Of a stretch of 53,755 nt of DNA, positions 1 to 53,755 are shown in pieces. The first letter of the stretch is position 1, and the number at the start of each line of letters is the position of its first letter. Both the position numbers and the translations under genes were made by a program. The notes beneath the pieces were generated by a model, which saw only the letters and a program-made list of their open reading frames with translations, searched no databases and was not told the origin of the DNA. This DNA comes from a virus, in IMG/VR virus record IMGVR_UViG_3300018412_000003, positions 1 through 53,755 of that record; one strand, written 5' to 3'.

Positions 1-123
1 ATCTTTCTTCTTCCTCTTTACGAGCGTAATAACTTCCGTATGAAGTTTTTGATTTATTCGAATTCGAACCATTTCTTGGAGTCATCCCGGTAGCACCGTA
101 GAGAATAGTCTCTACAGTGTCCG
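1..123. repeat. Terminal direct repeat, left copy (contig circularity)
   Basis: Bases 1-123 are identical to 53633-53755. This is what a circular or circularly permuted genome gives when an assembler opens it at an arbitrary point. It lies inside a gene, and joining the two ends restores one uninterrupted 214-codon reading frame, so I read it as an assembly overlap rather than a biological terminal repeat. Confidence 0.9.
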
Positions 124-349
124 AAATAATCTTTTTGATTGTTGGCACAACTACGTCCATAATAATATGGTCTTTAATACCAGACAATCCTTCTTCCGGT
201 AAGAATGCATCTGCCATTTTCTGCAGTTCACTCTTCTTACCGATTTTAGCCTGACCTTCTATAACCTTGCCGATGTTTTTCTTCTTCGGTTCGGCATTTT
301 CTTTCGCAACGGCTTTACTCTTATGAGAGTTTGATTTGGTGTAATCCAT
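1..349 (-). CDS. Junction-spanning hypothetical protein, N-terminal part (full length 214 aa over the contig ends)
   Basis: The gene starts at ATG 349 behind a strong ribosome site (AGGAGG, 6 nt) and runs off base 1. The remainder is at 53337-53755, and the joined frame is 214 codons. The N-terminus is lysine-rich and hydrophilic, followed by an amphipathic hydrophobic stretch around residues 55-85. The C-terminal domain (see the other half) contains NYTDNNYGWLDL and ends in a LPKPIKLP-like strand. The same C-terminal pattern occurs in the 188-aa protein at 1117-1683, so the two are paralogues. Both are paired with a DUF6353 gene. Function unknown; probably membrane-associated by its company. 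Confidence 0.85.
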   Translation of the reverse strand, partial: MDYTKSNSHKSKAVAKENAEPKKKNIGKVIEGQAKIGKKSELQKMADAFLPEEGLSGIKDHIIMDVVVPTIKKIISDTVETILYGATGMTPRNGSNSNKSKTSYGSYYARKEEEER

Positions 350-358
350 GTTATCCTC

Positions 359-1117
359 CTATCTATATCGATCTCTGAAATCGTGACGTGGTTGAATTGA
401 CGGTTCCAGGTATATACATGGCTTACCATCATCTGAAAGGATCGATCCAACCTTAAATTCAACCATACCGTCTTCTAAATCCCATCCGATAATATCCCCG
501 AGACTAACACTGTCTAATCCAAGTTCGTAGTAATAGTCGTTCAGAGACATCGTCATTTCTTCAAGCATTCGTTTATTAAAAGCGTTCTCAGCCTGCTTGA
601 TGGAATTCATATTCGTCTTGAAATATCGCCCAGATGTTCCTTCGAAACATACTTCCTCACCATCACTGCAAATATAGATTTGATTTGTACTATCCGGTGG
701 AGGGTTATCCTTAATTTTCTGACGTCCTACAAATTGTCTGATTTCTTGTTCTTTTTCCTTACCGACTACCTCAAGCGTTTTCTCGGCATATGTTCTGAAT
801 GCATTTTCCGATAACGTGCAGGCCGCTGCTAAAGCTGCGCTACGTTTCGCATTTACACTAGCACTCCCCACCAGACAAGTAATAGAAAGCACTCCAACGG
901 CGGTTGCTGGTAAATATGCTCTCCAAGTAGTTTTGAGCAGATCAACGTGGTTAAGTTTTTCAGTCTCAAGTTCATCTTTCTTCTCCTCAATTAACATCAT
1001 AGCCTTAGGTGTAGCTTTTACCGCTAACACCGTGCTTCCAACCATTCCAACAATCCCTACACCTGTTAATATTTCAGATGCATGATCTTCTGCGTATGTT
1101 CTCATTTTACTTTTCAT
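359..1117 (-). CDS. DUF6353-type membrane protein, copy A (252 aa)
   Basis: Recognised as DUF6353-like from the hydrophobic N-terminal segment with the pattern GVGIVGMVGSTVLAVKATPKA (split by a short turn), a second hydrophobic segment around residues 70-95, and a soluble C-terminal part with GWDLEDGMVEFKVG. Two membrane helices are likely. Start ATG 1117 overlaps the stop of the upstream 188-aa gene by one base (TAATG), so the pair is probably translationally coupled. Two more copies lie at 2236-3105 and 52374-53306. The family has no assigned function; its repeated presence beside the replication genes suggests a membrane-linked early role, which is inference. Confidence 0.85.
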   Translation of the reverse strand: MKSKMRTYAEDHASEILTGVGIVGMVGSTVLAVKATPKAMMLIEEKKDELETEKLNHVDLLKTTWRAYLPATAVGVLSITCLVGSASVNAKRSAALAAACTLSENAFRTYAEKTLEVVGKEKEQEIRQFVGRQKIKDNPPPDSTNQIYICSDGEEVCFEGTSGRYFKTNMNSIKQAENAFNKRMLEEMTMSLNDYYYELGLDSVSLGDIIGWDLEDGMVEFKVGSILSDDGKPCIYLEPSIQPRHDFRDRYR

Positions 1118-1683
1118 TATTTTTCTCCTTCTAATTCAATTGGTTCTGGTATATTTAAAGATACACCACATCTGTTCTCACGACTCGTTATGTTGTCTAT
1201 ATTTGTCCAACCCATGGATTCGTCTGTGTATTGTCCTTCGATCCCAGATATACGGTAGAAATCGCCAACGGTCACTTTACCATAACGAGCTATAAGATCC
1301 TCCATGTCGCTGACAACACTCCAGGCTATTTGTCCATTACCAAAGATAACATCTGATGGTTGGTCAATAACTTGTTTTCTTATCAGACCATTATGGTTTG
1401 AATAGATAGATCGTTTTGATAAAGATTCTTTTCGATCGGCCTCCAAAGCCGATTCTAATTCAGACTTAAAGTTCTTTTTAAAATCTTCCAAACCATTTTT
1501 AAGTTGAATAGTCATTACACCTTTCATAATCCCAGCACCAACAATACCTCCTAATACTAACGCCGCAACTCCAACTACCATATTTTTTTTAATTTTACTC
1601 TTTTTAAATTTTAAATATGCGTCATATGTTGATTTAGCGTCTTCGTAACAATAATTATCAATAACCGTATCTACTGGTTTCAT
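1117..1683 (-). CDS. Membrane-anchored hypothetical protein, paralogue of the junction protein (188 aa)
   Basis: I chose ATG 1683, preceded by GGAGG in the conserved leader TACGTGGAGGTACGAA; an in-frame extension to 1764 would run through the preceding terminator. One membrane segment lies near residues 34-54 (VVGVAALVLGGIVGAG), followed by a charged helical region and a C-terminal domain with DFYRISGIEGQYTDESMGW. That segment aligns by eye with the C-terminus of the 214-aa junction protein (IADLYEMVDLTGNYTDNNYGW). It overlaps the start of DUF6353 copy A. Function unknown. Confidence 0.8.
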   Translation of the reverse strand: MKPVDTVIDNYCYEDAKSTYDAYLKFKKSKIKKNMVVGVAALVLGGIVGAGIMKGVMTIQLKNGLEDFKKNFKSELESALEADRKESLSKRSIYSNHNGLIRKQVIDQPSDVIFGNGQIAWSVVSDMEDLIARYGKVTVGDFYRISGIEGQYTDESMGWTNIDNITSRENRCGVSLNIPEPIELEGEK

Positions 1684-1718
1684 TTCTTCGTACCTCCACG
1701 TACTTATATTTTTAGCCA

Positions 1719-1745
1719 AAAGAGAAAAGAGCCTGTTAAGACTCT
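1719..1745 (-). terminator. Intrinsic terminator; stop codon in its loop
   Basis: On the minus strand, stem AGAGTC/GGCTCT (one G-U pair) with loop TTAACA, followed by a T-rich tract. The TAA stop of the 62-aa gene lies in the loop. Confidence 0.75.
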
Positions 1746-1924
1746 TTATCCTCTTTTGAATCAATACTTAAGTTCAGTTGAGAAAACTTCTCTTCAACTT
1801 TCTTAGTAATTTTTGCATCAAGATTCTTTTCTGCCAACCAGTCGTTTGCAAAGGTTAAACCAATACCTACAACTGTTGTTGCTCCGCTAGCAATCTTCAT
1901 CCAATTAATACCTTTTAAGTTCAT
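1736..1924 (-). CDS. Small single-span membrane protein (62 aa)
   Basis: ATG 1924 follows a GGAGG site in the conserved TACATGGAGGTACGAAG leader, itself 30 nt downstream of a promoter-like element. A hydrophobic stretch (ASGATTVVGIGLTFA) is followed by a charged helix with KKVEEKF. It aligns by eye with the 61-aa protein next door (2009-2194), so the two are tandem paralogues. The stop codon sits in the terminator loop. Function unknown. Confidence 0.75.
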   Translation of the reverse strand: MNLKGINWMKIASGATTVVGIGLTFANDWLAEKNLDAKITKKVEEKFSQLNLSIDSKEDKES

Positions 1925-1953
1925 TTCTTCGTACCTCCATGTACTTTAATATT

Positions 1954-1982
1954 CTTCATATAATGAGGTGTAAAATTCGCGT
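1954..1982 (-). promoter_or_regulatory. 29-bp promoter-like element (copy i)
   Basis: Minus strand: ACGCGAA, AT-rich 4 nt, ACA, 5 nt, TTATATGAAG. It starts 30 nt before the ATG of the 62-aa gene. One of twelve copies. Confidence 0.75.
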
Positions 1983-2008
1983 AAAAACAAAAGAGAGCTT
2001 GTCGCTCC
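1983..2008 (-). terminator. Intrinsic terminator after the 61-aa gene
   Basis: Short stem GAGC/GCTC with loop GACAA, followed on the minus strand by a tract rich in T that runs directly into the next promoter-like element. Confidence 0.6.
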
Positions 2009-2194
2009 CTAATGTTTTGAATACCCTCTATGTGAGTGTTTCATTTTGTTTGATATTCTTTTATCAATTTTTCTGTCCATAGCCTTGTCGCTCAATATGC
2101 TCTCTGCGATTGATAATCCAACCCCAGCTACCATTGTGATACCGCCAATAACTTTTACTACCTTTTCATTATCTAAATCAATACCAAATTTCAT
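2009..2194 (-). CDS. Small single-span membrane protein (61 aa)
   Basis: ATG 2194 has an AGGAGG site 8 nt upstream. One hydrophobic segment near residues 14-32 (VIGGITMVAGVGLSIA) is followed by a basic tail with DRKIDKRISNKM. It is a paralogue of the 62-aa protein at 1736-1924 (same helix and KxDxKI pattern). It has its own promoter-like element (2219-2247) and terminator, a single-gene unit. Function unknown. Confidence 0.75.
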   Translation of the reverse strand: MKFGIDLDNEKVVKVIGGITMVAGVGLSIAESILSDKAMDRKIDKRISNKMKHSHRGYSKH

Positions 2195-2218
2195 TTTAAC
2201 ATCCTCCTAAAATTTATT

Positions 2219-2247
2219 CTTCATATAATAAGATGTTATTTTCGCGT
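2219..2247 (-). promoter_or_regulatory. 29-bp promoter-like element (copy h), overlapping an upstream stop codon
   Basis: Same pattern as the other copies. Here the conserved ACGCGAAAATAA also encodes the last residues and TAA stop of DUF6353 copy B (2236-3105). It lies 24 nt before the ATG of the 61-aa gene. Confidence 0.75.
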
Positions 2248-3105
2248 GTCTTGCAATGTTTGAGGTACAAAACGTGAGTATCCTTCATAATCTCTGTACT
2301 CGTAGTCAAAATCATTGGTTGGCATGAAAGGGTAAGATATTGTATAAAACTCAATACCGTCATCTGTAACCTCCAAAGAATGTTTGAAATCGATCCAGTA
2401 ATATCCGTAATCGAATCCTGCTTCTTGCGACCATCCAATCGTGTGCCCGTAATCTGTTGTTTCCAAGCCTAAGAACTCGTAGAACTCGTTTAACTCACAA
2501 TATCCACGTAAAGCAAAATTACGGTTCAAGTGATATTCCGCTTCTTTAACATCATCCATGGTACTCTTAAAAAATCGACCAGAGTATTCGTCATGGAACA
2601 AGGTCTCACCTTCAAATAACACGATATCCTCGTAATGACCAATCGCAATTTGCCTTTTAATATCATGATCGGCATCATCACCATACAATTCTTTTGCTGA
2701 GTTTTGATATTCTTTATACATACCATCCAAGACCAAATAAGCACTTGTTAAGGATTTCTGCATTTTTGAATTATGATTATGCGCGGAAATAATACATGCG
2801 ATTGTGCCTGAGGCAATGATTACAGATGGTAAGTAATATGGAGCAATCGTTAAAGCTTTTCTCCATACCGGCATTTTATACTCAAAGTCGATTGGTATAT
2901 ACGCACACCCACCATCTGCCATTTCGCCACCATTGTCCTCATATTCTTGCATCTGTTTTTCGTACTCGAAGTCCTCAAACTGTTCCAACCGTTTCAAAGC
3001 TTTAGGGGTTGCCAATGCAGCACTTATCCCCGTACCAATAACCCCCACTGCTCCTAGAGATGTCAAAATAAGACTCTCTTTACCTCTGAATACATTCTTA
3101 ACCAT
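2236..3105 (-). CDS. DUF6353-type membrane protein, copy B (289 aa)
   Basis: ATG 3105 follows AGGAGG at 8 nt. An N-terminal membrane helix with ILTSLGAVGVIGTGISAALA and ATPKALKRL matches copies A and C, and a second hydrophobic segment lies near residues 85-107 (YYLPSVIIASGTIACIIS). The C-terminal domain contains YYWIDFKHSLEV and ends in a DFDYEYRDYEG-like acidic/aromatic stretch. A tRNA-like pair and a promoter-like element lie upstream. No gene-proximal promoter element is visible, so it is probably transcribed through the tRNA-like region. Function unknown. Confidence 0.85.
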   Translation of the reverse strand: MVKNVFRGKESLILTSLGAVGVIGTGISAALATPKALKRLEQFEDFEYEKQMQEYEDNGGEMADGGCAYIPIDFEYKMPVWRKALTIAPYYLPSVIIASGTIACIISAHNHNSKMQKSLTSAYLVLDGMYKEYQNSAKELYGDDADHDIKRQIAIGHYEDIVLFEGETLFHDEYSGRFFKSTMDDVKEAEYHLNRNFALRGYCELNEFYEFLGLETTDYGHTIGWSQEAGFDYGYYWIDFKHSLEVTDDGIEFYTISYPFMPTNDFDYEYRDYEGYSRFVPQTLQDTRK

Positions 3106-3120
3106 TTCGTACCTCCTATG

Positions 3121-3193
3121 ATTTTTAAAAATAAAATAAAAAGAGCTGTAGGGAGAGTCGAACTCCTACAGCGGCGAGAGGGTTTTCACCTCC
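3121..3193 (-). ncRNA. Degenerate tRNA-like / terminator hairpin
   Basis: On the minus strand, an anticodon-arm-like hairpin GGAGG-TGAAAAC-CCTCT (3172-3193) is followed by a 10-bp hairpin GCTGTAGGAG-TTCGACT-CTCCCTACAGC (3145-3172) that looks like a fused acceptor/T-arm minihelix with a T-loop sequence. A long T-rich run follows (3121-3144). It cannot be folded as a complete canonical tRNA because a matching 5' acceptor is missing upstream. It could be a decayed tRNA, a processed small RNA or simply a terminator. Confidence 0.45.
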
Positions 3194-3235
3194 AACATTC
3201 GCTTCACACCATCATTGCTGATTCTTTTTCTTTGA

Positions 3236-3306
3236 AGAAAGGTGTGGGATTCGAACCTCACGACACCTGGGTTTTCACCAGTGCTCTACCTCTGAGCTAA
3301 GCCTTC
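3236..3306 (-). tRNA. tRNA-like gene (Phe-like, non-canonical anticodon loop)
   Basis: Minus strand. It has a classic D-arm (TAGCTCAGAGGTAGAGC) and a T-loop (GGTTCGAATCC), plus an acceptor GAAGGCT paired with ACCTTTC (one mismatch, one G-U). The anticodon arm is ACTGG-TGAAAAC-CCAGG, so position 33 is G rather than U and the register is ambiguous (AAA, or GAA shifted; both read Phe). The T-stem carries a bulged A, and no CCA is encoded. It begins 2 nt after a promoter-like element. Possibly a decayed or specialised tRNA; a covariance-model scan would decide. Confidence 0.6.
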
Positions 3307-3307
3307 T

Positions 3308-3336
3308 CTTCATATAATGATATGTTATTTTCGCGT
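3308..3336 (-). promoter_or_regulatory. 29-bp promoter-like element (copy g)
   Basis: Full match to the consensus. It is the only copy directly in front of an RNA (the tRNA-like gene) rather than an ORF, consistent with a transcriptional rather than translational role. Confidence 0.75.
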
Positions 3337-3339
3337 GCC

Positions 3340-3367
3340 AAAAAGAGAAAGGAGCTTGTTAAGCTTC
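3340..3367 (-). terminator. Intrinsic terminator; stop codon in its loop
   Basis: Minus-strand stem AGCTT/AAGCT with a 3-nt loop holding the TAA stop of the 64-aa gene, then CTCCTTTCTCTTTTT. Confidence 0.65.
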
Positions 3368-3553
3368 CTTTTCGTCTTTCATACGTTTACGTATGCTAAT
3401 TTTTATTTCGCCATTTTCAACATAACCATTGAATTCAAATGCATCTGGATCGTTGAATAAATCTTTCAACACACTTTCTTTCTTAGGTTGTCTTTTAAAC
3501 ATACCTGCAAAATCTATCTGTTTTACAATTCTATCAACTATCTTATTTATCAT
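3359..3553 (-). CDS. Hypothetical protein (64 aa)
   Basis: ATG 3553 with an AAGGAG site. A small, strongly charged protein without a membrane segment; it contains DPDAFEFNGYVENGEIKI, a probable beta hairpin. Promoter-like element 29 nt upstream; the stop is inside a terminator loop. Not recognised. The single-gene cassette structure is the main evidence that it is real. Confidence 0.65.
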   Translation of the reverse strand: MINKIVDRIVKQIDFAGMFKRQPKKESVLKDLFNDPDAFEFNGYVENGEIKISIRKRMKDEKEA

Positions 3554-3582
3554 TTTAATTCTCCTTTATATTTTATTAGTTT

Positions 3583-3611
3583 CTTCATATAATGATATGT
3601 TTATTTGGCGT
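3583..3611 (-). promoter_or_regulatory. 29-bp promoter-like element (copy f)
   Basis: Variant ACGCCAA in place of ACGCGAA, otherwise full match; 29 nt before ATG 3553. Confidence 0.72.
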
Positions 3612-3638
3612 AAAAAGAAAAGAGTCTGTTACGACTCT
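3612..3638 (-). terminator. Intrinsic terminator; stop codon in its loop
   Basis: Minus strand AGAGTC-GTAACA-GACTCT followed by TTTCTTTTT. The loop TAA is the stop of the 64-aa gene at 3629. Confidence 0.8.
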
Positions 3639-3823
3639 AACTTCTTAATATAATTATCCAAAACACTTCTGAATTCAACAATAGAAACACATGTTTCACA
3701 AGCTTCCAATAAGGCTTTAATAGCTAAGATCTCACTATCGAAAAAACATCCGTCTGTTTCCTTAACGTTTAATGCCAACATCGCAACCATTGCTTCTAAA
3801 CTGTTTTCTAATTTCGTCTTCAT
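3629..3823 (-). CDS. Hypothetical protein (64 aa), helical
   Basis: ATG 3823 follows AGGAGG at 7 nt. Predicted helical with three cysteines (GCFF, ACETC) and an acidic/hydrophobic pattern. Own promoter-like element (3846-3874) and terminator. Not recognised. Confidence 0.65.
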   Translation of the reverse strand: MKTKLENSLEAMVAMLALNVKETDGCFFDSEILAIKALLEACETCVSIVEFRSVLDNYIKKLES

Positions 3824-3845
3824 TTTAATCCTCCTAGATTATATA

Positions 3846-3874
3846 CTTCATATAAGGGTGTGTAAAATTCGCGC
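3846..3874 (-). promoter_or_regulatory. 29-bp promoter-like element (copy e)
   Basis: GCGCGAA variant, ACA and TTATATGAAG conserved; 22 nt before ATG 3823. Confidence 0.75.
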
Positions 3875-3904
3875 AAAAAAAAGAAAAGAGTCTGTTAAGA
3901 CTCT
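3875..3904 (-). terminator. Intrinsic terminator after the 90-aa gene
   Basis: Perfect 7-bp stem AGAGTCT/AGACTCT with loop TAAC, then TTTTCTTTTTTTT. It begins directly at the TAG stop of the gene at 3903. Confidence 0.85.
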
Positions 3905-4175
3905 AGTCAATGAATATTGTATTTCCAACTACTCGAGTTTCCAATTTTCCAAATCTCTCTATTAAGTCTCTTCTGATCATTTGGATATTATCGACAACGA
4001 CAACTTTAATAGCTACATAATCCGAATCAGAGTAAATCTCAACCACTTCACCTTTTATGTGATATGATTCTAAAATCTCTCTGATTGCAAAATATTCCTC
4101 TGTTCTAACTTCTCGTTTTTCTCTAAATACCACAACCAAATCATATCGTTTCTTAAATAAATTCATAAGTTTCAT
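3903..4175 (-). CDS. Hypothetical protein (90 aa)
   Basis: ATG 4175 lies behind the conserved TACGTGGAGGTACGAAA leader. Alternating beta strands and helices (YDLVVVFREKREV, YVAIKVVVVDNIQ), possibly a ferredoxin-like fold; no catalytic motif seen. The C-terminus (RFGKLETRVVGNTIFI) faintly resembles that of the 98-aa protein at 37817-38113. Cassette gene with its own promoter-like element and terminator. Unknown function. Confidence 0.7.
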   Translation of the reverse strand: MKLMNLFKKRYDLVVVFREKREVRTEEYFAIREILESYHIKGEVVEIYSDSDYVAIKVVVVDNIQMIRRDLIERFGKLETRVVGNTIFID

Positions 4176-4206
4176 TTTCGTACCTCCACGTACTTTTTAA
4201 TATGTT

Positions 4207-4235
4207 CTTCATATAACAATATGTTTTTTTGGCGT
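4207..4235 (-). promoter_or_regulatory. 29-bp promoter-like element (copy d)
   Basis: ACGCCAA variant with ACA and TTATATGAAG; 31 nt before ATG 4175. Confidence 0.72.
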
Positions 4236-4245
4236 ATGTAAACTT

Positions 4246-4272
4246 CAAAAAGAAAAGAGTCTGTTAAGACTC
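4246..4272 (-). terminator. Intrinsic terminator; stop codon in its loop
   Basis: GAGTCT-TAAC-AGACTC stem-loop followed by TTTTCTTTTTG on the minus strand; the TAA is the stop codon of the 70-aa gene. Confidence 0.85.
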
Positions 4273-4476
4273 CAATCCTTCGTTTCTATCTTGTTCACGT
4301 TGTTTTACAATTTCTCTCATTTCCATAATACCGTTGTAAATTTCGTCATCGTATTGTTTTATTTGTTTGTTGTGGTTTTTCAATTTTTGGTATATAACCG
4401 CCGTTGTTGTCAACCCACCACATCCAAAAGCCAATAATGCAATTCCAAATTCACGAACCATTTTATCTCTATTCAT
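4264..4476 (-). CDS. Small single-span membrane protein (70 aa)
   Basis: I chose ATG 4476 (GGAGG in the TACGTGGAGGTACAAAG leader). The longer in-frame start at 4512 would lie inside the promoter-like element. N-terminal hydrophobic helix FGIALLAFGCGGLTTTAVI, then a long charged helix probably facing the cytoplasm. Cassette gene. Unknown function. Confidence 0.7.
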   Translation of the reverse strand: MNRDKMVREFGIALLAFGCGGLTTTAVIYQKLKNHNKQIKQYDDEIYNGIMEMREIVKQREQDRNEGLES

Positions 4477-4506
4477 TTCTTTGTACCTCCACGTACTTTT
4501 AATATA

Positions 4507-4535
4507 CTTCATATAAGGGTATGTTAAATTCGCGC
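4507..4535 (-). promoter_or_regulatory. 29-bp promoter-like element (copy c)
   Basis: GCGCGAA variant; 30 nt before ATG 4476. Confidence 0.75.
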
Positions 4536-4561
4536 AAAAAGAAAAGAGAGCTTACGCCCTC
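4536..4561 (-). terminator. Intrinsic terminator after the 79-aa gene
   Basis: GAGGGC-GTAA-GCTCTC (one G-U) followed by TTTTCTTTTTG on the minus strand. Confidence 0.75.
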
Positions 4562-4571
4562 AAATCAACCA

Positions 4572-4811
4572 TTACTTTTTAAAGTTTAACGGCTTATCCA
4601 ATTCTTTAAGTCTCTTATTCAGTTCGAATATCTTTTTAACATCTCGAAGTTCTTCACGTCCAGCAGTTATTTTCAAAGATCGTCGAATTGTTTGTTTTAA
4701 ATTAATCAGCGCTTCTATCTCGTCGTCGGATATTCCTCCAGCGGTGTTGATAATCTCAACCGTTAATAACTCTTCCAATTCTTCAATCTTTGTTCTCAAA
4801 ATACTTTCCAT
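4572..4811 (-). CDS. Hypothetical helical protein (79 aa)
   Basis: Start ATG 4811 (GGAGG 7 nt upstream); upstream in-frame codons overlap the leader and element b. All-helical charged protein (LRTKIEELEELLTVEI, LNKRLKELDKPLN), likely coiled coil. Cassette gene. Unknown function. Confidence 0.65.
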   Translation of the reverse strand: MESILRTKIEELEELLTVEIINTAGGISDDEIEALINLKQTIRRSLKITAGREELRDVKKIFELNKRLKELDKPLNFKK

Positions 4812-4841
4812 TTTAATACCTCCACGTATTATATTTTTATT

Positions 4842-4870
4842 CTTCATATAAGTCAATGTTTTTTTCGCGT
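4842..4870 (-). promoter_or_regulatory. 29-bp promoter-like element (copy b)
   Basis: ACGCGAA, ACA, TTATATGAAG all conserved; 30 nt before ATG 4811. Confidence 0.75.
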
Positions 4871-4882
4871 ATGTAAATCTCC

Positions 4883-4910
4883 AAAAAGAAAAGAGAGTGT
4901 TTTAACTCTC
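4883..4910 (-). terminator. Intrinsic terminator after the 139-aa gene
   Basis: GAGAGT-TAAAAC-ACTCTC, then TTTTCTTTTTGG on the minus strand. Confidence 0.8.
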
Positions 4911-4923
4911 AATCCTATCAGTA

Positions 4924-5343
4924 TTACTTAGTTGGTTTAAATTTACCAAACAAACCTTTGAACGTCTGTGACGTATATGTACCTGTCTCTTCAAATCTCA
5001 GACCTCGCTTCATCCATGCCGAATAGAACATAATTGGTGCGACTACTCCGAAAACTTCAATTCCACCCTTTACGAACGTCTGTAACATTTCACGCTTCAC
5101 TAAAACTTCCTTATACGCTTTATCGTCAGATTGGACTTCTATTTTGTCCTCTAACTCTAAATGCTTTAATTCAAGTTCAGTTTCTTTACGTTTAACTTCC
5201 TTACGTTCGGTTTGTATGTTATTCAGTTTTACCAAATAATCAACCGTTACTTTCTTTTCTTCCGGACTCTCCAAAGAGTCTTTCATTTTCTCCAATTCAG
5301 ATTCAATAACCTCGTCCAACAATTCTTCAATTCTGTCATTCAT
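4924..5343 (-). CDS. Coiled-coil membrane protein of the FEETGT family (139 aa)
   Basis: ATG 5343 with AGGAGG. Residues 1-85 are acidic then heptad-rich (KRKETELELKHLELEDKI), followed by one hydrophobic segment (VFGVVAPIMFYSAWM) and the tail LRFEETGTYTSQTFKGLF. I recognise the FEETGT-containing tail from many gut-phage early proteins without known function. Likely membrane-anchored with a cytoplasmic coiled coil. Own promoter-like element and terminator. Confidence 0.8.
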   Translation of the reverse strand: MNDRIEELLDEVIESELEKMKDSLESPEEKKVTVDYLVKLNNIQTERKEVKRKETELELKHLELEDKIEVQSDDKAYKEVLVKREMLQTFVKGGIEVFGVVAPIMFYSAWMKRGLRFEETGTYTSQTFKGLFGKFKPTK

Positions 5344-5367
5344 AGTTTTAATCCTCCTATTTTATTA

Positions 5368-5396
5368 CTTCATATAATGATATGTTTTATTCGCGT
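5368..5396 (-). promoter_or_regulatory. 29-bp promoter-like element (copy a)
   Basis: Consensus copy; 24 nt before ATG 5343. Its first base is the last base of the TAA stop of the preceding 71-aa gene. Confidence 0.75.
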
Positions 5397-5611
5397 TAGG
5401 ATTGTTTAACGATTCGTACGCAAACTTTAGCATTGGTAGTTAAGTCCTTAACGCTACCATCTAATTCGAGTAATAAAAACGGACCATCAAAACCTTCAGT
5501 ATCGTTTATAAGGATGTTACCAACCGTCTTTGGTCTCATTAAATAGCAGAACCAATAACCTATTTGAACGCTTACAAACGATAGAACAAACATTACCGCC
5601 ATATTTACCAT
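5396..5611 (-). CDS. Small N-terminally anchored membrane protein (71 aa)
   Basis: ATG 5611 with GTGGAGGTACGTA leader. Hydrophobic N-terminal helix (MAVMFVLSFVSVQIGYWFCYL), then a small beta-rich part with KTVGNILINDTEGFDGPFLLLELDG. This PxxFLELD pattern is common in small phage membrane proteins of unknown function. The stop overlaps the next promoter-like element. Confidence 0.75.
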   Translation of the reverse strand: MVNMAVMFVLSFVSVQIGYWFCYLMRPKTVGNILINDTEGFDGPFLLLELDGSVKDLTTNAKVCVRIVKQS

Positions 5612-5809
5612 TACGTACCTCCACTTTTCGTTTTACGTCATTTTTACAGGACTTCCGAAAAAAAACATAGCCTCTCAGAGCCCCATAGAAGCGTTTAAAT
5701 AAATTACAGGTCACTTAATATGTTAAAACCCTTAAAGTCTGTTAAATCACGGATATGAGCGTTATATAAGAAATGACCTGTTTTTGACCAATTTTGAGCC
5801 TTATTTAGG
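5612..5809. other. Intergenic gap with inverted repeat (lysis/early boundary)
   Basis: About 200 bp without a gene. ACAGGTCA at 5706-5713 is repeated inverted as TGACCTGT at 5774-5781, enclosing an AT-rich segment. A 5-bp hairpin AGCCT/AGGCT overlaps the lysin stop (5797-5811) but lacks a T-tract. No 29-bp element is present. Possible operator or weak terminator region. Confidence 0.4.
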
Positions 5810-6790
5810 CTACATTGCGTTGTAAATACCCTGTGCTACAGCTTTTCCGTATGTCTCCGCGTCCAAAAGCTTACCAATATCATATCGAATACTTCCAGTC
5901 TCGAAAATACATGCTGTCATATTTGTATCGGATACTTCCCAGTCATCTCTTTGGATGATTCCGCGTACTTTAAGACCATTAGCCGCGTTTACAGCAGCGA
6001 TAAGACTGTTCGCAAGATTCATACCATCGTTACTGCCTGGATATATGATTGGTAATAATCCGGATGGAGCTAGGTTATAGTCGCAATGCAACGAGACATA
6101 TACATCGGCACCCCAAGCATTTGCTTCAGCGACACATGCAGCAATGTTCTTGTCATTATTTGTATCAGCGTCTGAAAGCACTGTAAAGCCCATGTTACGT
6201 AAATGGGCAACTGCAACCTTACCAATAGCTAACATCAGATCAGCCTCTGTAAGATTACCATCGACACATCCACTATCCCAAGCGCCATTTGAACTGACCC
6301 CGTGACCAACTGCCAAATATACTTTACCAGACTTTGGTTTTTGCGATGGGGTTACTGGTTTTGGATCTGGCACAGGAATTGGTTTGGGTGCGATTTTGAT
6401 ACTTGCTTCTTTATTATCAACCGCTAGTGGATCTTTTGAGGTTAGGATTTGAATAGCTTCTACTCGCAATCCTCCACCCTCCGTTCCAGCCATTTCACCA
6501 TCTCTAGCCCAGTCTAACCAACCTTCATTTTGAACGTGGACTCGATAGTTGACGTTTGTACCCTTTATTTCAATAGCTTCAATACGTTTTCCTTCACCAA
6601 CGGTTCCAGCGATTTCTCCAGCCTTTACCCATTCGCTCCAACCTTTGTCTTGAATATGGACTCGGTACTTGTCGACACCTTCGATAACAATAGCCTCGAT
6701 ACGTAAGGATTCCCCTACTGTACCTGCGAAGCGACCTTCTTCAAAAAATGTCGTCCATCCTTTATTTTGAATATGTACTTTGTATCGCAT
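5810..6790 (-). CDS. Endolysin: three ChW repeats + N-acetylmuramoyl-L-alanine amidase (Amidase_3-like)
   Basis: Residues 1-115 hold three ChW (clostridial hydrophobic W) repeats, each with a HxQxxGW motif, GTxG and xEAIxI. A proline-rich linker (about 132-153) leads to a zinc amidase of the Amidase_3 type with ligands H163 (VGHG), E182 (TEADL) and H235 (SLHCD) and the late catalytic-type E in FETGS. It cuts the amide bond between muramic acid and the stem peptide for host lysis. The wall-binding part is N-terminal, the reverse of most amidases of this kind. Directly follows the holin gene with overlapping codons. The tail hub carries the same repeats. Confidence 0.95.
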   Translation of the reverse strand: MRYKVHIQNKGWTTFFEEGRFAGTVGESLRIEAIVIEGVDKYRVHIQDKGWSEWVKAGEIAGTVGEGKRIEAIEIKGTNVNYRVHVQNEGWLDWARDGEMAGTEGGGLRVEAIQILTSKDPLAVDNKEASIKIAPKPIPVPDPKPVTPSQKPKSGKVYLAVGHGVSSNGAWDSGCVDGNLTEADLMLAIGKVAVAHLRNMGFTVLSDADTNNDKNIAACVAEANAWGADVYVSLHCDYNLAPSGLLPIIYPGSNDGMNLANSLIAAVNAANGLKVRGIIQRDDWEVSDTNMTACIFETGSIRYDIGKLLDAETYGKAVAQGIYNAM

Positions 6791-6996
6791 TATTCGACCT
6801 CTTTAACTTCTGGTAGGCCAGCCAAAGATGTTAATAAGGATACGATACCAGCAACGGCTGCAGACGAAGCCACAATAGCCCAGTCAACTCCAGTTAATAC
6901 TGCCGTGGTACCGATTGTAGCAATAGCTGTTTGTGCTACTGTTTTAACTGCTCTGACACCAGCTGCTTTTAACCATGTTTTAGTTTTTTCACTCAT
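6790..6996 (-). CDS. Holin (68 aa, r1t/phi-like small holin)
   Basis: ATG 6996 behind AAAGGAG. The N-terminus MSEKTKTWLKAAGVRAVKT is basic/amphipathic, followed by two hydrophobic segments (TAIATIGTTAVLTGV and WAIVASSAAVAGIVSLLTSLAG) and a short acidic tail. This layout, and the position just upstream of the lysin with overlapping stop/start, fit a holin that permeabilises the membrane at lysis. Confidence 0.88.
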   Translation of the reverse strand: MSEKTKTWLKAAGVRAVKTVAQTAIATIGTTAVLTGVDWAIVASSAAVAGIVSLLTSLAGLPEVKEVE

Positions 6997-7010
6997 TTTG
7001 ATTTCTCCTT

Positions 7011-7427
7011 TTAATTTGTTATATCTAAAGTCCTTACTTTAAGCATAAGAGTTTCACACGTACCATTACCACCCAAACCCGAATATCCTCTGTAAAGATA
7101 CTCAAGGTTTTCTAGTTCGTCACAAGATATTGACTCTTTTTCAATAAAATGCATACATCTCTGAAACACTACATCGTGTAATATGGCCAACAAACCAGCG
7201 CTCATAGCGTTCATCTCAAGAATTTTAGTCTCTTGTCTGGTGCTAACTTGCTCTATTCGTTCGCTCAATTGGATACACCTCTCGTCTATGGTCGTCCGTA
7301 TGGCTATATGCGGTCTTAGAAAAACCCACGCAAAACCTTTACAAACAACCCCCCATATTTTACCACCAAAAGCGAAGAGCGTCAGTGCTCCAGCCGCTAC
7401 ACCTACAATTATCTGATATTGGTCCAA
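7011..7427 (-). CDS. Membrane-anchored coiled-coil protein of the lysis module (138 aa)
   Basis: N-terminal membrane segment (IIVGVAAGALTLFAFGGKIWG), a central helical region (CIQLSERIEQVSTRQETKILEM), then a soluble part with CDELENLEYLYRGYSGLGGNG. The YxxLGGNG ending is common in Bacillota phage proteins located next to holins. It may be a holin-associated or accessory lysis protein; exact role unknown. Confidence 0.75.
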   Translation of the reverse strand: MDQYQIIVGVAAGALTLFAFGGKIWGVVCKGFAWVFLRPHIAIRTTIDERCIQLSERIEQVSTRQETKILEMNAMSAGLLAILHDVVFQRCMHFIEKESISCDELENLEYLYRGYSGLGGNGTCETLMLKVRTLDITN

Positions 7428-7462
7428 GTAATACCCCCTTGATGTCTAAAGTTTTTTGGTGT

Positions 7463-7603
7463 TTAGTTTTGAATCATATTTGAAAAGCCTTTGTTCGTTA
7501 AATACGAATCTATAGACTCTTTTAAGTCTGGGCGTTTGCCAACCACGTATTCATATGTTAATTCGTGGTTAATGATTTTTTCGCTTAAAAATTTTACAAT
7601 CAT
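7463..7603 (-). CDS. XkdX-like protein (46 aa)
   Basis: ATG 7603 behind GGAGGTGTCTGATA. Small protein with the pattern MIVKFLSEKII, YVVGKRPDLKESIDSYL and a GF/Y ending, which I recognise as XkdX-like. Such genes typically follow fibre genes and precede the holin. Function unknown, perhaps a fibre assembly factor. Confidence 0.75.
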   Translation of the reverse strand: MIVKFLSEKIINHELTYEYVVGKRPDLKESIDSYLTNKGFSNMIQN

Positions 7604-7605
7604 TA

Positions 7606-7923
7606 TCAGACACCTCCAAGTATAAGTTCGGTAACGACTTGATCTAGAACCGCCAGTTTTTCTTTATCGCTTAAGGGTTTTGATGTTTGACCTTTTGCAA
7701 ATAATAACCATTGATCAAAATCCAAATCTACATCTTGTTGCAATCCAGATCTCGATGCTACATGCAATTCGTACTGATCGTATTCAAATACTGGTTGTGT
7801 ATCACCATCTGGATCAATGGTTTCTTTTTCAATCACGTTTTCATAAAGCATGATTTCTGACATACCGTTTGCTAACTCAACAATACTGAACTTCGGAGGT
7901 CGTAGATTGCTTTTTCCTGTCAT
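7606..7923 (-). CDS. Conserved phage tail-region protein (105 aa)
   Basis: Start taken as ATG 7923 (a GTG at 7929 is possible). N-terminus LRPPKFSIVELANGMSEIML followed by an acidic middle (DPDGDTQPVFEYDQYEL) and C-terminal ELILGGV. This LRPPKF...GGx family commonly follows the fibre in gut phages. It overlaps the end of the reverse transcriptase gene by about 45 bp. It is not an Avd-type DGR accessory protein (no four-helix basic pattern). Confidence 0.75.
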   Translation of the reverse strand: MTGKSNLRPPKFSIVELANGMSEIMLYENVIEKETIDPDGDTQPVFEYDQYELHVASRSGLQQDVDLDFDQWLLFAKGQTSKPLSDKEKLAVLDQVVTELILGGV

Positions 7924-8968
7924 GAACACTCACCATCTTTCTTAATTTATTAATACTTAAATACTTCCCAAACGTTTCGTTATAAAATATATAACTATCC
8001 GTATGTTTTACCCATCCCAAATAAGATAACACCGCCTTAACGTCTTTCATACGAGGGTTGGTTGTTTTAGAAACCTTTTTCACGCGTCTTCTGATACGTA
8101 AACTTATAGCTTTTCTTATTATTGTTTTATCTCTAAAAAATCTAAACCCCATGAAATCTAAATCTTGACCTTTTCTACGAGCTGTACCATAATCGTAATC
8201 GAACTTATTTACCTGCCAGTTACTCTTCAAGGCTAGTCCTAGTTTTGATAGGTAGCATTTTATTTTAAGTCTTGCTTTATGTAGAAGTTTTTTGTCATCC
8301 GAAAATAACACCATATCATCTAGATATCGAATGTAATACGGTATATGAAGAACCTCTTTTATATAGTGATCGAGACCTTGGAGACAAAAATTGGCTAACC
8401 ATTGACTGGTTAAAAGACCTATTGGTAATCCTGGATAGGCGAAGACTATCTTTTTCAAAACTCTCATAGCCTTAGAATCCTTAAATTTTCTACACAACAA
8501 AGACCATACCACCTTAGGTTTTAAACTTGGGTAATACTTCCTGATATCAAGTTTTAAGAAATATCGGGTATTCTTTAAATCATTTTTCAACCATCGCTCT
8601 ACGTATTTTTTACCATAATGTACTCCTCGTCCTGGTACACATGCACTGCAAAATTCATACATACCTTTCATGAAATACGGTTTAAACGCCGCAACTAATA
8701 ATGTATGTATTATTTGATCCGGATAGAATGGCGCAGAATCTATCATACGTTCTTTTCTGGATACTCCATCTATTATTTTAAATGGAGGTCTCAAAGTCGG
8801 TTCAAAGAGTTCAAATATTAATAAATGTCTTATTCTTCTAGCGTACATCTCTTTATTATCTAATACTCTCTGAACTGATGCTCTGTGTCTTTTGTGCTTT
8901 GAGGCCACTATGATAGCCTCCTCTATTTTGTCAAGTTCTAATATAGTGTCTATATGATATCGTTTCAA
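7877..8968 (-). CDS. Diversity-generating retroelement reverse transcriptase (363 aa)
   Basis: Retron/group II-like RT. Motif 3 has the first catalytic Asp in YFLKLDIRKYYPSL (D141), motif 4 is GLPIGLLTSQWLAN (the SQ signature typical of DGR RTs), and motif 5 is YIRYLDDMVLF with the YxDD at 215-218 (YLDD). It copies the template repeat (9091-9183) with adenine misincorporation so the cDNA replaces the variable repeat in the fibre gene. The start is a TTG at 8968 with AAAGG upstream; a non-ATG start may keep expression low. It lies directly downstream of the template repeat. Confidence 0.95.
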   Translation of the reverse strand: MKRYHIDTILELDKIEEAIIVASKHKRHRASVQRVLDNKEMYARRIRHLLIFELFEPTLRPPFKIIDGVSRKERMIDSAPFYPDQIIHTLLVAAFKPYFMKGMYEFCSACVPGRGVHYGKKYVERWLKNDLKNTRYFLKLDIRKYYPSLKPKVVWSLLCRKFKDSKAMRVLKKIVFAYPGLPIGLLTSQWLANFCLQGLDHYIKEVLHIPYYIRYLDDMVLFSDDKKLLHKARLKIKCYLSKLGLALKSNWQVNKFDYDYGTARRKGQDLDFMGFRFFRDKTIIRKAISLRIRRRVKKVSKTTNPRMKDVKAVLSYLGWVKHTDSYIFYNETFGKYLSINKLRKMVSVHDRKKQSTTSEVQYC

Positions 8969-9090
8969 TAACGTTGTTACCTTTCTTTCAGCTACAGGAG
9001 TTTCACTCTCATTACTAGCCCCGTTTTATCGCTTAATTTTTACCTAGAGGTAAGGACTCTCGAAGTCGTGTTGCATTTTAAAAGAATTCT

Positions 9091-9183
9091 GACCGGCAAT
9101 AGTGAAGTTCGAATTCGACAGAGCGTTGTTCAAGTTCCAATTAGAACATCCATCGTTCGTGCCATCATTGAAATTACCGCCGT
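9091..9183 (-). repeat. DGR template repeat (TR)
   Basis: 93 bp, non-coding, between fibre stop and RT gene. It aligns with 9237-9329 without gaps; 16 positions differ and 15 of these are adenines in the TR sense (minus) strand, the signature of adenine mutagenesis. In the fibre reading frame the TR is rich in AAC/AAT codons, as in known DGRs. Confidence 0.95.
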
Positions 9184-9216
9184 AGACTTCGAGTCCCTAA
9201 AATATTTTGTTGAAGT

Positions 9217-11259
9217 TTATCCAGTCACAGAAAGCCGACCGGCAAGAGTGAAGTACGACGACGACAGAGCGTGGAACAAGAGCCAATAAGAACAGCCATC
9301 GCCCGCGCCATCATTGAAATAACCGCCGTTTAAAACTTCTCTTAATCCGATAGTTGCGACTGTGTTGCGGTAGAAATAATCTCCAAAGTATGTACTTGAA
9401 GATCCTCCAACTGCGGTTGCAAATCTTGCGCTTGGGTAGTTAGGATCGTAGCCTAAAGCTGTTACATATCCTTCGGATGTTGCTAAAGTGTATCCAATCG
9501 GTTTATAATCAGCTGTTAAGGCCGACATTCCAACGACTCTTTTTCGTGGATCTCTGCATATATACATTATAGAATCTTCATTTTTAAAGACAACATCAGA
9601 TGCAACCTTCCAGCCATTTCCAAAAGGATTTTCAGTACCACGATATATTACTGCGTGTTTACCATCGTTTACTAATGTTCCAGAGCTTGCAGTTATCGTG
9701 TCCGTTTCGCCTGTACGAGTTATTCGAGAGCCTACGAAGTTGCCGACAGCGATGTTTACAGCTGCTCCATCGAAAGTTAATGCTTTGTTGCTCGCATCAT
9801 AAACGTCGATCGATAACACTTTTCGGTTGTTTGCAACATTTGTATTATTGTTCGTAGTTCCGATTATGATCGTTTGACCGACTACAAATAAATTAGCTTG
9901 AGCGTTCGCAAGGATTACACGATTGACGGATGTTTCTGCTATGGTGGCAACTGAGCTTGCATTACTGTAATTAAGGCTACAAACTCCTTGACCAATTGCG
10001 GTTTGAGAATTAAGCGTCGCAAATTCGATCATCATCATTAAACGGACGAGTTCAATATCGGTCGTGTCGTCCATGTGGTAGCGAGTACCGAGTTTTCTTG
10101 CTAAAGTTAATCCTGAATCGTGAGAAATATTGGTTGGATTTACGCCTGACCATGAAATAGGATTACCGCTACCATCCGTTCCGACTTCATAGGCACCGGA
10201 ATATCCAAAATCTAATTCTTCACCGTCTAACCCTCTGAATTTATCAAATAACGTATATCCAGGTAGTTGCTCCTTACAAATACTTTCGTCAACATATCCA
10301 GCCCCAACCACTCGTTTTACGTAGAACTTTTCAGTCTCAACCCAAACATTACCATTTGTACCGTCCGTCTTAAATCCCGGTTCACCTTTACTTGCTGTAA
10401 CAATCATTTTCTTAGCAGTCTCGTCATAATAACCGTTCACAGTCCGTCTGCGTGGCCAACCAATTGCAGTGTCAAAATCGTTGACGACACTTCCAGTGCC
10501 TACCGCTGCATTTGCAACCATACCGATGCTGTCGAGGATTCGCTCTAAAGTTCCTGAGGATTGACCATCGTATATACGGACTCCAAATTCTTTTACCGTT
10601 TTATCCCTGTCCCGAATATCTGCCAATTGCGAATCAATATCGGAAATCTTTTCTCCTAGTGTTGCTTTTGTTTTCCGAGCTTCAATAATTTCTGCTAAGT
10701 TAGTTGATCCGCCAACCGCTGCTAAGACGGCGTCTTTATATTCTAGAGTTTGTGTTTTAGCTGTTTCTGCGGCGGTTTTAGAAGCCAGAGCCTCCGCAGC
10801 TTTTATGACAGAATTTGTCTCCGACGCTTTGGAATTAGTTTCGGATAACTTTGCAGCATTTTCAGAAGCTTTGGAATTAGTTTCGGATAACTTTGCAGCA
10901 TTTTCAGAAGCTTTAGCATTTGTTTCAGCTAGTTGAGAAGCGTTCTTTGCCGTAACCGAATCATTCTTAGCTGTTTGTGATGCCGCCGCACTGGCGGAAG
11001 ATTCAGAAGCTTTCGTGGTGGATATCCCAGCTTGTGTGGTAGCGATTGTCGCAGAACCAGCAGCATTATTAGCGCTCGTTTGAGCGCTAGAAACACTTTC
11101 GTCTAAGTTATCAAGTTTTGGTTCGAGGGTGTTAAGTTTTCCAATGATGTTTACGTTATCATCATTCACTAGGTTGATGGTGGCGACGAAACTGTCTCTA
11201 ACAGCTTCGCCATTTGCCGCCGTCTTAAAATCATTTATAGCGTTTGTAATATCGGCCAT
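9217..11259 (-). CDS. Tail fibre / receptor-binding protein, DGR target (680 aa)
   Basis: ATG 11259 with AGGAGG. Residues about 50-160 are an alanine/serine/asparagine coiled coil with an almost exact 12-residue repeat (KASENAAKLSET). The middle resembles trimeric fibre shaft, and the C-terminal ~150 residues look like the C-type-lectin/FGE fold used by DGR targets, ending in the variable segment GGYFNDGAGDGCSYW and six invariant residues. The last 31 or so codons are the VR. It should form the tip that contacts the host surface, its loops rewritten by the RT. Confidence 0.92.
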   Translation of the reverse strand: MADITNAINDFKTAANGEAVRDSFVATINLVNDDNVNIIGKLNTLEPKLDNLDESVSSAQTSANNAAGSATIATTQAGISTTKASESSASAAASQTAKNDSVTAKNASQLAETNAKASENAAKLSETNSKASENAAKLSETNSKASETNSVIKAAEALASKTAAETAKTQTLEYKDAVLAAVGGSTNLAEIIEARKTKATLGEKISDIDSQLADIRDRDKTVKEFGVRIYDGQSSGTLERILDSIGMVANAAVGTGSVVNDFDTAIGWPRRRTVNGYYDETAKKMIVTASKGEPGFKTDGTNGNVWVETEKFYVKRVVGAGYVDESICKEQLPGYTLFDKFRGLDGEELDFGYSGAYEVGTDGSGNPISWSGVNPTNISHDSGLTLARKLGTRYHMDDTTDIELVRLMMMIEFATLNSQTAIGQGVCSLNYSNASSVATIAETSVNRVILANAQANLFVVGQTIIIGTTNNNTNVANNRKVLSIDVYDASNKALTFDGAAVNIAVGNFVGSRITRTGETDTITASSGTLVNDGKHAVIYRGTENPFGNGWKVASDVVFKNEDSIMYICRDPRKRVVGMSALTADYKPIGYTLATSEGYVTALGYDPNYPSARFATAVGGSSSTYFGDYFYRNTVATIGLREVLNGGYFNDGAGDGCSYWLLFHALSSSYFTLAGRLSVTG
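9237..9329 (-). repeat. DGR variable repeat (VR)
   Basis: Last part of the fibre gene, aligned to the TR. Codon changes include AAT to TAT, AAC to CTC, TTC, CAC or TAC; the flanks (ACGGCGGT and GCCGGTC) are identical. One of 16 differences (T to G) is not at an adenine. Confidence 0.95.
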
Positions 11260-11271
11260 GTTGAATACCTC

Positions 11272-11607
11272 CTATTCTGTTTCGATCATGAATTCCAGGA
11301 TCTCGAGTTGTGTTGCAGTTACGTTAAAATCGCCGGTTTCGAATATAGATTCGTCGAGCATGAAAATATCAATCTCGTTTTCAATTGCTAACAATTCTTT
11401 AACAGCAATATTGAAGTCTTCGTCTTCATCCAGCTTCGGATATTTCTCTCGAAGTTCATCAAGTTGTGCTTCGTAATCCTTATATTCGGTTACGAGTTTA
11501 CGATGATTCTTCTTCAAGACATATGTAATCTTTACAGGGAACTCTACCCCGGCTAATACAGGAATAGAGTTCAAATGGTTGATTATTTCCTGGTTTGTTA
11601 GTTTCAT
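11272..11607 (-). CDS. Hypothetical tail-region protein (111 aa)
   Basis: ATG 11607 overlaps the stop of the next gene upstream. Small helical protein (MKLTNQEIINHLNSI, EYKDYEAQLDELREKY) resembling DUF1617-type proteins placed next to fibres. No enzyme motif. Probably accessory to tail-tip assembly. Confidence 0.7.
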   Translation of the reverse strand: MKLTNQEIINHLNSIPVLAGVEFPVKITYVLKKNHRKLVTEYKDYEAQLDELREKYPKLDEDEDFNIAVKELLAIENEIDIFMLDESIFETGDFNVTATQLEILEFMIETE

Positions 11608-11855
11608 GCTGATGTCACCGCGTTCTTTTCATCGATCAATTGTTGTTGAAAAGCATATGCCATGTCTTCAAACGCTACTTCATCAGCAGCTACCGCGGCT
11701 CTGTTTGGTCCATACAGTGGATAGTTTACAACCCAGTGGTTTAAACCCATTTCTTCAGGTGTTTCGGTGTTGATCGTGGCTGTAAACATTTTTAATACGG
11801 TATCACCAATTTTTGACGATCCAGTGAAGGTTGTTGTTTTTACTACTTCTAACAT
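11604..11855 (-). CDS. Hypothetical tail-region protein (83 aa)
   Basis: ATG 11855 behind AAAGGAG, overlapping the 3' end of the tail-hub gene. Beta-rich N-terminal half (TTTFTGSSKIGDTVLKMF) and a helical C-terminus (EDMAYAFQQQLI). Not recognised; position suggests a tail-tip accessory. Confidence 0.65.
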   Translation of the reverse strand: MLEVVKTTTFTGSSKIGDTVLKMFTATINTETPEEMGLNHWVVNYPLYGPNRAAVAADEVAFEDMAYAFQQQLIDEKNAVTSA

Positions 11856-14800
11856 GTTTTTTCTCCTTTAAGTTCTTTAATTTGATATTTGAGTGTTGCG
11901 ATTTCGTTTGCTTGTTTCATGGTTGTTGCGGTTAGTTTGGCGTTCAACTCTTGAATGGCTTTTGTTAGTAACGGAACGAACCCTTTTTCCTTTAACTGAT
12001 AAGATATACTTCCGTCATCTTGCTTTATCTTCATAACATGTTTTTCGCCAAGGTCTTGCTCTATCTCCTGTGCAATAAATCCACAATCTTCATATTCTCC
12101 GCTTCGCTTCCAGTTGTAAGACCTGGGTCTTATTTTGCTAATAGTAGCAAGAGCATCAATCTTTGATTCTTGGATATTAGTTTTTAAATTTCTGTCACTT
12201 TGCCACGGGTTCACGCCAACCAACGACTGACCCCAAGATGGTGACGCCAATTCAAATTGAACATAATCGTTTGGCTCACTACCATTCGGGATATATTGGA
12301 TTTTATTAATTTTATTAGCCGCAGTCGTTGACGTCAATGGTATGTTACGTGGTTGATCTTCGGCGCTTAATGAATATATTCTGGTATAATAGCCACTAAA
12401 TGGAGCTATGTATATGTCCCCAGGATTTGAAATCCATAAAGCTGCAGATGAATTCTTGGTGATTGTCCCCTTGTTAGTAGAACCAAAATTCAATACGCCA
12501 GAGCTTGGTATGTTTATATTTCCATCCGTACTTATGCTGAACGAACTCGTTATACCAAACATACTCCCAGTAATCCCGCCAGTAAACGTCAAGTTGGCTG
12601 TGGATATATTGCCACCATCAATAAACGTTGTTGATTGTTTTGTTCCGAGTTTAGTATTTATATCGCCAACTGCGCCAGTTCGAGCATTTGAAGCCAGTGT
12701 TGCCGCCGTGCTTTCCGCATTACTCTCAGCCGTATTAGCTAAATTTTGAGCTTCGGTAAAGGTTACAAAGCCCGATATAGTTATTTTATCAGCGCTGATT
12801 TTGATTCCTTCTGTTGATAGATTAATCGAATTTATTACATTGTTAGTGCTAACCTTACCGGTCATAGCATTCGTGTATGTCGAACTCTGCGTTACAGTTA
12901 ACACAATCGCATCTGATGTGATCTTTTGTTCGGCAGTCGAAACTCTTGATGTTAATGCTCCGAGATCTGTTGCGCTAGCTTTTCCAGCTAAATCAGCAGT
13001 TGATGCTTTATTTGCCAGATCTGCTGTATAATCAACGCTAGACCGAACCGTTTGAGTTATTGCTTGTGGTGTTATTTTCAATTCCGCAGCATCTATAGCC
13101 GTCTCAGTTTCGAGAGTTCTTGTTTCTAAAGCTGATAAACTGATCTGAAATGCTGTCATTTCGAGCTTTGTCTCATTAATCGTTGTTCCTTGCTCTGTAA
13201 CGGTGTCAGCTGTGATCTTAATCTGGAACGATAGCTCGTTAGCAACGTATTCCATGTTCTTTACAGTGTTTGCAGTGGTTATAGCAAACCCCATGATTCC
13301 GCCACCAAGTGGACCGCTTATTCTATCTGTTAAAGATTGAGTTACTCCACCCAATACTGTTGTGTCATTACCAGGCTCGAATAAATCTCTTTCTTTTTTA
13401 CTTACGGATAAGAAAGTGTCGAACTCATGTGGTTGTGAAACACATCGCACCATGTCTCCAACTTGGAACTTCTGAATATCAACATTTACCATGCTTAAGT
13501 CAAGCGCTGTTAAATCTAACGATATTCCCTGTTTGATAAGACCTGCCAATTTTAACTTAGCCGCATATAATAATGCTGACGGACTGTCAATATCGGGCCA
13601 TTCCCATTCCTTGAAAATCCAACCATACTCGGCAACAGCCAGTTCGTCATAGATGTAGTCGCAATCGTTGTTCACTGTCGCTATAGTTAATTTCTTCCCG
13701 TCAATTTCTTTACCGTAAGGTACTAAAGCCGTATATATCCCGCTAGCATCCGTAATCTTGTTATAGTCGAGTAAATTAACTCCAAACATTATAGGTTGCG
13801 AATTGACCGATCCATAATTCTCGAGATAATTTAGGAATTTAATACCGCCAATTCTCTCGATAACCAATACGCCACCAAGAGTGTCAAGCATTGTAGTCTT
13901 GATTAGTTCTAGAGTATTACAGTAGTCGTTCTCTCTGAATAAACCGTCTACAAGCTTTCCATTCGTACCGTCAACTTTAGACACGATAGCGATTGATATG
14001 GCTTCTGCTTGTAAAGCTTGACCTGTTGTACCGGCTGTTTCTCCATCTTTCTTCCAATCCTGCCAACCAACGTTTTGAACATGTACGCAATACTGTATAG
14101 AGAACTTACCAGCATCTTCACCGGTTAGCTTTATTTCGATAGCTTCCATACGGATTCCTTGACTTACCGTACCGGCGGTTGCTCCGTCCGATTTCCATTC
14201 CTGCCAACCGATATCTCCCAGATGAACTCGATACGTAACTCCGATATTTAAACTTCCAATCTTGTCGAGTTTAAGTTCAAGAGCTTCCATACGCAAAGCA
14301 GAACCCGTCGTCCCGCTATATACTCCATTTTGGACCCATGATAACCAAGAAAGGTTTTCGATATGAGTTCTGTAAACGGTTGATATATTTACGCCTGAGC
14401 CATCTCCAAGCACAGTACATATGCCCATGTGAAGTCTTTTATCAGATGTTACCTGACTGTTATGGTTGTCAAGAACCATCGTCATCCATTGCTCTGGTGT
14501 GACATTTACGTACGTCGCTGGTCTTTGTATACTGTCAAGTAAATAACCAAGTTCACCTTCACAAGTTACGTCTCGAGTTTTGTTCCAACCTTCCTCATCT
14601 GACGTGATTCTACCTTCAAATATGCGTTCTTTCTTAAGATTCGAATAAATCTCATATACAAGAATGGTGGTGCTCATCTTACGTAACTTCTTGTAGTGTG
14701 GATGTTCTGGATCGATTGTGAAGTTAAACCCTGTTGATTTATTAATACCCTCCACCATCTTGGCACTAAGTAACTCATACTCAGTTCGAATGTCGTGTAG

Positions 14801-16270
14801 TAACACGTCCGCTTTTGGAAAGTCTGACGCCCATATTTGGATAATTGGAGCTTTGTTTTTAATTTCATTTGTAATGGTGGTGTTCAGATCGACATTCTTA
14901 ATAAGCACAATCGATATTGCTTCGAGTCTTAATTCTTGTCCAGTAGTTCCAAGTGTCGCGCCGTTCTTCTTCCAAGAAGTCCAACCAGAATTTTCGAGAT
15001 GTCCTCGATACTGTACGGTGTATTTTGAAGCGTCGGCACCGGTCAAGACTATTTCGATAGCTTCGATTCTTAAACTCTGACCTACCGTTCCAGCAGTTAC
15101 ACCGTCTGATTTCCATTCCTGCCAACCGACGTTTTGGATATGCACTCGATAGGATATACCGATGTTGAGTCCATCCAAAGATGTTAGGTTCGCTTCGAAA
15201 GCTTCCATACGTAAACCAAGACCGGTAGTTCCAGACTTAGCGCCATTTTTAACCCATGAGCCCCAAGCTAAATTTTGAATATGGGATCTATAGTTAACTG
15301 CGATTAATGGTGCTTCTCCAGGGTTTCTTAATATATTCTGAGATTTTAAAGTGATGATTATTTGGATCGCTTCGGCTTGTAATGCGTAGCCAGTCGTTCC
15401 AGCCACATCGCCATCTCTACACCAATCCTGCCAACCGATATTTTGGACATGTACTCGATACCAGATAGAATACTTATCCGAATCTGTTCCGGTTAATCTG
15501 ATTTTGATTGCTTCAAGTCGTAAACCTTGATCCGTTGTCCCTGATGTTGCGTTATTTACTACCTCTGGTAACCATCCTTGGTTTTCAACATGGGTTGAGT
15601 ATGCGACTCCTAGATTCAAGTTTCCATAATTGATGAGACCTATTCGGATAGCTTCAATACGTAATCCTTGTCCAACTTTACCACTCAGTCGACCGTCAGT
15701 AACATCTTTACCCCATCCGTAATTTTCTACATGTGTCGAATAACTTGCACACAGTATCTTTTCGGGAGGAATGGCGATGTTCGGGTTTGTTATCGGTATG
15801 ATTTTCTGAGTAGGATCATCTGTAGGAGTGTTAGGGACTACAACCACGACATCTTCTTTATGTTTCTCAAGAACTATCTCGATTGCTTCAGCTCTTAAAG
15901 CTACACTGGTTGTTCCGGCAACTTCTCCATCTTTACACCAATTCTGCCAACCAATATTCTCAACATGCACTCGATATTTAATTGAGTATTTATCAGAGTT
16001 CAAACCTTTTAATCTGATTCGTATGGCTTCAAGACGTAACGATTCACCAACTGTTCCGATTATCTCACCGTCAGTTTTTAACGGTTGCCAGCCTACATTT
16101 TGAACATGCGCCTGAGCTTCGATCGCAATATCGAGACCGTTCTTTTCAAGTAACTCCAATATGAGAGCCTCCATACGAAGACCCTCACCAACAGTTCCTG
16201 AGGTCGTGCCATCCACAACTTGTAGATTCCAACCTCGATTTTGTATATGTGTTTTATAACCTATTTTCAC
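11849..16270 (-). CDS. Tail hub/tip protein (Tal-like) with 12 ChW repeats and C-terminal S74 chaperone domain (1473 aa)
   Basis: GTG start at 16270 (GAGGAGG upstream). Nine ChW repeats come first (about 1-430, each with HxQ/ExxGW, GTxxxxLRxEAIxI), then the first part of a prophage-tail hub domain (about 440-640), a further block of three ChW repeats (about 650-800), the rest of the hub (PIMFGVNLLDYNKI, VQIGDM-like QVGDMVRCV), a helical collagen-free shaft, and a C-terminal Peptidase_S74 intramolecular chaperone (SDRNLKTNI, Ser-Lys dyad; GFIAQEIEQDL). It should close the tail tube and bind/penetrate the wall. The repeats fall in four sets of three. The last domain is expected to cleave itself off after trimer folding. 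Confidence 0.9.
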   Translation of the reverse strand: MKIGYKTHIQNRGWNLQVVDGTTSGTVGEGLRMEALILELLEKNGLDIAIEAQAHVQNVGWQPLKTDGEIIGTVGESLRLEAIRIRLKGLNSDKYSIKYRVHVENIGWQNWCKDGEVAGTTSVALRAEAIEIVLEKHKEDVVVVVPNTPTDDPTQKIIPITNPNIAIPPEKILCASYSTHVENYGWGKDVTDGRLSGKVGQGLRIEAIRIGLINYGNLNLGVAYSTHVENQGWLPEVVNNATSGTTDQGLRLEAIKIRLTGTDSDKYSIWYRVHVQNIGWQDWCRDGDVAGTTGYALQAEAIQIIITLKSQNILRNPGEAPLIAVNYRSHIQNLAWGSWVKNGAKSGTTGLGLRMEAFEANLTSLDGLNIGISYRVHIQNVGWQEWKSDGVTAGTVGQSLRIEAIEIVLTGADASKYTVQYRGHLENSGWTSWKKNGATLGTTGQELRLEAISIVLIKNVDLNTTITNEIKNKAPIIQIWASDFPKADVLLHDIRTEYELLSAKMVEGINKSTGFNFTIDPEHPHYKKLRKMSTTILVYEIYSNLKKERIFEGRITSDEEGWNKTRDVTCEGELGYLLDSIQRPATYVNVTPEQWMTMVLDNHNSQVTSDKRLHMGICTVLGDGSGVNISTVYRTHIENLSWLSWVQNGVYSGTTGSALRMEALELKLDKIGSLNIGVTYRVHLGDIGWQEWKSDGATAGTVSQGIRMEAIEIKLTGEDAGKFSIQYCVHVQNVGWQDWKKDGETAGTTGQALQAEAISIAIVSKVDGTNGKLVDGLFRENDYCNTLELIKTTMLDTLGGVLVIERIGGIKFLNYLENYGSVNSQPIMFGVNLLDYNKITDASGIYTALVPYGKEIDGKKLTIATVNNDCDYIYDELAVAEYGWIFKEWEWPDIDSPSALLYAAKLKLAGLIKQGISLDLTALDLSMVNVDIQKFQVGDMVRCVSQPHEFDTFLSVSKKERDLFEPGNDTTVLGGVTQSLTDRISGPLGGGIMGFAITTANTVKNMEYVANELSFQIKITADTVTEQGTTINETKLEMTAFQISLSALETRTLETETAIDAAELKITPQAITQTVRSSVDYTADLANKASTADLAGKASATDLGALTSRVSTAEQKITSDAIVLTVTQSSTYTNAMTGKVSTNNVINSINLSTEGIKISADKITISGFVTFTEAQNLANTAESNAESTAATLASNARTGAVGDINTKLGTKQSTTFIDGGNISTANLTFTGGITGSMFGITSSFSISTDGNINIPSSGVLNFGSTNKGTITKNSSAALWISNPGDIYIAPFSGYYTRIYSLSAEDQPRNIPLTSTTAANKINKIQYIPNGSEPNDYVQFELASPSWGQSLVGVNPWQSDRNLKTNIQESKIDALATISKIRPRSYNWKRSGEYEDCGFIAQEIEQDLGEKHVMKIKQDDGSISYQLKEKGFVPLLTKAIQELNAKLTATTMKQANEIATLKYQIKELKGEKTC

Positions 16271-16962
16271 TACAACGAACCTCCTCTATAGTCAACGGAG
16301 ACTGTGCCATAACCGATAAAGGTTAAAATGTGCTCGCCTTCACCGATGTATATGTCTGGCACAGTGTTCTCTCCTGCTGATAAGGGGTATATGTTTCCAA
16401 GATATGAAACGTTCATTGCTGCTGAACAGATAATCTTTGGGCAAACTCTTTTACGTCTACCTACTATAGTCAGTGACCCTGGAACTTGGATATCGTAGTA
16501 ATTTCTTATGATACCATCGTTAAATGAAAAGGTATCCCACAACCAAGGTTCTAAACTCGATTGAGTTTCGTATTTATACGGGTCGACAATTGCCGTTATG
16601 GTTATTACCGATCCGTAAAATTTCGAAGTTACTTCAGAAACTGATATACGACCTAACCAATACCAACCAGAATCTTTGCTGAAAACGATTTTTAACTTAC
16701 GTCCTTGATAACGGTTAGCCAGATCTGAGAATTTGGCAAACATGGAATTTTTACCATGAGTTGATTCTAATTTTATAGTGATCGTTCGCTGTTTGTACTC
16801 AATATCTCCGCTGATACTATCGGTAAGATCGACTATGTCAGACGTTCCTGGAATCTCTAATTGTACAAGTTTTGGTTCTGGTTGAGATATGTTTTTGTCA
16901 TTGAATGCATATCCCAAATCACCCTGTAACCATTTATCTCCGATTTTTACATCAGCAATCAT
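16270..16962 (-). CDS. Distal tail protein (Dit-like, 230 aa)
   Basis: ATG 16962 behind GAGGGGG. The arrangement tape measure - this - hub and the beta-rich sequence (ITIKLESTHGKNSMFAKF, VITITAIVDPYKYE, ENTVPDIYIGEGEH) fit a siphovirus Dit with galectin-like C-terminal part. It forms the ring joining tail tube and hub. Overlaps its neighbours. Confidence 0.85.
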   Translation of the reverse strand: MIADVKIGDKWLQGDLGYAFNDKNISQPEPKLVQLEIPGTSDIVDLTDSISGDIEYKQRTITIKLESTHGKNSMFAKFSDLANRYQGRKLKIVFSKDSGWYWLGRISVSEVTSKFYGSVITITAIVDPYKYETQSSLEPWLWDTFSFNDGIIRNYYDIQVPGSLTIVGRRKRVCPKIICSAAMNVSYLGNIYPLSAGENTVPDIYIGEGEHILTFIGYGTVSVDYRGGSL

Positions 16963-19900
16963 GCTTGCCCCCTCGCTGCTAAACCGACTTTAACGCCTAA
17001 AATGTTGTTGATATGTGGCGCTGAAACTTTAGCTATTTGTTTACCGTCCAGATTCACTGGAACTTCTATTGATATTTTTGAATCATCAGAGTTACTTAGA
17101 GAAGCTACAACTTTGTTTACAGTTGATGATACAACGTCATCTAAGACGTCTAATACTGATGGTTGAATGGTTTTAGTAACTCTCGCAGATGTTGCCAGAT
17201 TCATACTATTATTTCCCCATAGACTATTCGCTTCTTTTACTCCATTTTGAATTCCTGTCAGATCCATTACCGGTCTGATCGTTGGTTGAGCATCAATACC
17301 ATCTAATATAGATGTTCCGATTTTAGATATAGTGTTACTCATAACCGATAACGAATCTTTAGCGACCGACGCAGCGGCATTTGCGACGAGTCCTGCGTTG
17401 TTGTAGAAACCAATAACCATACCGTCGTCGCAGTCTTCACCAAGCCACATGAATCTTTTGGATGGTGAGTTGCTTAGCACAGCATTTTTAGCTGCTGTCA
17501 ACGCACTTGAAGCAGCGCTTGCTGCAGCGTCGATTAAACCTCCAACAGCTCCCAATATACCATCGATCATACCCTGAATCATATCAGCACCAACTTGGAA
17601 GAATTGACTAATGCCGTTTTTAGCCGCATTGTAAGCCGAAGATATGATGTTGCCAATTGCTCCGATAACCCCGCCAATAGCTCCGGTAATACCTGATATG
17701 AAACCACTATTCATGATCGCACTACCGGCGTCTAAGAAACCACCGATAGAATTCATTAGAACCGCTTTACCAGCTTCGACAACAGCATCGAATAAATTAT
17801 TCACAGCTGCGATCATTGGATCAGTATTGCTTCGGATGGCTTCCGCAAGACCGTTTATGAAAGCTATGATAGCTTGAAAACCAGCATCTACTAATTGAGG
17901 TACGGCGGTAGCTACGCCCATTGCGAATGCTACGATGATGTCGACTCCCGCTTGTATTAAGAGTGGTATATTTGTTGCTATCGTTTCTAACAAAGATATA
18001 ATCAATGTTAAGAACGCTTGAGCAATCATCGGTATGCCCTCAACGATTACCTGACACAACACCGTTAATAATTGCATGAATAAGGTTGCTATCTGCGGTA
18101 GTAATGTTCCAAAACCAGCTAGAACCTGTCCAAGTACTGTTAATATAGCCGCCGCAATTACAGGAGCAGTTGTTATAACTGATTGAGCCATGGCGATGAT
18201 CCCTTGAGTCATAACGTTCACGAGTGAGGGTATTATTTGAGCAAAGCTATCTAATGTGGTTTTAAGAGTCTCGAAAGCTGCTCCAATGGTGTCAGGTGAT
18301 ATAGATCCAAGTTTTGTTAAACCGTCGGCCAAAACCGTTAGACTACTTGCGGCAACGTAGAAAGCAGTTGCTAATACCAAAGCTCCAACAGCGATTAGTG
18401 CGAAGGCTCCAGATAATAAGAGTAATGGTATAATCACCGGAGTTAGCAAACTCGCAGCCACGCCAAATACCGCAAGCGCACCCGCTACGGCTAATAAACT
18501 AAGCCCAAGTTGACCAAGATTAACTGTAGATAATAACAATAACGATGGAACTAATATTGCTATCGCAAATGCCGCTATACCTAAAGCTATTGATCCACCA
18601 ATCGTTTCGGACATTGCCAATAACCCAACTGAAAGTATAAGTAATGACCCACCAATAGCTGCTAATCCGGTGATTAACTGCTCTGGACTCATAGATCCAA
18701 GAGTAACTAACGCTCCGGCTAATATTTTTATACCGATCGACGCCAGAAGTAAACCTGCACCCACTACAAGTAGGTCTTTATTAAGCTCTGGTAAACTTGC
18801 AAAAGCGGCTAAACCGCCTAATAAGGCTCCAACGCCGATAAGTCCTGTTATGAGTTGCTCGGGATTTAACCCAGCAAGATCTCTAACAGCGCTTGCTAAA
18901 ATTTTTATACCAACCGCCATTATCAAGACACCGGAACCAACACGTATTAGATCGGCTTCTAATTTATTGTTAGCCTTTGCGAATAAAGCTATACCAACCA
19001 ACAAAGCTCCAACACCAGTAAGTCCTGTAAGTAATTGTTCCCAGCTTAATCCAGCTAAACTTCTAACGGCATCCGTTAATAAATTAAGAGCTATTGCCAA
19101 TAATACTAACCCAGCCCCTATTTTGATTAAGTTGACAGTTAAACCGCCCTTACCATTATCCATTATACCTGATAATTTCGATATAAATAACGTTAGTCCT
19201 GCTAATATCGCCGCAAAGCCTATCAAACCTTTCAATAGCTGTTCCCATTCCAGAGAAGCTAAATCTTCAACTGCAGATGCTATGATTTTTATACCCACGG
19301 CCATTAAAATTATCCCAAAGCCGATAGCAGCTAATTTATCAGTTGTTTGAACTTTTTCACTTACTAAAACAATTGCCGCTAGCAGCACGCATACTCCAAG
19401 AAGACCTTTTGCTAGTTGTTCCCAACTTAAATTTGCTAGTTTCTCAACGGCAGTTACTAAAACTTGCACTGCTGCTGCAAAAGCGGCAATGGTCATGGTA
19501 CCTTCTAAAATCTTACCTTTTCCTTTTGCTAAAATAAATAGAACGCCTGTCATGGCTCCAAGTAATACCGTTATACCGATCAATCCCTTCGCTAATTGTT
19601 CCCAGCTAAGGTCTGCGATATTCTTCAACGCAAATGACAGTATTAATATAGCTGTAGCCAGAGCAAACATTAATGCTATATTTTTAAACAGTTTACCTTT
19701 GAAATCTAGATCGAGCATCGATAGAACTTTCATAGATCCGATAAGAACTGCGAATAAAGCGATTATACCGCCCATCGACACTAATAATTGTGTCGTATCA
19801 ATCGTTGATAATAACCATAAGGATGCTGCTAAAATACCTATAGCAATCGCTATTGACAATAAGGCTTTAGCCTGGATTTGCATTTGGAACGCTTTCAGTA

Positions 19901-21728
19901 TCCCAGTTAATTGTTTAAAACTTTTAGCAATAGAATCTCCGATACTGTTAAGTATTTCCATTGGTTTACTTAAACCCATAACGAGTTTTACAAAACCGAG
20001 GCCAATCCCACCAACAAACCCAGCACCTAAAATTTTAGCAATGTTATCAAAACCTAAAGGACTACCACCTTCACCAGCTCCTGATAGACTTGAAAACGCT
20101 TCTTTTATTTTAGATACTAATGGCTCAATTCCAGAGTCCTTTAATGTTTGTTCCACACCTTTAACCGAGGTATTAACGCTTTCATGCATTGTTTCGGCGG
20201 CAGTTCCAACTTCTTTAAAACCTTCATAACCTTTATTAAGCTCGGTTAACCATCGACCAACACCAGCAGCCCAGTCTAACGCTGATTGAGCAAAATTTCC
20301 AAGAATAGAAGCGCCTGGACTGACAACTCCCAAGAAGTTAGATATACCTTTGATCGCCATGTCAATTATTGATAATAAGCCGCTAAAGACATCCTTAAGT
20401 TTTGCTACATTATCATCGCTGAGTCGTAAGTTATATGCGAATTCCTTGAATGATGCTGAAAAAGATACTAATTTATCGTAAGTTATCGGAGGAAATATCT
20501 CAGCCATAGCCTCTTTAAAGGCGTTGACCACAATCATGACATCGTCGAATAATATTCGAACGCCGTCGAATAATATATCTCGTCCGCCAAAAGCTTTCCA
20601 TAATGTTAATAGTTCGTTACGAGCATCCGAAGATCGATTTATCATACCTCCAATAACATCGGATATTGAGGTGAATAGTTCTTTAGCTTCACCGAAATCG
20701 CCAATGATTATCTCCCAGGTTTTACCCCAACCTGATTGGGCAGCTTCTTTCAAAGTGCTCCATAATTGAGTATACGTCTTTACTTTAGTCGCAGCATCTT
20801 CCATCATAGCTGCTTGGTTCATCAATGCGTCGGCTTGAGCTTGAGTCCACTTACCGGATTCAACCATACTCTTAGCGTAATTAGCTGCTCCGTCTTTAGT
20901 GAAGTTGTTAAGAGTCTCATTTAGGATATCCGCCGTTAACCAGCCTTCTTGTAATGAATCTCTAAAAGAACCTTGCTTTGCAATTATGGCATCTACCGCC
21001 ACACCATGAGTTCTAGCTGTATCCTTCAAGGCATTTTGAAATAACTCACCACCCATACCAGCATTAACTACAGAATTCCAGTCCATGAGTTTTACAGTAC
21101 CGGTTGCCAATGCTTGAGATAGCTGATACATGGCTGTCGATGCTTGCATTGAATTAGATCCAGATGCTGCTGCAAGATTGGCAATACCTTTAATAGCTGC
21201 GGCGGCAGGTTCTAGACCAACTCCAGCTGCGGTAAAGGTTCCGATATTTCGAGTCATCTCAGCAAAATTATAAATGGTCTTATCAGCATAAAGATTTAAG
21301 TCGTCGATAACTTTTATGACATCATTCATCGTCGTGCCTTTACTGGCTGTGTTTGTCATAATTGTTTGTATGGAATCCATCTTAGTTTCGTATTCATGGA
21401 AACCCGATAGTACGGGCTCAATGGTCAACGCTGATATAATGTTTTTACCAGCGTTGACTGCAGCATTTGTAATATTGGCTAGGGCCGTTACACCCATTAC
21501 TTCTAATGCTGAAAACCTCATTCCAACCTGCTCAGCTGCAGTGGACATCGCGGTCATTGTAAAACCTTTTATATTAGCTGATAAGTTACTGAGGCCATCT
21601 GAAGTGCCTTTGAAGTTTAGAGCCTGTTTTAATTTATCGATAGTCGACATACTATTGTTTACATTTTTTTCAAACTGAGCATTGTCGAACCGCATTTCTA
21701 CAACTTTTTGATCTATCGTGTTACTCAT
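16959..21728 (-). CDS. Tape measure protein (1589 aa)
   Basis: Very long helical protein before Dit. N-terminus VEMRFDNAQFEKNVNNSMST is typical of tape measures. Residues about 640-1050 are six or more tandem hydrophobic repeats of about 60 residues centred on LSWEQLAKGL or NPEQLITGL, giving many membrane-like segments; the C-terminal part has further hydrophobic helices (GVIGAIGNIISSAYNAAKNG). It sets tail length and probably inserts in the host membrane during DNA entry. Start ATG 21728 overlaps the upstream stop. Confidence 0.95.
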   Translation of the reverse strand: MSNTIDQKVVEMRFDNAQFEKNVNNSMSTIDKLKQALNFKGTSDGLSNLSANIKGFTMTAMSTAAEQVGMRFSALEVMGVTALANITNAAVNAGKNIISALTIEPVLSGFHEYETKMDSIQTIMTNTASKGTTMNDVIKVIDDLNLYADKTIYNFAEMTRNIGTFTAAGVGLEPAAAAIKGIANLAAASGSNSMQASTAMYQLSQALATGTVKLMDWNSVVNAGMGGELFQNALKDTARTHGVAVDAIIAKQGSFRDSLQEGWLTADILNETLNNFTKDGAANYAKSMVESGKWTQAQADALMNQAAMMEDAATKVKTYTQLWSTLKEAAQSGWGKTWEIIIGDFGEAKELFTSISDVIGGMINRSSDARNELLTLWKAFGGRDILFDGVRILFDDVMIVVNAFKEAMAEIFPPITYDKLVSFSASFKEFAYNLRLSDDNVAKLKDVFSGLLSIIDMAIKGISNFLGVVSPGASILGNFAQSALDWAAGVGRWLTELNKGYEGFKEVGTAAETMHESVNTSVKGVEQTLKDSGIEPLVSKIKEAFSSLSGAGEGGSPLGFDNIAKILGAGFVGGIGLGFVKLVMGLSKPMEILNSIGDSIAKSFKQLTGILKAFQMQIQAKALLSIAIAIGILAASLWLLSTIDTTQLLVSMGGIIALFAVLIGSMKVLSMLDLDFKGKLFKNIALMFALATAILILSFALKNIADLSWEQLAKGLIGITVLLGAMTGVLFILAKGKGKILEGTMTIAAFAAAVQVLVTAVEKLANLSWEQLAKGLLGVCVLLAAIVLVSEKVQTTDKLAAIGFGIILMAVGIKIIASAVEDLASLEWEQLLKGLIGFAAILAGLTLFISKLSGIMDNGKGGLTVNLIKIGAGLVLLAIALNLLTDAVRSLAGLSWEQLLTGLTGVGALLVGIALFAKANNKLEADLIRVGSGVLIMAVGIKILASAVRDLAGLNPEQLITGLIGVGALLGGLAAFASLPELNKDLLVVGAGLLLASIGIKILAGALVTLGSMSPEQLITGLAAIGGSLLILSVGLLAMSETIGGSIALGIAAFAIAILVPSLLLLSTVNLGQLGLSLLAVAGALAVFGVAASLLTPVIIPLLLLSGAFALIAVGALVLATAFYVAASSLTVLADGLTKLGSISPDTIGAAFETLKTTLDSFAQIIPSLVNVMTQGIIAMAQSVITTAPVIAAAILTVLGQVLAGFGTLLPQIATLFMQLLTVLCQVIVEGIPMIAQAFLTLIISLLETIATNIPLLIQAGVDIIVAFAMGVATAVPQLVDAGFQAIIAFINGLAEAIRSNTDPMIAAVNNLFDAVVEAGKAVLMNSIGGFLDAGSAIMNSGFISGITGAIGGVIGAIGNIISSAYNAAKNGISQFFQVGADMIQGMIDGILGAVGGLIDAAASAASSALTAAKNAVLSNSPSKRFMWLGEDCDDGMVIGFYNNAGLVANAAASVAKDSLSVMSNTISKIGTSILDGIDAQPTIRPVMDLTGIQNGVKEANSLWGNNSMNLATSARVTKTIQPSVLDVLDDVVSSTVNKVVASLSNSDDSKISIEVPVNLDGKQIAKVSAPHINNILGVKVGLAARGQA

Positions 21729-22102
21729 GCGCTAGTTACCTCCTTCCAAACAGCATCAACGATGTTGTCGAACACTGGTCTTATGGCTGGATTAATATAA
21801 TCTTGACCTTCGACCCAACCACCAGTCCCTGTACCATGACCGTATTGTAAAATAATTGCAATGTTTACACCTTGATTAACATTGGTGTTCGAGAAGGATA
21901 TTTTAGCGCCAGATGAATTACTTTCGATCTCATAGGTCCAAGATGAAGCTGTTCTACCACTCTCCAACGGAGTCGCCCCGGCTAAAGCTGAAACTCCAGC
22001 CTGTCCGTATTTATCCAGTATACCTTTTCTGGTCGCTTCTTTCATTTTAGTCATAGATTTTTTAGTCTTGGAAAAATCTCCTGTCTGTTTAAAAGTGATC
22101 AT
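21725..22102 (-). CDS. Tail completion/neck protein, HK97 gp10-like (125 aa)
   Basis: Contains TPLESGRTASSWTYEI and LQYGHGTGTGGWVEGQDYINPAIRP, the P-x-x-G-x-x-x-x-S and YGHG...G-x-DYI-x-P pattern of gp10-like minor tail proteins. Lies between tail chaperone and tape measure rather than in the usual head-tail cluster; its coordinates overlap the tape-measure start. Confidence 0.8.
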   Translation of the reverse strand: MITFKQTGDFSKTKKSMTKMKEATRKGILDKYGQAGVSALAGATPLESGRTASSWTYEIESNSSGAKISFSNTNVNQGVNIAIILQYGHGTGTGGWVEGQDYINPAIRPVFDNIVDAVWKEVTSA

Positions 22103-22106
22103 GTCG

Positions 22107-22652
22107 TCACCCCTTACTGTTTAATTGTTTTCTTCTGGCAGCGTTTAAAGCAGCGTTTCTACTCATTATTTCTCGCTTGTTTCTCTTTTCAGGAGGTTGA
22201 TTCTTTATGTTACATATCCTGATAAGTGTGAGTAATCTATTTAAATGCCACTTCTGACATTCGAACGGGATATTTAAAGCCACCATCCGGTAATAAATTA
22301 ATTCTGAAGTTATCTGTTCCCCGTTACCGGTGTGAGTTTTCTTTTGTTCGTTAATGGACGTAGCGGTCCTTGCCGATTCTACGTAGTCGTTAATATCGGT
22401 AACATTCTTGAATGATAATCGTTCATATGTTGAGGGGTTAACGTTTTGAGTCAGAGTCATACATTTTATGTAGTCCAAAATCTCTTCTGATGTTTTTGGT
22501 TCTTTTGTTAGGAATGGTTTTTGCCATTTTGCTTCCCATTTTGAAATGGATACTAGAGAATGCTCCAGTTGTATTGTTTGTGCTTTTGTTGAAGTAAATT
22601 CTTGGTTAAGTTCGTCCCACATTTCAGTAGCGGGAATAGTTATTTGTAACAT
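22107..22652 (-). CDS. Tail assembly chaperone-like protein (181 aa)
   Basis: Placed between the small chaperone-like gene and the tape measure. Contains LEHSLVSISKWEAKWQKPFL, CMTLTQNVNP, FECQKWHLNRLLTLIRICN and a C-terminal SRNAALNAARRKQLNSKG, a combination I recognise from this slot in gut siphoviruses. No slippery site links it to the upstream gene, so it is an independent ORF. Probably helps load tail tube subunits on the tape measure. Confidence 0.75.
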   Translation of the reverse strand: MLQITIPATEMWDELNQEFTSTKAQTIQLEHSLVSISKWEAKWQKPFLTKEPKTSEEILDYIKCMTLTQNVNPSTYERLSFKNVTDINDYVESARTATSINEQKKTHTGNGEQITSELIYYRMVALNIPFECQKWHLNRLLTLIRICNIKNQPPEKRNKREIMSRNAALNAARRKQLNSKG

Positions 22653-22674
22653 TCTCTAGTTCTCCTTTACATTT

Positions 22675-23061
22675 TTATTTCGATTCCGATTCCGCGGGTT
22701 GGAGCTGAGCTGGGATTACGCCGTTTACGAATGCTGAAGCAGCATCTGCATCGACTGCGAGCTCCATAAATAATTCTGAATAAGCTTCCGTTTGTGAGAA
22801 CTCTTCCGATAATTCTTTAGATTTGATGAATCGTTTACCGTCATCAGATTTCTTACCGTAAGATTTTAAGATTAAATCTTTAAATTCAGCAATAACTGTC
22901 GGAGCATCTTCAGCTTCAACAATCCGCTTCAGCATTTCGGCATAGCCACCCTTTGTTGATAACTCCATCTCCGCCAATTCAGCTTTTGATAAATTAAAGT
23001 AGAACTCTTCGGTTCTTTCGACATCATTATAATCTATGTATCTAATAGCTTTTTTTAACAT
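22675..23061 (-). CDS. Tail assembly chaperone, small (128 aa)
   Basis: N-terminus VERTEEFYFNLSKAELAEMEL and a mixed acidic/helical body (KSYGKKSDDGKRFIKS) match small chaperones located after the major tail protein. ATG 23061 with AAGGAG. A strong terminator separates it from the tail protein gene, so its level is lower or differently controlled. Confidence 0.82.
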   Translation of the reverse strand: MLKKAIRYIDYNDVERTEEFYFNLSKAELAEMELSTKGGYAEMLKRIVEAEDAPTVIAEFKDLILKSYGKKSDDGKRFIKSKELSEEFSQTEAYSELFMELAVDADAASAFVNGVIPAQLQPAESESK

Positions 23062-23090
23062 TACATATCTCCTTTTATTATGTTAGTTTT

Positions 23091-23120
23091 TAAAAAATAG
23101 AGGAGGTTAAAACCCCCTCT
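23091..23120 (-). terminator. Strong intrinsic terminator after the major tail protein
   Basis: AGAGGGGGTT paired with AACCTCCTCT, then ATTTTTTAAAA on the minus strand. It would reduce read-through from abundant virion protein genes into tail assembly genes. Confidence 0.85.
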
Positions 23121-23130
23121 AGAACCATGA

Positions 23131-23784
23131 CTATACGATAGCCATTAAGGTTTTGACTTCGTCTGGTAATGGGAGTCTTGCTGCTACGGTGTCACCATAT
23201 AAAATCTTTTCCAAAGCTTCTAACTTAGTGGCGTCAACTTTGGTAGAATCGATGGTAATTGATGCGGTTGGTTTATGACCTGTAACGGCAACCGGGGTGG
23301 TTGTAATTTCCCAAGACATGGTCATTGCTTCAGGCGAGTCGTTAATGGATGAATAAGCTTTTTCTGATGGTGCAGCCATAGCTCCATAGATCAGATGTAG
23401 TTTATAACCATAAGCTTCCCCAACAACATCATTACCAAGAGTTGTTCGATAACACATACCGAAAGATTGTCTTGATTGTTGCCCAATAACAACGCCTTCC
23501 GTTAACGCGACTGATCCATCGCAAGCTGCGAATTCATCTGGATAGGTGTAAGCTTCGATTGTTGCTCCGAATTCTTCGGCAGACATTAAAGATAGATACT
23601 TAATATCATCTGCATAAATAGGTGTCGGTTCTGCTCCAGAAGGGCTTTCGGTAACAGCGGCTAAACCGTTCCAAGCCACCCCTAATGGGTAAGTACCTAA
23701 AGCTGCTTGTGGATATAAGACGCCTTTCTTGACGCCGGTTTCATATAGACGATCACCTGTATCATCCCAAGTAAGTGCTGGCAT
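23131..23784 (-). CDS. Major tail (tube) protein (217 aa)
   Basis: ATG 23784 with AAAGGAG. N-terminus ALTWDDTGDRLYETGVKKG, internal GVAWNGL and EPTPIYADDIKY, and TYPDEFAACDG are the recognisable signature of phi13/TP901-like tail tube proteins. Followed by a strong terminator, consistent with high expression. Confidence 0.92.
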   Translation of the reverse strand: MPALTWDDTGDRLYETGVKKGVLYPQAALGTYPLGVAWNGLAAVTESPSGAEPTPIYADDIKYLSLMSAEEFGATIEAYTYPDEFAACDGSVALTEGVVIGQQSRQSFGMCYRTTLGNDVVGEAYGYKLHLIYGAMAAPSEKAYSSINDSPEAMTMSWEITTTPVAVTGHKPTASITIDSTKVDATKLEALEKILYGDTVAARLPLPDEVKTLMAIV

Positions 23785-23812
23785 ATTATGTTCTCCTTTG
23801 AGTTAAAAATTA

Positions 23813-24049
23813 TTATTTATCGAGTAGCAAAGCTAACGTTTTATCGCCAGCAATACCGTCAACTTTTAATCGACTTCTATTGACTGACTGAAATCTTTTA
23901 ATAGCGGTAGTTGTTGCAGGGCCTAAAACTCCGTCAACTTGGCACTCAAAGCCTTTATCGACTAAAGCGGTTTGAATAGCTTTAATTTGTTTGATGTCGT
24001 TTTTCGTTGGTTGGACATCTTTAGTTTCCACAGTTATTTCTTCGGGCAT
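23813..24049 (-). CDS. Peptidoglycan-binding-domain-like protein (78 aa)
   Basis: Residues about 22-75 match PG_binding_1: AIQTALVDKGFECQVDGVLGPATTTAIKRF and GIAGDKTLALLL. No enzymatic domain and no signal peptide. It sits between the head-tail joining genes and the major tail protein, an unusual place for a wall-binding domain; it may decorate the tail or connector. ATG 24049 behind GGAGATAACTTCTC. Confidence 0.75.
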   Translation of the reverse strand: MPEEITVETKDVQPTKNDIKQIKAIQTALVDKGFECQVDGVLGPATTTAIKRFQSVNRSRLKVDGIAGDKTLALLLDK

Positions 24050-24065
24050 GAGAAGTTATCTCCTT

Positions 24066-24371
24066 TCAAAAGTATAGTATGAAAACATCATGGTTAAGAT
24101 TATCATTCTTAAAAGATCTATCCGGTTGGCAACGTGGTAGTTTAGATACCTTACTAACCAATGTACTATCCGGATTCGAATCTATAACCGTGACGCTATA
24201 ACTTTGTTTTTGTGAATACACAAGATCGTTAGCAAACTTATTCGAAAGTTTACTTCGCTCATAAACAATTGCGGGATACTTCATGGAAAGTCCTGCTGGC
24301 GGTTGGAAATAAACATTTTTCGTACCAGCAAGATTTTCTAATAATGTTTGGAGTTCAATTCTACTACCCAT
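24066..24371 (-). CDS. Tail completion-like protein (101 aa)
   Basis: Start ATG 24371 overlaps the preceding stop. PAGLSMKYPAIVYERS and YSVTVIDSNPDSTLVSKV are typical of the minor-capsid/tail completion proteins in the head-tail joining cluster. Probably joins connector to tail terminator. Confidence 0.75.
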   Translation of the reverse strand: MGSRIELQTLLENLAGTKNVYFQPPAGLSMKYPAIVYERSKLSNKFANDLVYSQKQSYSVTVIDSNPDSTLVSKVSKLPRCQPDRSFKNDNLNHDVFILYF

Positions 24372-24678
24372 TATAAACCTCTCCTAAAGTTAGAATAAGT
24401 CTAGGATAAATTACCTCAACATCTGACACTTTCCATTTAGCACCCATATATGTAACATATCTCATGTAATGAAAATTCTCATTGGCGAATGGGTCTGATA
24501 GAATACTGATCTCATTTGACACTACGATATTATCATTCAGTTGACTCGAGGATTGTAGCTTTCTCTTGTTACGGATTACATCACCATAGTAAGAATGTTC
24601 TACTATTCGATCTTCCCAAACACCAGGGGCTGATTCTTCTGGGATAGCATAACCTATCGATCCATAAAACTTTGCCAT
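24364..24678 (-). CDS. Head closure / head-tail adaptor protein (104 aa)
   Basis: N-terminus MAKFYGSIGYAIPEESAPG with VWEDRIVEHSYYGDVIRN and a beta-rich C-terminus (TYMGAKWKVSDVEVIYPRL). The pattern fits small SPP1 gp16/HK97-type head closure proteins. ATG 24678 behind GAAAGGAATTC. Confidence 0.8.
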   Translation of the reverse strand: MAKFYGSIGYAIPEESAPGVWEDRIVEHSYYGDVIRNKRKLQSSSQLNDNIVVSNEISILSDPFANENFHYMRYVTYMGAKWKVSDVEVIYPRLILTLGEVYNG

Positions 24679-24749
24679 TTTGAATTCCTTTCTAAGTAAT
24701 TATTAGGCGGCACCAACAAGAAGTCAGAACCGCCATCACGGAGGTCAGA

Positions 24750-26489
24750 TTAAGCGGTTACTAATTTTTCCAGAGCAATTGCACTGTAAGGAGTAACTAA
24801 TGCTCCAGAGCATCTGGTTTCGATTAGGTATTTCTGAGCATTGTAATCGATGTCGAAATCATCGAACATGTTTACAGCCCCTCCTTTATCGGCGCCGATA
24901 TTATAATCTGCAAGATTTACGATAATACCCATCAAGGTTCTGGTTTTGGTATCAGCGTCAACTCGAGTTAGGTTTTCCATTACTGGAACAGTAACGATCG
25001 AGCTTACACGAAGTGCGGTGGCCAGTTTATCAACAGTGTCATAGATTACACGGCCGGTTGTATCTTCCATCAACAAGCAATCGGTAAGTACGTCTTCAGT
25101 GGTGTACAGAGTTGGGTTTCCAGAACCTTTGTAAAGTTTACGAGATTTGATCGCAGCTCGAATAAAAGCTTTTGCGGTTTCATCTGCAGTAGCATTTGAA
25201 GCGACGGAAACGGCTTGTTTCACAGTGTATAAATCCGCATCGGTCCAAACCGGTCGAATGTTGTCTTCCTTGATCTTATCATCTGAAGAATTCAGACGAC
25301 CGTCACCAACCAATACGGCTCTTGCGATTTCTTCATCAAGCATCATTCGCATTTCACCTTTTAACCAGGCTACAACATCGAAATCAGTGATGTCGATGAC
25401 GTCATCACGATCAAGTTTCTGTTTCTTGTAGATAGTTGTTGGTGTAGTTGTTCGTTTCAACAAACTGAATACTTCCTCTTTCTTCAAAGAGCCTGTGATG
25501 TAACCTTTAGCTCGAGCATCGTCTTCGGTGATGTTTGCAAAGATTGATTTGATTCGAGAGAATGGTGTGTGGTGAGTTTTATTCATTACAGTGTTGACCC
25601 AGCCCATATCGCGTTGGATAAAGCTTGGAACACCGTCGATGGTTTTAGCATCCGGGAACAAGAAGTCAATGTCGGTAATACCATGCGCTAATACAGCTTC
25701 TTTCAAGCTTCCATAACGTTTAGCATCGGAGATCACGGCCTCCATTTCAGCATGAGTTAATACTCCAACTCCTGGCATTTCTTCATTTTCAAACAAGTTG
25801 TGTTTCATAAATTCTAAGTCTCCTCTAATTTCATCAATTTCCGATTGCTGCATGTCGCCGCTTGCTTGGACTTCTTCTAACGCCTGACCAATTAATGCGT
25901 ATACAACGGTTTTCTGCTTTTCATTAAGCGTGTTGAATACGTCTTGTACGGTTTCTTCCGATTCACCTACTGGTGCTTTTGTTTCGTCTGCCATTTTGAT
26001 TTCTTCCTCCTTGTGGTTTAAAGTCTCTTCGGCATGGTACATACTTAAACTCTCACCAGTATAGATGACAGCTTCTTCTTCCGATTCTTCACCATGTCTG
26101 ATGATTGAATCGATGAATGCTCCAGGATTAGCTCCTGCTAAAACCAAACTTACTTCTTTTATAGCCCCGTGAAGGACATTTCCACCTTGCTGTTTCAATT
26201 GATTGGCATATATGGATAGTGCAGAAACGTCTCCGTGTTCCACAAGTAGTTTAGCATTCTTTCCAGAGTCGGTATCGTTGAAAGTGCAATATGCATAGAC
26301 ACCTTCTTTTCGATTTTCCAACAAGGCATGACCTAGAATGTTCATATGATCATTATGTTGATGATTCCATACTAATGGAACCGTTTGCCCATCATTATGT
26401 TGAAAGGCGTCTTTCATGATAGTTCTACCATCTGAACATTTAAGCCCGTTTCTGGTAGCCCAACCACTAAAATCGTATTTTTGTTTCAT
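24750..26489 (-). CDS. Fused prohead protease - scaffold - major capsid protein (579 aa)
   Basis: Residues 1-145 are a U35/HK97 prohead protease: VPLVWNHQHNDH and KLLVEHGDVSALSIYAN followed by HGAIKEVSLVLAGANPGA. Residues about 146-230 are acidic scaffold-like (ESEETVQDVFNTLNEKQ). Residues about 240-579 are an HK97-fold capsid (DMGWVNTVMNKTHHTPFSRIKS split, DFDVVAWLKGEM, EEIARAVLVGDGR, TRCSGALVTPYSAIALE). A strong in-frame ribosome site (AAGGAGG) precedes Met166 (ATG 25994), so a separate capsid product of 414 aa is possible. After assembly the protease should cut off the scaffold part. Confidence 0.93.
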   Translation of the reverse strand: MKQKYDFSGWATRNGLKCSDGRTIMKDAFQHNDGQTVPLVWNHQHNDHMNILGHALLENRKEGVYAYCTFNDTDSGKNAKLLVEHGDVSALSIYANQLKQQGGNVLHGAIKEVSLVLAGANPGAFIDSIIRHGEESEEEAVIYTGESLSMYHAEETLNHKEEEIKMADETKAPVGESEETVQDVFNTLNEKQKTVVYALIGQALEEVQASGDMQQSEIDEIRGDLEFMKHNLFENEEMPGVGVLTHAEMEAVISDAKRYGSLKEAVLAHGITDIDFLFPDAKTIDGVPSFIQRDMGWVNTVMNKTHHTPFSRIKSIFANITEDDARAKGYITGSLKKEEVFSLLKRTTTPTTIYKKQKLDRDDVIDITDFDVVAWLKGEMRMMLDEEIARAVLVGDGRLNSSDDKIKEDNIRPVWTDADLYTVKQAVSVASNATADETAKAFIRAAIKSRKLYKGSGNPTLYTTEDVLTDCLLMEDTTGRVIYDTVDKLATALRVSSIVTVPVMENLTRVDADTKTRTLMGIIVNLADYNIGADKGGAVNMFDDFDIDYNAQKYLIETRCSGALVTPYSAIALEKLVTA

Positions 26490-26492
26490 ACG

Positions 26493-27590
26493 TCAATATC
26501 CTTCCTGTACAGGATCGACAGAACCTTGTTCCATCGGTTGTGTAATGTTTTTGTTTCTTAATTCATCAGCTTTTGGATCGGTTGAAGGTTTCATACCGAT
26601 GATCTGACGAACCTCATTGGATGTTAAGATCTCGTTTCTAGTAAACTTATCTGCAATTTCTGCCAGATCATTTACCGGAACGAGTTTAAATGGATCTCTA
26701 AAGAATGTTATCGATTGATTTTGCGATCTTGCGGTCTTCGTCAAGAATTTTCGCTTCATCTCATCGGTGATTGACGATATGATAGGCTCTATCGTACGGT
26801 TGTGATAGTTCAACATGGTCTTCTCATCAGCAGTTCCATCTAATATGCTCTGTGTGATACCTAACTGGCTGTATAGCATACTCGTTAAATATTCAATCTG
26901 ACCCATTAGATTATTGCCGATCGGTCTGTTAAGTTGAACGATTTTCTCAGTTCCGTCGGTATATGCAATACCATATGTCGACCCGGATAACTGGTCTTCA
27001 ATGTCCTTCATTCTTTTTTCAGCTTGTTGCTTTCTCGCCTCAGTTTTAATAACGTAAGGAAGTTGCATGATTAAATCCAATTTACCACGACCGCTCTGGT
27101 CATCGATAGAATCGAGTAAATTTAGTTTTCGAATCAATCGCTGCATCGTTGAGTTCGGTTCGTTAATTACAGCATACAAAGGATTTTCGATAATAGCAAC
27201 CATACTTTTCGGAACGTAAATATCTTCTTTCTGACCGGTTTTGTCATTGTAAATACGAATCTGAATATGCGCAGGTTGCCATTGTAAGATCTTAGCAGTT
27301 CTTATCGACAGAATATCATAAGAGTTACTTACCTTCGGATCTAACGATGTATCAACTGGCACTAAAGCCACACAACCTTCATCAAGCATCGACATCACTG
27401 CATCCTGTACAAAGAGTCTACCGGTTTGATCGATATTTGCCTCTAGATTAAAGCAGGAGTTTAAACCAGAGTTGATAGTCTCAATGAACTGGCGATTCTC
27501 ATCCATACGGATGTGTCTGATCGATACAGAAGCAGCATCCATAGCAATGCGGTTGTATACAGATGTCACGATAGATCGTTCATTACCCAT
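26493..27590 (-). CDS. Portal protein, HK97 family (365-aa uninterrupted frame; N-terminus frameshifted)
   Basis: Open frame from ATG 27590 (GNERSIVTSVYNRIAMDAAS). Further motifs: LYAVINEPNSTMQRLIRKL, LMGQIEYLTSMLYSQLGIT, LDGTADEKTMLNYHNRTI and the ending EVRQIIGMKPS, all typical of HK97-type portals. The family's N-terminal part (KHAWNAFTNKDP...RPDRPRFG) is present upstream in this frame, but the only visible start with a ribosome site (ATG 27718) is in another frame. See the entry at 27591-27718. The ATG at 27590 has no good ribosome site. Confidence 0.9.
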   Translation of the reverse strand: MGNERSIVTSVYNRIAMDAASVSIRHIRMDENRQFIETINSGLNSCFNLEANIDQTGRLFVQDAVMSMLDEGCVALVPVDTSLDPKVSNSYDILSIRTAKILQWQPAHIQIRIYNDKTGQKEDIYVPKSMVAIIENPLYAVINEPNSTMQRLIRKLNLLDSIDDQSGRGKLDLIMQLPYVIKTEARKQQAEKRMKDIEDQLSGSTYGIAYTDGTEKIVQLNRPIGNNLMGQIEYLTSMLYSQLGITQSILDGTADEKTMLNYHNRTIEPIISSITDEMKRKFLTKTARSQNQSITFFRDPFKLVPVNDLAEIADKFTRNEILTSNEVRQIIGMKPSTDPKADELRNKNITQPMEQGSVDPVQEGY

Positions 27591-27718
27591 TCCGAATCTA
27601 GGTCGGTCTGGTCGGTAACTAGAACTTCCTCCACTATAGGAACTATAGTACGGAGTTGGATCTTTGTTTGTAAACGCATTCCAAGCGTGTTTTATCTAGA
27701 ACCTATAGTATTCTCCAT
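27591..27718 (-). other. Portal N-terminus interrupted by an apparent 1-nt deletion
   Basis: ATG 27718 (AAAGG upstream) encodes MENTIGSR and then TAA. A shift by -1 at about 27695 enters the portal frame as IKHAWNAFTNKDPTPYYS, matching the family N-terminus. The portal frame itself has TAG at 27696-27698 and no other start before 27590. One inserted A (AGA-ATA-AAA) would repair it. Sequencing/assembly error, mutation, or frameshifting. Confidence 0.75.
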
Positions 27719-27744
27719 TTTGAATTTTTACCTTTCTCGGTTTA

Positions 27745-28230
27745 CTATCTTAAGAATTTACCTTTTTGTTGAGAATCGTATGCTTGAACATACCCAAGGG
27801 TTAAATCGTTTGCAATGGTAGCACCAAAAGCTTTGATAACTGATTCTCCAATCGGTTGCTTATCTTTACGGAGTTGATTGTACTTGGTTGTGCCGTAGCC
27901 GCCAAGTATTAAATTCTTAGCAATAGTGCTTCCAACCTTTGTTTTTGATTTATCGCCAGTTATTTTTTTAGCGTCTTTTACTTGTCTATACCCAAGTGTA
28001 AAATTATCTGCTATCTGATTACCAACGCCGATTGCTGCCGATTTTACTCGACCTTTCTTTTGAGCTCTTGCCTGGTTGTATTTCGTATTCCCGTATTTAC
28101 CTATAAGTCGTCCACGAACAACATTACTAACGATTGCGGGTTTCGAACCTGTCCGATGCCCCCATTTCATTCCCTTTTTACCATAATGAATAAGTTCATC
28201 ATTCGGGTGTAAATGATTATATTGCCACAT
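27745..28230 (-). CDS. KGMKWG-tagged structural-module protein with internal repeats (161 aa)
   Basis: ATG 28230. N-terminus MWQYNHLHPNDELIHYGKK then GMKWGHR is the HYG-x-KGM[K/R]WG tag. The rest has three degenerate repeats of about 35-40 residues (NQIADNFTLGYRQVKDAKK; TIAKNLILGGYGTTKYNQ; TIANDLTLGYVQAYDSQQ), basic throughout. Located between terminase and portal. Probably a minor virion component; not an enzyme. Confidence 0.75.
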   Translation of the reverse strand: MWQYNHLHPNDELIHYGKKGMKWGHRTGSKPAIVSNVVRGRLIGKYGNTKYNQARAQKKGRVKSAAIGVGNQIADNFTLGYRQVKDAKKITGDKSKTKVGSTIAKNLILGGYGTTKYNQLRKDKQPIGESVIKAFGATIANDLTLGYVQAYDSQQKGKFLR

Positions 28231-28242
28231 ATTAAATCCTTT

Positions 28243-29988
28243 CTATTCAAACGCGTCTTTATTAGCTTTGTATGCTATATAAGCATCCATCATAGCCGCA
28301 ACAGCGTCGATTTTTTGTTCTTGTCTTTTCTTGTAAAGTTTACGGTTACCATTCGTGTCTTCGAGAGTTATACAGTTACCCATAGCGAAAGTCATTAGTT
28401 CTTCGTCGAAGATTAACATTCGTTCTTCTGAAAGTTTCTTGAGTTCTCCGAGTGGTACAGACTCCGATTTAACCCCTTGGATAACTTTCTCCAAACCGAA
28501 CGGTCCGTTCTCTAATTCCCAGCGAGTTACAAACTCTTTTGCGTTATATGGGTCGAAACCGAAACATCGGACGTCGTAGCCCATAGAAATAATATGAGCA
28601 TCTAGATCTTCATATACTTCCATCATGTCAAGAACCGTACCCTCAAGAACAATAAGACTTCCCTCGTTCATGAATTGATCGTACTTGAATCGCATAGCCG
28701 CTGGCAGTTTCATAAGAGTTAAGGATGAAATATAATTTCGAGTTTTAATTCCGAAACAACCATTAACCAGTGGGAACATAAATGTAAAAGCACAGAAGTC
28801 ATCACCTTGAGAAAGGTCAGCTCCTAAAGCACATGGCATTTGCCAAAAATCTCGTTTTCGATGGGTTAGAGTTTCTTCGTAAGTGAAGTAATACGTATAA
28901 CCCTCCATTGGGATTCCAAAACGTTTAGCCAGGATATCATTCCTAGCTGCTGGAGCGTTTTCAGCTCTTTCAACATCAAGTTGATAGGTTTCATAAGAAA
29001 CGGTCTTACCGATGTTGGGGTTTGCTTTCATCCACATGTCAGGATTAGAAACTTCTTCGACAGTGTCGAGTTTATACCACCAGATCGAAACATGCGGGTT
29101 TACATAATCACCTTTTAATATGTCTTGTAACTCCATTTTGATTGTATCACCAGATCCGTTACGGACAGTACCTTCCGAACTGGTTGCGATGATCAGATAG
29201 TCGTCAACTTTGGACGCACCCTGTTCAATTGCTCCAATTACGTCTTCTCTAATGTCACCAGACAACCATTCATCCACAGTAGCGATCTTAACACGCAAAC
29301 CTTGGAGTTTTATGATTGACATTGGGCGTACTTCGAGTAGCGATCCGGTCAGAAAGTTCTCGATACCCTTTTTAGTGGATACGAGTTTTTGTCTATTAGC
29401 CCGAGACCCAGTAGTGTTCTGTAATGATCCTTCTGTTAAGAACTTAAACAGCGGACCTCTGGCTCTAGTGATAGCTGTACGGATTGGAGACATGACCTCT
29501 TCAGCTTGCTTCATTGTAGGGGCTGTCGTAATTTGATGTGTGGTTGTTACATCGACGTTTTCGAAGAATGATTGAATGCAGGAGTCATATAAAGACTTTG
29601 CTGCACCACGACCAACGATTAAGTATTGTTTGTTGATTAGCCTTTTCTTGACTGCTCGTTTTACATATCTTCCTCCTCGGTCGTTTTCATAAGGTTCATA
29701 GACACTTCGCTCAACATAGTAATACCAGCCGAAAACTTGCTCTCCCCAAATCTTAAACGACTCTAATAAGTTTAAATCAGTACCATCAGTAAGTGTTAAT
29801 TCGTTCTCACAGTATTCTATCCAACCTTCTACAGCGAGATCGTCGTAGAAAACTCCAGGATTTGCGATAAGTTCATCGATGCGGTTCATCTCCATAGAGA
29901 TTTCTTTGCACACCGGTATTTCTCCTCGCACTACAGCCTCTCTAAACAAGCCGTAGTATTTTGGAACTGCGGTGTTAGATAACGCCAT
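28243..29988 (-). CDS. Terminase large subunit (581 aa)
   Basis: ATPase domain with Walker A-like VGRGAAKSLYDS (near residue 125), Walker B VKIATVDEWLSG, coupling motif TSSEGTV, and a C-terminal nuclease with ADLSQGDDFCAFTF and later acidic residues (EELMTFAMGNC). Terminase_1/HK97-type packaging motor that cuts concatemers and drives DNA into the prohead. ATG 29988 with AAAGGAG. Confidence 0.95.
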   Translation of the reverse strand: MALSNTAVPKYYGLFREAVVRGEIPVCKEISMEMNRIDELIANPGVFYDDLAVEGWIEYCENELTLTDGTDLNLLESFKIWGEQVFGWYYYVERSVYEPYENDRGGRYVKRAVKKRLINKQYLIVGRGAAKSLYDSCIQSFFENVDVTTTHQITTAPTMKQAEEVMSPIRTAITRARGPLFKFLTEGSLQNTTGSRANRQKLVSTKKGIENFLTGSLLEVRPMSIIKLQGLRVKIATVDEWLSGDIREDVIGAIEQGASKVDDYLIIATSSEGTVRNGSGDTIKMELQDILKGDYVNPHVSIWWYKLDTVEEVSNPDMWMKANPNIGKTVSYETYQLDVERAENAPAARNDILAKRFGIPMEGYTYYFTYEETLTHRKRDFWQMPCALGADLSQGDDFCAFTFMFPLVNGCFGIKTRNYISSLTLMKLPAAMRFKYDQFMNEGSLIVLEGTVLDMMEVYEDLDAHIISMGYDVRCFGFDPYNAKEFVTRWELENGPFGLEKVIQGVKSESVPLGELKKLSEERMLIFDEELMTFAMGNCITLEDTNGNRKLYKKRQEQKIDAVAAMMDAYIAYKANKDAFE

Positions 29989-30001
29989 GTTTTACTCCTT
30001 T

Positions 30002-30157
30002 TTATAAAACTTTTGTTTCACCCATAGAATGTAAAAGTTCGTCAACTACTATTTTTCCAGAATGTTCTAAATCTGGAACAGATTCCAATTCATCAAGATC
30101 TATTTCATCTTCAAAACTCCCCATTCGACCTACAAAATTTTCGTAATCTTTATCCAT
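30002..30157 (-). CDS. Small acidic protein before terminase (51 aa)
   Basis: ATG 30157 behind AGGAGAAATCAAA, the same leader used before other structural genes. Acidic (EDEIDLDELESVPDLEH), no membrane segment. Ends 13 bp before the terminase start. Unknown. Confidence 0.65.
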   Translation of the reverse strand: MDKDYENFVGRMGSFEDEIDLDELESVPDLEHSGKIVVDELLHSMGETKVL

Positions 30158-30177
30158 TTTGATTTCTCCTATATTTT

Positions 30178-31071
30178 TTAAGTAGCTTCCACCGTAACCG
30201 CGAACATTCCGCGCTCGGCGTCATACTCCATCTTCTTATAAGTTAACTTATTTGGAGCTAGTATAGCCTCTTGATTACTTCTAGTATTTACGAGTTTTTT
30301 ACCATCACTCGTAGTCCCGTCAGCTAATAAACCAGGACAGTTTTTAGTATTGATAATCATGTAGGTATTATAAGTTTTAGCCGCCGTTGGGTTAACCTTC
30401 CTCCAAGTATCAATCGCGAACAATGGCGATGTGCTTGTTGAGAATACCCGGTTTTCATTTAAAGATTTTCCTGAGAAATTCTTAGACATTCCGGAAAACA
30501 TATCACCAAGTTCTTTCTCGCTCATTGTATCGAGTTTTTTAGCAAGACCGTTGGTTGAAAACTTTAAATTACAACTTCGGTACACGGTAGTATCACTTAC
30601 CGTATTCTTTTGAAGAGTCTTCTTAAGTTTTGCCGCTTCAGCTGCGTATTCTTTTGGAGTCCCAATAGCTAAAAAACTATTAACGTTTCTTGAATATCGA
30701 GCAGAGTCCGTATAGACCTTTAGATTTTTTAAATCGTTATGATCTAAATTTGAATACTTAGCATCTTTATGTTTTTGTATACCAACACTCTCTATGGCTT
30801 TTAAAGCCTTTTCGTTTTTCGGCAGTTTACCACTCACATGAGTAGAAGTTAATGTTAAATCAGCTAAACTTTTCACGTTATCGTTGGTTCTATTTGTAAC
30901 CTTACGCAGTTTGTATTTGGCTTCTCGAGGGTTCAAATTTGCGCCAATTGCATATATGGTTTTTTCAGCGGTGTTTCTGACATTTGTTAAGTCGACTTTT
31001 TTACGATGACCCCACCGCATTCCCTTCACACCATAGTGGGTTAATTGATTTGTATGATTATACTGCCACAT
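30178..31071 (-). CDS. KGMRWG-tagged ADP-ribosyltransferase-like protein (297 aa)
   Basis: N-terminus carries the tag THYGVKGMRWGHR (11-23). The C-terminal half has the order of ADP-ribosyltransferase motifs: catalytic-type Arg in TVYRSC (R165), STS in VFSTSTSP (211-213) and the loop NTRSNQEAILAP, whose E268 is at the catalytic Glu position, with N266 two before it (N-x-E instead of E-x-E or Q-x-E). It may modify a host protein (as T4 Alt does) or be a virion-borne toxin. Location in the capsid module and the tag suggest packaging in the virion. Activity is inference. Confidence 0.72.
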   Translation of the reverse strand: MWQYNHTNQLTHYGVKGMRWGHRKKVDLTNVRNTAEKTIYAIGANLNPREAKYKLRKVTNRTNDNVKSLADLTLTSTHVSGKLPKNEKALKAIESVGIQKHKDAKYSNLDHNDLKNLKVYTDSARYSRNVNSFLAIGTPKEYAAEAAKLKKTLQKNTVSDTTVYRSCNLKFSTNGLAKKLDTMSEKELGDMFSGMSKNFSGKSLNENRVFSTSTSPLFAIDTWRKVNPTAAKTYNTYMIINTKNCPGLLADGTTSDGKKLVNTRSNQEAILAPNKLTYKKMEYDAERGMFAVTVEAT

Positions 31072-31072
31072 G

Positions 31073-31489
31073 TTAGTTACCAGATAATTGTTTCATCATA
31101 AGTGCAATACTTAGAGCCGAACCAACTGCAGTAACAACTCCTCCTGCAACATTTAAAGTAGTTTCAAGAGCTTCTTGCCCTTTCAGTCTTTGTTGCGGTT
31201 GGCGAGTTAAGTCTGCATATTGTCGTTCCATATTAAGTCTCTGAACTTTCGCTTGCAACTCTTTATCGGTCATCTGAGAAAGCCCTCTCGGTTTCCTTTG
31301 AGGAGTATTTTTAATACGCTGTTCTCTGTGTTTTTTCACAGCCGTATTAATTTCTCTACCACCTCTTACAAGACCTCCGGTTTCTTTAACCAACTTATTT
31401 CCGGTTTTTAAATCATCAACGGTTGGCGATTTTCGAACACCCCAACGCATTCCGAGTTTCCCATAATGGGTTAATTCATTTTGTGTCAC
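31073..31489 (-). CDS. KGMRWG-tagged protein with C-terminal membrane helix (138 aa)
   Basis: N-terminus ELTHYGKLGMRWGVRKS. A basic middle (KKHREQRIKNTPQRKPRG), then LSQMTDKELQAKVQRLNMERQYADL and a hydrophobic C-terminal helix (AGGVVTAVGSALSIALMM). I recognise this combination from gut-phage head modules. Possibly a minor head protein or membrane-active cargo. Overlaps the start of the connector gene's 3' end. Confidence 0.75.
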   Translation of the reverse strand: MTQNELTHYGKLGMRWGVRKSPTVDDLKTGNKLVKETGGLVRGGREINTAVKKHREQRIKNTPQRKPRGLSQMTDKELQAKVQRLNMERQYADLTRQPQQRLKGQEALETTLNVAGGVVTAVGSALSIALMMKQLSGN

Positions 31490-31845
31490 TGTTCAATTAC
31501 CTCCTCGACTAATGGTGGATCTGTAGTTGTGAGTAATCTACATTCCAACTCTCTGATTATTTGTTCATATGATTTTGTCACTGCTGAATTTGTTGGTGGA
31601 TCAAACAACAACCGAACTCGGAGATAGATGTAGGTTTTTACGGACTCGAGATCGGTAGAAGTGGTTAACCAATCGCTCCATTTATCTGTAGCACTGGTAA
31701 TAACAAAACCAGTAGTTGGACCAACACCTATTTGTGATAGGATTGAGATTATCGTGTTGATATGGATCGTAATATCCGTATCGAATTGAGTATAATCAGC
31801 AGTTATACCAAGAAGTTTTTTAATACTGTTTAAGATACTATCCAT
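31486..31845 (-). CDS. Head-tail connector protein (gp6-like, 119 aa)
   Basis: Helical protein with FDTDITIHINTIISILSQIGVG, WSDWLTT, and VKTYIYLRVRLLFDPP, the typical pattern of HK97 gp6/SPP1 gp15-like connectors (DFN-IL-VGP-FDPP). ATG 31845. Located upstream of terminase, away from the other joining genes, as often in gut phages. Confidence 0.85.
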   Translation of the reverse strand: MDSILNSIKKLLGITADYTQFDTDITIHINTIISILSQIGVGPTTGFVITSATDKWSDWLTTSTDLESVKTYIYLRVRLLFDPPTNSAVTKSYEQIIRELECRLLTTTDPPLVEEVIEQ

Positions 31846-31862
31846 AATTACAACCTACCAAT

Positions 31863-31897
31863 TTACCATAATTTTGTATCATTCGGACTCCTTTCTA
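31863..31897. repeat. 35-bp perfect direct repeat, left copy (flanks ART-like gene)
   Basis: Identical to 32591-32625. On the minus strand it begins with the ribosome site AGAAAGGAGTCC and reads into ATGATACAAAATTATGGTAA. Here it overlaps the end of the ART-like gene. Confidence 0.9.
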
Positions 31898-32610
31898 CGT
31901 TTTTCATTCTCCAATAAAGCGGTTTGAAGTTCTTGCTCAGATATTTTTTTATTATCAACGATTTTTAAATTCTCTGGAGGATCGAAAACTATTATTGGTT
32001 TTTCAGGTTTAAAAACGTCTAAATCGTTATTCTTAACATCGTTATCATCCAATAACGCGTTATACCCTTTTCGTTTCAATTGTTCTTGGAATAGATCGGC
32101 CACTGGTGTGTTGCTATAAGTCTGCATAAACATCTCATAACCTTTTGTTCTAATTTCTTTATCTTTTAAATTAGAATATTGTTGTGAATAAAAATCGTGA
32201 AACATAGTTCTAACGCCAGAAGGTTCGGTGTAACCTAATCGGGTGACCATCTCATCTGCAATTTCTTTACCGATCAAAACCTTATGATCTTTATAAAACT
32301 CATAAAATTCGTCGGCTTGTTTTTTAGACGATGGATGTTTTATAGCTTTTAAATTCTTATATTCGACCAAAAACATGGGTTGGGAATCATCGACTCTTCG
32401 AAATTTTGTTATGTGTTCTTTATAAAAATTAATATCTTTTTCAGTATAAGCTAAGTATGTTCGGTGAATTTTTGTTTTATTTTCCACAACAGGACTAACC
32501 CGATATAGTGATGTGTTTTTACTAATTCTAGTGTCTACATTTCTAACACCCCATTTCATACCCTTAACGCCGTAGTGAAGCAATGATTTGTTACCATAAT
32601 TTTGTATCAT
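31879..32610 (-). CDS. KGMKWG-tagged ADP-ribosyltransferase-like protein, cassette (243 aa)
   Basis: ATG 32610 with AAAGGAG. Tag LLHYGVKGMKWGVRN at 10-24. Then TSLYRVSP (Arg-motif candidate, R37), TYLAYTEKDINFYKEH (STS-position analogue) and a C-terminal module KGYNALLDDND... EKPIIVFDPPENLKIV, which I associate with ART-fold proteins of phage head modules. No clear E-x-E. The gene is enclosed in 35-bp direct repeats, so it looks like an exchangeable cassette. Function is tentative. Confidence 0.6.
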   Translation of the reverse strand: MIQNYGNKSLLHYGVKGMKWGVRNVDTRISKNTSLYRVSPVVENKTKIHRTYLAYTEKDINFYKEHITKFRRVDDSQPMFLVEYKNLKAIKHPSSKKQADEFYEFYKDHKVLIGKEIADEMVTRLGYTEPSGVRTMFHDFYSQQYSNLKDKEIRTKGYEMFMQTYSNTPVADLFQEQLKRKGYNALLDDNDVKNNDLDVFKPEKPIIVFDPPENLKIVDNKKISEQELQTALLENEKRRKESE

Positions 32611-32625
32611 TCGGACTCCTTTCTA
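32591..32625. repeat. 35-bp perfect direct repeat, right copy
   Basis: Pairs with 31863-31897; contains the start of the ART-like gene and the end of the HNH gene. Recombination between copies would delete exactly one gene. Confidence 0.9.
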
Positions 32626-33001
32626 ACGGGGTTTCAGATATCAATAGCGATTCGTCCCCGTAATGAATAGCGTTGTGAGTATTTAATTGTGTGGATATTA
32701 GAAACTCAGGATCGAATAAGATTGGGTTTCGATTTTTGACATCGTCGATCGTTATTGGGTTTATATGGTGTACAATAACCATCCCAACAATTTCCAAACC
32801 AGGAATACCTAGATCGCAACCATTATCTCTTACAATAACTCGTGTTCTGGCGATTTTCCATTCTTTAAGTTTATAAAACTGCTGGTTTAAATATCGATCG
32901 AAACCAAAAGTAGACGCTCCAAGTTCTCCGCCAAGTTTTAAATATCGGTAACGTTCTACAAGCGTTTCAAACTGTGTAAGTTCCGAATAACACTTATTCA
33001 T
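32591..33001 (-). CDS. HNH endonuclease of the packaging module (136 aa)
   Basis: Start taken as ATG 33001 (MNKCYSELTQFETLVERYRY). Contains RTRVIVRDNGCDLG, a VHHINPI HNH core and a late THNAIHYG, typical of the HNH proteins beside terminase in cos phages, which work with TerL for site-specific cutting. A GTG at 33028 is a possible alternative start. It ends inside the right 35-bp repeat. Confidence 0.85.
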   Translation of the reverse strand: MNKCYSELTQFETLVERYRYLKLGGELGASTFGFDRYLNQQFYKLKEWKIARTRVIVRDNGCDLGIPGLEIVGMVIVHHINPITIDDVKNRNPILFDPEFLISTQLNTHNAIHYGDESLLISETPLERSPNDTKLW

Positions 33002-33344
33002 CGTAATCGTTCGCTCCAGAAATACCACCGCTGTAACTTTTCATCGCATCAAGGGCATTCTTGTAAAGCTCTTCAACTCTCTGGGCAGATTGCAGTGATT
33101 CTGTTTTGGCTTCGATAAGCTCCATCTGTTTCCTCTTGAATTCGTAATCGAGTTTCTCTTTTGTTGATCCAAGTTTCAGATAGTGGGTGATGACTTGAGA
33201 GGAGGCTGTTCCATCGAGTAATTGCTTCTCTGCAAGTTCAACTGCCAAGGATACTAACTGATTCTCTCTTGCTTCTGGTGTTGCGGCGGGTCTCATAGTT
33301 CTGGTCGACCCTTTTGTGTTGTCTTTCGATTTACTCTTTTTCAC
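32994..33344 (-). CDS. Terminase small-subunit-like protein (116 aa)
   Basis: GTG start 33344 with AAAGGAGG. Basic N-terminal tail, then RPAATPEARENQLVSLAVELAEKQL split, TASSQVITHYLKLGSTKEKL and a helical C-terminus (SAQRVEELYKNALDAMKSY). I recognise this protein from upstream of HNH and terminase in gut phages. DNA-recognition role is inferred from position. Confidence 0.7.
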   Translation of the reverse strand: MKKSKSKDNTKGSTRTMRPAATPEARENQLVSLAVELAEKQLLDGTASSQVITHYLKLGSTKEKLDYEFKRKQMELIEAKTESLQSAQRVEELYKNALDAMKSYSGGISGANDYDE

Positions 33345-33380
33345 TTCTAGCCTCCTTTCTAGTAGATTTGGTGTGGTTTT

Positions 33381-33544
33381 ACTTACTGTCTGAAAAGTTC
33401 CGTGAGACTTTTAGTTCAGTCTTAACAGGTTGCGAGGCTGTGACGGATGGATGGTAAAATTTATTAATCAATAGGAGGCGATTAATGAAGCGACGTGTCG
33501 TGGAGATACGTAATGGCTCTCACGGAACTTTTCAGACAGTAAGT
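33381..33544. repeat. Perfect 27-bp inverted repeat with 110-bp spacer
   Basis: Arms at 33381-33407 (ACTTACTGTCTGAAAAGTTC start) and 33518-33544 are exact reverse complements. The right arm lies inside the small plus-strand ORF. Confidence 0.9.
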
Positions 33545-33607
33545 AATTGGTTTACATTGACTAAAAATCACCCCCGGGGAATTTTTGAGGACGAGAGCGA
33601 TGCATAG
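33485..33607 (+). CDS. Possible plus-strand small protein (40 aa)
   Basis: The only plausible plus-strand gene. ATG 33485 is preceded by a textbook ribosome site (AGGAGG, 7 nt) and reads MKRRVVEIRNGSHGTFQTVS then NWFTLTKNHPRG and an acidic end. A TAAAAT box lies upstream (about 33457) without a clear -35. The frame crosses one arm of the 27-bp inverted repeat. May be real or chance within a structured region. Confidence 0.4.
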   Translation: MKRRVVEIRNGSHGTFQTVSNWFTLTKNHPRGIFEDESDA

Positions 33608-33783
33608 GGGGTGCTGTTTTTGCAGAGACCCCCCTTATGTCTAGTCGTTCATGCAATATTAACATGACACTAAAAAGATTGAACGACTTAATAAACATGA
33701 CTTTTAGAACTTTTAAATAATAAACACCCCTATGATTTATAAAAAAAGTTTTTAAAACTTAGTTGATTGATTCGAACAAACAG

Positions 33784-34035
33784 TTATGAAGCTTTCGTTT
33801 CATCAATACAAACTTTTCTATAGCGATCCATAAAGTCTAACTCAATGATTTCATCGATCGCTCTCTCAATCTCCAAAGCATTCTCTTCATCAGATAGTTG
33901 ATCAGCAGTTCGAGCAATCCTTGCAAGATAGGAGCAAGAGTTATAACCTTTAGTTAGATCAAACATATACCAAGAATCGAATTGTTCAAATGGATCATAA
34001 GGATTATCAGTAGTTGTTAATGCACATCGTTTCAT
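33784..34035 (-). CDS. Conserved small protein accompanying the RNAP-like gene (83 aa)
   Basis: ATG 34035 with AAAGGAG. MKRCALTTTDNPYDPFEQFD, WYMFDLTKGYNSCSYLARIA and EIERAIDEIIELDFMDRYRK form a pattern I know from the same position in related phages. No enzyme motif; might be a structural or regulatory partner. It is the last gene before the structured non-coding region. Confidence 0.8.
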   Translation of the reverse strand: MKRCALTTTDNPYDPFEQFDSWYMFDLTKGYNSCSYLARIARTADQLSDEENALEIERAIDEIIELDFMDRYRKVCIDETKAS

Positions 34036-34048
34036 AGTCTTACTCCTT

Positions 34049-36835
34049 TCATTGATTAAGATACTTAAACACTGTCGATACAGACTTACCTAATCGTGAA
34101 GCTATCTGTTCATTAGTGTAACCACTTTGTTGCATAGCTTTGATACGACTAATAGAAGCGGGGGATAGTTCAGTGGTAGCTCTGGGTAGTGCTCTCTCCT
34201 TAAACTTATCCTCATCAGCATAACGTAGTAACTGAGCTAACTTATTATCAGTGATAGCGCCAGCTTGTATGGCTTCCCATTCTTTATCTGAGAAGACTAT
34301 CTTATCTGCCTTGCTATTCAATCCGACAGCTGCTCGTGCATCCTCCATAGCCTGCTGATATATCTTCTTAGATTCTTTCTTATCTTTGACCAGCTCAGGA
34401 TATTCCTGCTTCTTAGCTTTAAGGACTCCATTAGCAATTATCCTAGCCTGTCTTTCTTTGGGAGCATTCATTGCAGCGATATTAAGTCTAGCATTTAACG
34501 CTTGAACTTCATTGTCATATTTTATACGGGCTTCTTTAGAATATGTTAAGTTACCTGTAGACTTATATAATTTCCTAGCTTCATTCGCTAAAGCTTTCAT
34601 CTTATTTGCATAGTCAGCATATGCATCTTCTTCTAAAGTTCCAGAAGATAAAGACTTAACATCATCAACTGCTAATACCAATTTAACTTTAGACTTAGCT
34701 TTGATCATATTTCCAGTCTCGACGCTTTTACCTGTAGCTTTATCTTTAACAATTTCTTTATATTCTCTACCAGAAGTCTTATATGTCACAACACCTGTAT
34801 CTGGATCAATAACGCCGCTACCTTTACGCTCATCAACGTCAACGGTTTGCTTTCTACGAGAGAGTAACGTAGACGCACCATATTTTTCCTTACCATTTTC
34901 GTCATACTGTAACTGATATTCTTTCTTAAGTTCTTTGATACGATTAACCTTTTCGGATTCTTTATAATCCAATTTATGTTTCTCAGCATCAATAACGACC
35001 ATACTATGCTTGATAGCTCTCGTTAACTTCTCATCAGAAGCGCCCCTTAAAGTCATATCAGTAATAAGATTTGATACGATACCCATTTCTCTTTGAGTGT
35101 TCTCTTTAGTCATGACTTTAGATAAAATTTTCTTACCGTTGTACAGTGGAGTCTTATCATCAGGACCTTTCTTCACATATAAAGTGTCTTCAGTCTTGGG
35201 TGGGAATGCTGTCTTTCCATCAAAGTCTATAAGCCCAGATAATCGAGCTTTAGATTTAACATGAACCTTTGATGATTCTGGAATAACAATTACTTGATCG
35301 CCATCGAAGTCGGCTCCAGATAATCTTTCAGCAACGTTTGGGTGTATACCAACAGCGTCTTTAACGTTGGTTCCAAGAACTCTTCTGCCTTGAGCATTCT
35401 TATTGTTAACTGTTAATTGCGGGATCTCAAATATACCACCATGAGGATATCGAACAAGAGATACCTTTTCACCATCTTTAAAGTTTGGCGCGTAGATTTC
35501 CTTATCAGATATACCGGTCAAGGGTAATATAACCTGAGTTTTCTGTCTTGGTAGTGCAGCCGCTTTAAGATGAACAGCTTTACTTTCACAGTTACCAGCA
35601 AAATCTAATAAGAGTTTTTTCTTAATAGTCGGATTGGTTAAAGAGTTCAACTCATCTAAATATGCTCGAGCATCGGCATATGTTAGATTCAACTGTTTAT
35701 TGATTAGCTGCATTGGTTGTTTAGATAAGAACTGAGAAGATAAGTTTTCAGACATCTTATCCCAGTCACCTTCTTCTTTCAACTTGTTGATAGCTGAAAG
35801 TTTTTCTTTACCATCTTTGTCAATATAGGTACTCTGACCTTGAGCCTTAATATACGCTCCAAAAGGGTTCGACTTATCAGATTTAACTTCTTTCAAAGTA
35901 TCTAGCTTAGGCGTTCCAGACTTCTTATTTGTGTTAAATACGATATCAACGCCATCCGGCATATCATCGGAATATAAAGCCATACCCTTAAGGTAATGAG
36001 TGCCGTCAACTAATATACGAACCTGAGCATAACTAGATGTTCCAAGATCTAAATCTTTAACACCTCGCCTTAACTCAATAGTTCCATCTTTAGCAGCGCC
36101 ACCTTGATCTCCATATCTAACATGAATTCTTTTAGAATCAACACTAGCTGGATATTTCTTTTGACTAAAGGTGTCACCACCATCTTTGGAATGATAGTCA
36201 CCAACAGACTGAACGGTTTCCATCTTCGCATAAGCATCGGCATACGGAACATGACTCTTAGCTAATATAGCTGTGTTGGACTGCCTACCAGGTTTAGACA
36301 TATCTGGTATTCCAACTTTATAAACATTATAACCTTCCGTCTCGAGGGTAAATAACGCTTCTTTAAGAGTTAATTTAGATACACCAAGAACTCTTTCAAC
36401 ACCTGCACCAACTTCAAGCATGTCACCCTTCTTCTCGAGTTCTTTCTTGAGAATCTCAGCAGTTACTTTAGCTTTATTCTTATTAGCTGCGGTATTATCG
36501 TTCAATAAAGATCTTACAGATGAGTCATTTTTAAAACCCATAATCTGAGATATCTCTTGTAAACTCTTACCGTCAGCTCTCAAAGATTTAGCTCGATCTC
36601 TTTGTAATTCGCGTCGCTCATGATTGGCAACTCTCAACTGCATTCTTAAATCGGTTGTCGACATACCTAAAATATCAGCTAAATCTTTTTGAGAAATACC
36701 ATTCTTAGAAAGTTCTTCAACTCGACTAAGAAAGTCTCCACTATGTTGATATGGATTCTTACCAGACCCCCAAGGATATCGGCCTGAATGTTTCTTAGTT
36801 CCAACATGTTCTAACTCATCATCGAAATAATACAT
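34049..36835 (-). CDS. RNA-polymerase-like two-barrel protein (DFDGD motif) with HTH domains and HSGRYPWGSG tag (928 aa)
   Basis: N-terminus LEHVGTKKHSGRYPWGSG (8-25) resembles the tags of virion proteins. Two HTH motifs follow (ISQKDLADILGMSTTDL, 47-63; SLQEISQIMGFKNDSSV, 91-107), and another is at the C-terminus (TNEQIASRLGKSVSTVFKYL). The core has YLKGMALYSDDMPDG (281-295), VSLVRYPHGGIFEIP (458-472) and LSGADFDGDQVIVIP (505-519), then IKHSMVVIDAEKHKLDY (608-624). These match, in order, the first barrel, the RNP-like strand, the DxDGD metal site and the following helix (lAxxHSxAVDxxKxG) of RDR/YonO-type two-barrel RNA polymerases. I infer a single-chain DNA-dependent RNA polymerase, possibly carried in the virion. 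Its stop lies 13 bp before the 83-aa gene. Confidence 0.75.
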   Translation of the reverse strand: MYYFDDELEHVGTKKHSGRYPWGSGKNPYQHSGDFLSRVEELSKNGISQKDLADILGMSTTDLRMQLRVANHERRELQRDRAKSLRADGKSLQEISQIMGFKNDSSVRSLLNDNTAANKNKAKVTAEILKKELEKKGDMLEVGAGVERVLGVSKLTLKEALFTLETEGYNVYKVGIPDMSKPGRQSNTAILAKSHVPYADAYAKMETVQSVGDYHSKDGGDTFSQKKYPASVDSKRIHVRYGDQGGAAKDGTIELRRGVKDLDLGTSSYAQVRILVDGTHYLKGMALYSDDMPDGVDIVFNTNKKSGTPKLDTLKEVKSDKSNPFGAYIKAQGQSTYIDKDGKEKLSAINKLKEEGDWDKMSENLSSQFLSKQPMQLINKQLNLTYADARAYLDELNSLTNPTIKKKLLLDFAGNCESKAVHLKAAALPRQKTQVILPLTGISDKEIYAPNFKDGEKVSLVRYPHGGIFEIPQLTVNNKNAQGRRVLGTNVKDAVGIHPNVAERLSGADFDGDQVIVIPESSKVHVKSKARLSGLIDFDGKTAFPPKTEDTLYVKKGPDDKTPLYNGKKILSKVMTKENTQREMGIVSNLITDMTLRGASDEKLTRAIKHSMVVIDAEKHKLDYKESEKVNRIKELKKEYQLQYDENGKEKYGASTLLSRRKQTVDVDERKGSGVIDPDTGVVTYKTSGREYKEIVKDKATGKSVETGNMIKAKSKVKLVLAVDDVKSLSSGTLEEDAYADYANKMKALANEARKLYKSTGNLTYSKEARIKYDNEVQALNARLNIAAMNAPKERQARIIANGVLKAKKQEYPELVKDKKESKKIYQQAMEDARAAVGLNSKADKIVFSDKEWEAIQAGAITDNKLAQLLRYADEDKFKERALPRATTELSPASISRIKAMQQSGYTNEQIASRLGKSVSTVFKYLNQ

Positions 36836-37398
36836 TAAGCCATACCCTCCTCAATCTTTATTTTGGTAATGATTTTATCAAACGTAACCATTTTATCAAT
36901 CACATAACGAATATCATCCTCATCAGGATTATGAATCAGAATATCATCATTCTGGTAAATACGTAATTCGATATTAATATCTTTTGGATCGATCACATAC
37001 TCCAAACAGAATAACGCGGTATAAACTTCAAGCTGTTCCATATGTCCTGGAATAACTCCGGTTTTCAGATCATGAATTCTCAAAGTATTATTAGCAAAGG
37101 TTATAGCGTCAGCTGTTCCGAAACAATTGTCTGAGAAATATAAGGTTTGTTCTGGAATCATATGAAAACCTATAGCGTCATTTACATAAGCATTTAAAGT
37201 CTTCTTGGATTTTGGTAACTTCTGTTTCAAAGAAATACATCGAGCCGCAAAGTCATGAAGCTCAGTTCCTTTTCGACTTGCCAAGAATCTTAAATATGAA
37301 TCTGCAACTTTATTTTCGTCATAATTTATCCAGTGATATTTACTCGCTCCAAGAAAAGCGTGACTACCCTCAAGATTGAAATGCTTGTTGAAGATCAT
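36835..37398 (-). CDS. Cas4/RecB-like PD-(D/E)XK nuclease (187 aa)
   Basis: Start ATG 37398 (AGGAGG 6 nt upstream); a longer frame to 37497 lacks a ribosome site. GTELHDFAARCI (G-x-x-x-H), FGTADAITF, LRIHDLKTGVIPG (D-x-K catalytic pair) and MEQLEVYTALF (QxxxY) make up a RecB/Cas4-type nuclease core. Cys residues for an Fe-S cluster are not obvious. Probably DNA processing in recombination or host DNA degradation. Overlaps both neighbours. Confidence 0.88.
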   Translation of the reverse strand: MIFNKHFNLEGSHAFLGASKYHWINYDENKVADSYLRFLASRKGTELHDFAARCISLKQKLPKSKKTLNAYVNDAIGFHMIPEQTLYFSDNCFGTADAITFANNTLRIHDLKTGVIPGHMEQLEVYTALFCLEYVIDPKDINIELRIYQNDDILIHNPDEDDIRYVIDKMVTFDKIITKIKIEEGMA

Positions 37399-37675
37399 GG
37401 AGCACCTCCTCTTTATTGTTTGGATCGATGAATCTAGAGAAGGACATCTTATCCATGATGTCAACGTAATATTTTTGGTTCGGTTGTCTTTTAGCACCTT
37501 TCGATTTCTTACATTCCAAAGTCGCCCATTTATTTTTGTACAAAATCAAGAGATCGGGTATTCCTTGAATATGACCTGAATCTAATTTTGTTACAATACA
37601 ACCTTCAAACATTTGTTTTAACTCTTTGATGAGTTTTGATTGAAAGTTTTTCTCCAACACTTTATTACCTCGCAT
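37370..37675 (-). CDS. VRR-NUC-type endonuclease (101 aa)
   Basis: Start ATG 37675 (GGAGG upstream). FQSKLIKELKQMF, VTKLDSGHIQGIPDLLIL and WATLECKKSKGAKRQPNQ give the E...D...E-x-K catalytic pattern of the small phage VRR-NUC nucleases. Structure-specific DNA nuclease, perhaps for replication intermediates. First gene of the operon behind promoter-like element l. Confidence 0.88.
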   Translation of the reverse strand: MRGNKVLEKNFQSKLIKELKQMFEGCIVTKLDSGHIQGIPDLLILYKNKWATLECKKSKGAKRQPNQKYYVDIMDKMSFSRFIDPNNKEEVLHDLQQAFQS

Positions 37676-37755
37676 AGATAAATCCTCCACATAAAGTTTA
37701 AAAAGTTTAGAGAGTGATACTAGTAACTTCTAAAAAAGTTCACATTCTATCCTCC

Positions 37756-37784
37756 CTCTATAAAAGGGCGTGTTTTTTTCGCGT
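37756..37784 (-). promoter_or_regulatory. 29-bp promoter-like element (copy l, diverged)
   Basis: ACGCGAA and ACA conserved; the downstream half is TTTTATAGAGG instead of TTATATGAAG. It lies upstream of the nuclease/RNAP-like/structural genes, about 80 nt before the first start. Confidence 0.55.
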
Positions 37785-37800
37785 GGCTGATTTTAGACTA

Positions 37801-37825
37801 AAAAGAAAAGAGTCTTTTACGACTC
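37801..37825 (-). terminator. Intrinsic terminator; stop codon in its loop
   Basis: GAGTC-GTAAAA-GACTC followed by TTTTCTTTTT on the minus strand; loop TAA is the stop of the 98-aa gene. Confidence 0.75.
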
Positions 37826-38113
37826 CATCTTCTTTGATATAAAAATTTGATTGTTCACTTTTTCAAACTTTAACTTATCAAAAGTTTTTGTAAGCTCTTG
37901 AATCATTACATCAATGTCTACAACAGAGTTTCTTACCGATACTTTAACATCGTCGCCAATATATCTATAGCTTACGCCTTCCCAATATTTGGAACGTATG
38001 TACACTTTAGTTATTACCAGCGATATTAATTCAGCGCCAATTATTCTGTCAAAAGACATCTCATAAAAATATTTCTTCACAAACTGCTTTTTGATTTCTT
38101 TTAAATTTTTCAT
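37817..38113 (-). CDS. Hypothetical protein in a cassette unit (98 aa)
   Basis: Start ATG 38113 (TACGTGGAGGTACGAAT leader); a longer frame to 38299 would run through the promoter-like element. Helical N-terminus (KNLKEIKKQFVKKYF) and a beta-rich middle (VSYRYIGDDVKVSVRNSV). The C-terminus VNNQIFISKK faintly resembles the 90-aa protein at 3903-4175. Same promoter-gene-terminator architecture as the 1-5.4 kb genes. Unknown function. Confidence 0.7.
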   Translation of the reverse strand: MKNLKEIKKQFVKKYFYEMSFDRIIGAELISLVITKVYIRSKYWEGVSYRYIGDDVKVSVRNSVVDIDVMIQELTKTFDKLKFEKVNNQIFISKKMES

Positions 38114-38136
38114 ATTCGTACCTCCACGTACTTTTA

Positions 38137-38165
38137 TTTCATATAACGCTTTGTATTTTTCGCGT
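38137..38165 (-). promoter_or_regulatory. 29-bp promoter-like element (copy j)
   Basis: ACGCGAA, ACA, TTATATGAAA; 23 nt before ATG 38113. Confidence 0.72.
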
Positions 38166-38276
38166 ATGTAAAAGTCCACAAAATCACCATTAATCTGACA
38201 AAAATTCAAAAAGAAAATACTTTGCAAAATTTGACGACCGATTCGTACAAAAAATTGCCAAAAATCACTCGTGGCC

Positions 38277-38537
38277 AAAAACCCACTTTTGTTTGCCATT
38301 CTTTATATATATTATTAACTTTTCTCTCACATTAGTGTAAAAGAAAAGTGGGTTTTTGACCAAGGCCCTTCAAACGGCTCTAATAAGCCAAAGTTCGTGG
38401 CCACTTTTGATTTTAAAAGTGGGCAAATGCCCACTTTTTTTGGCCATTTCGCGAATTTTTTCGATTTTTTCATCAATTTTTACTCCAAATTTCATCAATT
38501 TTTGTCTCTGCCCACTTTTGCATTTTTAAAAGTGGGC
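38277..38537. other. Repeat-rich, AT-rich intergenic region (candidate replication origin or control region)
   Basis: The 450 bp between 38114 and 38564 holds no convincing gene. AAAAGTGGG or its complement CCCACTTTT occurs six times: 14-bp perfect inverted arms 38277-38290 and 38344-38357 around a TATATATATTATTAA tract; an 11-bp hairpin AAAAGTGGGCA/TGCCCACTTTT (38415-38438) followed on the plus strand by TTTT; and a 10-bp hairpin 38510-38537. TTTCATCAATTTTT occurs twice as a direct repeat (about 38467 and 38490). Confidence 0.6.
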
Positions 38538-38564
38538 AGAAAATTGACCATTTTTACTACTTTT

Positions 38565-38810
38565 TCACAAAATTGTCCCTGTAACAATTATATCACAAAA
38601 CTCCAAATCATGCTCCAAATCACGCCCTTTTATCAATAATTCGACCTTATCCACCGACATTTGTAAACCTTCCGTATTAGATACTTCCATCGATATTAAA
38701 GACTTTACGAACGCAAATTTAGTCATCACATCAACATCGTATGGTCCGAAATGTACACGAATGGTAAATGACTTATCAGGTGATAAATCAACTTCCAGCC
38801 ACTCTCTCAT
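38565..38810 (-). CDS. Hypothetical protein (81 aa)
   Basis: Start ATG 38810, whose ATGA overlaps the stop of the preceding membrane ORF. Beta-rich (FTIRVHFGPYDVDVMTKF, VELLIKGRDLEHDLEF). Not recognised; the last gene before the repeat-rich intergenic region. Confidence 0.65.
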   Translation of the reverse strand: MREWLEVDLSPDKSFTIRVHFGPYDVDVMTKFAFVKSLISMEVSNTEGLQMSVDKVELLIKGRDLEHDLEFCDIIVTGTIL

Positions 38811-38911
38811 AGTGCTCCATACAATCCAAATAACATCCCGAGTCCGAAACAAAATCCAGTAGCATAAACCAACCAACCAATCCCCACCAATATCTTTGTT
38901 CTAGTCGTCAT
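38807..38911 (-). CDS. Tiny membrane protein (34 aa)
   Basis: ATG 38911 behind GCGAGGAATTTACT and overlapping the preceding stop by ATGA. MTTRTKILVGIGWLV then a GF/GL-rich hydrophobic helix (FGLGMLFGLYGAL). Its first 15 codons are nearly the same as the tiny ORF at 39204-39251. Unknown function. Confidence 0.6.
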   Translation of the reverse strand: MTTRTKILVGIGWLVYATGFCFGLGMLFGLYGAL

Positions 38912-39207
38912 AGTAAATTCCTCGCTTTCCTAATTTTATTGTTAAGATTACAGACGTTTGGCTGCATCTTAAAATACTCTCTCATCTTCGGCCTGTTGTA
39001 TACACCATCAAAATGTTTCACATCCTTCCCAATATAGTAGTTGTCAAACAGTTCATAAAAAGCATCCTCTATTGGTTTCATCATTGTATATGAAAAGCTT
39101 TCAAACGCATCTGCGAAACATTCCCAAAGAGCCTTTGTCGATTCATAGCAATCTTGAAGAATAATACTCGCCTCATGAGAATAACCCATTAACTCGAATC
39201 TATTCAC
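38908..39207 (-). CDS. Hypothetical protein (99 aa)
   Basis: Start chosen as GTG 39207, which overlaps the TGA of the 15-aa ORF (GTGA), matching the coupling in its neighbours; TTG 39216 and ATG 39189 are alternatives. Helical, aromatic (MNRFELMGYSHEASIILQD; MKPIEDAFYELFDNYY). Not recognised. Confidence 0.6.
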   Translation of the reverse strand: MNRFELMGYSHEASIILQDCYESTKALWECFADAFESFSYTMMKPIEDAFYELFDNYYIGKDVKHFDGVYNRPKMREYFKMQPNVCNLNNKIRKARNLL

Positions 39208-39251
39208 AACAACCAACCAATCCCAATCAATACTTTTGTTCTAGTCATCAT
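39204..39251 (-). CDS. Truncated paralogue of the tiny membrane protein (15 aa, possible leader ORF)
   Basis: MMTRTKVLIGIGWLL, then stop. The DNA parallels the start of the gene at 38807-38911 over about 45 bases. GAGGAGG ribosome site upstream; its TGA overlaps the GTG of the next gene. Possibly a coupling peptide left by partial duplication. Confidence 0.45.
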   Translation of the reverse strand: MMTRTKVLIGIGWLL

Positions 39252-39378
39252 CCTTTTCAGCCTCCTCGAAATGACTCTCATTACAACGACTTCTCAAGAC
39301 ATTACAATCATCACAAGGAGATTCGTAGGCGCACTTCTTTTCATGTATACAACAACCACAAGTTTCCACACTATACAT
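39241..39378 (-). CDS. Cysteine-rich mini-protein (45 aa)
   Basis: ATG 39378 behind GAGGTAACTG. Seven cysteines in 45 residues: VETCGCCIHEKKC, CDDCNVLRSRC. Likely binds zinc. Part of the chain of tiny genes. Unknown function. Confidence 0.6.
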   Translation of the reverse strand: MYSVETCGCCIHEKKCAYESPCDDCNVLRSRCNESHFEEAEKDDD

Positions 39379-39386
39379 CAGTTACC

Positions 39387-39476
39387 TCACTTCAACAAAT
39401 ATCGAACGATCAAAACAACGCCCCAGATACCACCAGTAGCAAATACCAAAAATGTATGTAACAATACTTTACCCAT
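39387..39476 (-). CDS. Tiny membrane protein (29 aa)
   Basis: ATG 39476 behind GGAGGAATTCATA. One helix: MGKVLLHTFLVFATGGIWGV then VLIVRYLLK. Its start overlaps the stop of the upstream ORF (TAATG). The tail pattern resembles small superinfection-immunity-type helices; unproven. Confidence 0.55.
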   Translation of the reverse strand: MGKVLLHTFLVFATGGIWGVVLIVRYLLK

Positions 39477-39592
39477 TATGAATTCCTCCTTTTCTTTTCA
39501 TCAGAATAATCCTCAAGCAAATCTACAATGCCAAATCCAATCATAGAAATACCTATACCACCAAACAACACCGTCCAAGCTGCTTCCATCAT
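39476..39592 (-). CDS. Tiny membrane protein (38 aa)
   Basis: ATG 39592 (ATGATG), overlapping the stop of the upstream ORF by ATGA. WTVLFGGIGISMIGFGIV helix and a charged end. Unknown. Confidence 0.55.
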   Translation of the reverse strand: MMEAAWTVLFGGIGISMIGFGIVDLLEDYSDEKKRRNS

Positions 39593-39726
39593 TTCTTTTT
39601 ACTCTTTCTATAGAATTCTAAAAGGGTCTGAGTAACCATCCCAATAAATAACCCGGTAATGATTACTATGATGATAGTTCCACAAACAAAGAATACGGAC
39701 GAGAAAATATCACTCAACAAACTCAT
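39589..39726 (-). CDS. Small membrane protein (45 aa)
   Basis: ATG 39726 overlaps the stop of its upstream neighbour (ATGA). SVFFVCGTIIIVIITGLFIG helix, then a basic tail KSKKK. Unknown. Confidence 0.6.
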   Translation of the reverse strand: MSLLSDIFSSVFFVCGTIIIVIITGLFIGMVTQTLLEFYRKSKKK

Positions 39727-39845
39727 TGGTTTCTCCAACTCTTAATAAAGTTACGAACCACAGTTACAATAGTCAAACCAGTAAATACGATCACTGCGAT
39801 ACCAGCACATACCAATACAACGTCAACAAAATATTTTAGCATCAT
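39723..39845 (-). CDS. Small membrane protein (40 aa)
   Basis: ATG 39845 with GGAGGGTTTACAA. One helix (VDVVLVCAGIAVIVFTGLTI) and a basic end (FIKSWRNQ). First of the chain of overlapping small membrane ORFs, paralogous in style to the next. Confidence 0.6.
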   Translation of the reverse strand: MMLKYFVDVVLVCAGIAVIVFTGLTIVTVVRNFIKSWRNQ

Positions 39846-40074
39846 TTGTAAACCCTCCCACTCTCTTTGTTACGAATACAAACCCGTCCGTCAAACTCGA
39901 AACTGCAACATTACAAATATAACGTAGAGTCCGAAGCAACTTTTTAAACTCTTCTTCTTCCTCATCGATATTCTGAATAGCGTTGTATGCAGTCAGATCA
40001 CTACAACCAGAAGCGTTTTTTCTAGGATCTTTCTCTTTAAATAAAATTCTGTCTTTTTTAAACTCGTTATTCAT
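39823..40074 (-). CDS. Hypothetical protein (83 aa)
   Basis: Start ATG 40074 (GAGAGG site), overlapping the previous stop. Charged N-terminus (MNNEFKKDRILFKEKDPRKN), acidic middle (IDEEEEEFKKLL), and a hydrophobic segment near the end. Not recognised. Confidence 0.6.
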   Translation of the reverse strand: MNNEFKKDRILFKEKDPRKNASGCSDLTAYNAIQNIDEEEEEFKKLLRTLRYICNVAVSSLTDGFVFVTKRVGGFTNDAKIFC

Positions 40075-40414
40075 TAAGCAATTCCTCTCGTTCAATAGCC
40101 CACTCCTCTAAAGGACAACCATAATCGTCAAGTTTCTCAACACAACTTTTTTCAGCACCGCCTTCACGATATTTGAGACTTCGCACCATGAAATCATAAA
40201 TGGTCGGACTGAAGCCAGTATAAAATTGTTTTAATCTCTTCTTACCAAATCCCAATTGTTCTCGCAACTGAACCATCATCATTGCTTCAATCTCTAGAAG
40301 ATTTCGACCGACAAAATCTAAAAGCTGATCCTCGATCTCACGATTCATAGCGTCCTGCTCAGCCCGAGTAAATTTAACTTTCGTATGTCCCCTTTTGTTT
40401 TTACGCATCTCCAT
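40067..40414 (-). CDS. Conserved hypothetical protein (115 aa)
   Basis: ATG 40414 with AGAGAGG. FTRAEQDAMNREIEDQLLDF, EIEAMMMVQLREQLGFGKKR and LEEWAIEREELL. Helical; I have seen similar sequences in replication modules of gut phages but know no function. Confidence 0.7.
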   Translation of the reverse strand: MEMRKNKRGHTKVKFTRAEQDAMNREIEDQLLDFVGRNLLEIEAMMMVQLREQLGFGKKRLKQFYTGFSPTIYDFMVRSLKYREGGAEKSCVEKLDDYGCPLEEWAIEREELLNE

Positions 40415-40429
40415 AATAATTACCTCTCT

Positions 40430-40603
40430 TTAATTAATAACCTCAACGAATCGACAATGTAGAATATCGCCACCATCCAAACCAAGTTCTTCCAAACGGT
40501 TAATTGCCGTAGATATATTTGTGAATAAAGCTCCACCAACAAATGATTGAAGGATCTCAACCACTTGCTGAGGAGCGTTACCGTCTGTAAAAACTAATAC
40601 CAT
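40430..40603 (-). CDS. Hypothetical protein (57 aa)
   Basis: ATG 40603 immediately follows the stop of the ThyX-like gene (TAGATG). VLVFTDGNAPQQVVEILQSF and a beta-rich C-terminus (ILHCRFVEV). No ribosome site beyond coupling. Not recognised. Confidence 0.6.
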   Translation of the reverse strand: MVLVFTDGNAPQQVVEILQSFVGGALFTNISTAINRLEELGLDGGDILHCRFVEVIN

Positions 40604-41242
40604 CTAAAAATAACTCGGTCTTTCCGTAATCAGTTCGCTATGTGGAAGTCCCTCGATAACTTCACAAAGTCCATGCCACTCGTCCAGCTTATGGTTCTTA
40701 CGATCCCGATATATCGGAGTAAGCACCTCGTAATTTAACATGACCGTACGTTTCTGATTATAAGACGATGGTAAGAGTTGAATCATCTGCCACCAATCGT
40801 TTTTATCGCCACCGTGAATATATTTTTCTCTAGCTCTGTTTAACATGACAATTGTATCCAACATGAAATGTTCATTTTCCGCATCAAGATGTTCCGAACT
40901 GAAATCCTGTAAATAAAATCTTTTAGCATGAATCTTATGCATAGTCGAGCAGCTATTAGCAACCGTACCAACTTTGTATGTGTCAAACTCTTTCCACCAA
41001 TATAGTGGAGCCGTGATATCCATATACACAACGATCATACGTTTAAACTTACCATGCACGGGGCCGCCGTTTGAAAGGTTTTGCATTGTCTTTAGATCGT
41101 TTTCACCAACGACAAAAGTGGCATCAAGATCTAAACCATATTCAAAGCAGCTATCACTCTTATCCCAACTATTCATAGGATTACGCATACCTCGAATCGC
41201 ATGTCTCAAACCAACAACTTCTACCTCTTCAATTTTAATCAT
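40604..41242 (-). CDS. Thymidylate synthase (ThyX)-like protein (212 aa)
   Basis: Contains RHAIRGMRNPMNSWDKSDS, GPVHGKFKRMIVVYMDITAP, WWKEFDTYKVGTVANSCST split over two segments, and DDWWQ-like KNDWWQMIQLLPSSYNQKRT. The order resembles flavin-dependent thymidylate synthase (substrate-loop HxxR, S-x-N-x-x-S region), but the RHR core is not conserved. If active it would make dTMP; it may be a divergent paralogue. It sits among nucleotide genes (dCMP deaminase, DUF5664, HAD). Confidence 0.55.
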   Translation of the reverse strand: MIKIEEVEVVGLRHAIRGMRNPMNSWDKSDSCFEYGLDLDATFVVGENDLKTMQNLSNGGPVHGKFKRMIVVYMDITAPLYWWKEFDTYKVGTVANSCSTMHKIHAKRFYLQDFSSEHLDAENEHFMLDTIVMLNRAREKYIHGGDKNDWWQMIQLLPSSYNQKRTVMLNYEVLTPIYRDRKNHKLDEWHGLCEVIEGLPHSELITERPSYF

Positions 41243-41269
41243 TTGTTTAATTCCTTTCTAAAACTACTA

Positions 41270-41533
41270 TTAAATATTATACTTCAGTCTTACCATTTTA
41301 CTAACACTATCAAGATAAAATTCTTGAATATCAGCTTTGTAAAGCGTACTACAGTCGATCATGACTTTATAGTCTTCACATATTTTATATATCCGACCAG
41401 TTATCGGTAAAACAACTTCATCGGTTTTATAGAACTCCACAGTTACCAAATCTCCTACAATAAATTTATTGTCAGATGTCGGAAACGAAATAACCAATTC
41501 GTTGTGGATAACCATTGCGCAATCCTTATACAT
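41270..41533 (-). CDS. Hypothetical beta-rich protein (87 aa)
   Basis: Start ATG 41533 (GGAGG within the upstream gene); the alternative ATG 41548 is five codons up. IVGDLVTVEFYKTDEVVLPI and GRIYKICEDYKVMIDCS suggest an SH3/Tudor-like barrel, similar in style to the 80-aa protein at 43012-43254. Unknown. Confidence 0.65.
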   Translation of the reverse strand: MYKDCAMVIHNELVISFPTSDNKFIVGDLVTVEFYKTDEVVLPITGRIYKICEDYKVMIDCSTLYKADIQEFYLDSVSKMVRLKYNI

Positions 41534-42281
41534 ATTTACATCCTCCATGATCGCTACTCTTAGTATAAATTAAACCATCAGATATAGACTCAGTATACTC
41601 CGGAAGGTCGATTTCAATACTCTTGTTTTTACACTTACAAATACGTCCTTCCAATGATAATAATCGTTCGACATCTTTTTCGGTATGACCATCCCATTCC
41701 TTACCACGATCTAACTCGGCACATTTGAACATGTTCCAATATTCCATTTGGTAATGATAGGTATAAGATCCTTTAGGGGTATCAATACCTACGATAAACC
41801 ACTTTCCATCAAAACATAACTTCCCGTCTGAATGTCTTCGAGATTTCCAGGAAGATTCTTTGAATAAGTTGCATAATGTAGCAAATAAGACTCTTCGTTG
41901 AGCGTAAAGACCGTTGAACGTATGATAACCATCGCTCACTTCACCAAGATCCCTCACGAATGGTAATGTGAATCTTTGAGATGCTTTATCGTCTATATAC
42001 TCATCGGCATATATCTTTCTCTGATCACCACCAAAAGCGTTAATAATCTCAGGGACATTCTTGTTAACCGCATCGAAAAATAAATCATGACGATTACACC
42101 AGTCAACAGCCTCGATTAACCGCAATCCTGTACGACAAGTCCAGAGAATAAGTTTGTTACCTTTAAGTTTCTCGCCCTTCAAATAATTAATGAACTCGGT
42201 ATTAGGTAATCCAATATCTGGAAAACGATTTTCACACAATGTACCATCAAAGTCTACAGCCAAAATTTTGAATTTAAACAT
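41526..42281 (-). CDS. HAD-like phosphatase with C-terminal WDGHT domain (251 aa)
   Basis: Motif I VDFDGTLCENRFP (near 10), motif II-like LILWTCRTG (T), and motif IV ADEYIDDKA (DD): a HAD hydrolase of the BT0820-like group. The C-terminal 100 residues hold the unrelated phage domain with ELDRGKEWDGHTEKDVERLL. Probably a nucleotide phosphatase acting with the neighbouring nucleotide genes; the fusion partner's role is unknown. Confidence 0.82.
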   Translation of the reverse strand: MFKFKILAVDFDGTLCENRFPDIGLPNTEFINYLKGEKLKGNKLILWTCRTGLRLIEAVDWCNRHDLFFDAVNKNVPEIINAFGGDQRKIYADEYIDDKASQRFTLPFVRDLGEVSDGYHTFNGLYAQRRVLFATLCNLFKESSWKSRRHSDGKLCFDGKWFIVGIDTPKGSYTYHYQMEYWNMFKCAELDRGKEWDGHTEKDVERLLSLEGRICKCKNKSIEIDLPEYTESISDGLIYTKSSDHGGCKYV

Positions 42282-42484
42282 TACATATCTCCTATTTGAT
42301 CAATTAATTCGATTTTTATTATGATACTTTTATGAAAACTATCAACATCATTCTTACAATACTTCTCAGCTTTTAAAAAAGCTTCTCCAATATTTTCAGC
42401 GAATACATCAAGCTTTTCAATATGACCAGAGTATTTGTTTATCAGTTGAACACTTACTTCATAGTGATTTTCTATAAGATTCAT
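42281..42484 (-). CDS. Hypothetical protein (67 aa)
   Basis: Start ATG 42484 (GGAG 9 nt upstream); GTG 42490 also possible. YEVSVQLINKYSGHIEKLDV and FLKAEKYCKNDVDS, mixed alpha/beta. Overlaps the HAD gene start. Unknown. Confidence 0.65.
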   Translation of the reverse strand: MNLIENHYEVSVQLINKYSGHIEKLDVFAENIGEAFLKAEKYCKNDVDSFHKSIIIKIELIDQIGDM

Positions 42485-42486
42485 AC

Positions 42487-42999
42487 TCACTCACTCCACT
42501 CAACATAAGTCTGCGGTAAATCACCATCACAAATATCATTGAAAGCTTGTTCGTACTGAAGCGCTTGTTGTGGTGTTAGAGCACCTTCAATTCTGAAATA
42601 TACGTTTTTATACGAATACTCATACTGAAAGAATGGTCCAGACGTACCAACAATCTGATGTAAATAACTTATGCGGTTTTGAGCATCTGCCTCGTTATCA
42701 AACACCTCAAATGTCCCACCCAACGGAGGCGCTTCAAATAAGGTAATCTGTTTTAACCGGCTATCAGCAAAGGTGGTCTTACTCGTATATGCTCCAGGAC
42801 GTCCCAACAAATGGTTAAGATCGCTCTCAGCAGTATAATCCTCAACCTCACCAATCGGATAACCGGCATCTACAAATATCGCAACCAATTCAGATGATGT
42901 CATGTTAGTCACGTCTAACTTATTTTCATCAACTTTCGAACACCCACTGAGTCCAGCAACCATCAACACAACTCCTAATAAAATCATTAACTTCTTCAT
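42487..42999 (-). CDS. Predicted lipoprotein (170 aa)
   Basis: Signal peptide MKKLMILLGVVLMVAGLSGC with lipobox L-S-G-C (C20). The mature part contains MTSSELVAIFVDAGYPIGEV, LLGRPGAYTSKTTFAD and a C-terminal ALTPQQALQYEQAFN, resembling small lipoproteins of Bacillota hosts. An exported lipoprotein in a phage could block superinfection; alternatively an acquired host gene. ATG 42999 with AAAGGAG. Confidence 0.85.
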   Translation of the reverse strand: MKKLMILLGVVLMVAGLSGCSKVDENKLDVTNMTSSELVAIFVDAGYPIGEVEDYTAESDLNHLLGRPGAYTSKTTFADSRLKQITLFEAPPLGGTFEVFDNEADAQNRISYLHQIVGTSGPFFQYEYSYKNVYFRIEGALTPQQALQYEQAFNDICDGDLPQTYVEWSE

Positions 43000-43011
43000 T
43001 ACGCATCTCCT

Positions 43012-43254
43012 TTAAACTTTTTGAATATATAGATCGTCTGTAAGGACGAAACTTAATCGTTCCGGTTTCTTATGACCGCAATCTGCAGCTAAACATCCAC
43101 TAATAATGAATTTAACTCTTGGTTGATGTTGCTTATTAAGATCTGTTTTAACACCAACTAATCTTCCACGAACCTCATGATTAGATTCGTATTTAGACCA
43201 ACACACAACCACAATATCACCAACCTCATACAATTCCCCCGCAACCTTAAACAT
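43012..43254 (-). CDS. Hypothetical SH3-like protein (80 aa)
   Basis: ATG 43254 with AAGGAGG. YEVGDIVVVCWSKYESNHEV, GRLVGVKTD and VKFIISGCLAADCGHKKPE, probably a small barrel with three cysteines and a histidine near the end. Unknown. Confidence 0.65.
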   Translation of the reverse strand: MFKVAGELYEVGDIVVVCWSKYESNHEVRGRLVGVKTDLNKQHQPRVKFIISGCLAADCGHKKPERLSFVLTDDLYIQKV

Positions 43255-43256
43255 AA

Positions 43257-43778
43257 TTAATCCTCCTTATCTACATACATCTTGAATTTCTTACCGCCAG
43301 CTAAAAATGTAAATTCATCTTTATCGCATACGTAATAACTCAACACAGAAACACCGCATGTTACGAATAACATTTTAGCTACTTGTGTAGCGTCTGAATC
43401 TGGATACTTATCTTCTTTGAATATTACTTTTCTGATTCCGGCTTGAATAATAGCTTTAGCACATTCGTTACATGGGAAATTAGTAACATATAATGTCGAA
43501 CCTACTAAAGACCGACCATCGCAATTAAGAATGGCGTTAAGCTCTGCATGACAAACATACGCATATTTAGACTTGTCAAAAGCTCCTTCTCTACACCAAG
43601 GCATGTCATCGTCATCACAACCAATTGGCATACCGTTATAACCAGTAGACAATATGATATTACGATCATTAACGATACAAGCACCAACTTTAGTGTTTGG
43701 GTCTTTACTCCGTTTGGCTGCAAGTTCAGCAACCCCCATAAAGAATTCAGACCAACTAATATAATCTTCACTTTTCAT
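43257..43778 (-). CDS. dCMP deaminase-like cytidine/deoxycytidylate deaminase (173 aa)
   Basis: Zinc-deaminase motifs CHAELNAIL (H-A-E) and PCNECAKAIIQAG (PCxxC) plus SKDPNTKVGACIVN and GYNGMP. Converts dCMP to dUMP, feeding dTMP synthesis and giving the phage its own pyrimidine supply. Start ATG 43778 lies in the end of the preceding gene. Confidence 0.95.
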   Translation of the reverse strand: MKSEDYISWSEFFMGVAELAAKRSKDPNTKVGACIVNDRNIILSTGYNGMPIGCDDDDMPWCREGAFDKSKYAYVCHAELNAILNCDGRSLVGSTLYVTNFPCNECAKAIIQAGIRKVIFKEDKYPDSDATQVAKMLFVTCGVSVLSYYVCDKDEFTFLAGGKKFKMYVDKED

Positions 43779-44157
43779 TTTCCTTCTCCTTTAATCTGCT
43801 AGGAATATCCTGCATACCGGGTCTCAACTCCTCCGTCTCGGCCAAACACATCAAATTCCAAATAGCAGCAATCAAATGATCCTCATCTGTATCCCCTGCC
43901 ATATATCGTAAGTAATGACGTAAGGCCGAGTCTGCAAAACTGTGACAAGGAATACCTAATTCCCAATTACGATCTCCATATTTTAGAGAACCACTTTCAA
44001 AGTGTCTAGCCAATCGCAATAATGCATTTGGTGGCAATAAATCACAACGTCCTTTTCCCTGATGCATGTCTCTTACCGCGCCTGTTTGGAACTTTGTACG
44101 GTTACCTGAGTCTTTAATTGGTTTGATGTTATCATAATTATCAAATGTATCTATCAT
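43768..44157 (-). CDS. DUF5664-type dATP/dGTP diphosphohydrolase N-terminal-like protein (129 aa)
   Basis: GAVRDMHQGKGRCDLLPPNA, ALLRLARHFESGSLKYGDRN and HYLRYMAGDTDEDHLIAAIW match the DUF5664 family seen in many phages. Charged residues E, H, D are arranged like a MazG/HD-type nucleotide hydrolase but activity is unproven. ATG 44157 with AAAGGATAT. Confidence 0.85.
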   Translation of the reverse strand: MIDTFDNYDNIKPIKDSGNRTKFQTGAVRDMHQGKGRCDLLPPNALLRLARHFESGSLKYGDRNWELGIPCHSFADSALRHYLRYMAGDTDEDHLIAAIWNLMCLAETEELRPGMQDIPSRLKEKENEK

Positions 44158-44173
44158 GTAAATATCCTTTCAT

Positions 44174-44205
44174 AAAAAAAAGAAAAGAGCGCTTGTTAGC
44201 ACTCC
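44174..44205 (-). terminator. Intrinsic terminator after the 92-aa gene
   Basis: GAGTGCT-AACA-AGCGCTC (one G-U pair) followed by TTTTCTTTTTTTT on the minus strand. Same design as the 1-5 kb cassettes. Confidence 0.8.
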
Positions 44206-44223
44206 TTCTCATTTTCAAATTCT

Positions 44224-44502
44224 TTAGATTTCTTGTTTTGGTTTTTCAAGTTTCTTTTTAACCAAGTATTCTTTAATCTTTTTACCTGTAAAATATCCAC
44301 CAACAACACTTACTGCTCCGATAGCACCTCCACAAATAACTCCTGTAGTAAAACTAACGCCAACTTTCTTTGTTAAGTCTGCGATAGTATGCTTACAATC
44401 TGTAATTATAAGATCTGCTTCGTCCAGTAATGTCTCCAGCATTTCAACAGTTAAGTTTGAATCCTCAACACCTGTCTCTAAAACTTCTTTTACTTCATCC
44501 AT
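44224..44502 (-). CDS. Small membrane protein in a cassette unit (92 aa)
   Basis: ATG 44502 with AGGAGG. Acidic helix first (EVLETGVEDSNLTVEMLETL), then one membrane segment (GVICGGAIGAVSVVGGYFTG) and a basic tail KKIKEYLVKKKLEKP. Promoter-like element and terminator of its own. Unknown. Confidence 0.75.
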   Translation of the reverse strand: MDEVKEVLETGVEDSNLTVEMLETLLDEADLIITDCKHTIADLTKKVGVSFTTGVICGGAIGAVSVVGGYFTGKKIKEYLVKKKLEKPKQEI

Positions 44503-44526
44503 TACAATATCCTCCTAAAATTTATT

Positions 44527-44555
44527 CTTCATATAATGCCATGTTAAATTCGCGT
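44527..44555 (-). promoter_or_regulatory. 29-bp promoter-like element (copy k)
   Basis: ACGCGAA, ACA, TTATATGAAG; 24 nt before ATG 44502 and immediately downstream of the BRO gene stop. Confidence 0.75.
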
Positions 44556-44556
44556 A

Positions 44557-45039
44557 CTAATTTTCCAGGCATAACATATCCTCAGTATACCCCTTATTTC
44601 TCAAGAAATCATCAAACGTGATCTCTTCTTCACCGTTACGATCTCTTCGTTCACTTTCTTTCTCCCATTCGTCTAAATATGGGTCTGGATGATTCATCCA
44701 ATCCTCAAGATCAGCCTTACCAGATAATCTCAGACCCTTAAGAACCGATTTAACAGCTCGTTTGAATCGTCTGGCTACAGGTTTACGGGATTGCATCAAC
44801 ACTTCATATAGTCCGGATTCTGTTAAGAACCACATATCACGGTTCTGACCTGACCTTTGCATTGTAAGGGTCTGCTTTTCATCAGGATCTACCGTATTTA
44901 ACATTTGGCCAGTATTACCAACACTATAATCGATTAGTTTAGCTACCTCAACAGCTAAGAATAAGGGTTCTTCAAGGGTTCCGTACATATTTAATTCGTA
45001 ACCGATAATATGAATTCTTTTTAATAAATCACTGTTCAT
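44557..45039 (-). CDS. BRO-N domain protein, likely phage regulator (160 aa)
   Basis: BRO-N pattern: ELNMYGTLEEPLFLAVEVAK, LIDYSVGNTGQML, WFLTESGLYEVLMQSRKPVA and RRFKRAVKSVLKGLR. DNA-binding antirepressor-like domain; the acidic C-terminal part (PDPYLDEWEKESERRD) is specific. ATG 45039 follows the conserved TACGTGGAGGTACGAA leader and overlaps the helicase gene region. Might regulate early-to-late switching. Confidence 0.88.
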   Translation of the reverse strand: MNSDLLKRIHIIGYELNMYGTLEEPLFLAVEVAKLIDYSVGNTGQMLNTVDPDEKQTLTMQRSGQNRDMWFLTESGLYEVLMQSRKPVARRFKRAVKSVLKGLRLSGKADLEDWMNHPDPYLDEWEKESERRDRNGEEEITFDDFLRNKGYTEDMLCLEN

Positions 45040-45066
45040 TTTTTTTTTCGTACCTCCACGTACTTT

Positions 45067-46287
45067 TTAAAACTTCACAAAATTCTTTTCATTAAACTTC
45101 TTCTTCGCATGTAACGCTCTACCAATGCCTAAATCTATAGGCGCTTTACTTCTTAAGTGGTAGTAATATAGTTTAGTAAAAGGTGTATTACGTCTGTCAA
45201 TTCTACCAGCCGCTTGCACCATTACCTTATAGGAATAGTTCTGCGAATAGAATATGATCGTATCCGTAAGTACACAGTTCCAACCCTCATTACCAGCTGT
45301 ATACTGAACCAAATACACCCAGTTCTTTGTGTTAGGGATATTCTCGTGTTTGTGGCCATTCCACTCAGCTACAGATACATCTTTACCATAGTTTAGATTC
45401 TTAAGGATTTCCAATTCGTAATCAAAGTTGTAAAATATGATTACTCGTGGATGATCCTTATAAATCCTTAAAACCTCAGAAGCTCTTGACTGATCTGAGT
45501 TAACGACCTTACGCCAAATATAACATAAAGATCCGGCATTAACTATTGGCTCATTTTTATATGGGTCCCAACGTTCCTTTCCGACTTCCTTATATTTCGC
45601 AATGTCATACACAACTTCTCGATTAATGTTAATCGATTCGGTATGTCTCTTGAATTCGATTGGCACTAATATAGAGTTCTTCAGAAGCTCAAGTCGCTTA
45701 GTCTCAATGTATTTCTCGATCTTTGGAAACTTTGTAAAGCGAGAATATACCGCGTGTCTTTTTAGAAACTCTGATCGATTCTTATAGAACCCATTAGCAA
45801 CGAATACTGGAATATAATCAGACCAAGTATCTCCAGGAGTAGCTGACAACAATACCCATGAGTTCTTCTTACAGATCTTTAAAAAAGTTTTAACCCAAGC
45901 ACCACTACCAACAACTCTCTGCTCATCAAATATAAAGAACGCATTCTCAACATCTTTGTACTTAACAACGTTATTCCAACTATCAACGATAACCTTATTA
46001 CCATATAACTTTTCTCGAACGTCATCAGGATAGAGAAGGAACGGTAAAAGCTCCTCCTCCCATTCCAGTTGATCTCGCTTACGAGCAGTTGTGATAATAT
46101 AAAGATCTTTCGGTCGTCCTGGCATTCGAGTGTAGGTCTTCGTATTAAGTTTACCACCATTAATAAGGTAGTAGTAAGCCAAAGAGGTTCTCGACTTACC
46201 ACTACCAACACCGCCACAAAGAATACAACCGTTCTTCATATTTCTTACGGCAGTAATTTGTTTATCGTCTAGTTGTACTCCTGCCAA
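45067..46287 (-). CDS. SF2 DEAD-like helicase (406 aa)
   Basis: TTG start 46287. Walker A GGVGSGKSRTS (near 36), motif Ia IITTARKRDQLEWEEEL, motif II AFFIFDEQRV (DEQ variant), motif III LSATPGDTW, motif VI QAAGRIDRRNTP. Short SF2 helicase that probably unwinds replication or recombination intermediates. Directly follows the SSB-like gene. Confidence 0.92.
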   Translation of the reverse strand: MAGVQLDDKQITAVRNMKNGCILCGGVGSGKSRTSLAYYYLINGGKLNTKTYTRMPGRPKDLYIITTARKRDQLEWEEELLPFLLYPDDVREKLYGNKVIVDSWNNVVKYKDVENAFFIFDEQRVVGSGAWVKTFLKICKKNSWVLLSATPGDTWSDYIPVFVANGFYKNRSEFLKRHAVYSRFTKFPKIEKYIETKRLELLKNSILVPIEFKRHTESININREVVYDIAKYKEVGKERWDPYKNEPIVNAGSLCYIWRKVVNSDQSRASEVLRIYKDHPRVIIFYNFDYELEILKNLNYGKDVSVAEWNGHKHENIPNTKNWVYLVQYTAGNEGWNCVLTDTIIFYSQNYSYKVMVQAAGRIDRRNTPFTKLYYYHLRSKAPIDLGIGRALHAKKKFNEKNFVKF

Positions 46288-46304
46288 AATATAAACCTAC
46301 TCTT

Positions 46305-46868
46305 TTACAAATCGAAAGGAATATCGTCGTCCGTAACGTCTCCTCCAAGTGGTACCTCCTCATACTCAGAATACTTGCCTCCGAAATATGAATCCTGACC
46401 TTGGGTTACATACAGTGCTCGAGCGTAACCTTTGACGGTTGCCACCGAACTGAACCCGTGTTCATATGGATGTACTACAAGATCTACGTTTGCGATATCG
46501 ATAGTATCCAATTGCCCCACAGTTCGCTCTGTTAATTTGTTGGCGCTCTTTTTACCTCTGAATTCGGTATATAACACAACCTTAGGCGGATAGGTACTTT
46601 CCATGTTAACAACGATCTCGGTGAAATATAAAGGATCTTCTCCTTCTTCACGTCCTTCTCGCATCTTGATATTCCAACCCTCGTTACGAAGTCGTTCAGC
46701 AACTTCTTCAGTTAACACCAGTGCGAACGTGCGCTTTCCACCTTGTGGATTAAATTTAGTAGGTTTCCCTGCAAAATTTGTCCAAATAATAACGGCATTC
46801 TCTACCGATAAATCTCCATTAACCAATCTTTTAAACTCACTGTTTCTTGCTGCTTCTAATAAACTCAT
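46305..46868 (-). CDS. Single-stranded DNA-binding protein-like (187 aa)
   Basis: OB-fold-like beta pattern (VENAVIIWTNFAGKPTKFNP; FALVLTEEVAERLRNEGW; VVLYTEFRGKKSANKL) and an acidic C-terminal tail ending VTDDDIPFDL, the SSB-type partner-binding tip. Lies between polymerase fusion and helicase. Should coat ssDNA during replication. Confidence 0.85.
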   Translation of the reverse strand: MSLLEAARNSEFKRLVNGDLSVENAVIIWTNFAGKPTKFNPQGGKRTFALVLTEEVAERLRNEGWNIKMREGREEGEDPLYFTEIVVNMESTYPPKVVLYTEFRGKKSANKLTERTVGQLDTIDIANVDLVVHPYEHGFSSVATVKGYARALYVTQGQDSYFGGKYSEYEEVPLGGDVTDDDIPFDL

Positions 46869-46880
46869 TTCTTTACCTCT

Positions 46881-49800
46881 TTAATCTTTCTTTAAATATG
46901 TTTCTTCTGATACAAACCATTCAATATCACCATATGTAGCAATGCTGTCGACCGCATCATTTACCAAGTTGTCATAATATGATCTATCTATAGAATCATA
47001 TTTACCCAAGTTCTCCACCATTTCAGCTTCTAACCAACGATATCCTTTAGTGCCAGTTACAGATGCATATCCAACCTTACCGTTTTTAGCAGTGTTATTC
47101 TCTCTTAAAAGTATACCACCGCCATGTCCAGATTTGATTGGGCAGAACAGACCTATCTTTCCTACAAATATATAATTGTGTCCCGGAGCGATCAGTTCTT
47201 CAAGTTCCAAATATCGTTGTTCTAGATCGTCGACAACAGATTTATCCATCGGTTCATCGGAAAGAAGTTTCTTCCATATCTTATCCCGCTCTTTTTCATA
47301 CTCTTTAACATCGGGAAGCGACTCGTTCATATCCAAATATATGGAGGATGCTACGGATTTTGTTTCACAGAGATCTTTAAATTCGATATCATCGCCAGTA
47401 AATAACTTCTTGAATACATACGGCACCGCGAATTGAGTACCCGTAGCAGTCCACTTTACACCTTCTCCAGAATATCGAGCGATATAAACAGCATCATTAA
47501 CCAGACATAAGCGATCGTATGTAGCCTCGTGTTCAAAGGTGTAACCGTACATCTCACCATAATCCGTAACAAACTGAATAATCTCAGGAGTTGCATCTGG
47601 TATCTTAATCGAGTCGGTCTTAATATGAGCAACGGTAAAACCTCGTGCTTGAACTGCATGTTTCAGGTTTACCATAAATAACGCTCCACGTTTGGCTACG
47701 ATATTATCGATATTTCTTGGATCTCTGAATGGGTTTTCGAAACTTGCTGACGTTAAACCGTATACAGAGTTGATAACGATCTTCAACGCTGTCGATAAAT
47801 CCTTGAGTAGACTTTCATCGTCAAGATATTTAGCTAAAGCCCCACCCAGCATTTGTCTAGCAGAATCAAGATCCTTATGTTTTATCGCGAGTCGAGCATC
47901 TACAATTTCTTTAAACTTCTTAGTATATACATCACCGAATAAGTTTTCCTGAATTGCGCTTGTCGGATGCATTGATGCAATATCAAGTAATGCAACGTTT
48001 CCATACATGCCCGGTTCAGAATATACGTAACCGCCTTCTCCAACAACTTCTCCACGATAATGCGATTTACCAGCTTCATATTTATAGCCAGGGAACACCG
48101 GTCGATTAAACTCGTCAAATAAACAATGCTCATCGTCCGCAAAGTTGTCAAACAACACGCCTTTATCAGTCATGGATATCGTTGAGCATTTATCATCCAC
48201 TTTACCCATATCACGATAATTAAACTCATCCTGAGGAGTCTTGTTATCTCCAAATATAATTCGAGTCGATAGGGAGTTCGTAGTCGTGTTAACAGATTTT
48301 CCAGCAATATCTGCCAGTATCTGTCGTGCTAACCAGTCCGATTGTCTTGCATGGAACACTGCTTCGGTCGCAATAATATCGTTATCACAATACTCAGCGA
48401 CCTTAACCCAAAGTTCTTCAGGCACAGGTTGATCCCAAGGCAGTCCAAGTTCCTGATGGTGAATACCCAGTTCGATTTCAAACTTCTTCAAAGATTTCTT
48501 TTCAGATGAGAAGTCGTATACATCCGTATAAGATATATTCCAAGCCTCACCGAAATATGCATTTGGTTTATTATTGATAATCCGCATTGATAACTCATAC
48601 AGTTGTTCGTTCGTATACCCGATAAGACGTCCGTAAAGAATATGATTATCGTAACGCCTACAGTTGAATCCTACAAGTTTGTATCGAAGTAATCCTTCAA
48701 TATCTTTTGACGTTGGGTTGATCATTCGTACAACAGGTTTATTTTCTCCTTCCGCCTTATAGTTTACAATGAATAAATTTGGAAAGACCTCAACATCATA
48801 AAACACCAGCGCCGAAACATCCTCGTTAACGCCATTTTCGGAAATATCCTCCGATTTAAACTTCATAGTCTCAACCAAATCCATACAATATTCAGCATGG
48901 TTGGTGCTACTCGCTGCAAATGCAAACACAACATTTTCCATATCTCGAACATCATAAGGTACTCCACTTTCATAAGCATCCTCGAGTATCTTGTGTATAA
49001 ACTCGATACTTGGTTTGGTGCCAGGGTGGTATTCCTTATAAATATTTTTATGAATTAACGTACGTATCGCCTTTTCATTTTTTACCGAATCGAAATTAAT
49101 CACCTTGTCTCCTTTCAAGGGTAGGCCAGAGCTTATAGTGTTTATAGGTTTATCGTTAAACTTCGTTAGTTTCCTTCGTAGCGAAGCGTTACCGACAAAC
49201 ACTTTTATTTCTATATGTTCGTCATATACTCGAGACAGTTTGGAAGCATCACCTGAATAAATATAATGCAGATGGATACCTTTACCACTTTTACTTACCT
49301 CAGCGTATGTCTCTGGCCATTTACTAGCCTCTTTTAAATTCAGTTCCAGCGACTTCTCGCCATTCTCCGTCAAATCGAAATCGATCACAATATGATTCTC
49401 TGGAACTTTTACATAATGCAACTTGGATGTGTCTATTTTAGATAGCTTAGTTTTCACATTTGCCCACTTCATGACAGGCGATCCTTGCTCGGATGCGTAC
49501 TGTGCTGGACAAGATTTGCACTGTTTGTCAAATTCAGATTCTTTACCATTAAATATAATAGTCTTTAAATTCTCAGGACATTCGTCGTGATCCTCCTCTT
49601 GAACTCTTTCAAACTTATCATAACGAAAGCCCTCAAAATAACTTCTCACCCTCGTTCCATCCGCTAAAACATGACGTTCTTTATATTCTTTAAAGTAATT
49701 CTTCAGTTCTTCTTTAAACGCTCTTTGTGAAAATGGATACTGAACATGTGCCTCCGTACAATATGTTTTATATCGTTCCCAAGCAGTTTTAAGAGTTACA

Positions 49801-50906
49801 CCGTCTTCATCCTTAAACACATAAAAAGCGTCTTCAATATAGTTATAGAAATCATTCGAAGCGCCCAGCATTGTAGTTGGGATGTAATCATCATATTTCG
49901 ATTTGTTGTTTTTGTAAACTTCAGCGCAATGATATGCGATGGCACCCAATTCGAAATCAAGTTGATGTACTACTGCTTTATATTCTACTGACGGTAATTT
50001 ATCCCCGGTGGGAGAAACGTCAATAAGTCTTCGGATAAGTCCCGACTTAGCGTCTGTGATCTTTACCGGTTTGTTCGTACCCATAAATAAGAAACATTTG
50101 AATTTACTAGCGTATGTAGCTTTGAACTTCTCATTTACAGTCATTAACTCATGTGAAACCACGCTGTTAAGTCGAGTATTATCTGCAATTCTCGAAAGAT
50201 CCCCGTCGTGCTGAATCGCTACTAATGGGTTCGTCTTAAATGCTTCCAGAGCAAATGAGTTACTCGTAGATCCCAATGCTTTAGCATCGAAGACCGTGTA
50301 ATATCCATCAAATAACTTCTGAATCAAATTAAGAACTGTCGATTTACCTGTACCGGCAGATCCGTAGAATACTAAGAACTTCTGTATATTAACGGATTCG
50401 CCAGTAACGATCGATCCGATCGCCCACTCAATTTTCATACGTTCATCCGGAGAATATAACACTGACATCATACGTTCGTATGCCGAGATATCCCCAGACT
50501 CTAAAGGATATGTTAAAGTTCGTGTAACATAATCCTCTTTGGTTGTCTCCTCATTTGCGAATACCAGTTTTTCATCAAGTGGGTGGAACGAATCTCGCAT
50601 TTGTTTCTGACAATATTTATGCCAGTTATCGATCATGCCTGAAGATGAATCCCATAAATGTAGCACTCGAACTTCACCATCAAATTTATCGCATCGTTCT
50701 TCGGTGTATGTTACCAATTCCTTGTCGATCATTCGTAAGGCTGCGTGTTCATCTAAAGACCATCGATTTTGAGCCTCGTCCCACACAGCATAGAAATCCC
50801 CACCTCGAATCATAAGATCCTTACTCTTCTTTATTAAGAATTTAGGATATACTTCAATAGCACCTTTCTTAGTGCTTCTGGTTGCAATCATTAAAAAGTC
50901 TAGCAC
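46881..50906 (-). CDS. Replication fusion: SF3/D5 helicase - PrimPol primase - family B DNA polymerase (1341 aa)
   Basis: Residues about 140-420 are a D5/SF3-type ATPase: Walker A VFYGSAGTGKST (179-190), VAIQHDGDLS, and FLFMGTNKPVKIT. Residues about 490-600 look like an AEP/PrimPol primase: HIVIDFDL (505-512), SGKGIHLHYIY (540-550), IEIKVF (565-570), SGLPLKG. Residues about 700-1341 are family B polymerase: exo I FYDVEVFP (702-709), exo II GFNCRRYDN, exo III YCDNDIIAT, motif A LLDIASMHPTS (973-983), motif B KIVINSVYG (1042-1050), motif C HIKTDSIKIP (1094-1103). A single polypeptide could unwind, prime and copy. Start GTG 50906, or ATG 50891. Confidence 0.92.
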   Translation of the reverse strand: MLDFLMIATRSTKKGAIEVYPKFLIKKSKDLMIRGGDFYAVWDEAQNRWSLDEHAALRMIDKELVTYTEERCDKFDGEVRVLHLWDSSSGMIDNWHKYCQKQMRDSFHPLDEKLVFANEETTKEDYVTRTLTYPLESGDISAYERMMSVLYSPDERMKIEWAIGSIVTGESVNIQKFLVFYGSAGTGKSTVLNLIQKLFDGYYTVFDAKALGSTSNSFALEAFKTNPLVAIQHDGDLSRIADNTRLNSVVSHELMTVNEKFKATYASKFKCFLFMGTNKPVKITDAKSGLIRRLIDVSPTGDKLPSVEYKAVVHQLDFELGAIAYHCAEVYKNNKSKYDDYIPTTMLGASNDFYNYIEDAFYVFKDEDGVTLKTAWERYKTYCTEAHVQYPFSQRAFKEELKNYFKEYKERHVLADGTRVRSYFEGFRYDKFERVQEEDHDECPENLKTIIFNGKESEFDKQCKSCPAQYASEQGSPVMKWANVKTKLSKIDTSKLHYVKVPENHIVIDFDLTENGEKSLELNLKEASKWPETYAEVSKSGKGIHLHYIYSGDASKLSRVYDEHIEIKVFVGNASLRRKLTKFNDKPINTISSGLPLKGDKVINFDSVKNEKAIRTLIHKNIYKEYHPGTKPSIEFIHKILEDAYESGVPYDVRDMENVVFAFAASSTNHAEYCMDLVETMKFKSEDISENGVNEDVSALVFYDVEVFPNLFIVNYKAEGENKPVVRMINPTSKDIEGLLRYKLVGFNCRRYDNHILYGRLIGYTNEQLYELSMRIINNKPNAYFGEAWNISYTDVYDFSSEKKSLKKFEIELGIHHQELGLPWDQPVPEELWVKVAEYCDNDIIATEAVFHARQSDWLARQILADIAGKSVNTTTNSLSTRIIFGDNKTPQDEFNYRDMGKVDDKCSTISMTDKGVLFDNFADDEHCLFDEFNRPVFPGYKYEAGKSHYRGEVVGEGGYVYSEPGMYGNVALLDIASMHPTSAIQENLFGDVYTKKFKEIVDARLAIKHKDLDSARQMLGGALAKYLDDESLLKDLSTALKIVINSVYGLTSASFENPFRDPRNIDNIVAKRGALFMVNLKHAVQARGFTVAHIKTDSIKIPDATPEIIQFVTDYGEMYGYTFEHEATYDRLCLVNDAVYIARYSGEGVKWTATGTQFAVPYVFKKLFTGDDIEFKDLCETKSVASSIYLDMNESLPDVKEYEKERDKIWKKLLSDEPMDKSVVDDLEQRYLELEELIAPGHNYIFVGKIGLFCPIKSGHGGGILLRENNTAKNGKVGYASVTGTKGYRWLEAEMVENLGKYDSIDRSYYDNLVNDAVDSIATYGDIEWFVSEETYLKKD

Positions 50907-50909
50907 ATC

Positions 50910-51089
50910 CTACATCCCTTTCTTATACCGTCCTTCTAAAAACTCGTAGATATAATACGATAACACCAGAACCGCGCCCCATCTTAAGAGCTTATTAAAA
51001 CCTCGTCGTCTGCGAGCTCTGGTGTAAGCTCTTATAAATTTATCATCTAACTCGATTACAACAACCGTCTTAGCTAATTTAGTATTCAT
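50910..51089 (-). CDS. Small basic membrane protein (59 aa)
   Basis: ATG 51089 overlaps the end of the upstream gene. N-terminal half KLAKTVVVIELDDKFIRAY with RARRRRG, then a membrane helix (WGAVLVLSYYIYEFLE). Ends 4 bp before the polymerase fusion start. Possibly a membrane anchor for replication, by position only. Confidence 0.65.
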   Translation of the reverse strand: MNTKLAKTVVVIELDDKFIRAYTRARRRRGFNKLLRWGAVLVLSYYIYEFLEGRYKKGM

Positions 51090-51633
51090 ATTCGTTCATC
51101 TCCTTAATATATGATGCTAAGTACCAATTAAGTTGATACCAAAGTTCAACCGTACGTAAGTCCGCATGACAATTGTGTTTTATGTAAAATAACCCACCTT
51201 CACCACAAGGACCGTACTCACGATTAAGTATTCTATTTGTTATAAAATCAGCTTCTCTCGAATTGAAATTAATATCAGTCAGCGAACCGAACCCCGCATT
51301 ATCGATCATGGCCCAAAACCATTGACCCGTTCTATCGCCAATTTCGATGTCCTCCATTATATTTTCCTCACATCGAATCGCCAATGCTATCATCATTTCT
51401 AATACGCTACACGGATCGTCACCCATGATATTTATTAAATGATCTTGCATATAACCGGATTCGATTGCAAATCGTCTGCGTAATTCAATACCATCTTCGT
51501 ACCGGTTTTCATCGAATGGTATGAAATATGTAAACTCTACGCTATGCAGATATTTAATCAGACGTTTGTAATTTCTTCTACGTGAGGTAAAAACGAAGTG
51601 ACATAACCATTTGTAATATTCTTCTCGAATCAC
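51079..51633 (-). CDS. Conserved hypothetical protein of the replication module (184 aa)
   Basis: MIREEYYKWLCHFVFTSRRR, SVEFTYFIPFDENRYEDGIE, IALAIRCEENIMEDIEIGDR split, TGQWFWAMIDNAGF and QLNWYLASYIKE. I recognise this helical family from the same position in gut phages; no known function or catalytic motif. Start (ATG or alternative) at 51633 directly at the upstream stop. Confidence 0.8.
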   Translation of the reverse strand: MIREEYYKWLCHFVFTSRRRNYKRLIKYLHSVEFTYFIPFDENRYEDGIELRRRFAIESGYMQDHLINIMGDDPCSVLEMMIALAIRCEENIMEDIEIGDRTGQWFWAMIDNAGFGSLTDINFNSREADFITNRILNREYGPCGEGGLFYIKHNCHADLRTVELWYQLNWYLASYIKEMNEYEY

Positions 51634-52361
51634 TATTGATTTATGAACGGCATCGCTTTCATTATATCGGAATAGTTACGCAAGTCTTCCGTTAATTCAA
51701 TAACGCAACGTAAGCGGTCGTTGCATATATGCGCTATGTCCGGCTCATATTCGCCTAGACACTCAACCCCAACGCCGATAGTCCGTTCAATCTCGGCGTG
51801 ATCTACCAACTCATCATTTTCGTCTGCAACCAGTTTACTATCATCGCATCCTTGATATACAGTCCAGTTAAGAACCGAATATCCTTCTTCAATAAGCGGC
51901 TCAACTTCATCAGGACTTATGGAATATGGTTCTTCGTAAGCAAACGCGTCGTCCTCAGTTAGTTCAGGAAGCTCCTCTTCATATTCTTCTTCATAAACAC
52001 CGTCATCATTTACTACCAATTCATTTCCATGAACGTCGTAGTATTTTTTAACCTGCGGTTTGAACTTATCCGCATCGTTTTCTGGGCTGTAGTAAAATCC
52101 TTGAGCTATATCGGTACCCTCATCATTTACAAGTGATAATTTCGGAGCATCTCCAGATACGGTTGAAGATTCGACGTGTTCCTCAACTTCATCTTTCTTA
52201 TCCTTGAATATAACTCTTGGCGCAGCTGAGAATGATTCGATTACAGAATCAACCTCTCTTTCCAGATCTTTAGCATACTTTATTTTTAATATAGTTCCCG
52301 TAACGGATACCCCTAAGAGAGCGCCCGTTACGAAAGCCAAAATTGCATATGGTGCATTCAT
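51633..52361 (-). CDS. Membrane-anchored acidic protein (242 aa)
   Basis: ATG 52361 with AAGGAGG. N-terminal helix APYAILAFVTGALLGVSVTG, then a long acidic segment (ELPELTEDDAFAYEEPYSIS) and a C-terminal domain with VLNWTVYQGCDDSKLVADEN, DELVDHAEIERTIG and DIAHICNDRLRC. The NDRL/Y pattern is common in this phage group. Unknown function; likely associated with DUF6353. Confidence 0.78.
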   Translation of the reverse strand: MNAPYAILAFVTGALLGVSVTGTILKIKYAKDLEREVDSVIESFSAAPRVIFKDKKDEVEEHVESSTVSGDAPKLSLVNDEGTDIAQGFYYSPENDADKFKPQVKKYYDVHGNELVVNDDGVYEEEYEEELPELTEDDAFAYEEPYSISPDEVEPLIEEGYSVLNWTVYQGCDDSKLVADENDELVDHAEIERTIGVGVECLGEYEPDIAHICNDRLRCVIELTEDLRNYSDIMKAMPFINQ

Positions 52362-52373
52362 TGATATTCCTCC

Positions 52374-53306
52374 TTAACCCATAGTTTCGAATTGTCGATC
52401 CAGAATATTGCCATCGACATTAAAATCTAACACAATTGCTGGTTCATACCCATTTACAAAATCTGCAGCTTTTTTACTATTAACATTGAAGATTCCAAAG
52501 TCAATATAGTTATCGCCAATACTTTCATTCGTCTTATCCCAGATCCAACCTACTACTTGACCTGCTCTGGTTCGAGGGAATCCTAACATATCATATACCT
52601 CATTCAAATATAAATGACCACGAGCATGAAGCTTGTCATTTGCAAATCTTTGCTGAGCTGTCAGGAACGATAAGTTGAATTCAGGATCTCGCTCCCAATA
52701 CTGATTTGTTTCGTCAAAGATCTTTGCGTATGGGCTGTGCATGTTTTCAGCGTCAATAACTTTTGTGTCAGTTACGATTTCAGTTTCCTTACCCTTTTTA
52801 CCAACAACCGTTTCGGTGGTTCTAACAGTGCTGATGTTATATCGAATTTCTCGTTCGGCTTCCTCACCATATCTTGCAGCCACTCGTTCTTGGTATGCTT
52901 TGAATCCTACAGCTAATGTCGCATAGGCAGCGCTTAAAGATAACATACGGTTTTTCATGATGTCATGAGATTTCAACACGCAACCGATTGAGAACACGCC
53001 TACTGATACAGCTGGGGCATATAACTTGCCAATCTTTAAAGCTCCTTGTACATAAATAAGCGCCCGATCTTTCTTAGCATCTTCTTCTGTGTAGTCGACA
53101 GTACCGTTTTTAGCTCCCTCGAGAACCTTGTCAACATTCTGTAAATTTTCCTTTACTTCCTCCAGATGCGTATTTAGTTTCGTACTTGCTCGACCGGTTA
53201 AAACCGAACTGGTTACGAATCCTACAACCCCAACACCCATTAAGATGTCTGGGGCATTTTTCTGCAATGCGAATCCTACTTTACTTACTGTATTTTTTAA
53301 GTTCAT
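52374..53306 (-). CDS. DUF6353-type membrane protein, copy C (310 aa)
   Basis: ATG 53306 with AAGGAG. Membrane segment ILMGVGVVGFVTSSVLTGRA, then KLYAPAVSVGVFSIGCVLKS, followed by a soluble part with LNEVYDMLGFPRTRAGQVVG and IVLDFNVDGNILDR. The longest of three DUF6353 copies and the one next to replication genes. Paired with the junction 214-aa protein just upstream. Confidence 0.85.
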   Translation of the reverse strand: MNLKNTVSKVGFALQKNAPDILMGVGVVGFVTSSVLTGRASTKLNTHLEEVKENLQNVDKVLEGAKNGTVDYTEEDAKKDRALIYVQGALKIGKLYAPAVSVGVFSIGCVLKSHDIMKNRMLSLSAAYATLAVGFKAYQERVAARYGEEAEREIRYNISTVRTTETVVGKKGKETEIVTDTKVIDAENMHSPYAKIFDETNQYWERDPEFNLSFLTAQQRFANDKLHARGHLYLNEVYDMLGFPRTRAGQVVGWIWDKTNESIGDNYIDFGIFNVNSKKAADFVNGYEPAIVLDFNVDGNILDRQFETMG

Positions 53307-53336
53307 TATTATATTCTCCTTATTATTTATATTTTA

Positions 53337-53755
53337 TTAACCGATTACTGCCATTGGTAATTTTATAGGCTTTGGTAATCTCAAAGCATACCCACCACGT
53401 CTTAACTGTTCAACTCTAGCTCCTCGAAGATCAAGCCATCCATAGTTATTATCTGTGTAATTTCCGGTAAGATCGACCATTTCGTATAAATCAGCGATAC
53501 TGACGCATTCGTATGTTTCGATTATATCTTCCATACAAGCAATGACATTTAAAGCTTGACCACGAGTTTCTAAGATGATTTCCTCATAACTATAAGTAGC
53601 GTTCATTCTAGAAGATCCTACAGGTCTTGCAAATCTTTCTTCTTCCTCTTTACGAGCGTAATAACTTCCGTATGAAGTTTTTGATTTATTCGAATTCGAA
53701 CCATTTCTTGGAGTCATCCCGGTAGCACCGTAGAGAATAGTCTCTACAGTGTCCG
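53337..53755 (-). CDS. Junction-spanning hypothetical protein, C-terminal part
   Basis: Continues the gene that starts at 349. The coding part of 214 aa ends at 53337. Segment YSYEEIILETRGQALNVIAC, IADLYEMVDLTGNYTDNNYG and GYALRLPKPIKLP. Its C-terminal domain is shared with the 188-aa protein at 1117-1683. An internal ATG at 53717 falls in the middle of the true gene. Confidence 0.85.
   Translation of the reverse strand, partial: DTVETILYGATGMTPRNGSNSNKSKTSYGSYYARKEEEERFARPVGSSRMNATYSYEEIILETRGQALNVIACMEDIIETYECVSIADLYEMVDLTGNYTDNNYGWLDLRGARVEQLRRGGYALRLPKPIKLPMAVIG
53633..53755. repeat. Terminal direct repeat, right copy
   Basis: Identical to 1-123; marks circularity of the assembly. Not an attachment site as far as I can see. 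Confidence 0.9.

Follow-up and report, generated by a model that had tools for sequence, protein, structure and literature searches.

Does the open reading frame at 34049-36835 of this viral DNA encode a transcriptase of the phage's own and, if so, which genes would it read and how would it reach them? The initial annotation had proposed a single-chain two-barrel RNA polymerase that might enter the cell with the DNA and transcribe the early genes. The window, the whole stretch of 53,755 nt that was analyzed, carries an exact repeat of 123 nt common to both record ends, so that it probably represents a single, complete circular genome (53,632 bp). The frame is single and clean, lies on the minus strand, starts with ATG, and encodes 928 amino acids. 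It is the last gene of an operon that opens with a VRR-type nuclease (37370-37690) followed by a Cas4-like exonuclease (36835-37497), and the terminase, portal, and capsid/protease genes of the virion module lie directly downstream. Gene comparison, from which both nucleases were assigned, also identified a conserved 83-aa neighbor present in six of six reference genomes (PHROG 4303, 33784-34035). These three genes, like the polymerase segments, promoter-like elements, and tagged head-module proteins placed below, are on the minus strand.

A predicted two-barrel polymerase fold

Searches of the PDB sequences with the single sequence found no polymerase, and a profile search recovered only P23-45 gp96 (E = 0.36, over the DxDGD stretch); a comparison of folds was therefore needed. 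AlphaFold modeled the whole protein with a pLDDT of 86, residues 1-24 falling mostly below 50, and the core, residues 226-645, with a pLDDT of 93.3 and a pTM of 0.86. With the core model, all 26 PDB matches found by Foldseek at E <= 1e-3 were two-barrel RNA polymerases, the single-chain ones aligning over about 500 columns, and the full-length model recovered identical families. The best fold matches were QDE-1 (2j7n_B; E = 1.4e-10, TM 0.51 over 513 columns) and plant RDR2 (7eu1_M; TM 0.52), and the core also matched P74-26 gp62 (E = 4.8e-8), P23-45 gp96 (E = 1.1e-5), and the AR9 and plant Pol V polymerases. The predicted structure shows both double-psi barrels, the beta-like before the beta-prime-like within one fold, and the sequence has the DxDxD triad of the superfamily. 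The core model and its matches thus bear out the proposed single-chain two-barrel architecture, and we judge it very likely that the 928-aa protein has a polymerase fold.

The sequence strings on which the proposal was built were all located and occur in the order given: HSGRYPWGSG at residues 16-25, YLKGMALYSDDMPDG at 281-295, VSLVRYPHGGIFEIP at 458-472, LSGADFDGDQVIVIP at 505-519, and IKHSMVVIDAEKHKLDY at 608-624. By alignment, model, and Foldseek, the segment of the first, beta-like barrel spans residues 252-301 (35933-36082) and includes the invariant Lys283. The second, beta-prime-like barrel holds DFDGD (residues 509-513; 35297-35311), which conservation and fold predict to be the catalytic Mg-binding motif, and is followed by the conserved helix IKHSMVVIDAEKHKLDY (34964-35014), which putatively occupies the bridge-helix position. 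We compared 157 full-length homologues encoded on viral contigs and in bacterial genomes, a set filtered for an N-terminal tag in which the most divergent members are about 46% identical to the query; a further alignment comprised 115 sequences. D509, F510, D511, G512, D513, K283, R462, P464, H465, and H620 were invariant among the 157, and R256, R273, and K304, like K283 candidates for the basic residues contributed by the first barrel, were invariant or nearly so. Motifs this constant are not due to chance, and from the computed fold and the conserved catalytic residues we infer catalysis. An inactive relic retained as a DNA-binding structural protein would fit the helix-turn-helix (HTH) domains, the tag, and the HTH-protein annotation in most actinophages, but the catalytic residues are all invariant down to about 46% identity and we regard such a relic as highly improbable.

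Three HTH motifs had also been claimed. The one at the C terminus (residues 889-927; 34055-34171) resembles sigma-70 region 4 and was recognized by Pfam (HTH_38, E = 3e-8; Sigma70_r4_2, E = 1.3e-6), and the two at the N terminus (residues 39-117; 36485-36721) appear in the model and in weaker Pfam and PHROG matches at about 39-72 and 65-117.

The polymerase itself is not new, as its family is already classified. The PHROG 4291 profile, labeled "RNA-dependent RNA polymerase," matches it over its full length (residues 5-927; 1121.7 bits, E = 0), and members such as those of Faecalibacterium phage FP_oengus ("putative RNA polymerase") and Arthrobacter phage Mudcat (gp94) share with it 37-51% identity, the gene order, and the tag; there is no essential difference, the window protein being one of them. 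Homologues were found by tblastn in 250 of 50,697 phage records (0.5%), all below 60% identity, in phages of Arthrobacter, Gordonia, Streptomyces, Lactococcus, Curtobacterium, Microbacterium, Rhodococcus, and Faecalibacterium, and are mostly annotated as HTH proteins, including in most actinophages. Scans of IMG/VR and GTDB yielded further relatives on 510 viral stretches and on 131 from bacterial genomes, the bacterial ones in many cases probably belonging to gut Clostridia prophages. In the literature searched, neither a promoter nor a virion role is described for PHROG 4291.

The PHROG label suggests that the enzyme might act on RNA, for instance by making double-stranded RNA. Its nearest solved folds are indeed QDE-1 and RDR2, which likewise have DxDGD and a single chain with both barrels arranged in this order, and the Pfam RdRP family of RDR/QDE-1 (PF05183) gives a weak match (E = 0.0019) that at 17.4 bits stays below the curated cut-off of 23.8. 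Identity to QDE-1 and RDR2 is about 12%, their role is in eukaryotic RNA silencing, and the HTH domains and tag of the phage protein lie outside the core matched to them. Against an action on RNA, QDE-1 has also been solved with DNA templates (7y7r, 7y7s, 7y7t), the assayed phage relatives of this fold, YonO and P23-45 gp64 and gp96, use DNA (PMC5467207, PMC10770324), and the promoter-like elements described below are a partner at the level of DNA. RNA dependence is thus, in our view, very improbable.

Among known phage enzymes, YonO of Bacillus phage SPbeta is likewise a single-chain two-barrel RNA polymerase with DxDGD, reported to transcribe late genes, with its promoter left undetermined (PMC5467207). 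The initial annotation had called the window protein YonO-type; taken as membership in one family this did not hold, as the profile-profile probability with YonO is 0.2% (hhalign), and it was rejected. Profile comparison also shows no sequence relation, at the family level, to P23-45 gp64. As the profiles link the polymerase to neither, it represents a separate family in the single-chain clade described in PMC10770324. P23-45 has a virion polymerase, gp96, which transcribes the pre-early genes using promoters of its own (PMC10770324), whereas gp64 and P74-26 gp62 are nonvirion enzymes; gp96 and gp62 resemble the window protein by their fold matches. In contrast to gp96, which is fused to the tape measure, the polymerase here is a free, tagged protein encoded beside head genes, and the P23-45 promoter differs from the element of the window. 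The gp66 of crAss-like phage phi14:2 (6vr4) is another two-barrel phage polymerase carried in the virion, but it has 2166 aa and its Foldseek match is weak (E = 0.07).

A promoter-like element of fixed spacing

A repeat search of the window revealed a 33-nt element, TACGCGAAWWWWACA-N5-TTATATGAAG, with the window form CGCGAAWWWWACA-N5-TTATATGAAG and the general form TCGC-N3-WWTTACA-N5-TATAATGAGA. A weight matrix scored its 12 window copies at 33-46 bits, the best score in five shuffles being 3 bits. All 12 are on the coding strand, within 1951-5397 (1951-1983, 2216-2248, 3305-3337, 3580-3612, 3843-3875, 4204-4236, 4504-4536, 4839-4871, and 5365-5397) and 37753-44556 (38134-38166, 44524-44556, and a divergent copy at 37753-37785, before the VRR/Cas4/polymerase operon). 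The virion and lysis module, 53% of the genome, had no copy in the weight-matrix scan. The element thus accompanies early (nonvirion) genes and the polymerase operon but is missing from virion genes, a distribution that supports the action on early genes suggested by the initial annotation. At the -10 position, 11 of the 12 copies have TTATAT. At several sites, the end of a terminator-like hairpin with a T run abuts the element. The window repeats D1, D2, and D6 were rejected as regulatory, being coding repeats inside tail and endolysin genes.

De novo repeat searches of other polymerase-bearing phages, made without the window motif, returned as top repeats sequences with the architecture of the window element: CGCGTAAATTACACGGGCTATAATGAGA in Arthrobacter Mudcat (7 copies), TTTAAGTTTTACATACCCTATAATGAGA in Lactococcus P078 (10 copies), CGCACTAATTACACGCCCTATAATGAGA in Gordonia Secretariat (10 copies), CGCGTAAATTACAGGGCTTATTATGAGA in Microbacterium Camille (6 copies), and CGCACGTTTTACATGCTTTATAGTGAGA in Streptomyces HotFries (5 copies). 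The phages sharing the element infect different phyla, Firmicutes and Actinobacteria, and have polymerases that share 37-51% identity with that of the window. The middle part of the FP_oengus record lacks the repeat because the early region is near the record start, and the element is present once the record ends are added. All 55 matches of a leave-one-genome-out scan of seven genomes lay on the coding strand, beginning where the tail/lysis module ends, with a single weak FP_oengus match in the virion module. The repeated intergenic regions of Gordonia phage CaiB have a different sequence and were rejected as instances of the element.

Among 111 polymerase loci, drawn from viral contigs as well as bacterial genomes, the scan produced 269 matches on the strand of the polymerase and 4 on the opposite one, while shuffles under a dinucleotide model gave 8. 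The element was found upstream in 110 of these loci and, in 107, at 800-1500 nt before the polymerase gene, the place where the VRR-nuclease/Cas4/polymerase operon starts; these operon-start copies are typically CGCGAAAAAAACATGCCCTTTTATGAAGAGAGA, with TTTTAT at -10. Control scans gave one match in a 30-kb piece of SPbeta and none in a 16-kb piece of P23-45. Searching IMG/VR in the opposite direction, with a strict pattern of the element only, returned 107 stretches, and 42 of the 50 contigs checked encode the polymerase (35/37 of those of at least 40 kb and 27/27 of those of at least 50 kb), compared with 0.5% of phage records, although shared descent inflates such co-occurrence and the counts show linkage rather than recognition.

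The internal geometry is strict: WTTACA-N5-TATAATGA occurs 21 times, always with the 5-nt spacer, and never with spacers of 0-4 or 6-8 nt. Among 125 distinct instances, the flanks are nearly uninformative except for a T before CGC and GAGACCCC after, and the start codon follows the element at a median of 23 nt. The best match to a -35 box in the same instances was no better than in shuffled sequence, and plain sigma-70 promoters were rejected for this reason.

The reader of the element

The element, where it lies, and how it co-occurs with the gene are computed results. Its simplest reader, we infer, is the polymerase, which the element tracks, whose own operon carries it, and which has three HTH motifs; that the element is the cognate promoter of the polymerase is, in our judgement, likely. 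The -10-like part, TATAAT and correctly placed in most relatives, equals the sigma-70 -10 box, and host polymerase aided by a phage activator could thus read the element instead. In T4 middle promoters, an activator replaces the missing -35. Under such an arrangement the element would be a host sigma-A promoter and the polymerase would do another job, such as late transcription, as reported for YonO (PMC5467207); other conserved small proteins (33784-34035 and 53337-53717) could be the activators. However, TTATAT of the window (11/12 copies) and TTTTAT of the relatives' operons are poor sigma-A boxes, element and spacing are identical in hosts of different phyla, and, in the scans made, the polymerase is the only one of the window genes kept in all six reference genomes with recognizable HTH domains. 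Nor do any copies of the element lie on late genes of the window. We therefore consider the sigma-A reading unlikely and retain the polymerase as the probable reader.

The N-terminal tag and possible delivery with the DNA

Residues 8-30 of the polymerase (LEHVGTKKHSGRYPWGSGKNPYQ; 36746-36814) form a tag that is nearly invariant in alignments and largely disordered in the AlphaFold model. Its family form, HYG..(K/P)RRSGRYPWGSG, is conserved like the active site in the tag-filtered set of 157 homologues, and in an unfiltered count it was present in 160 of the 164 homologues for which upstream sequence was available. Four window proteins of the head module, encoded between the polymerase and portal genes, have at the N terminus an H-Y-G-x-x-G-M-K/R-W-G tag that Pfam identifies as DUF7211 (PF23847): HYGKKGMKWGHR at 27745-28230, HYGVKGMRWGHR at 30178-31071, HYGKLGMRWGVR at 31073-31489, and HYGVKGMKWGVR at 31879-32610. 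Across 78 related loci, 176 ORFs near the polymerase have a DUF7211-like tag, all on the polymerase strand, and the genes for the tagged proteins lie around those of the terminase and portal; reversed or shuffled proteins gave none. The name DUF7211 was rejected for the polymerase tag, as Pfam gives no match to the polymerase N terminus. The two kinds of tag have L-x-H-Y-G in common, and their hhalign probability of 78.6% over 10 columns is suggestive only. A 276-aa nonpolymerase protein (locus L066) has the polymerase-type tag, and a homologous portal protein (L157) is fused to a DUF7211-like one, which, in 1 of 37 portals checked, is an example and not a rule.

Together, these resemblances support a possible role of the polymerase tag as a head-loading signal. 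The early promoters, including that of the polymerase's own operon, would need the enzyme before it is made, which fits an enzyme delivered with the DNA, and the tag is conserved and head-protein-like; the polymerase is thus probably carried in the head, and our judgement leans somewhat towards virion packaging. On the other hand, an early or middle polymerase outside the virion could use the same promoters after being made postinfection from a host-read transcript, with the tag serving, for example, as a membrane or replisome anchor. The element on the polymerase operon makes a purely postentry enzyme possible and would give it a feedback switch. Many relatives are prophages, which have no virion enzyme at induction, and some host-driven start must therefore exist; moreover, a nonhead protein has an internal RRSGRYPWGTG (L041). 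Against this stand the likeness of the tag to those on proteins from the terminase and portal neighborhood, the portal fusion, and the position of the polymerase gene, which in the genomes looked at adjoins the head module or a record end bordering it. We consider a nonvirion enzyme rather unlikely. On the tag, DUF7211, virion proteomes, and the promoter, the literature searched yielded nothing relevant, nor did it yield biochemical, transcriptomic, or virion-proteomic data.

Our overall explanation, which we consider probable, is that from this gene the phage makes a DNA-dependent RNA polymerase of its own, a single-chain enzyme of the two-barrel superfamily. The enzyme would most likely recognize its compact promoter alone, through its three HTH domains, one of them sigma region 4-like, and transcribe the early nonvirion genes and its own VRR/Cas4/polymerase operon, giving positive feedback, and a few copies would probably be carried in the head and delivered to the cell along with the DNA. 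More tentatively, and with slightly less than even confidence, we see in its relatives a widespread lineage of tailed phages, mostly of about 40-90 kb and infecting Firmicutes and Actinobacteria, with a portable early-transcription kit: the polymerase with HTH domains as promoter readers of its own, a cross-phylum promoter, and a DUF7211-like N-terminal signal by which the polymerase and other effectors would be loaded into the head and delivered with the DNA. While the polymerase was already classified, we did not find the phylum-spanning promoter or the tag relation described in the literature searched.

Hundreds of sequenced phages, many of them laboratory isolates, carry this polymerase under the label "helix-turn-helix protein." If true, the promoter assignment would provide a predicted promoter for a family of single-chain two-barrel phage polymerases, where that of YonO was left open, and open initiation by a minimal relative of cellular RNA polymerase to direct testing. 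Head loading by the tag, if true, would explain DUF7211 and help to tell which proteins such phages inject. A compact polymerase/promoter pair working in both Firmicutes and Actinobacteria could serve as an orthogonal expression tool.

Tag-bearing proteins outside the polymerase family

The DUF7211-like tag, which resembles the N-terminal tag of the polymerase and is found on head-module proteins, also occurs mid-protein in Secretariat gp15 (L176:31-1383), annotated as an acetyltransferase, and fused at residue 424 of a portal protein (PF04860; L157:18172-19827), the latter being the single such fusion among the 37 portals checked. A non-head protein (L041:5174-6154) has RRSGRYPWGTG internally at residue 143 and lacks the HYG part; it is an exception to the association of the motif with the head module.

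Variation at the polymerase N terminus

In one polymerase homologue (L088:2113-5235), residues 1-165 precede the tag and form a 2H-phosphoesterase domain (PF13563, E=2.4e-6), a fold whose members include phage anti-defence enzymes cleaving nucleotide signals. By eye, the sequence ahead of the tag in another homologue (L055:8-2911) looks like the end of a GNAT acetyltransferase. In a prophage homologue (L138:9983-12688), the N-terminal tag is degenerate (IDNGMPKCSDLCTG) and the polymerase frame is still open along its whole length. HotFries gp56 (L173:40511-43240) is annotated without a tag because the annotated start, 40664, falls inside a conserved frame beginning near 40511. We also identified a 202-aa ORF (G032:C1:2572-2865) whose likeness to the polymerase is limited to residues 6-101, covering the tag and HTH, in a phage that encodes a full polymerase too; the ORF may be a free-standing relative of the polymerase N-terminal domain.

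Other proteins encoded in the window

The polymerase gene is adjoined by that of an 83-aa protein (PHROG 4303; 33784-34035), present in all six reference genomes and possibly a partner of the polymerase. Repeat units of the form VHIQNxGWxxWxxxGxxAGTVGxGxRIEAI (5810-6790 and 11849-16270), probably binding modules, occur in the endolysin and also in a protein of 1473 aa encoded in the tail region.

Repeated hairpins and leaders

Terminator-like hairpins (AGAGTCTTAACAGACTCTTTTCTTTTT) recur in the window at 1718-4920, 37799-37837 and 44178-44216, and several are directly followed by the promoter-like element, the predicted promoter of the polymerase, an arrangement that creates small transcription units. 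A second repeated leader, GTACGTGGAGGTACGAA, lies ahead of seven genes (1680-4836, 38108-38138 and 45040-45070) and encloses the ribosome-binding site in a GTAC...GTAC repeat; it might exert translational control.
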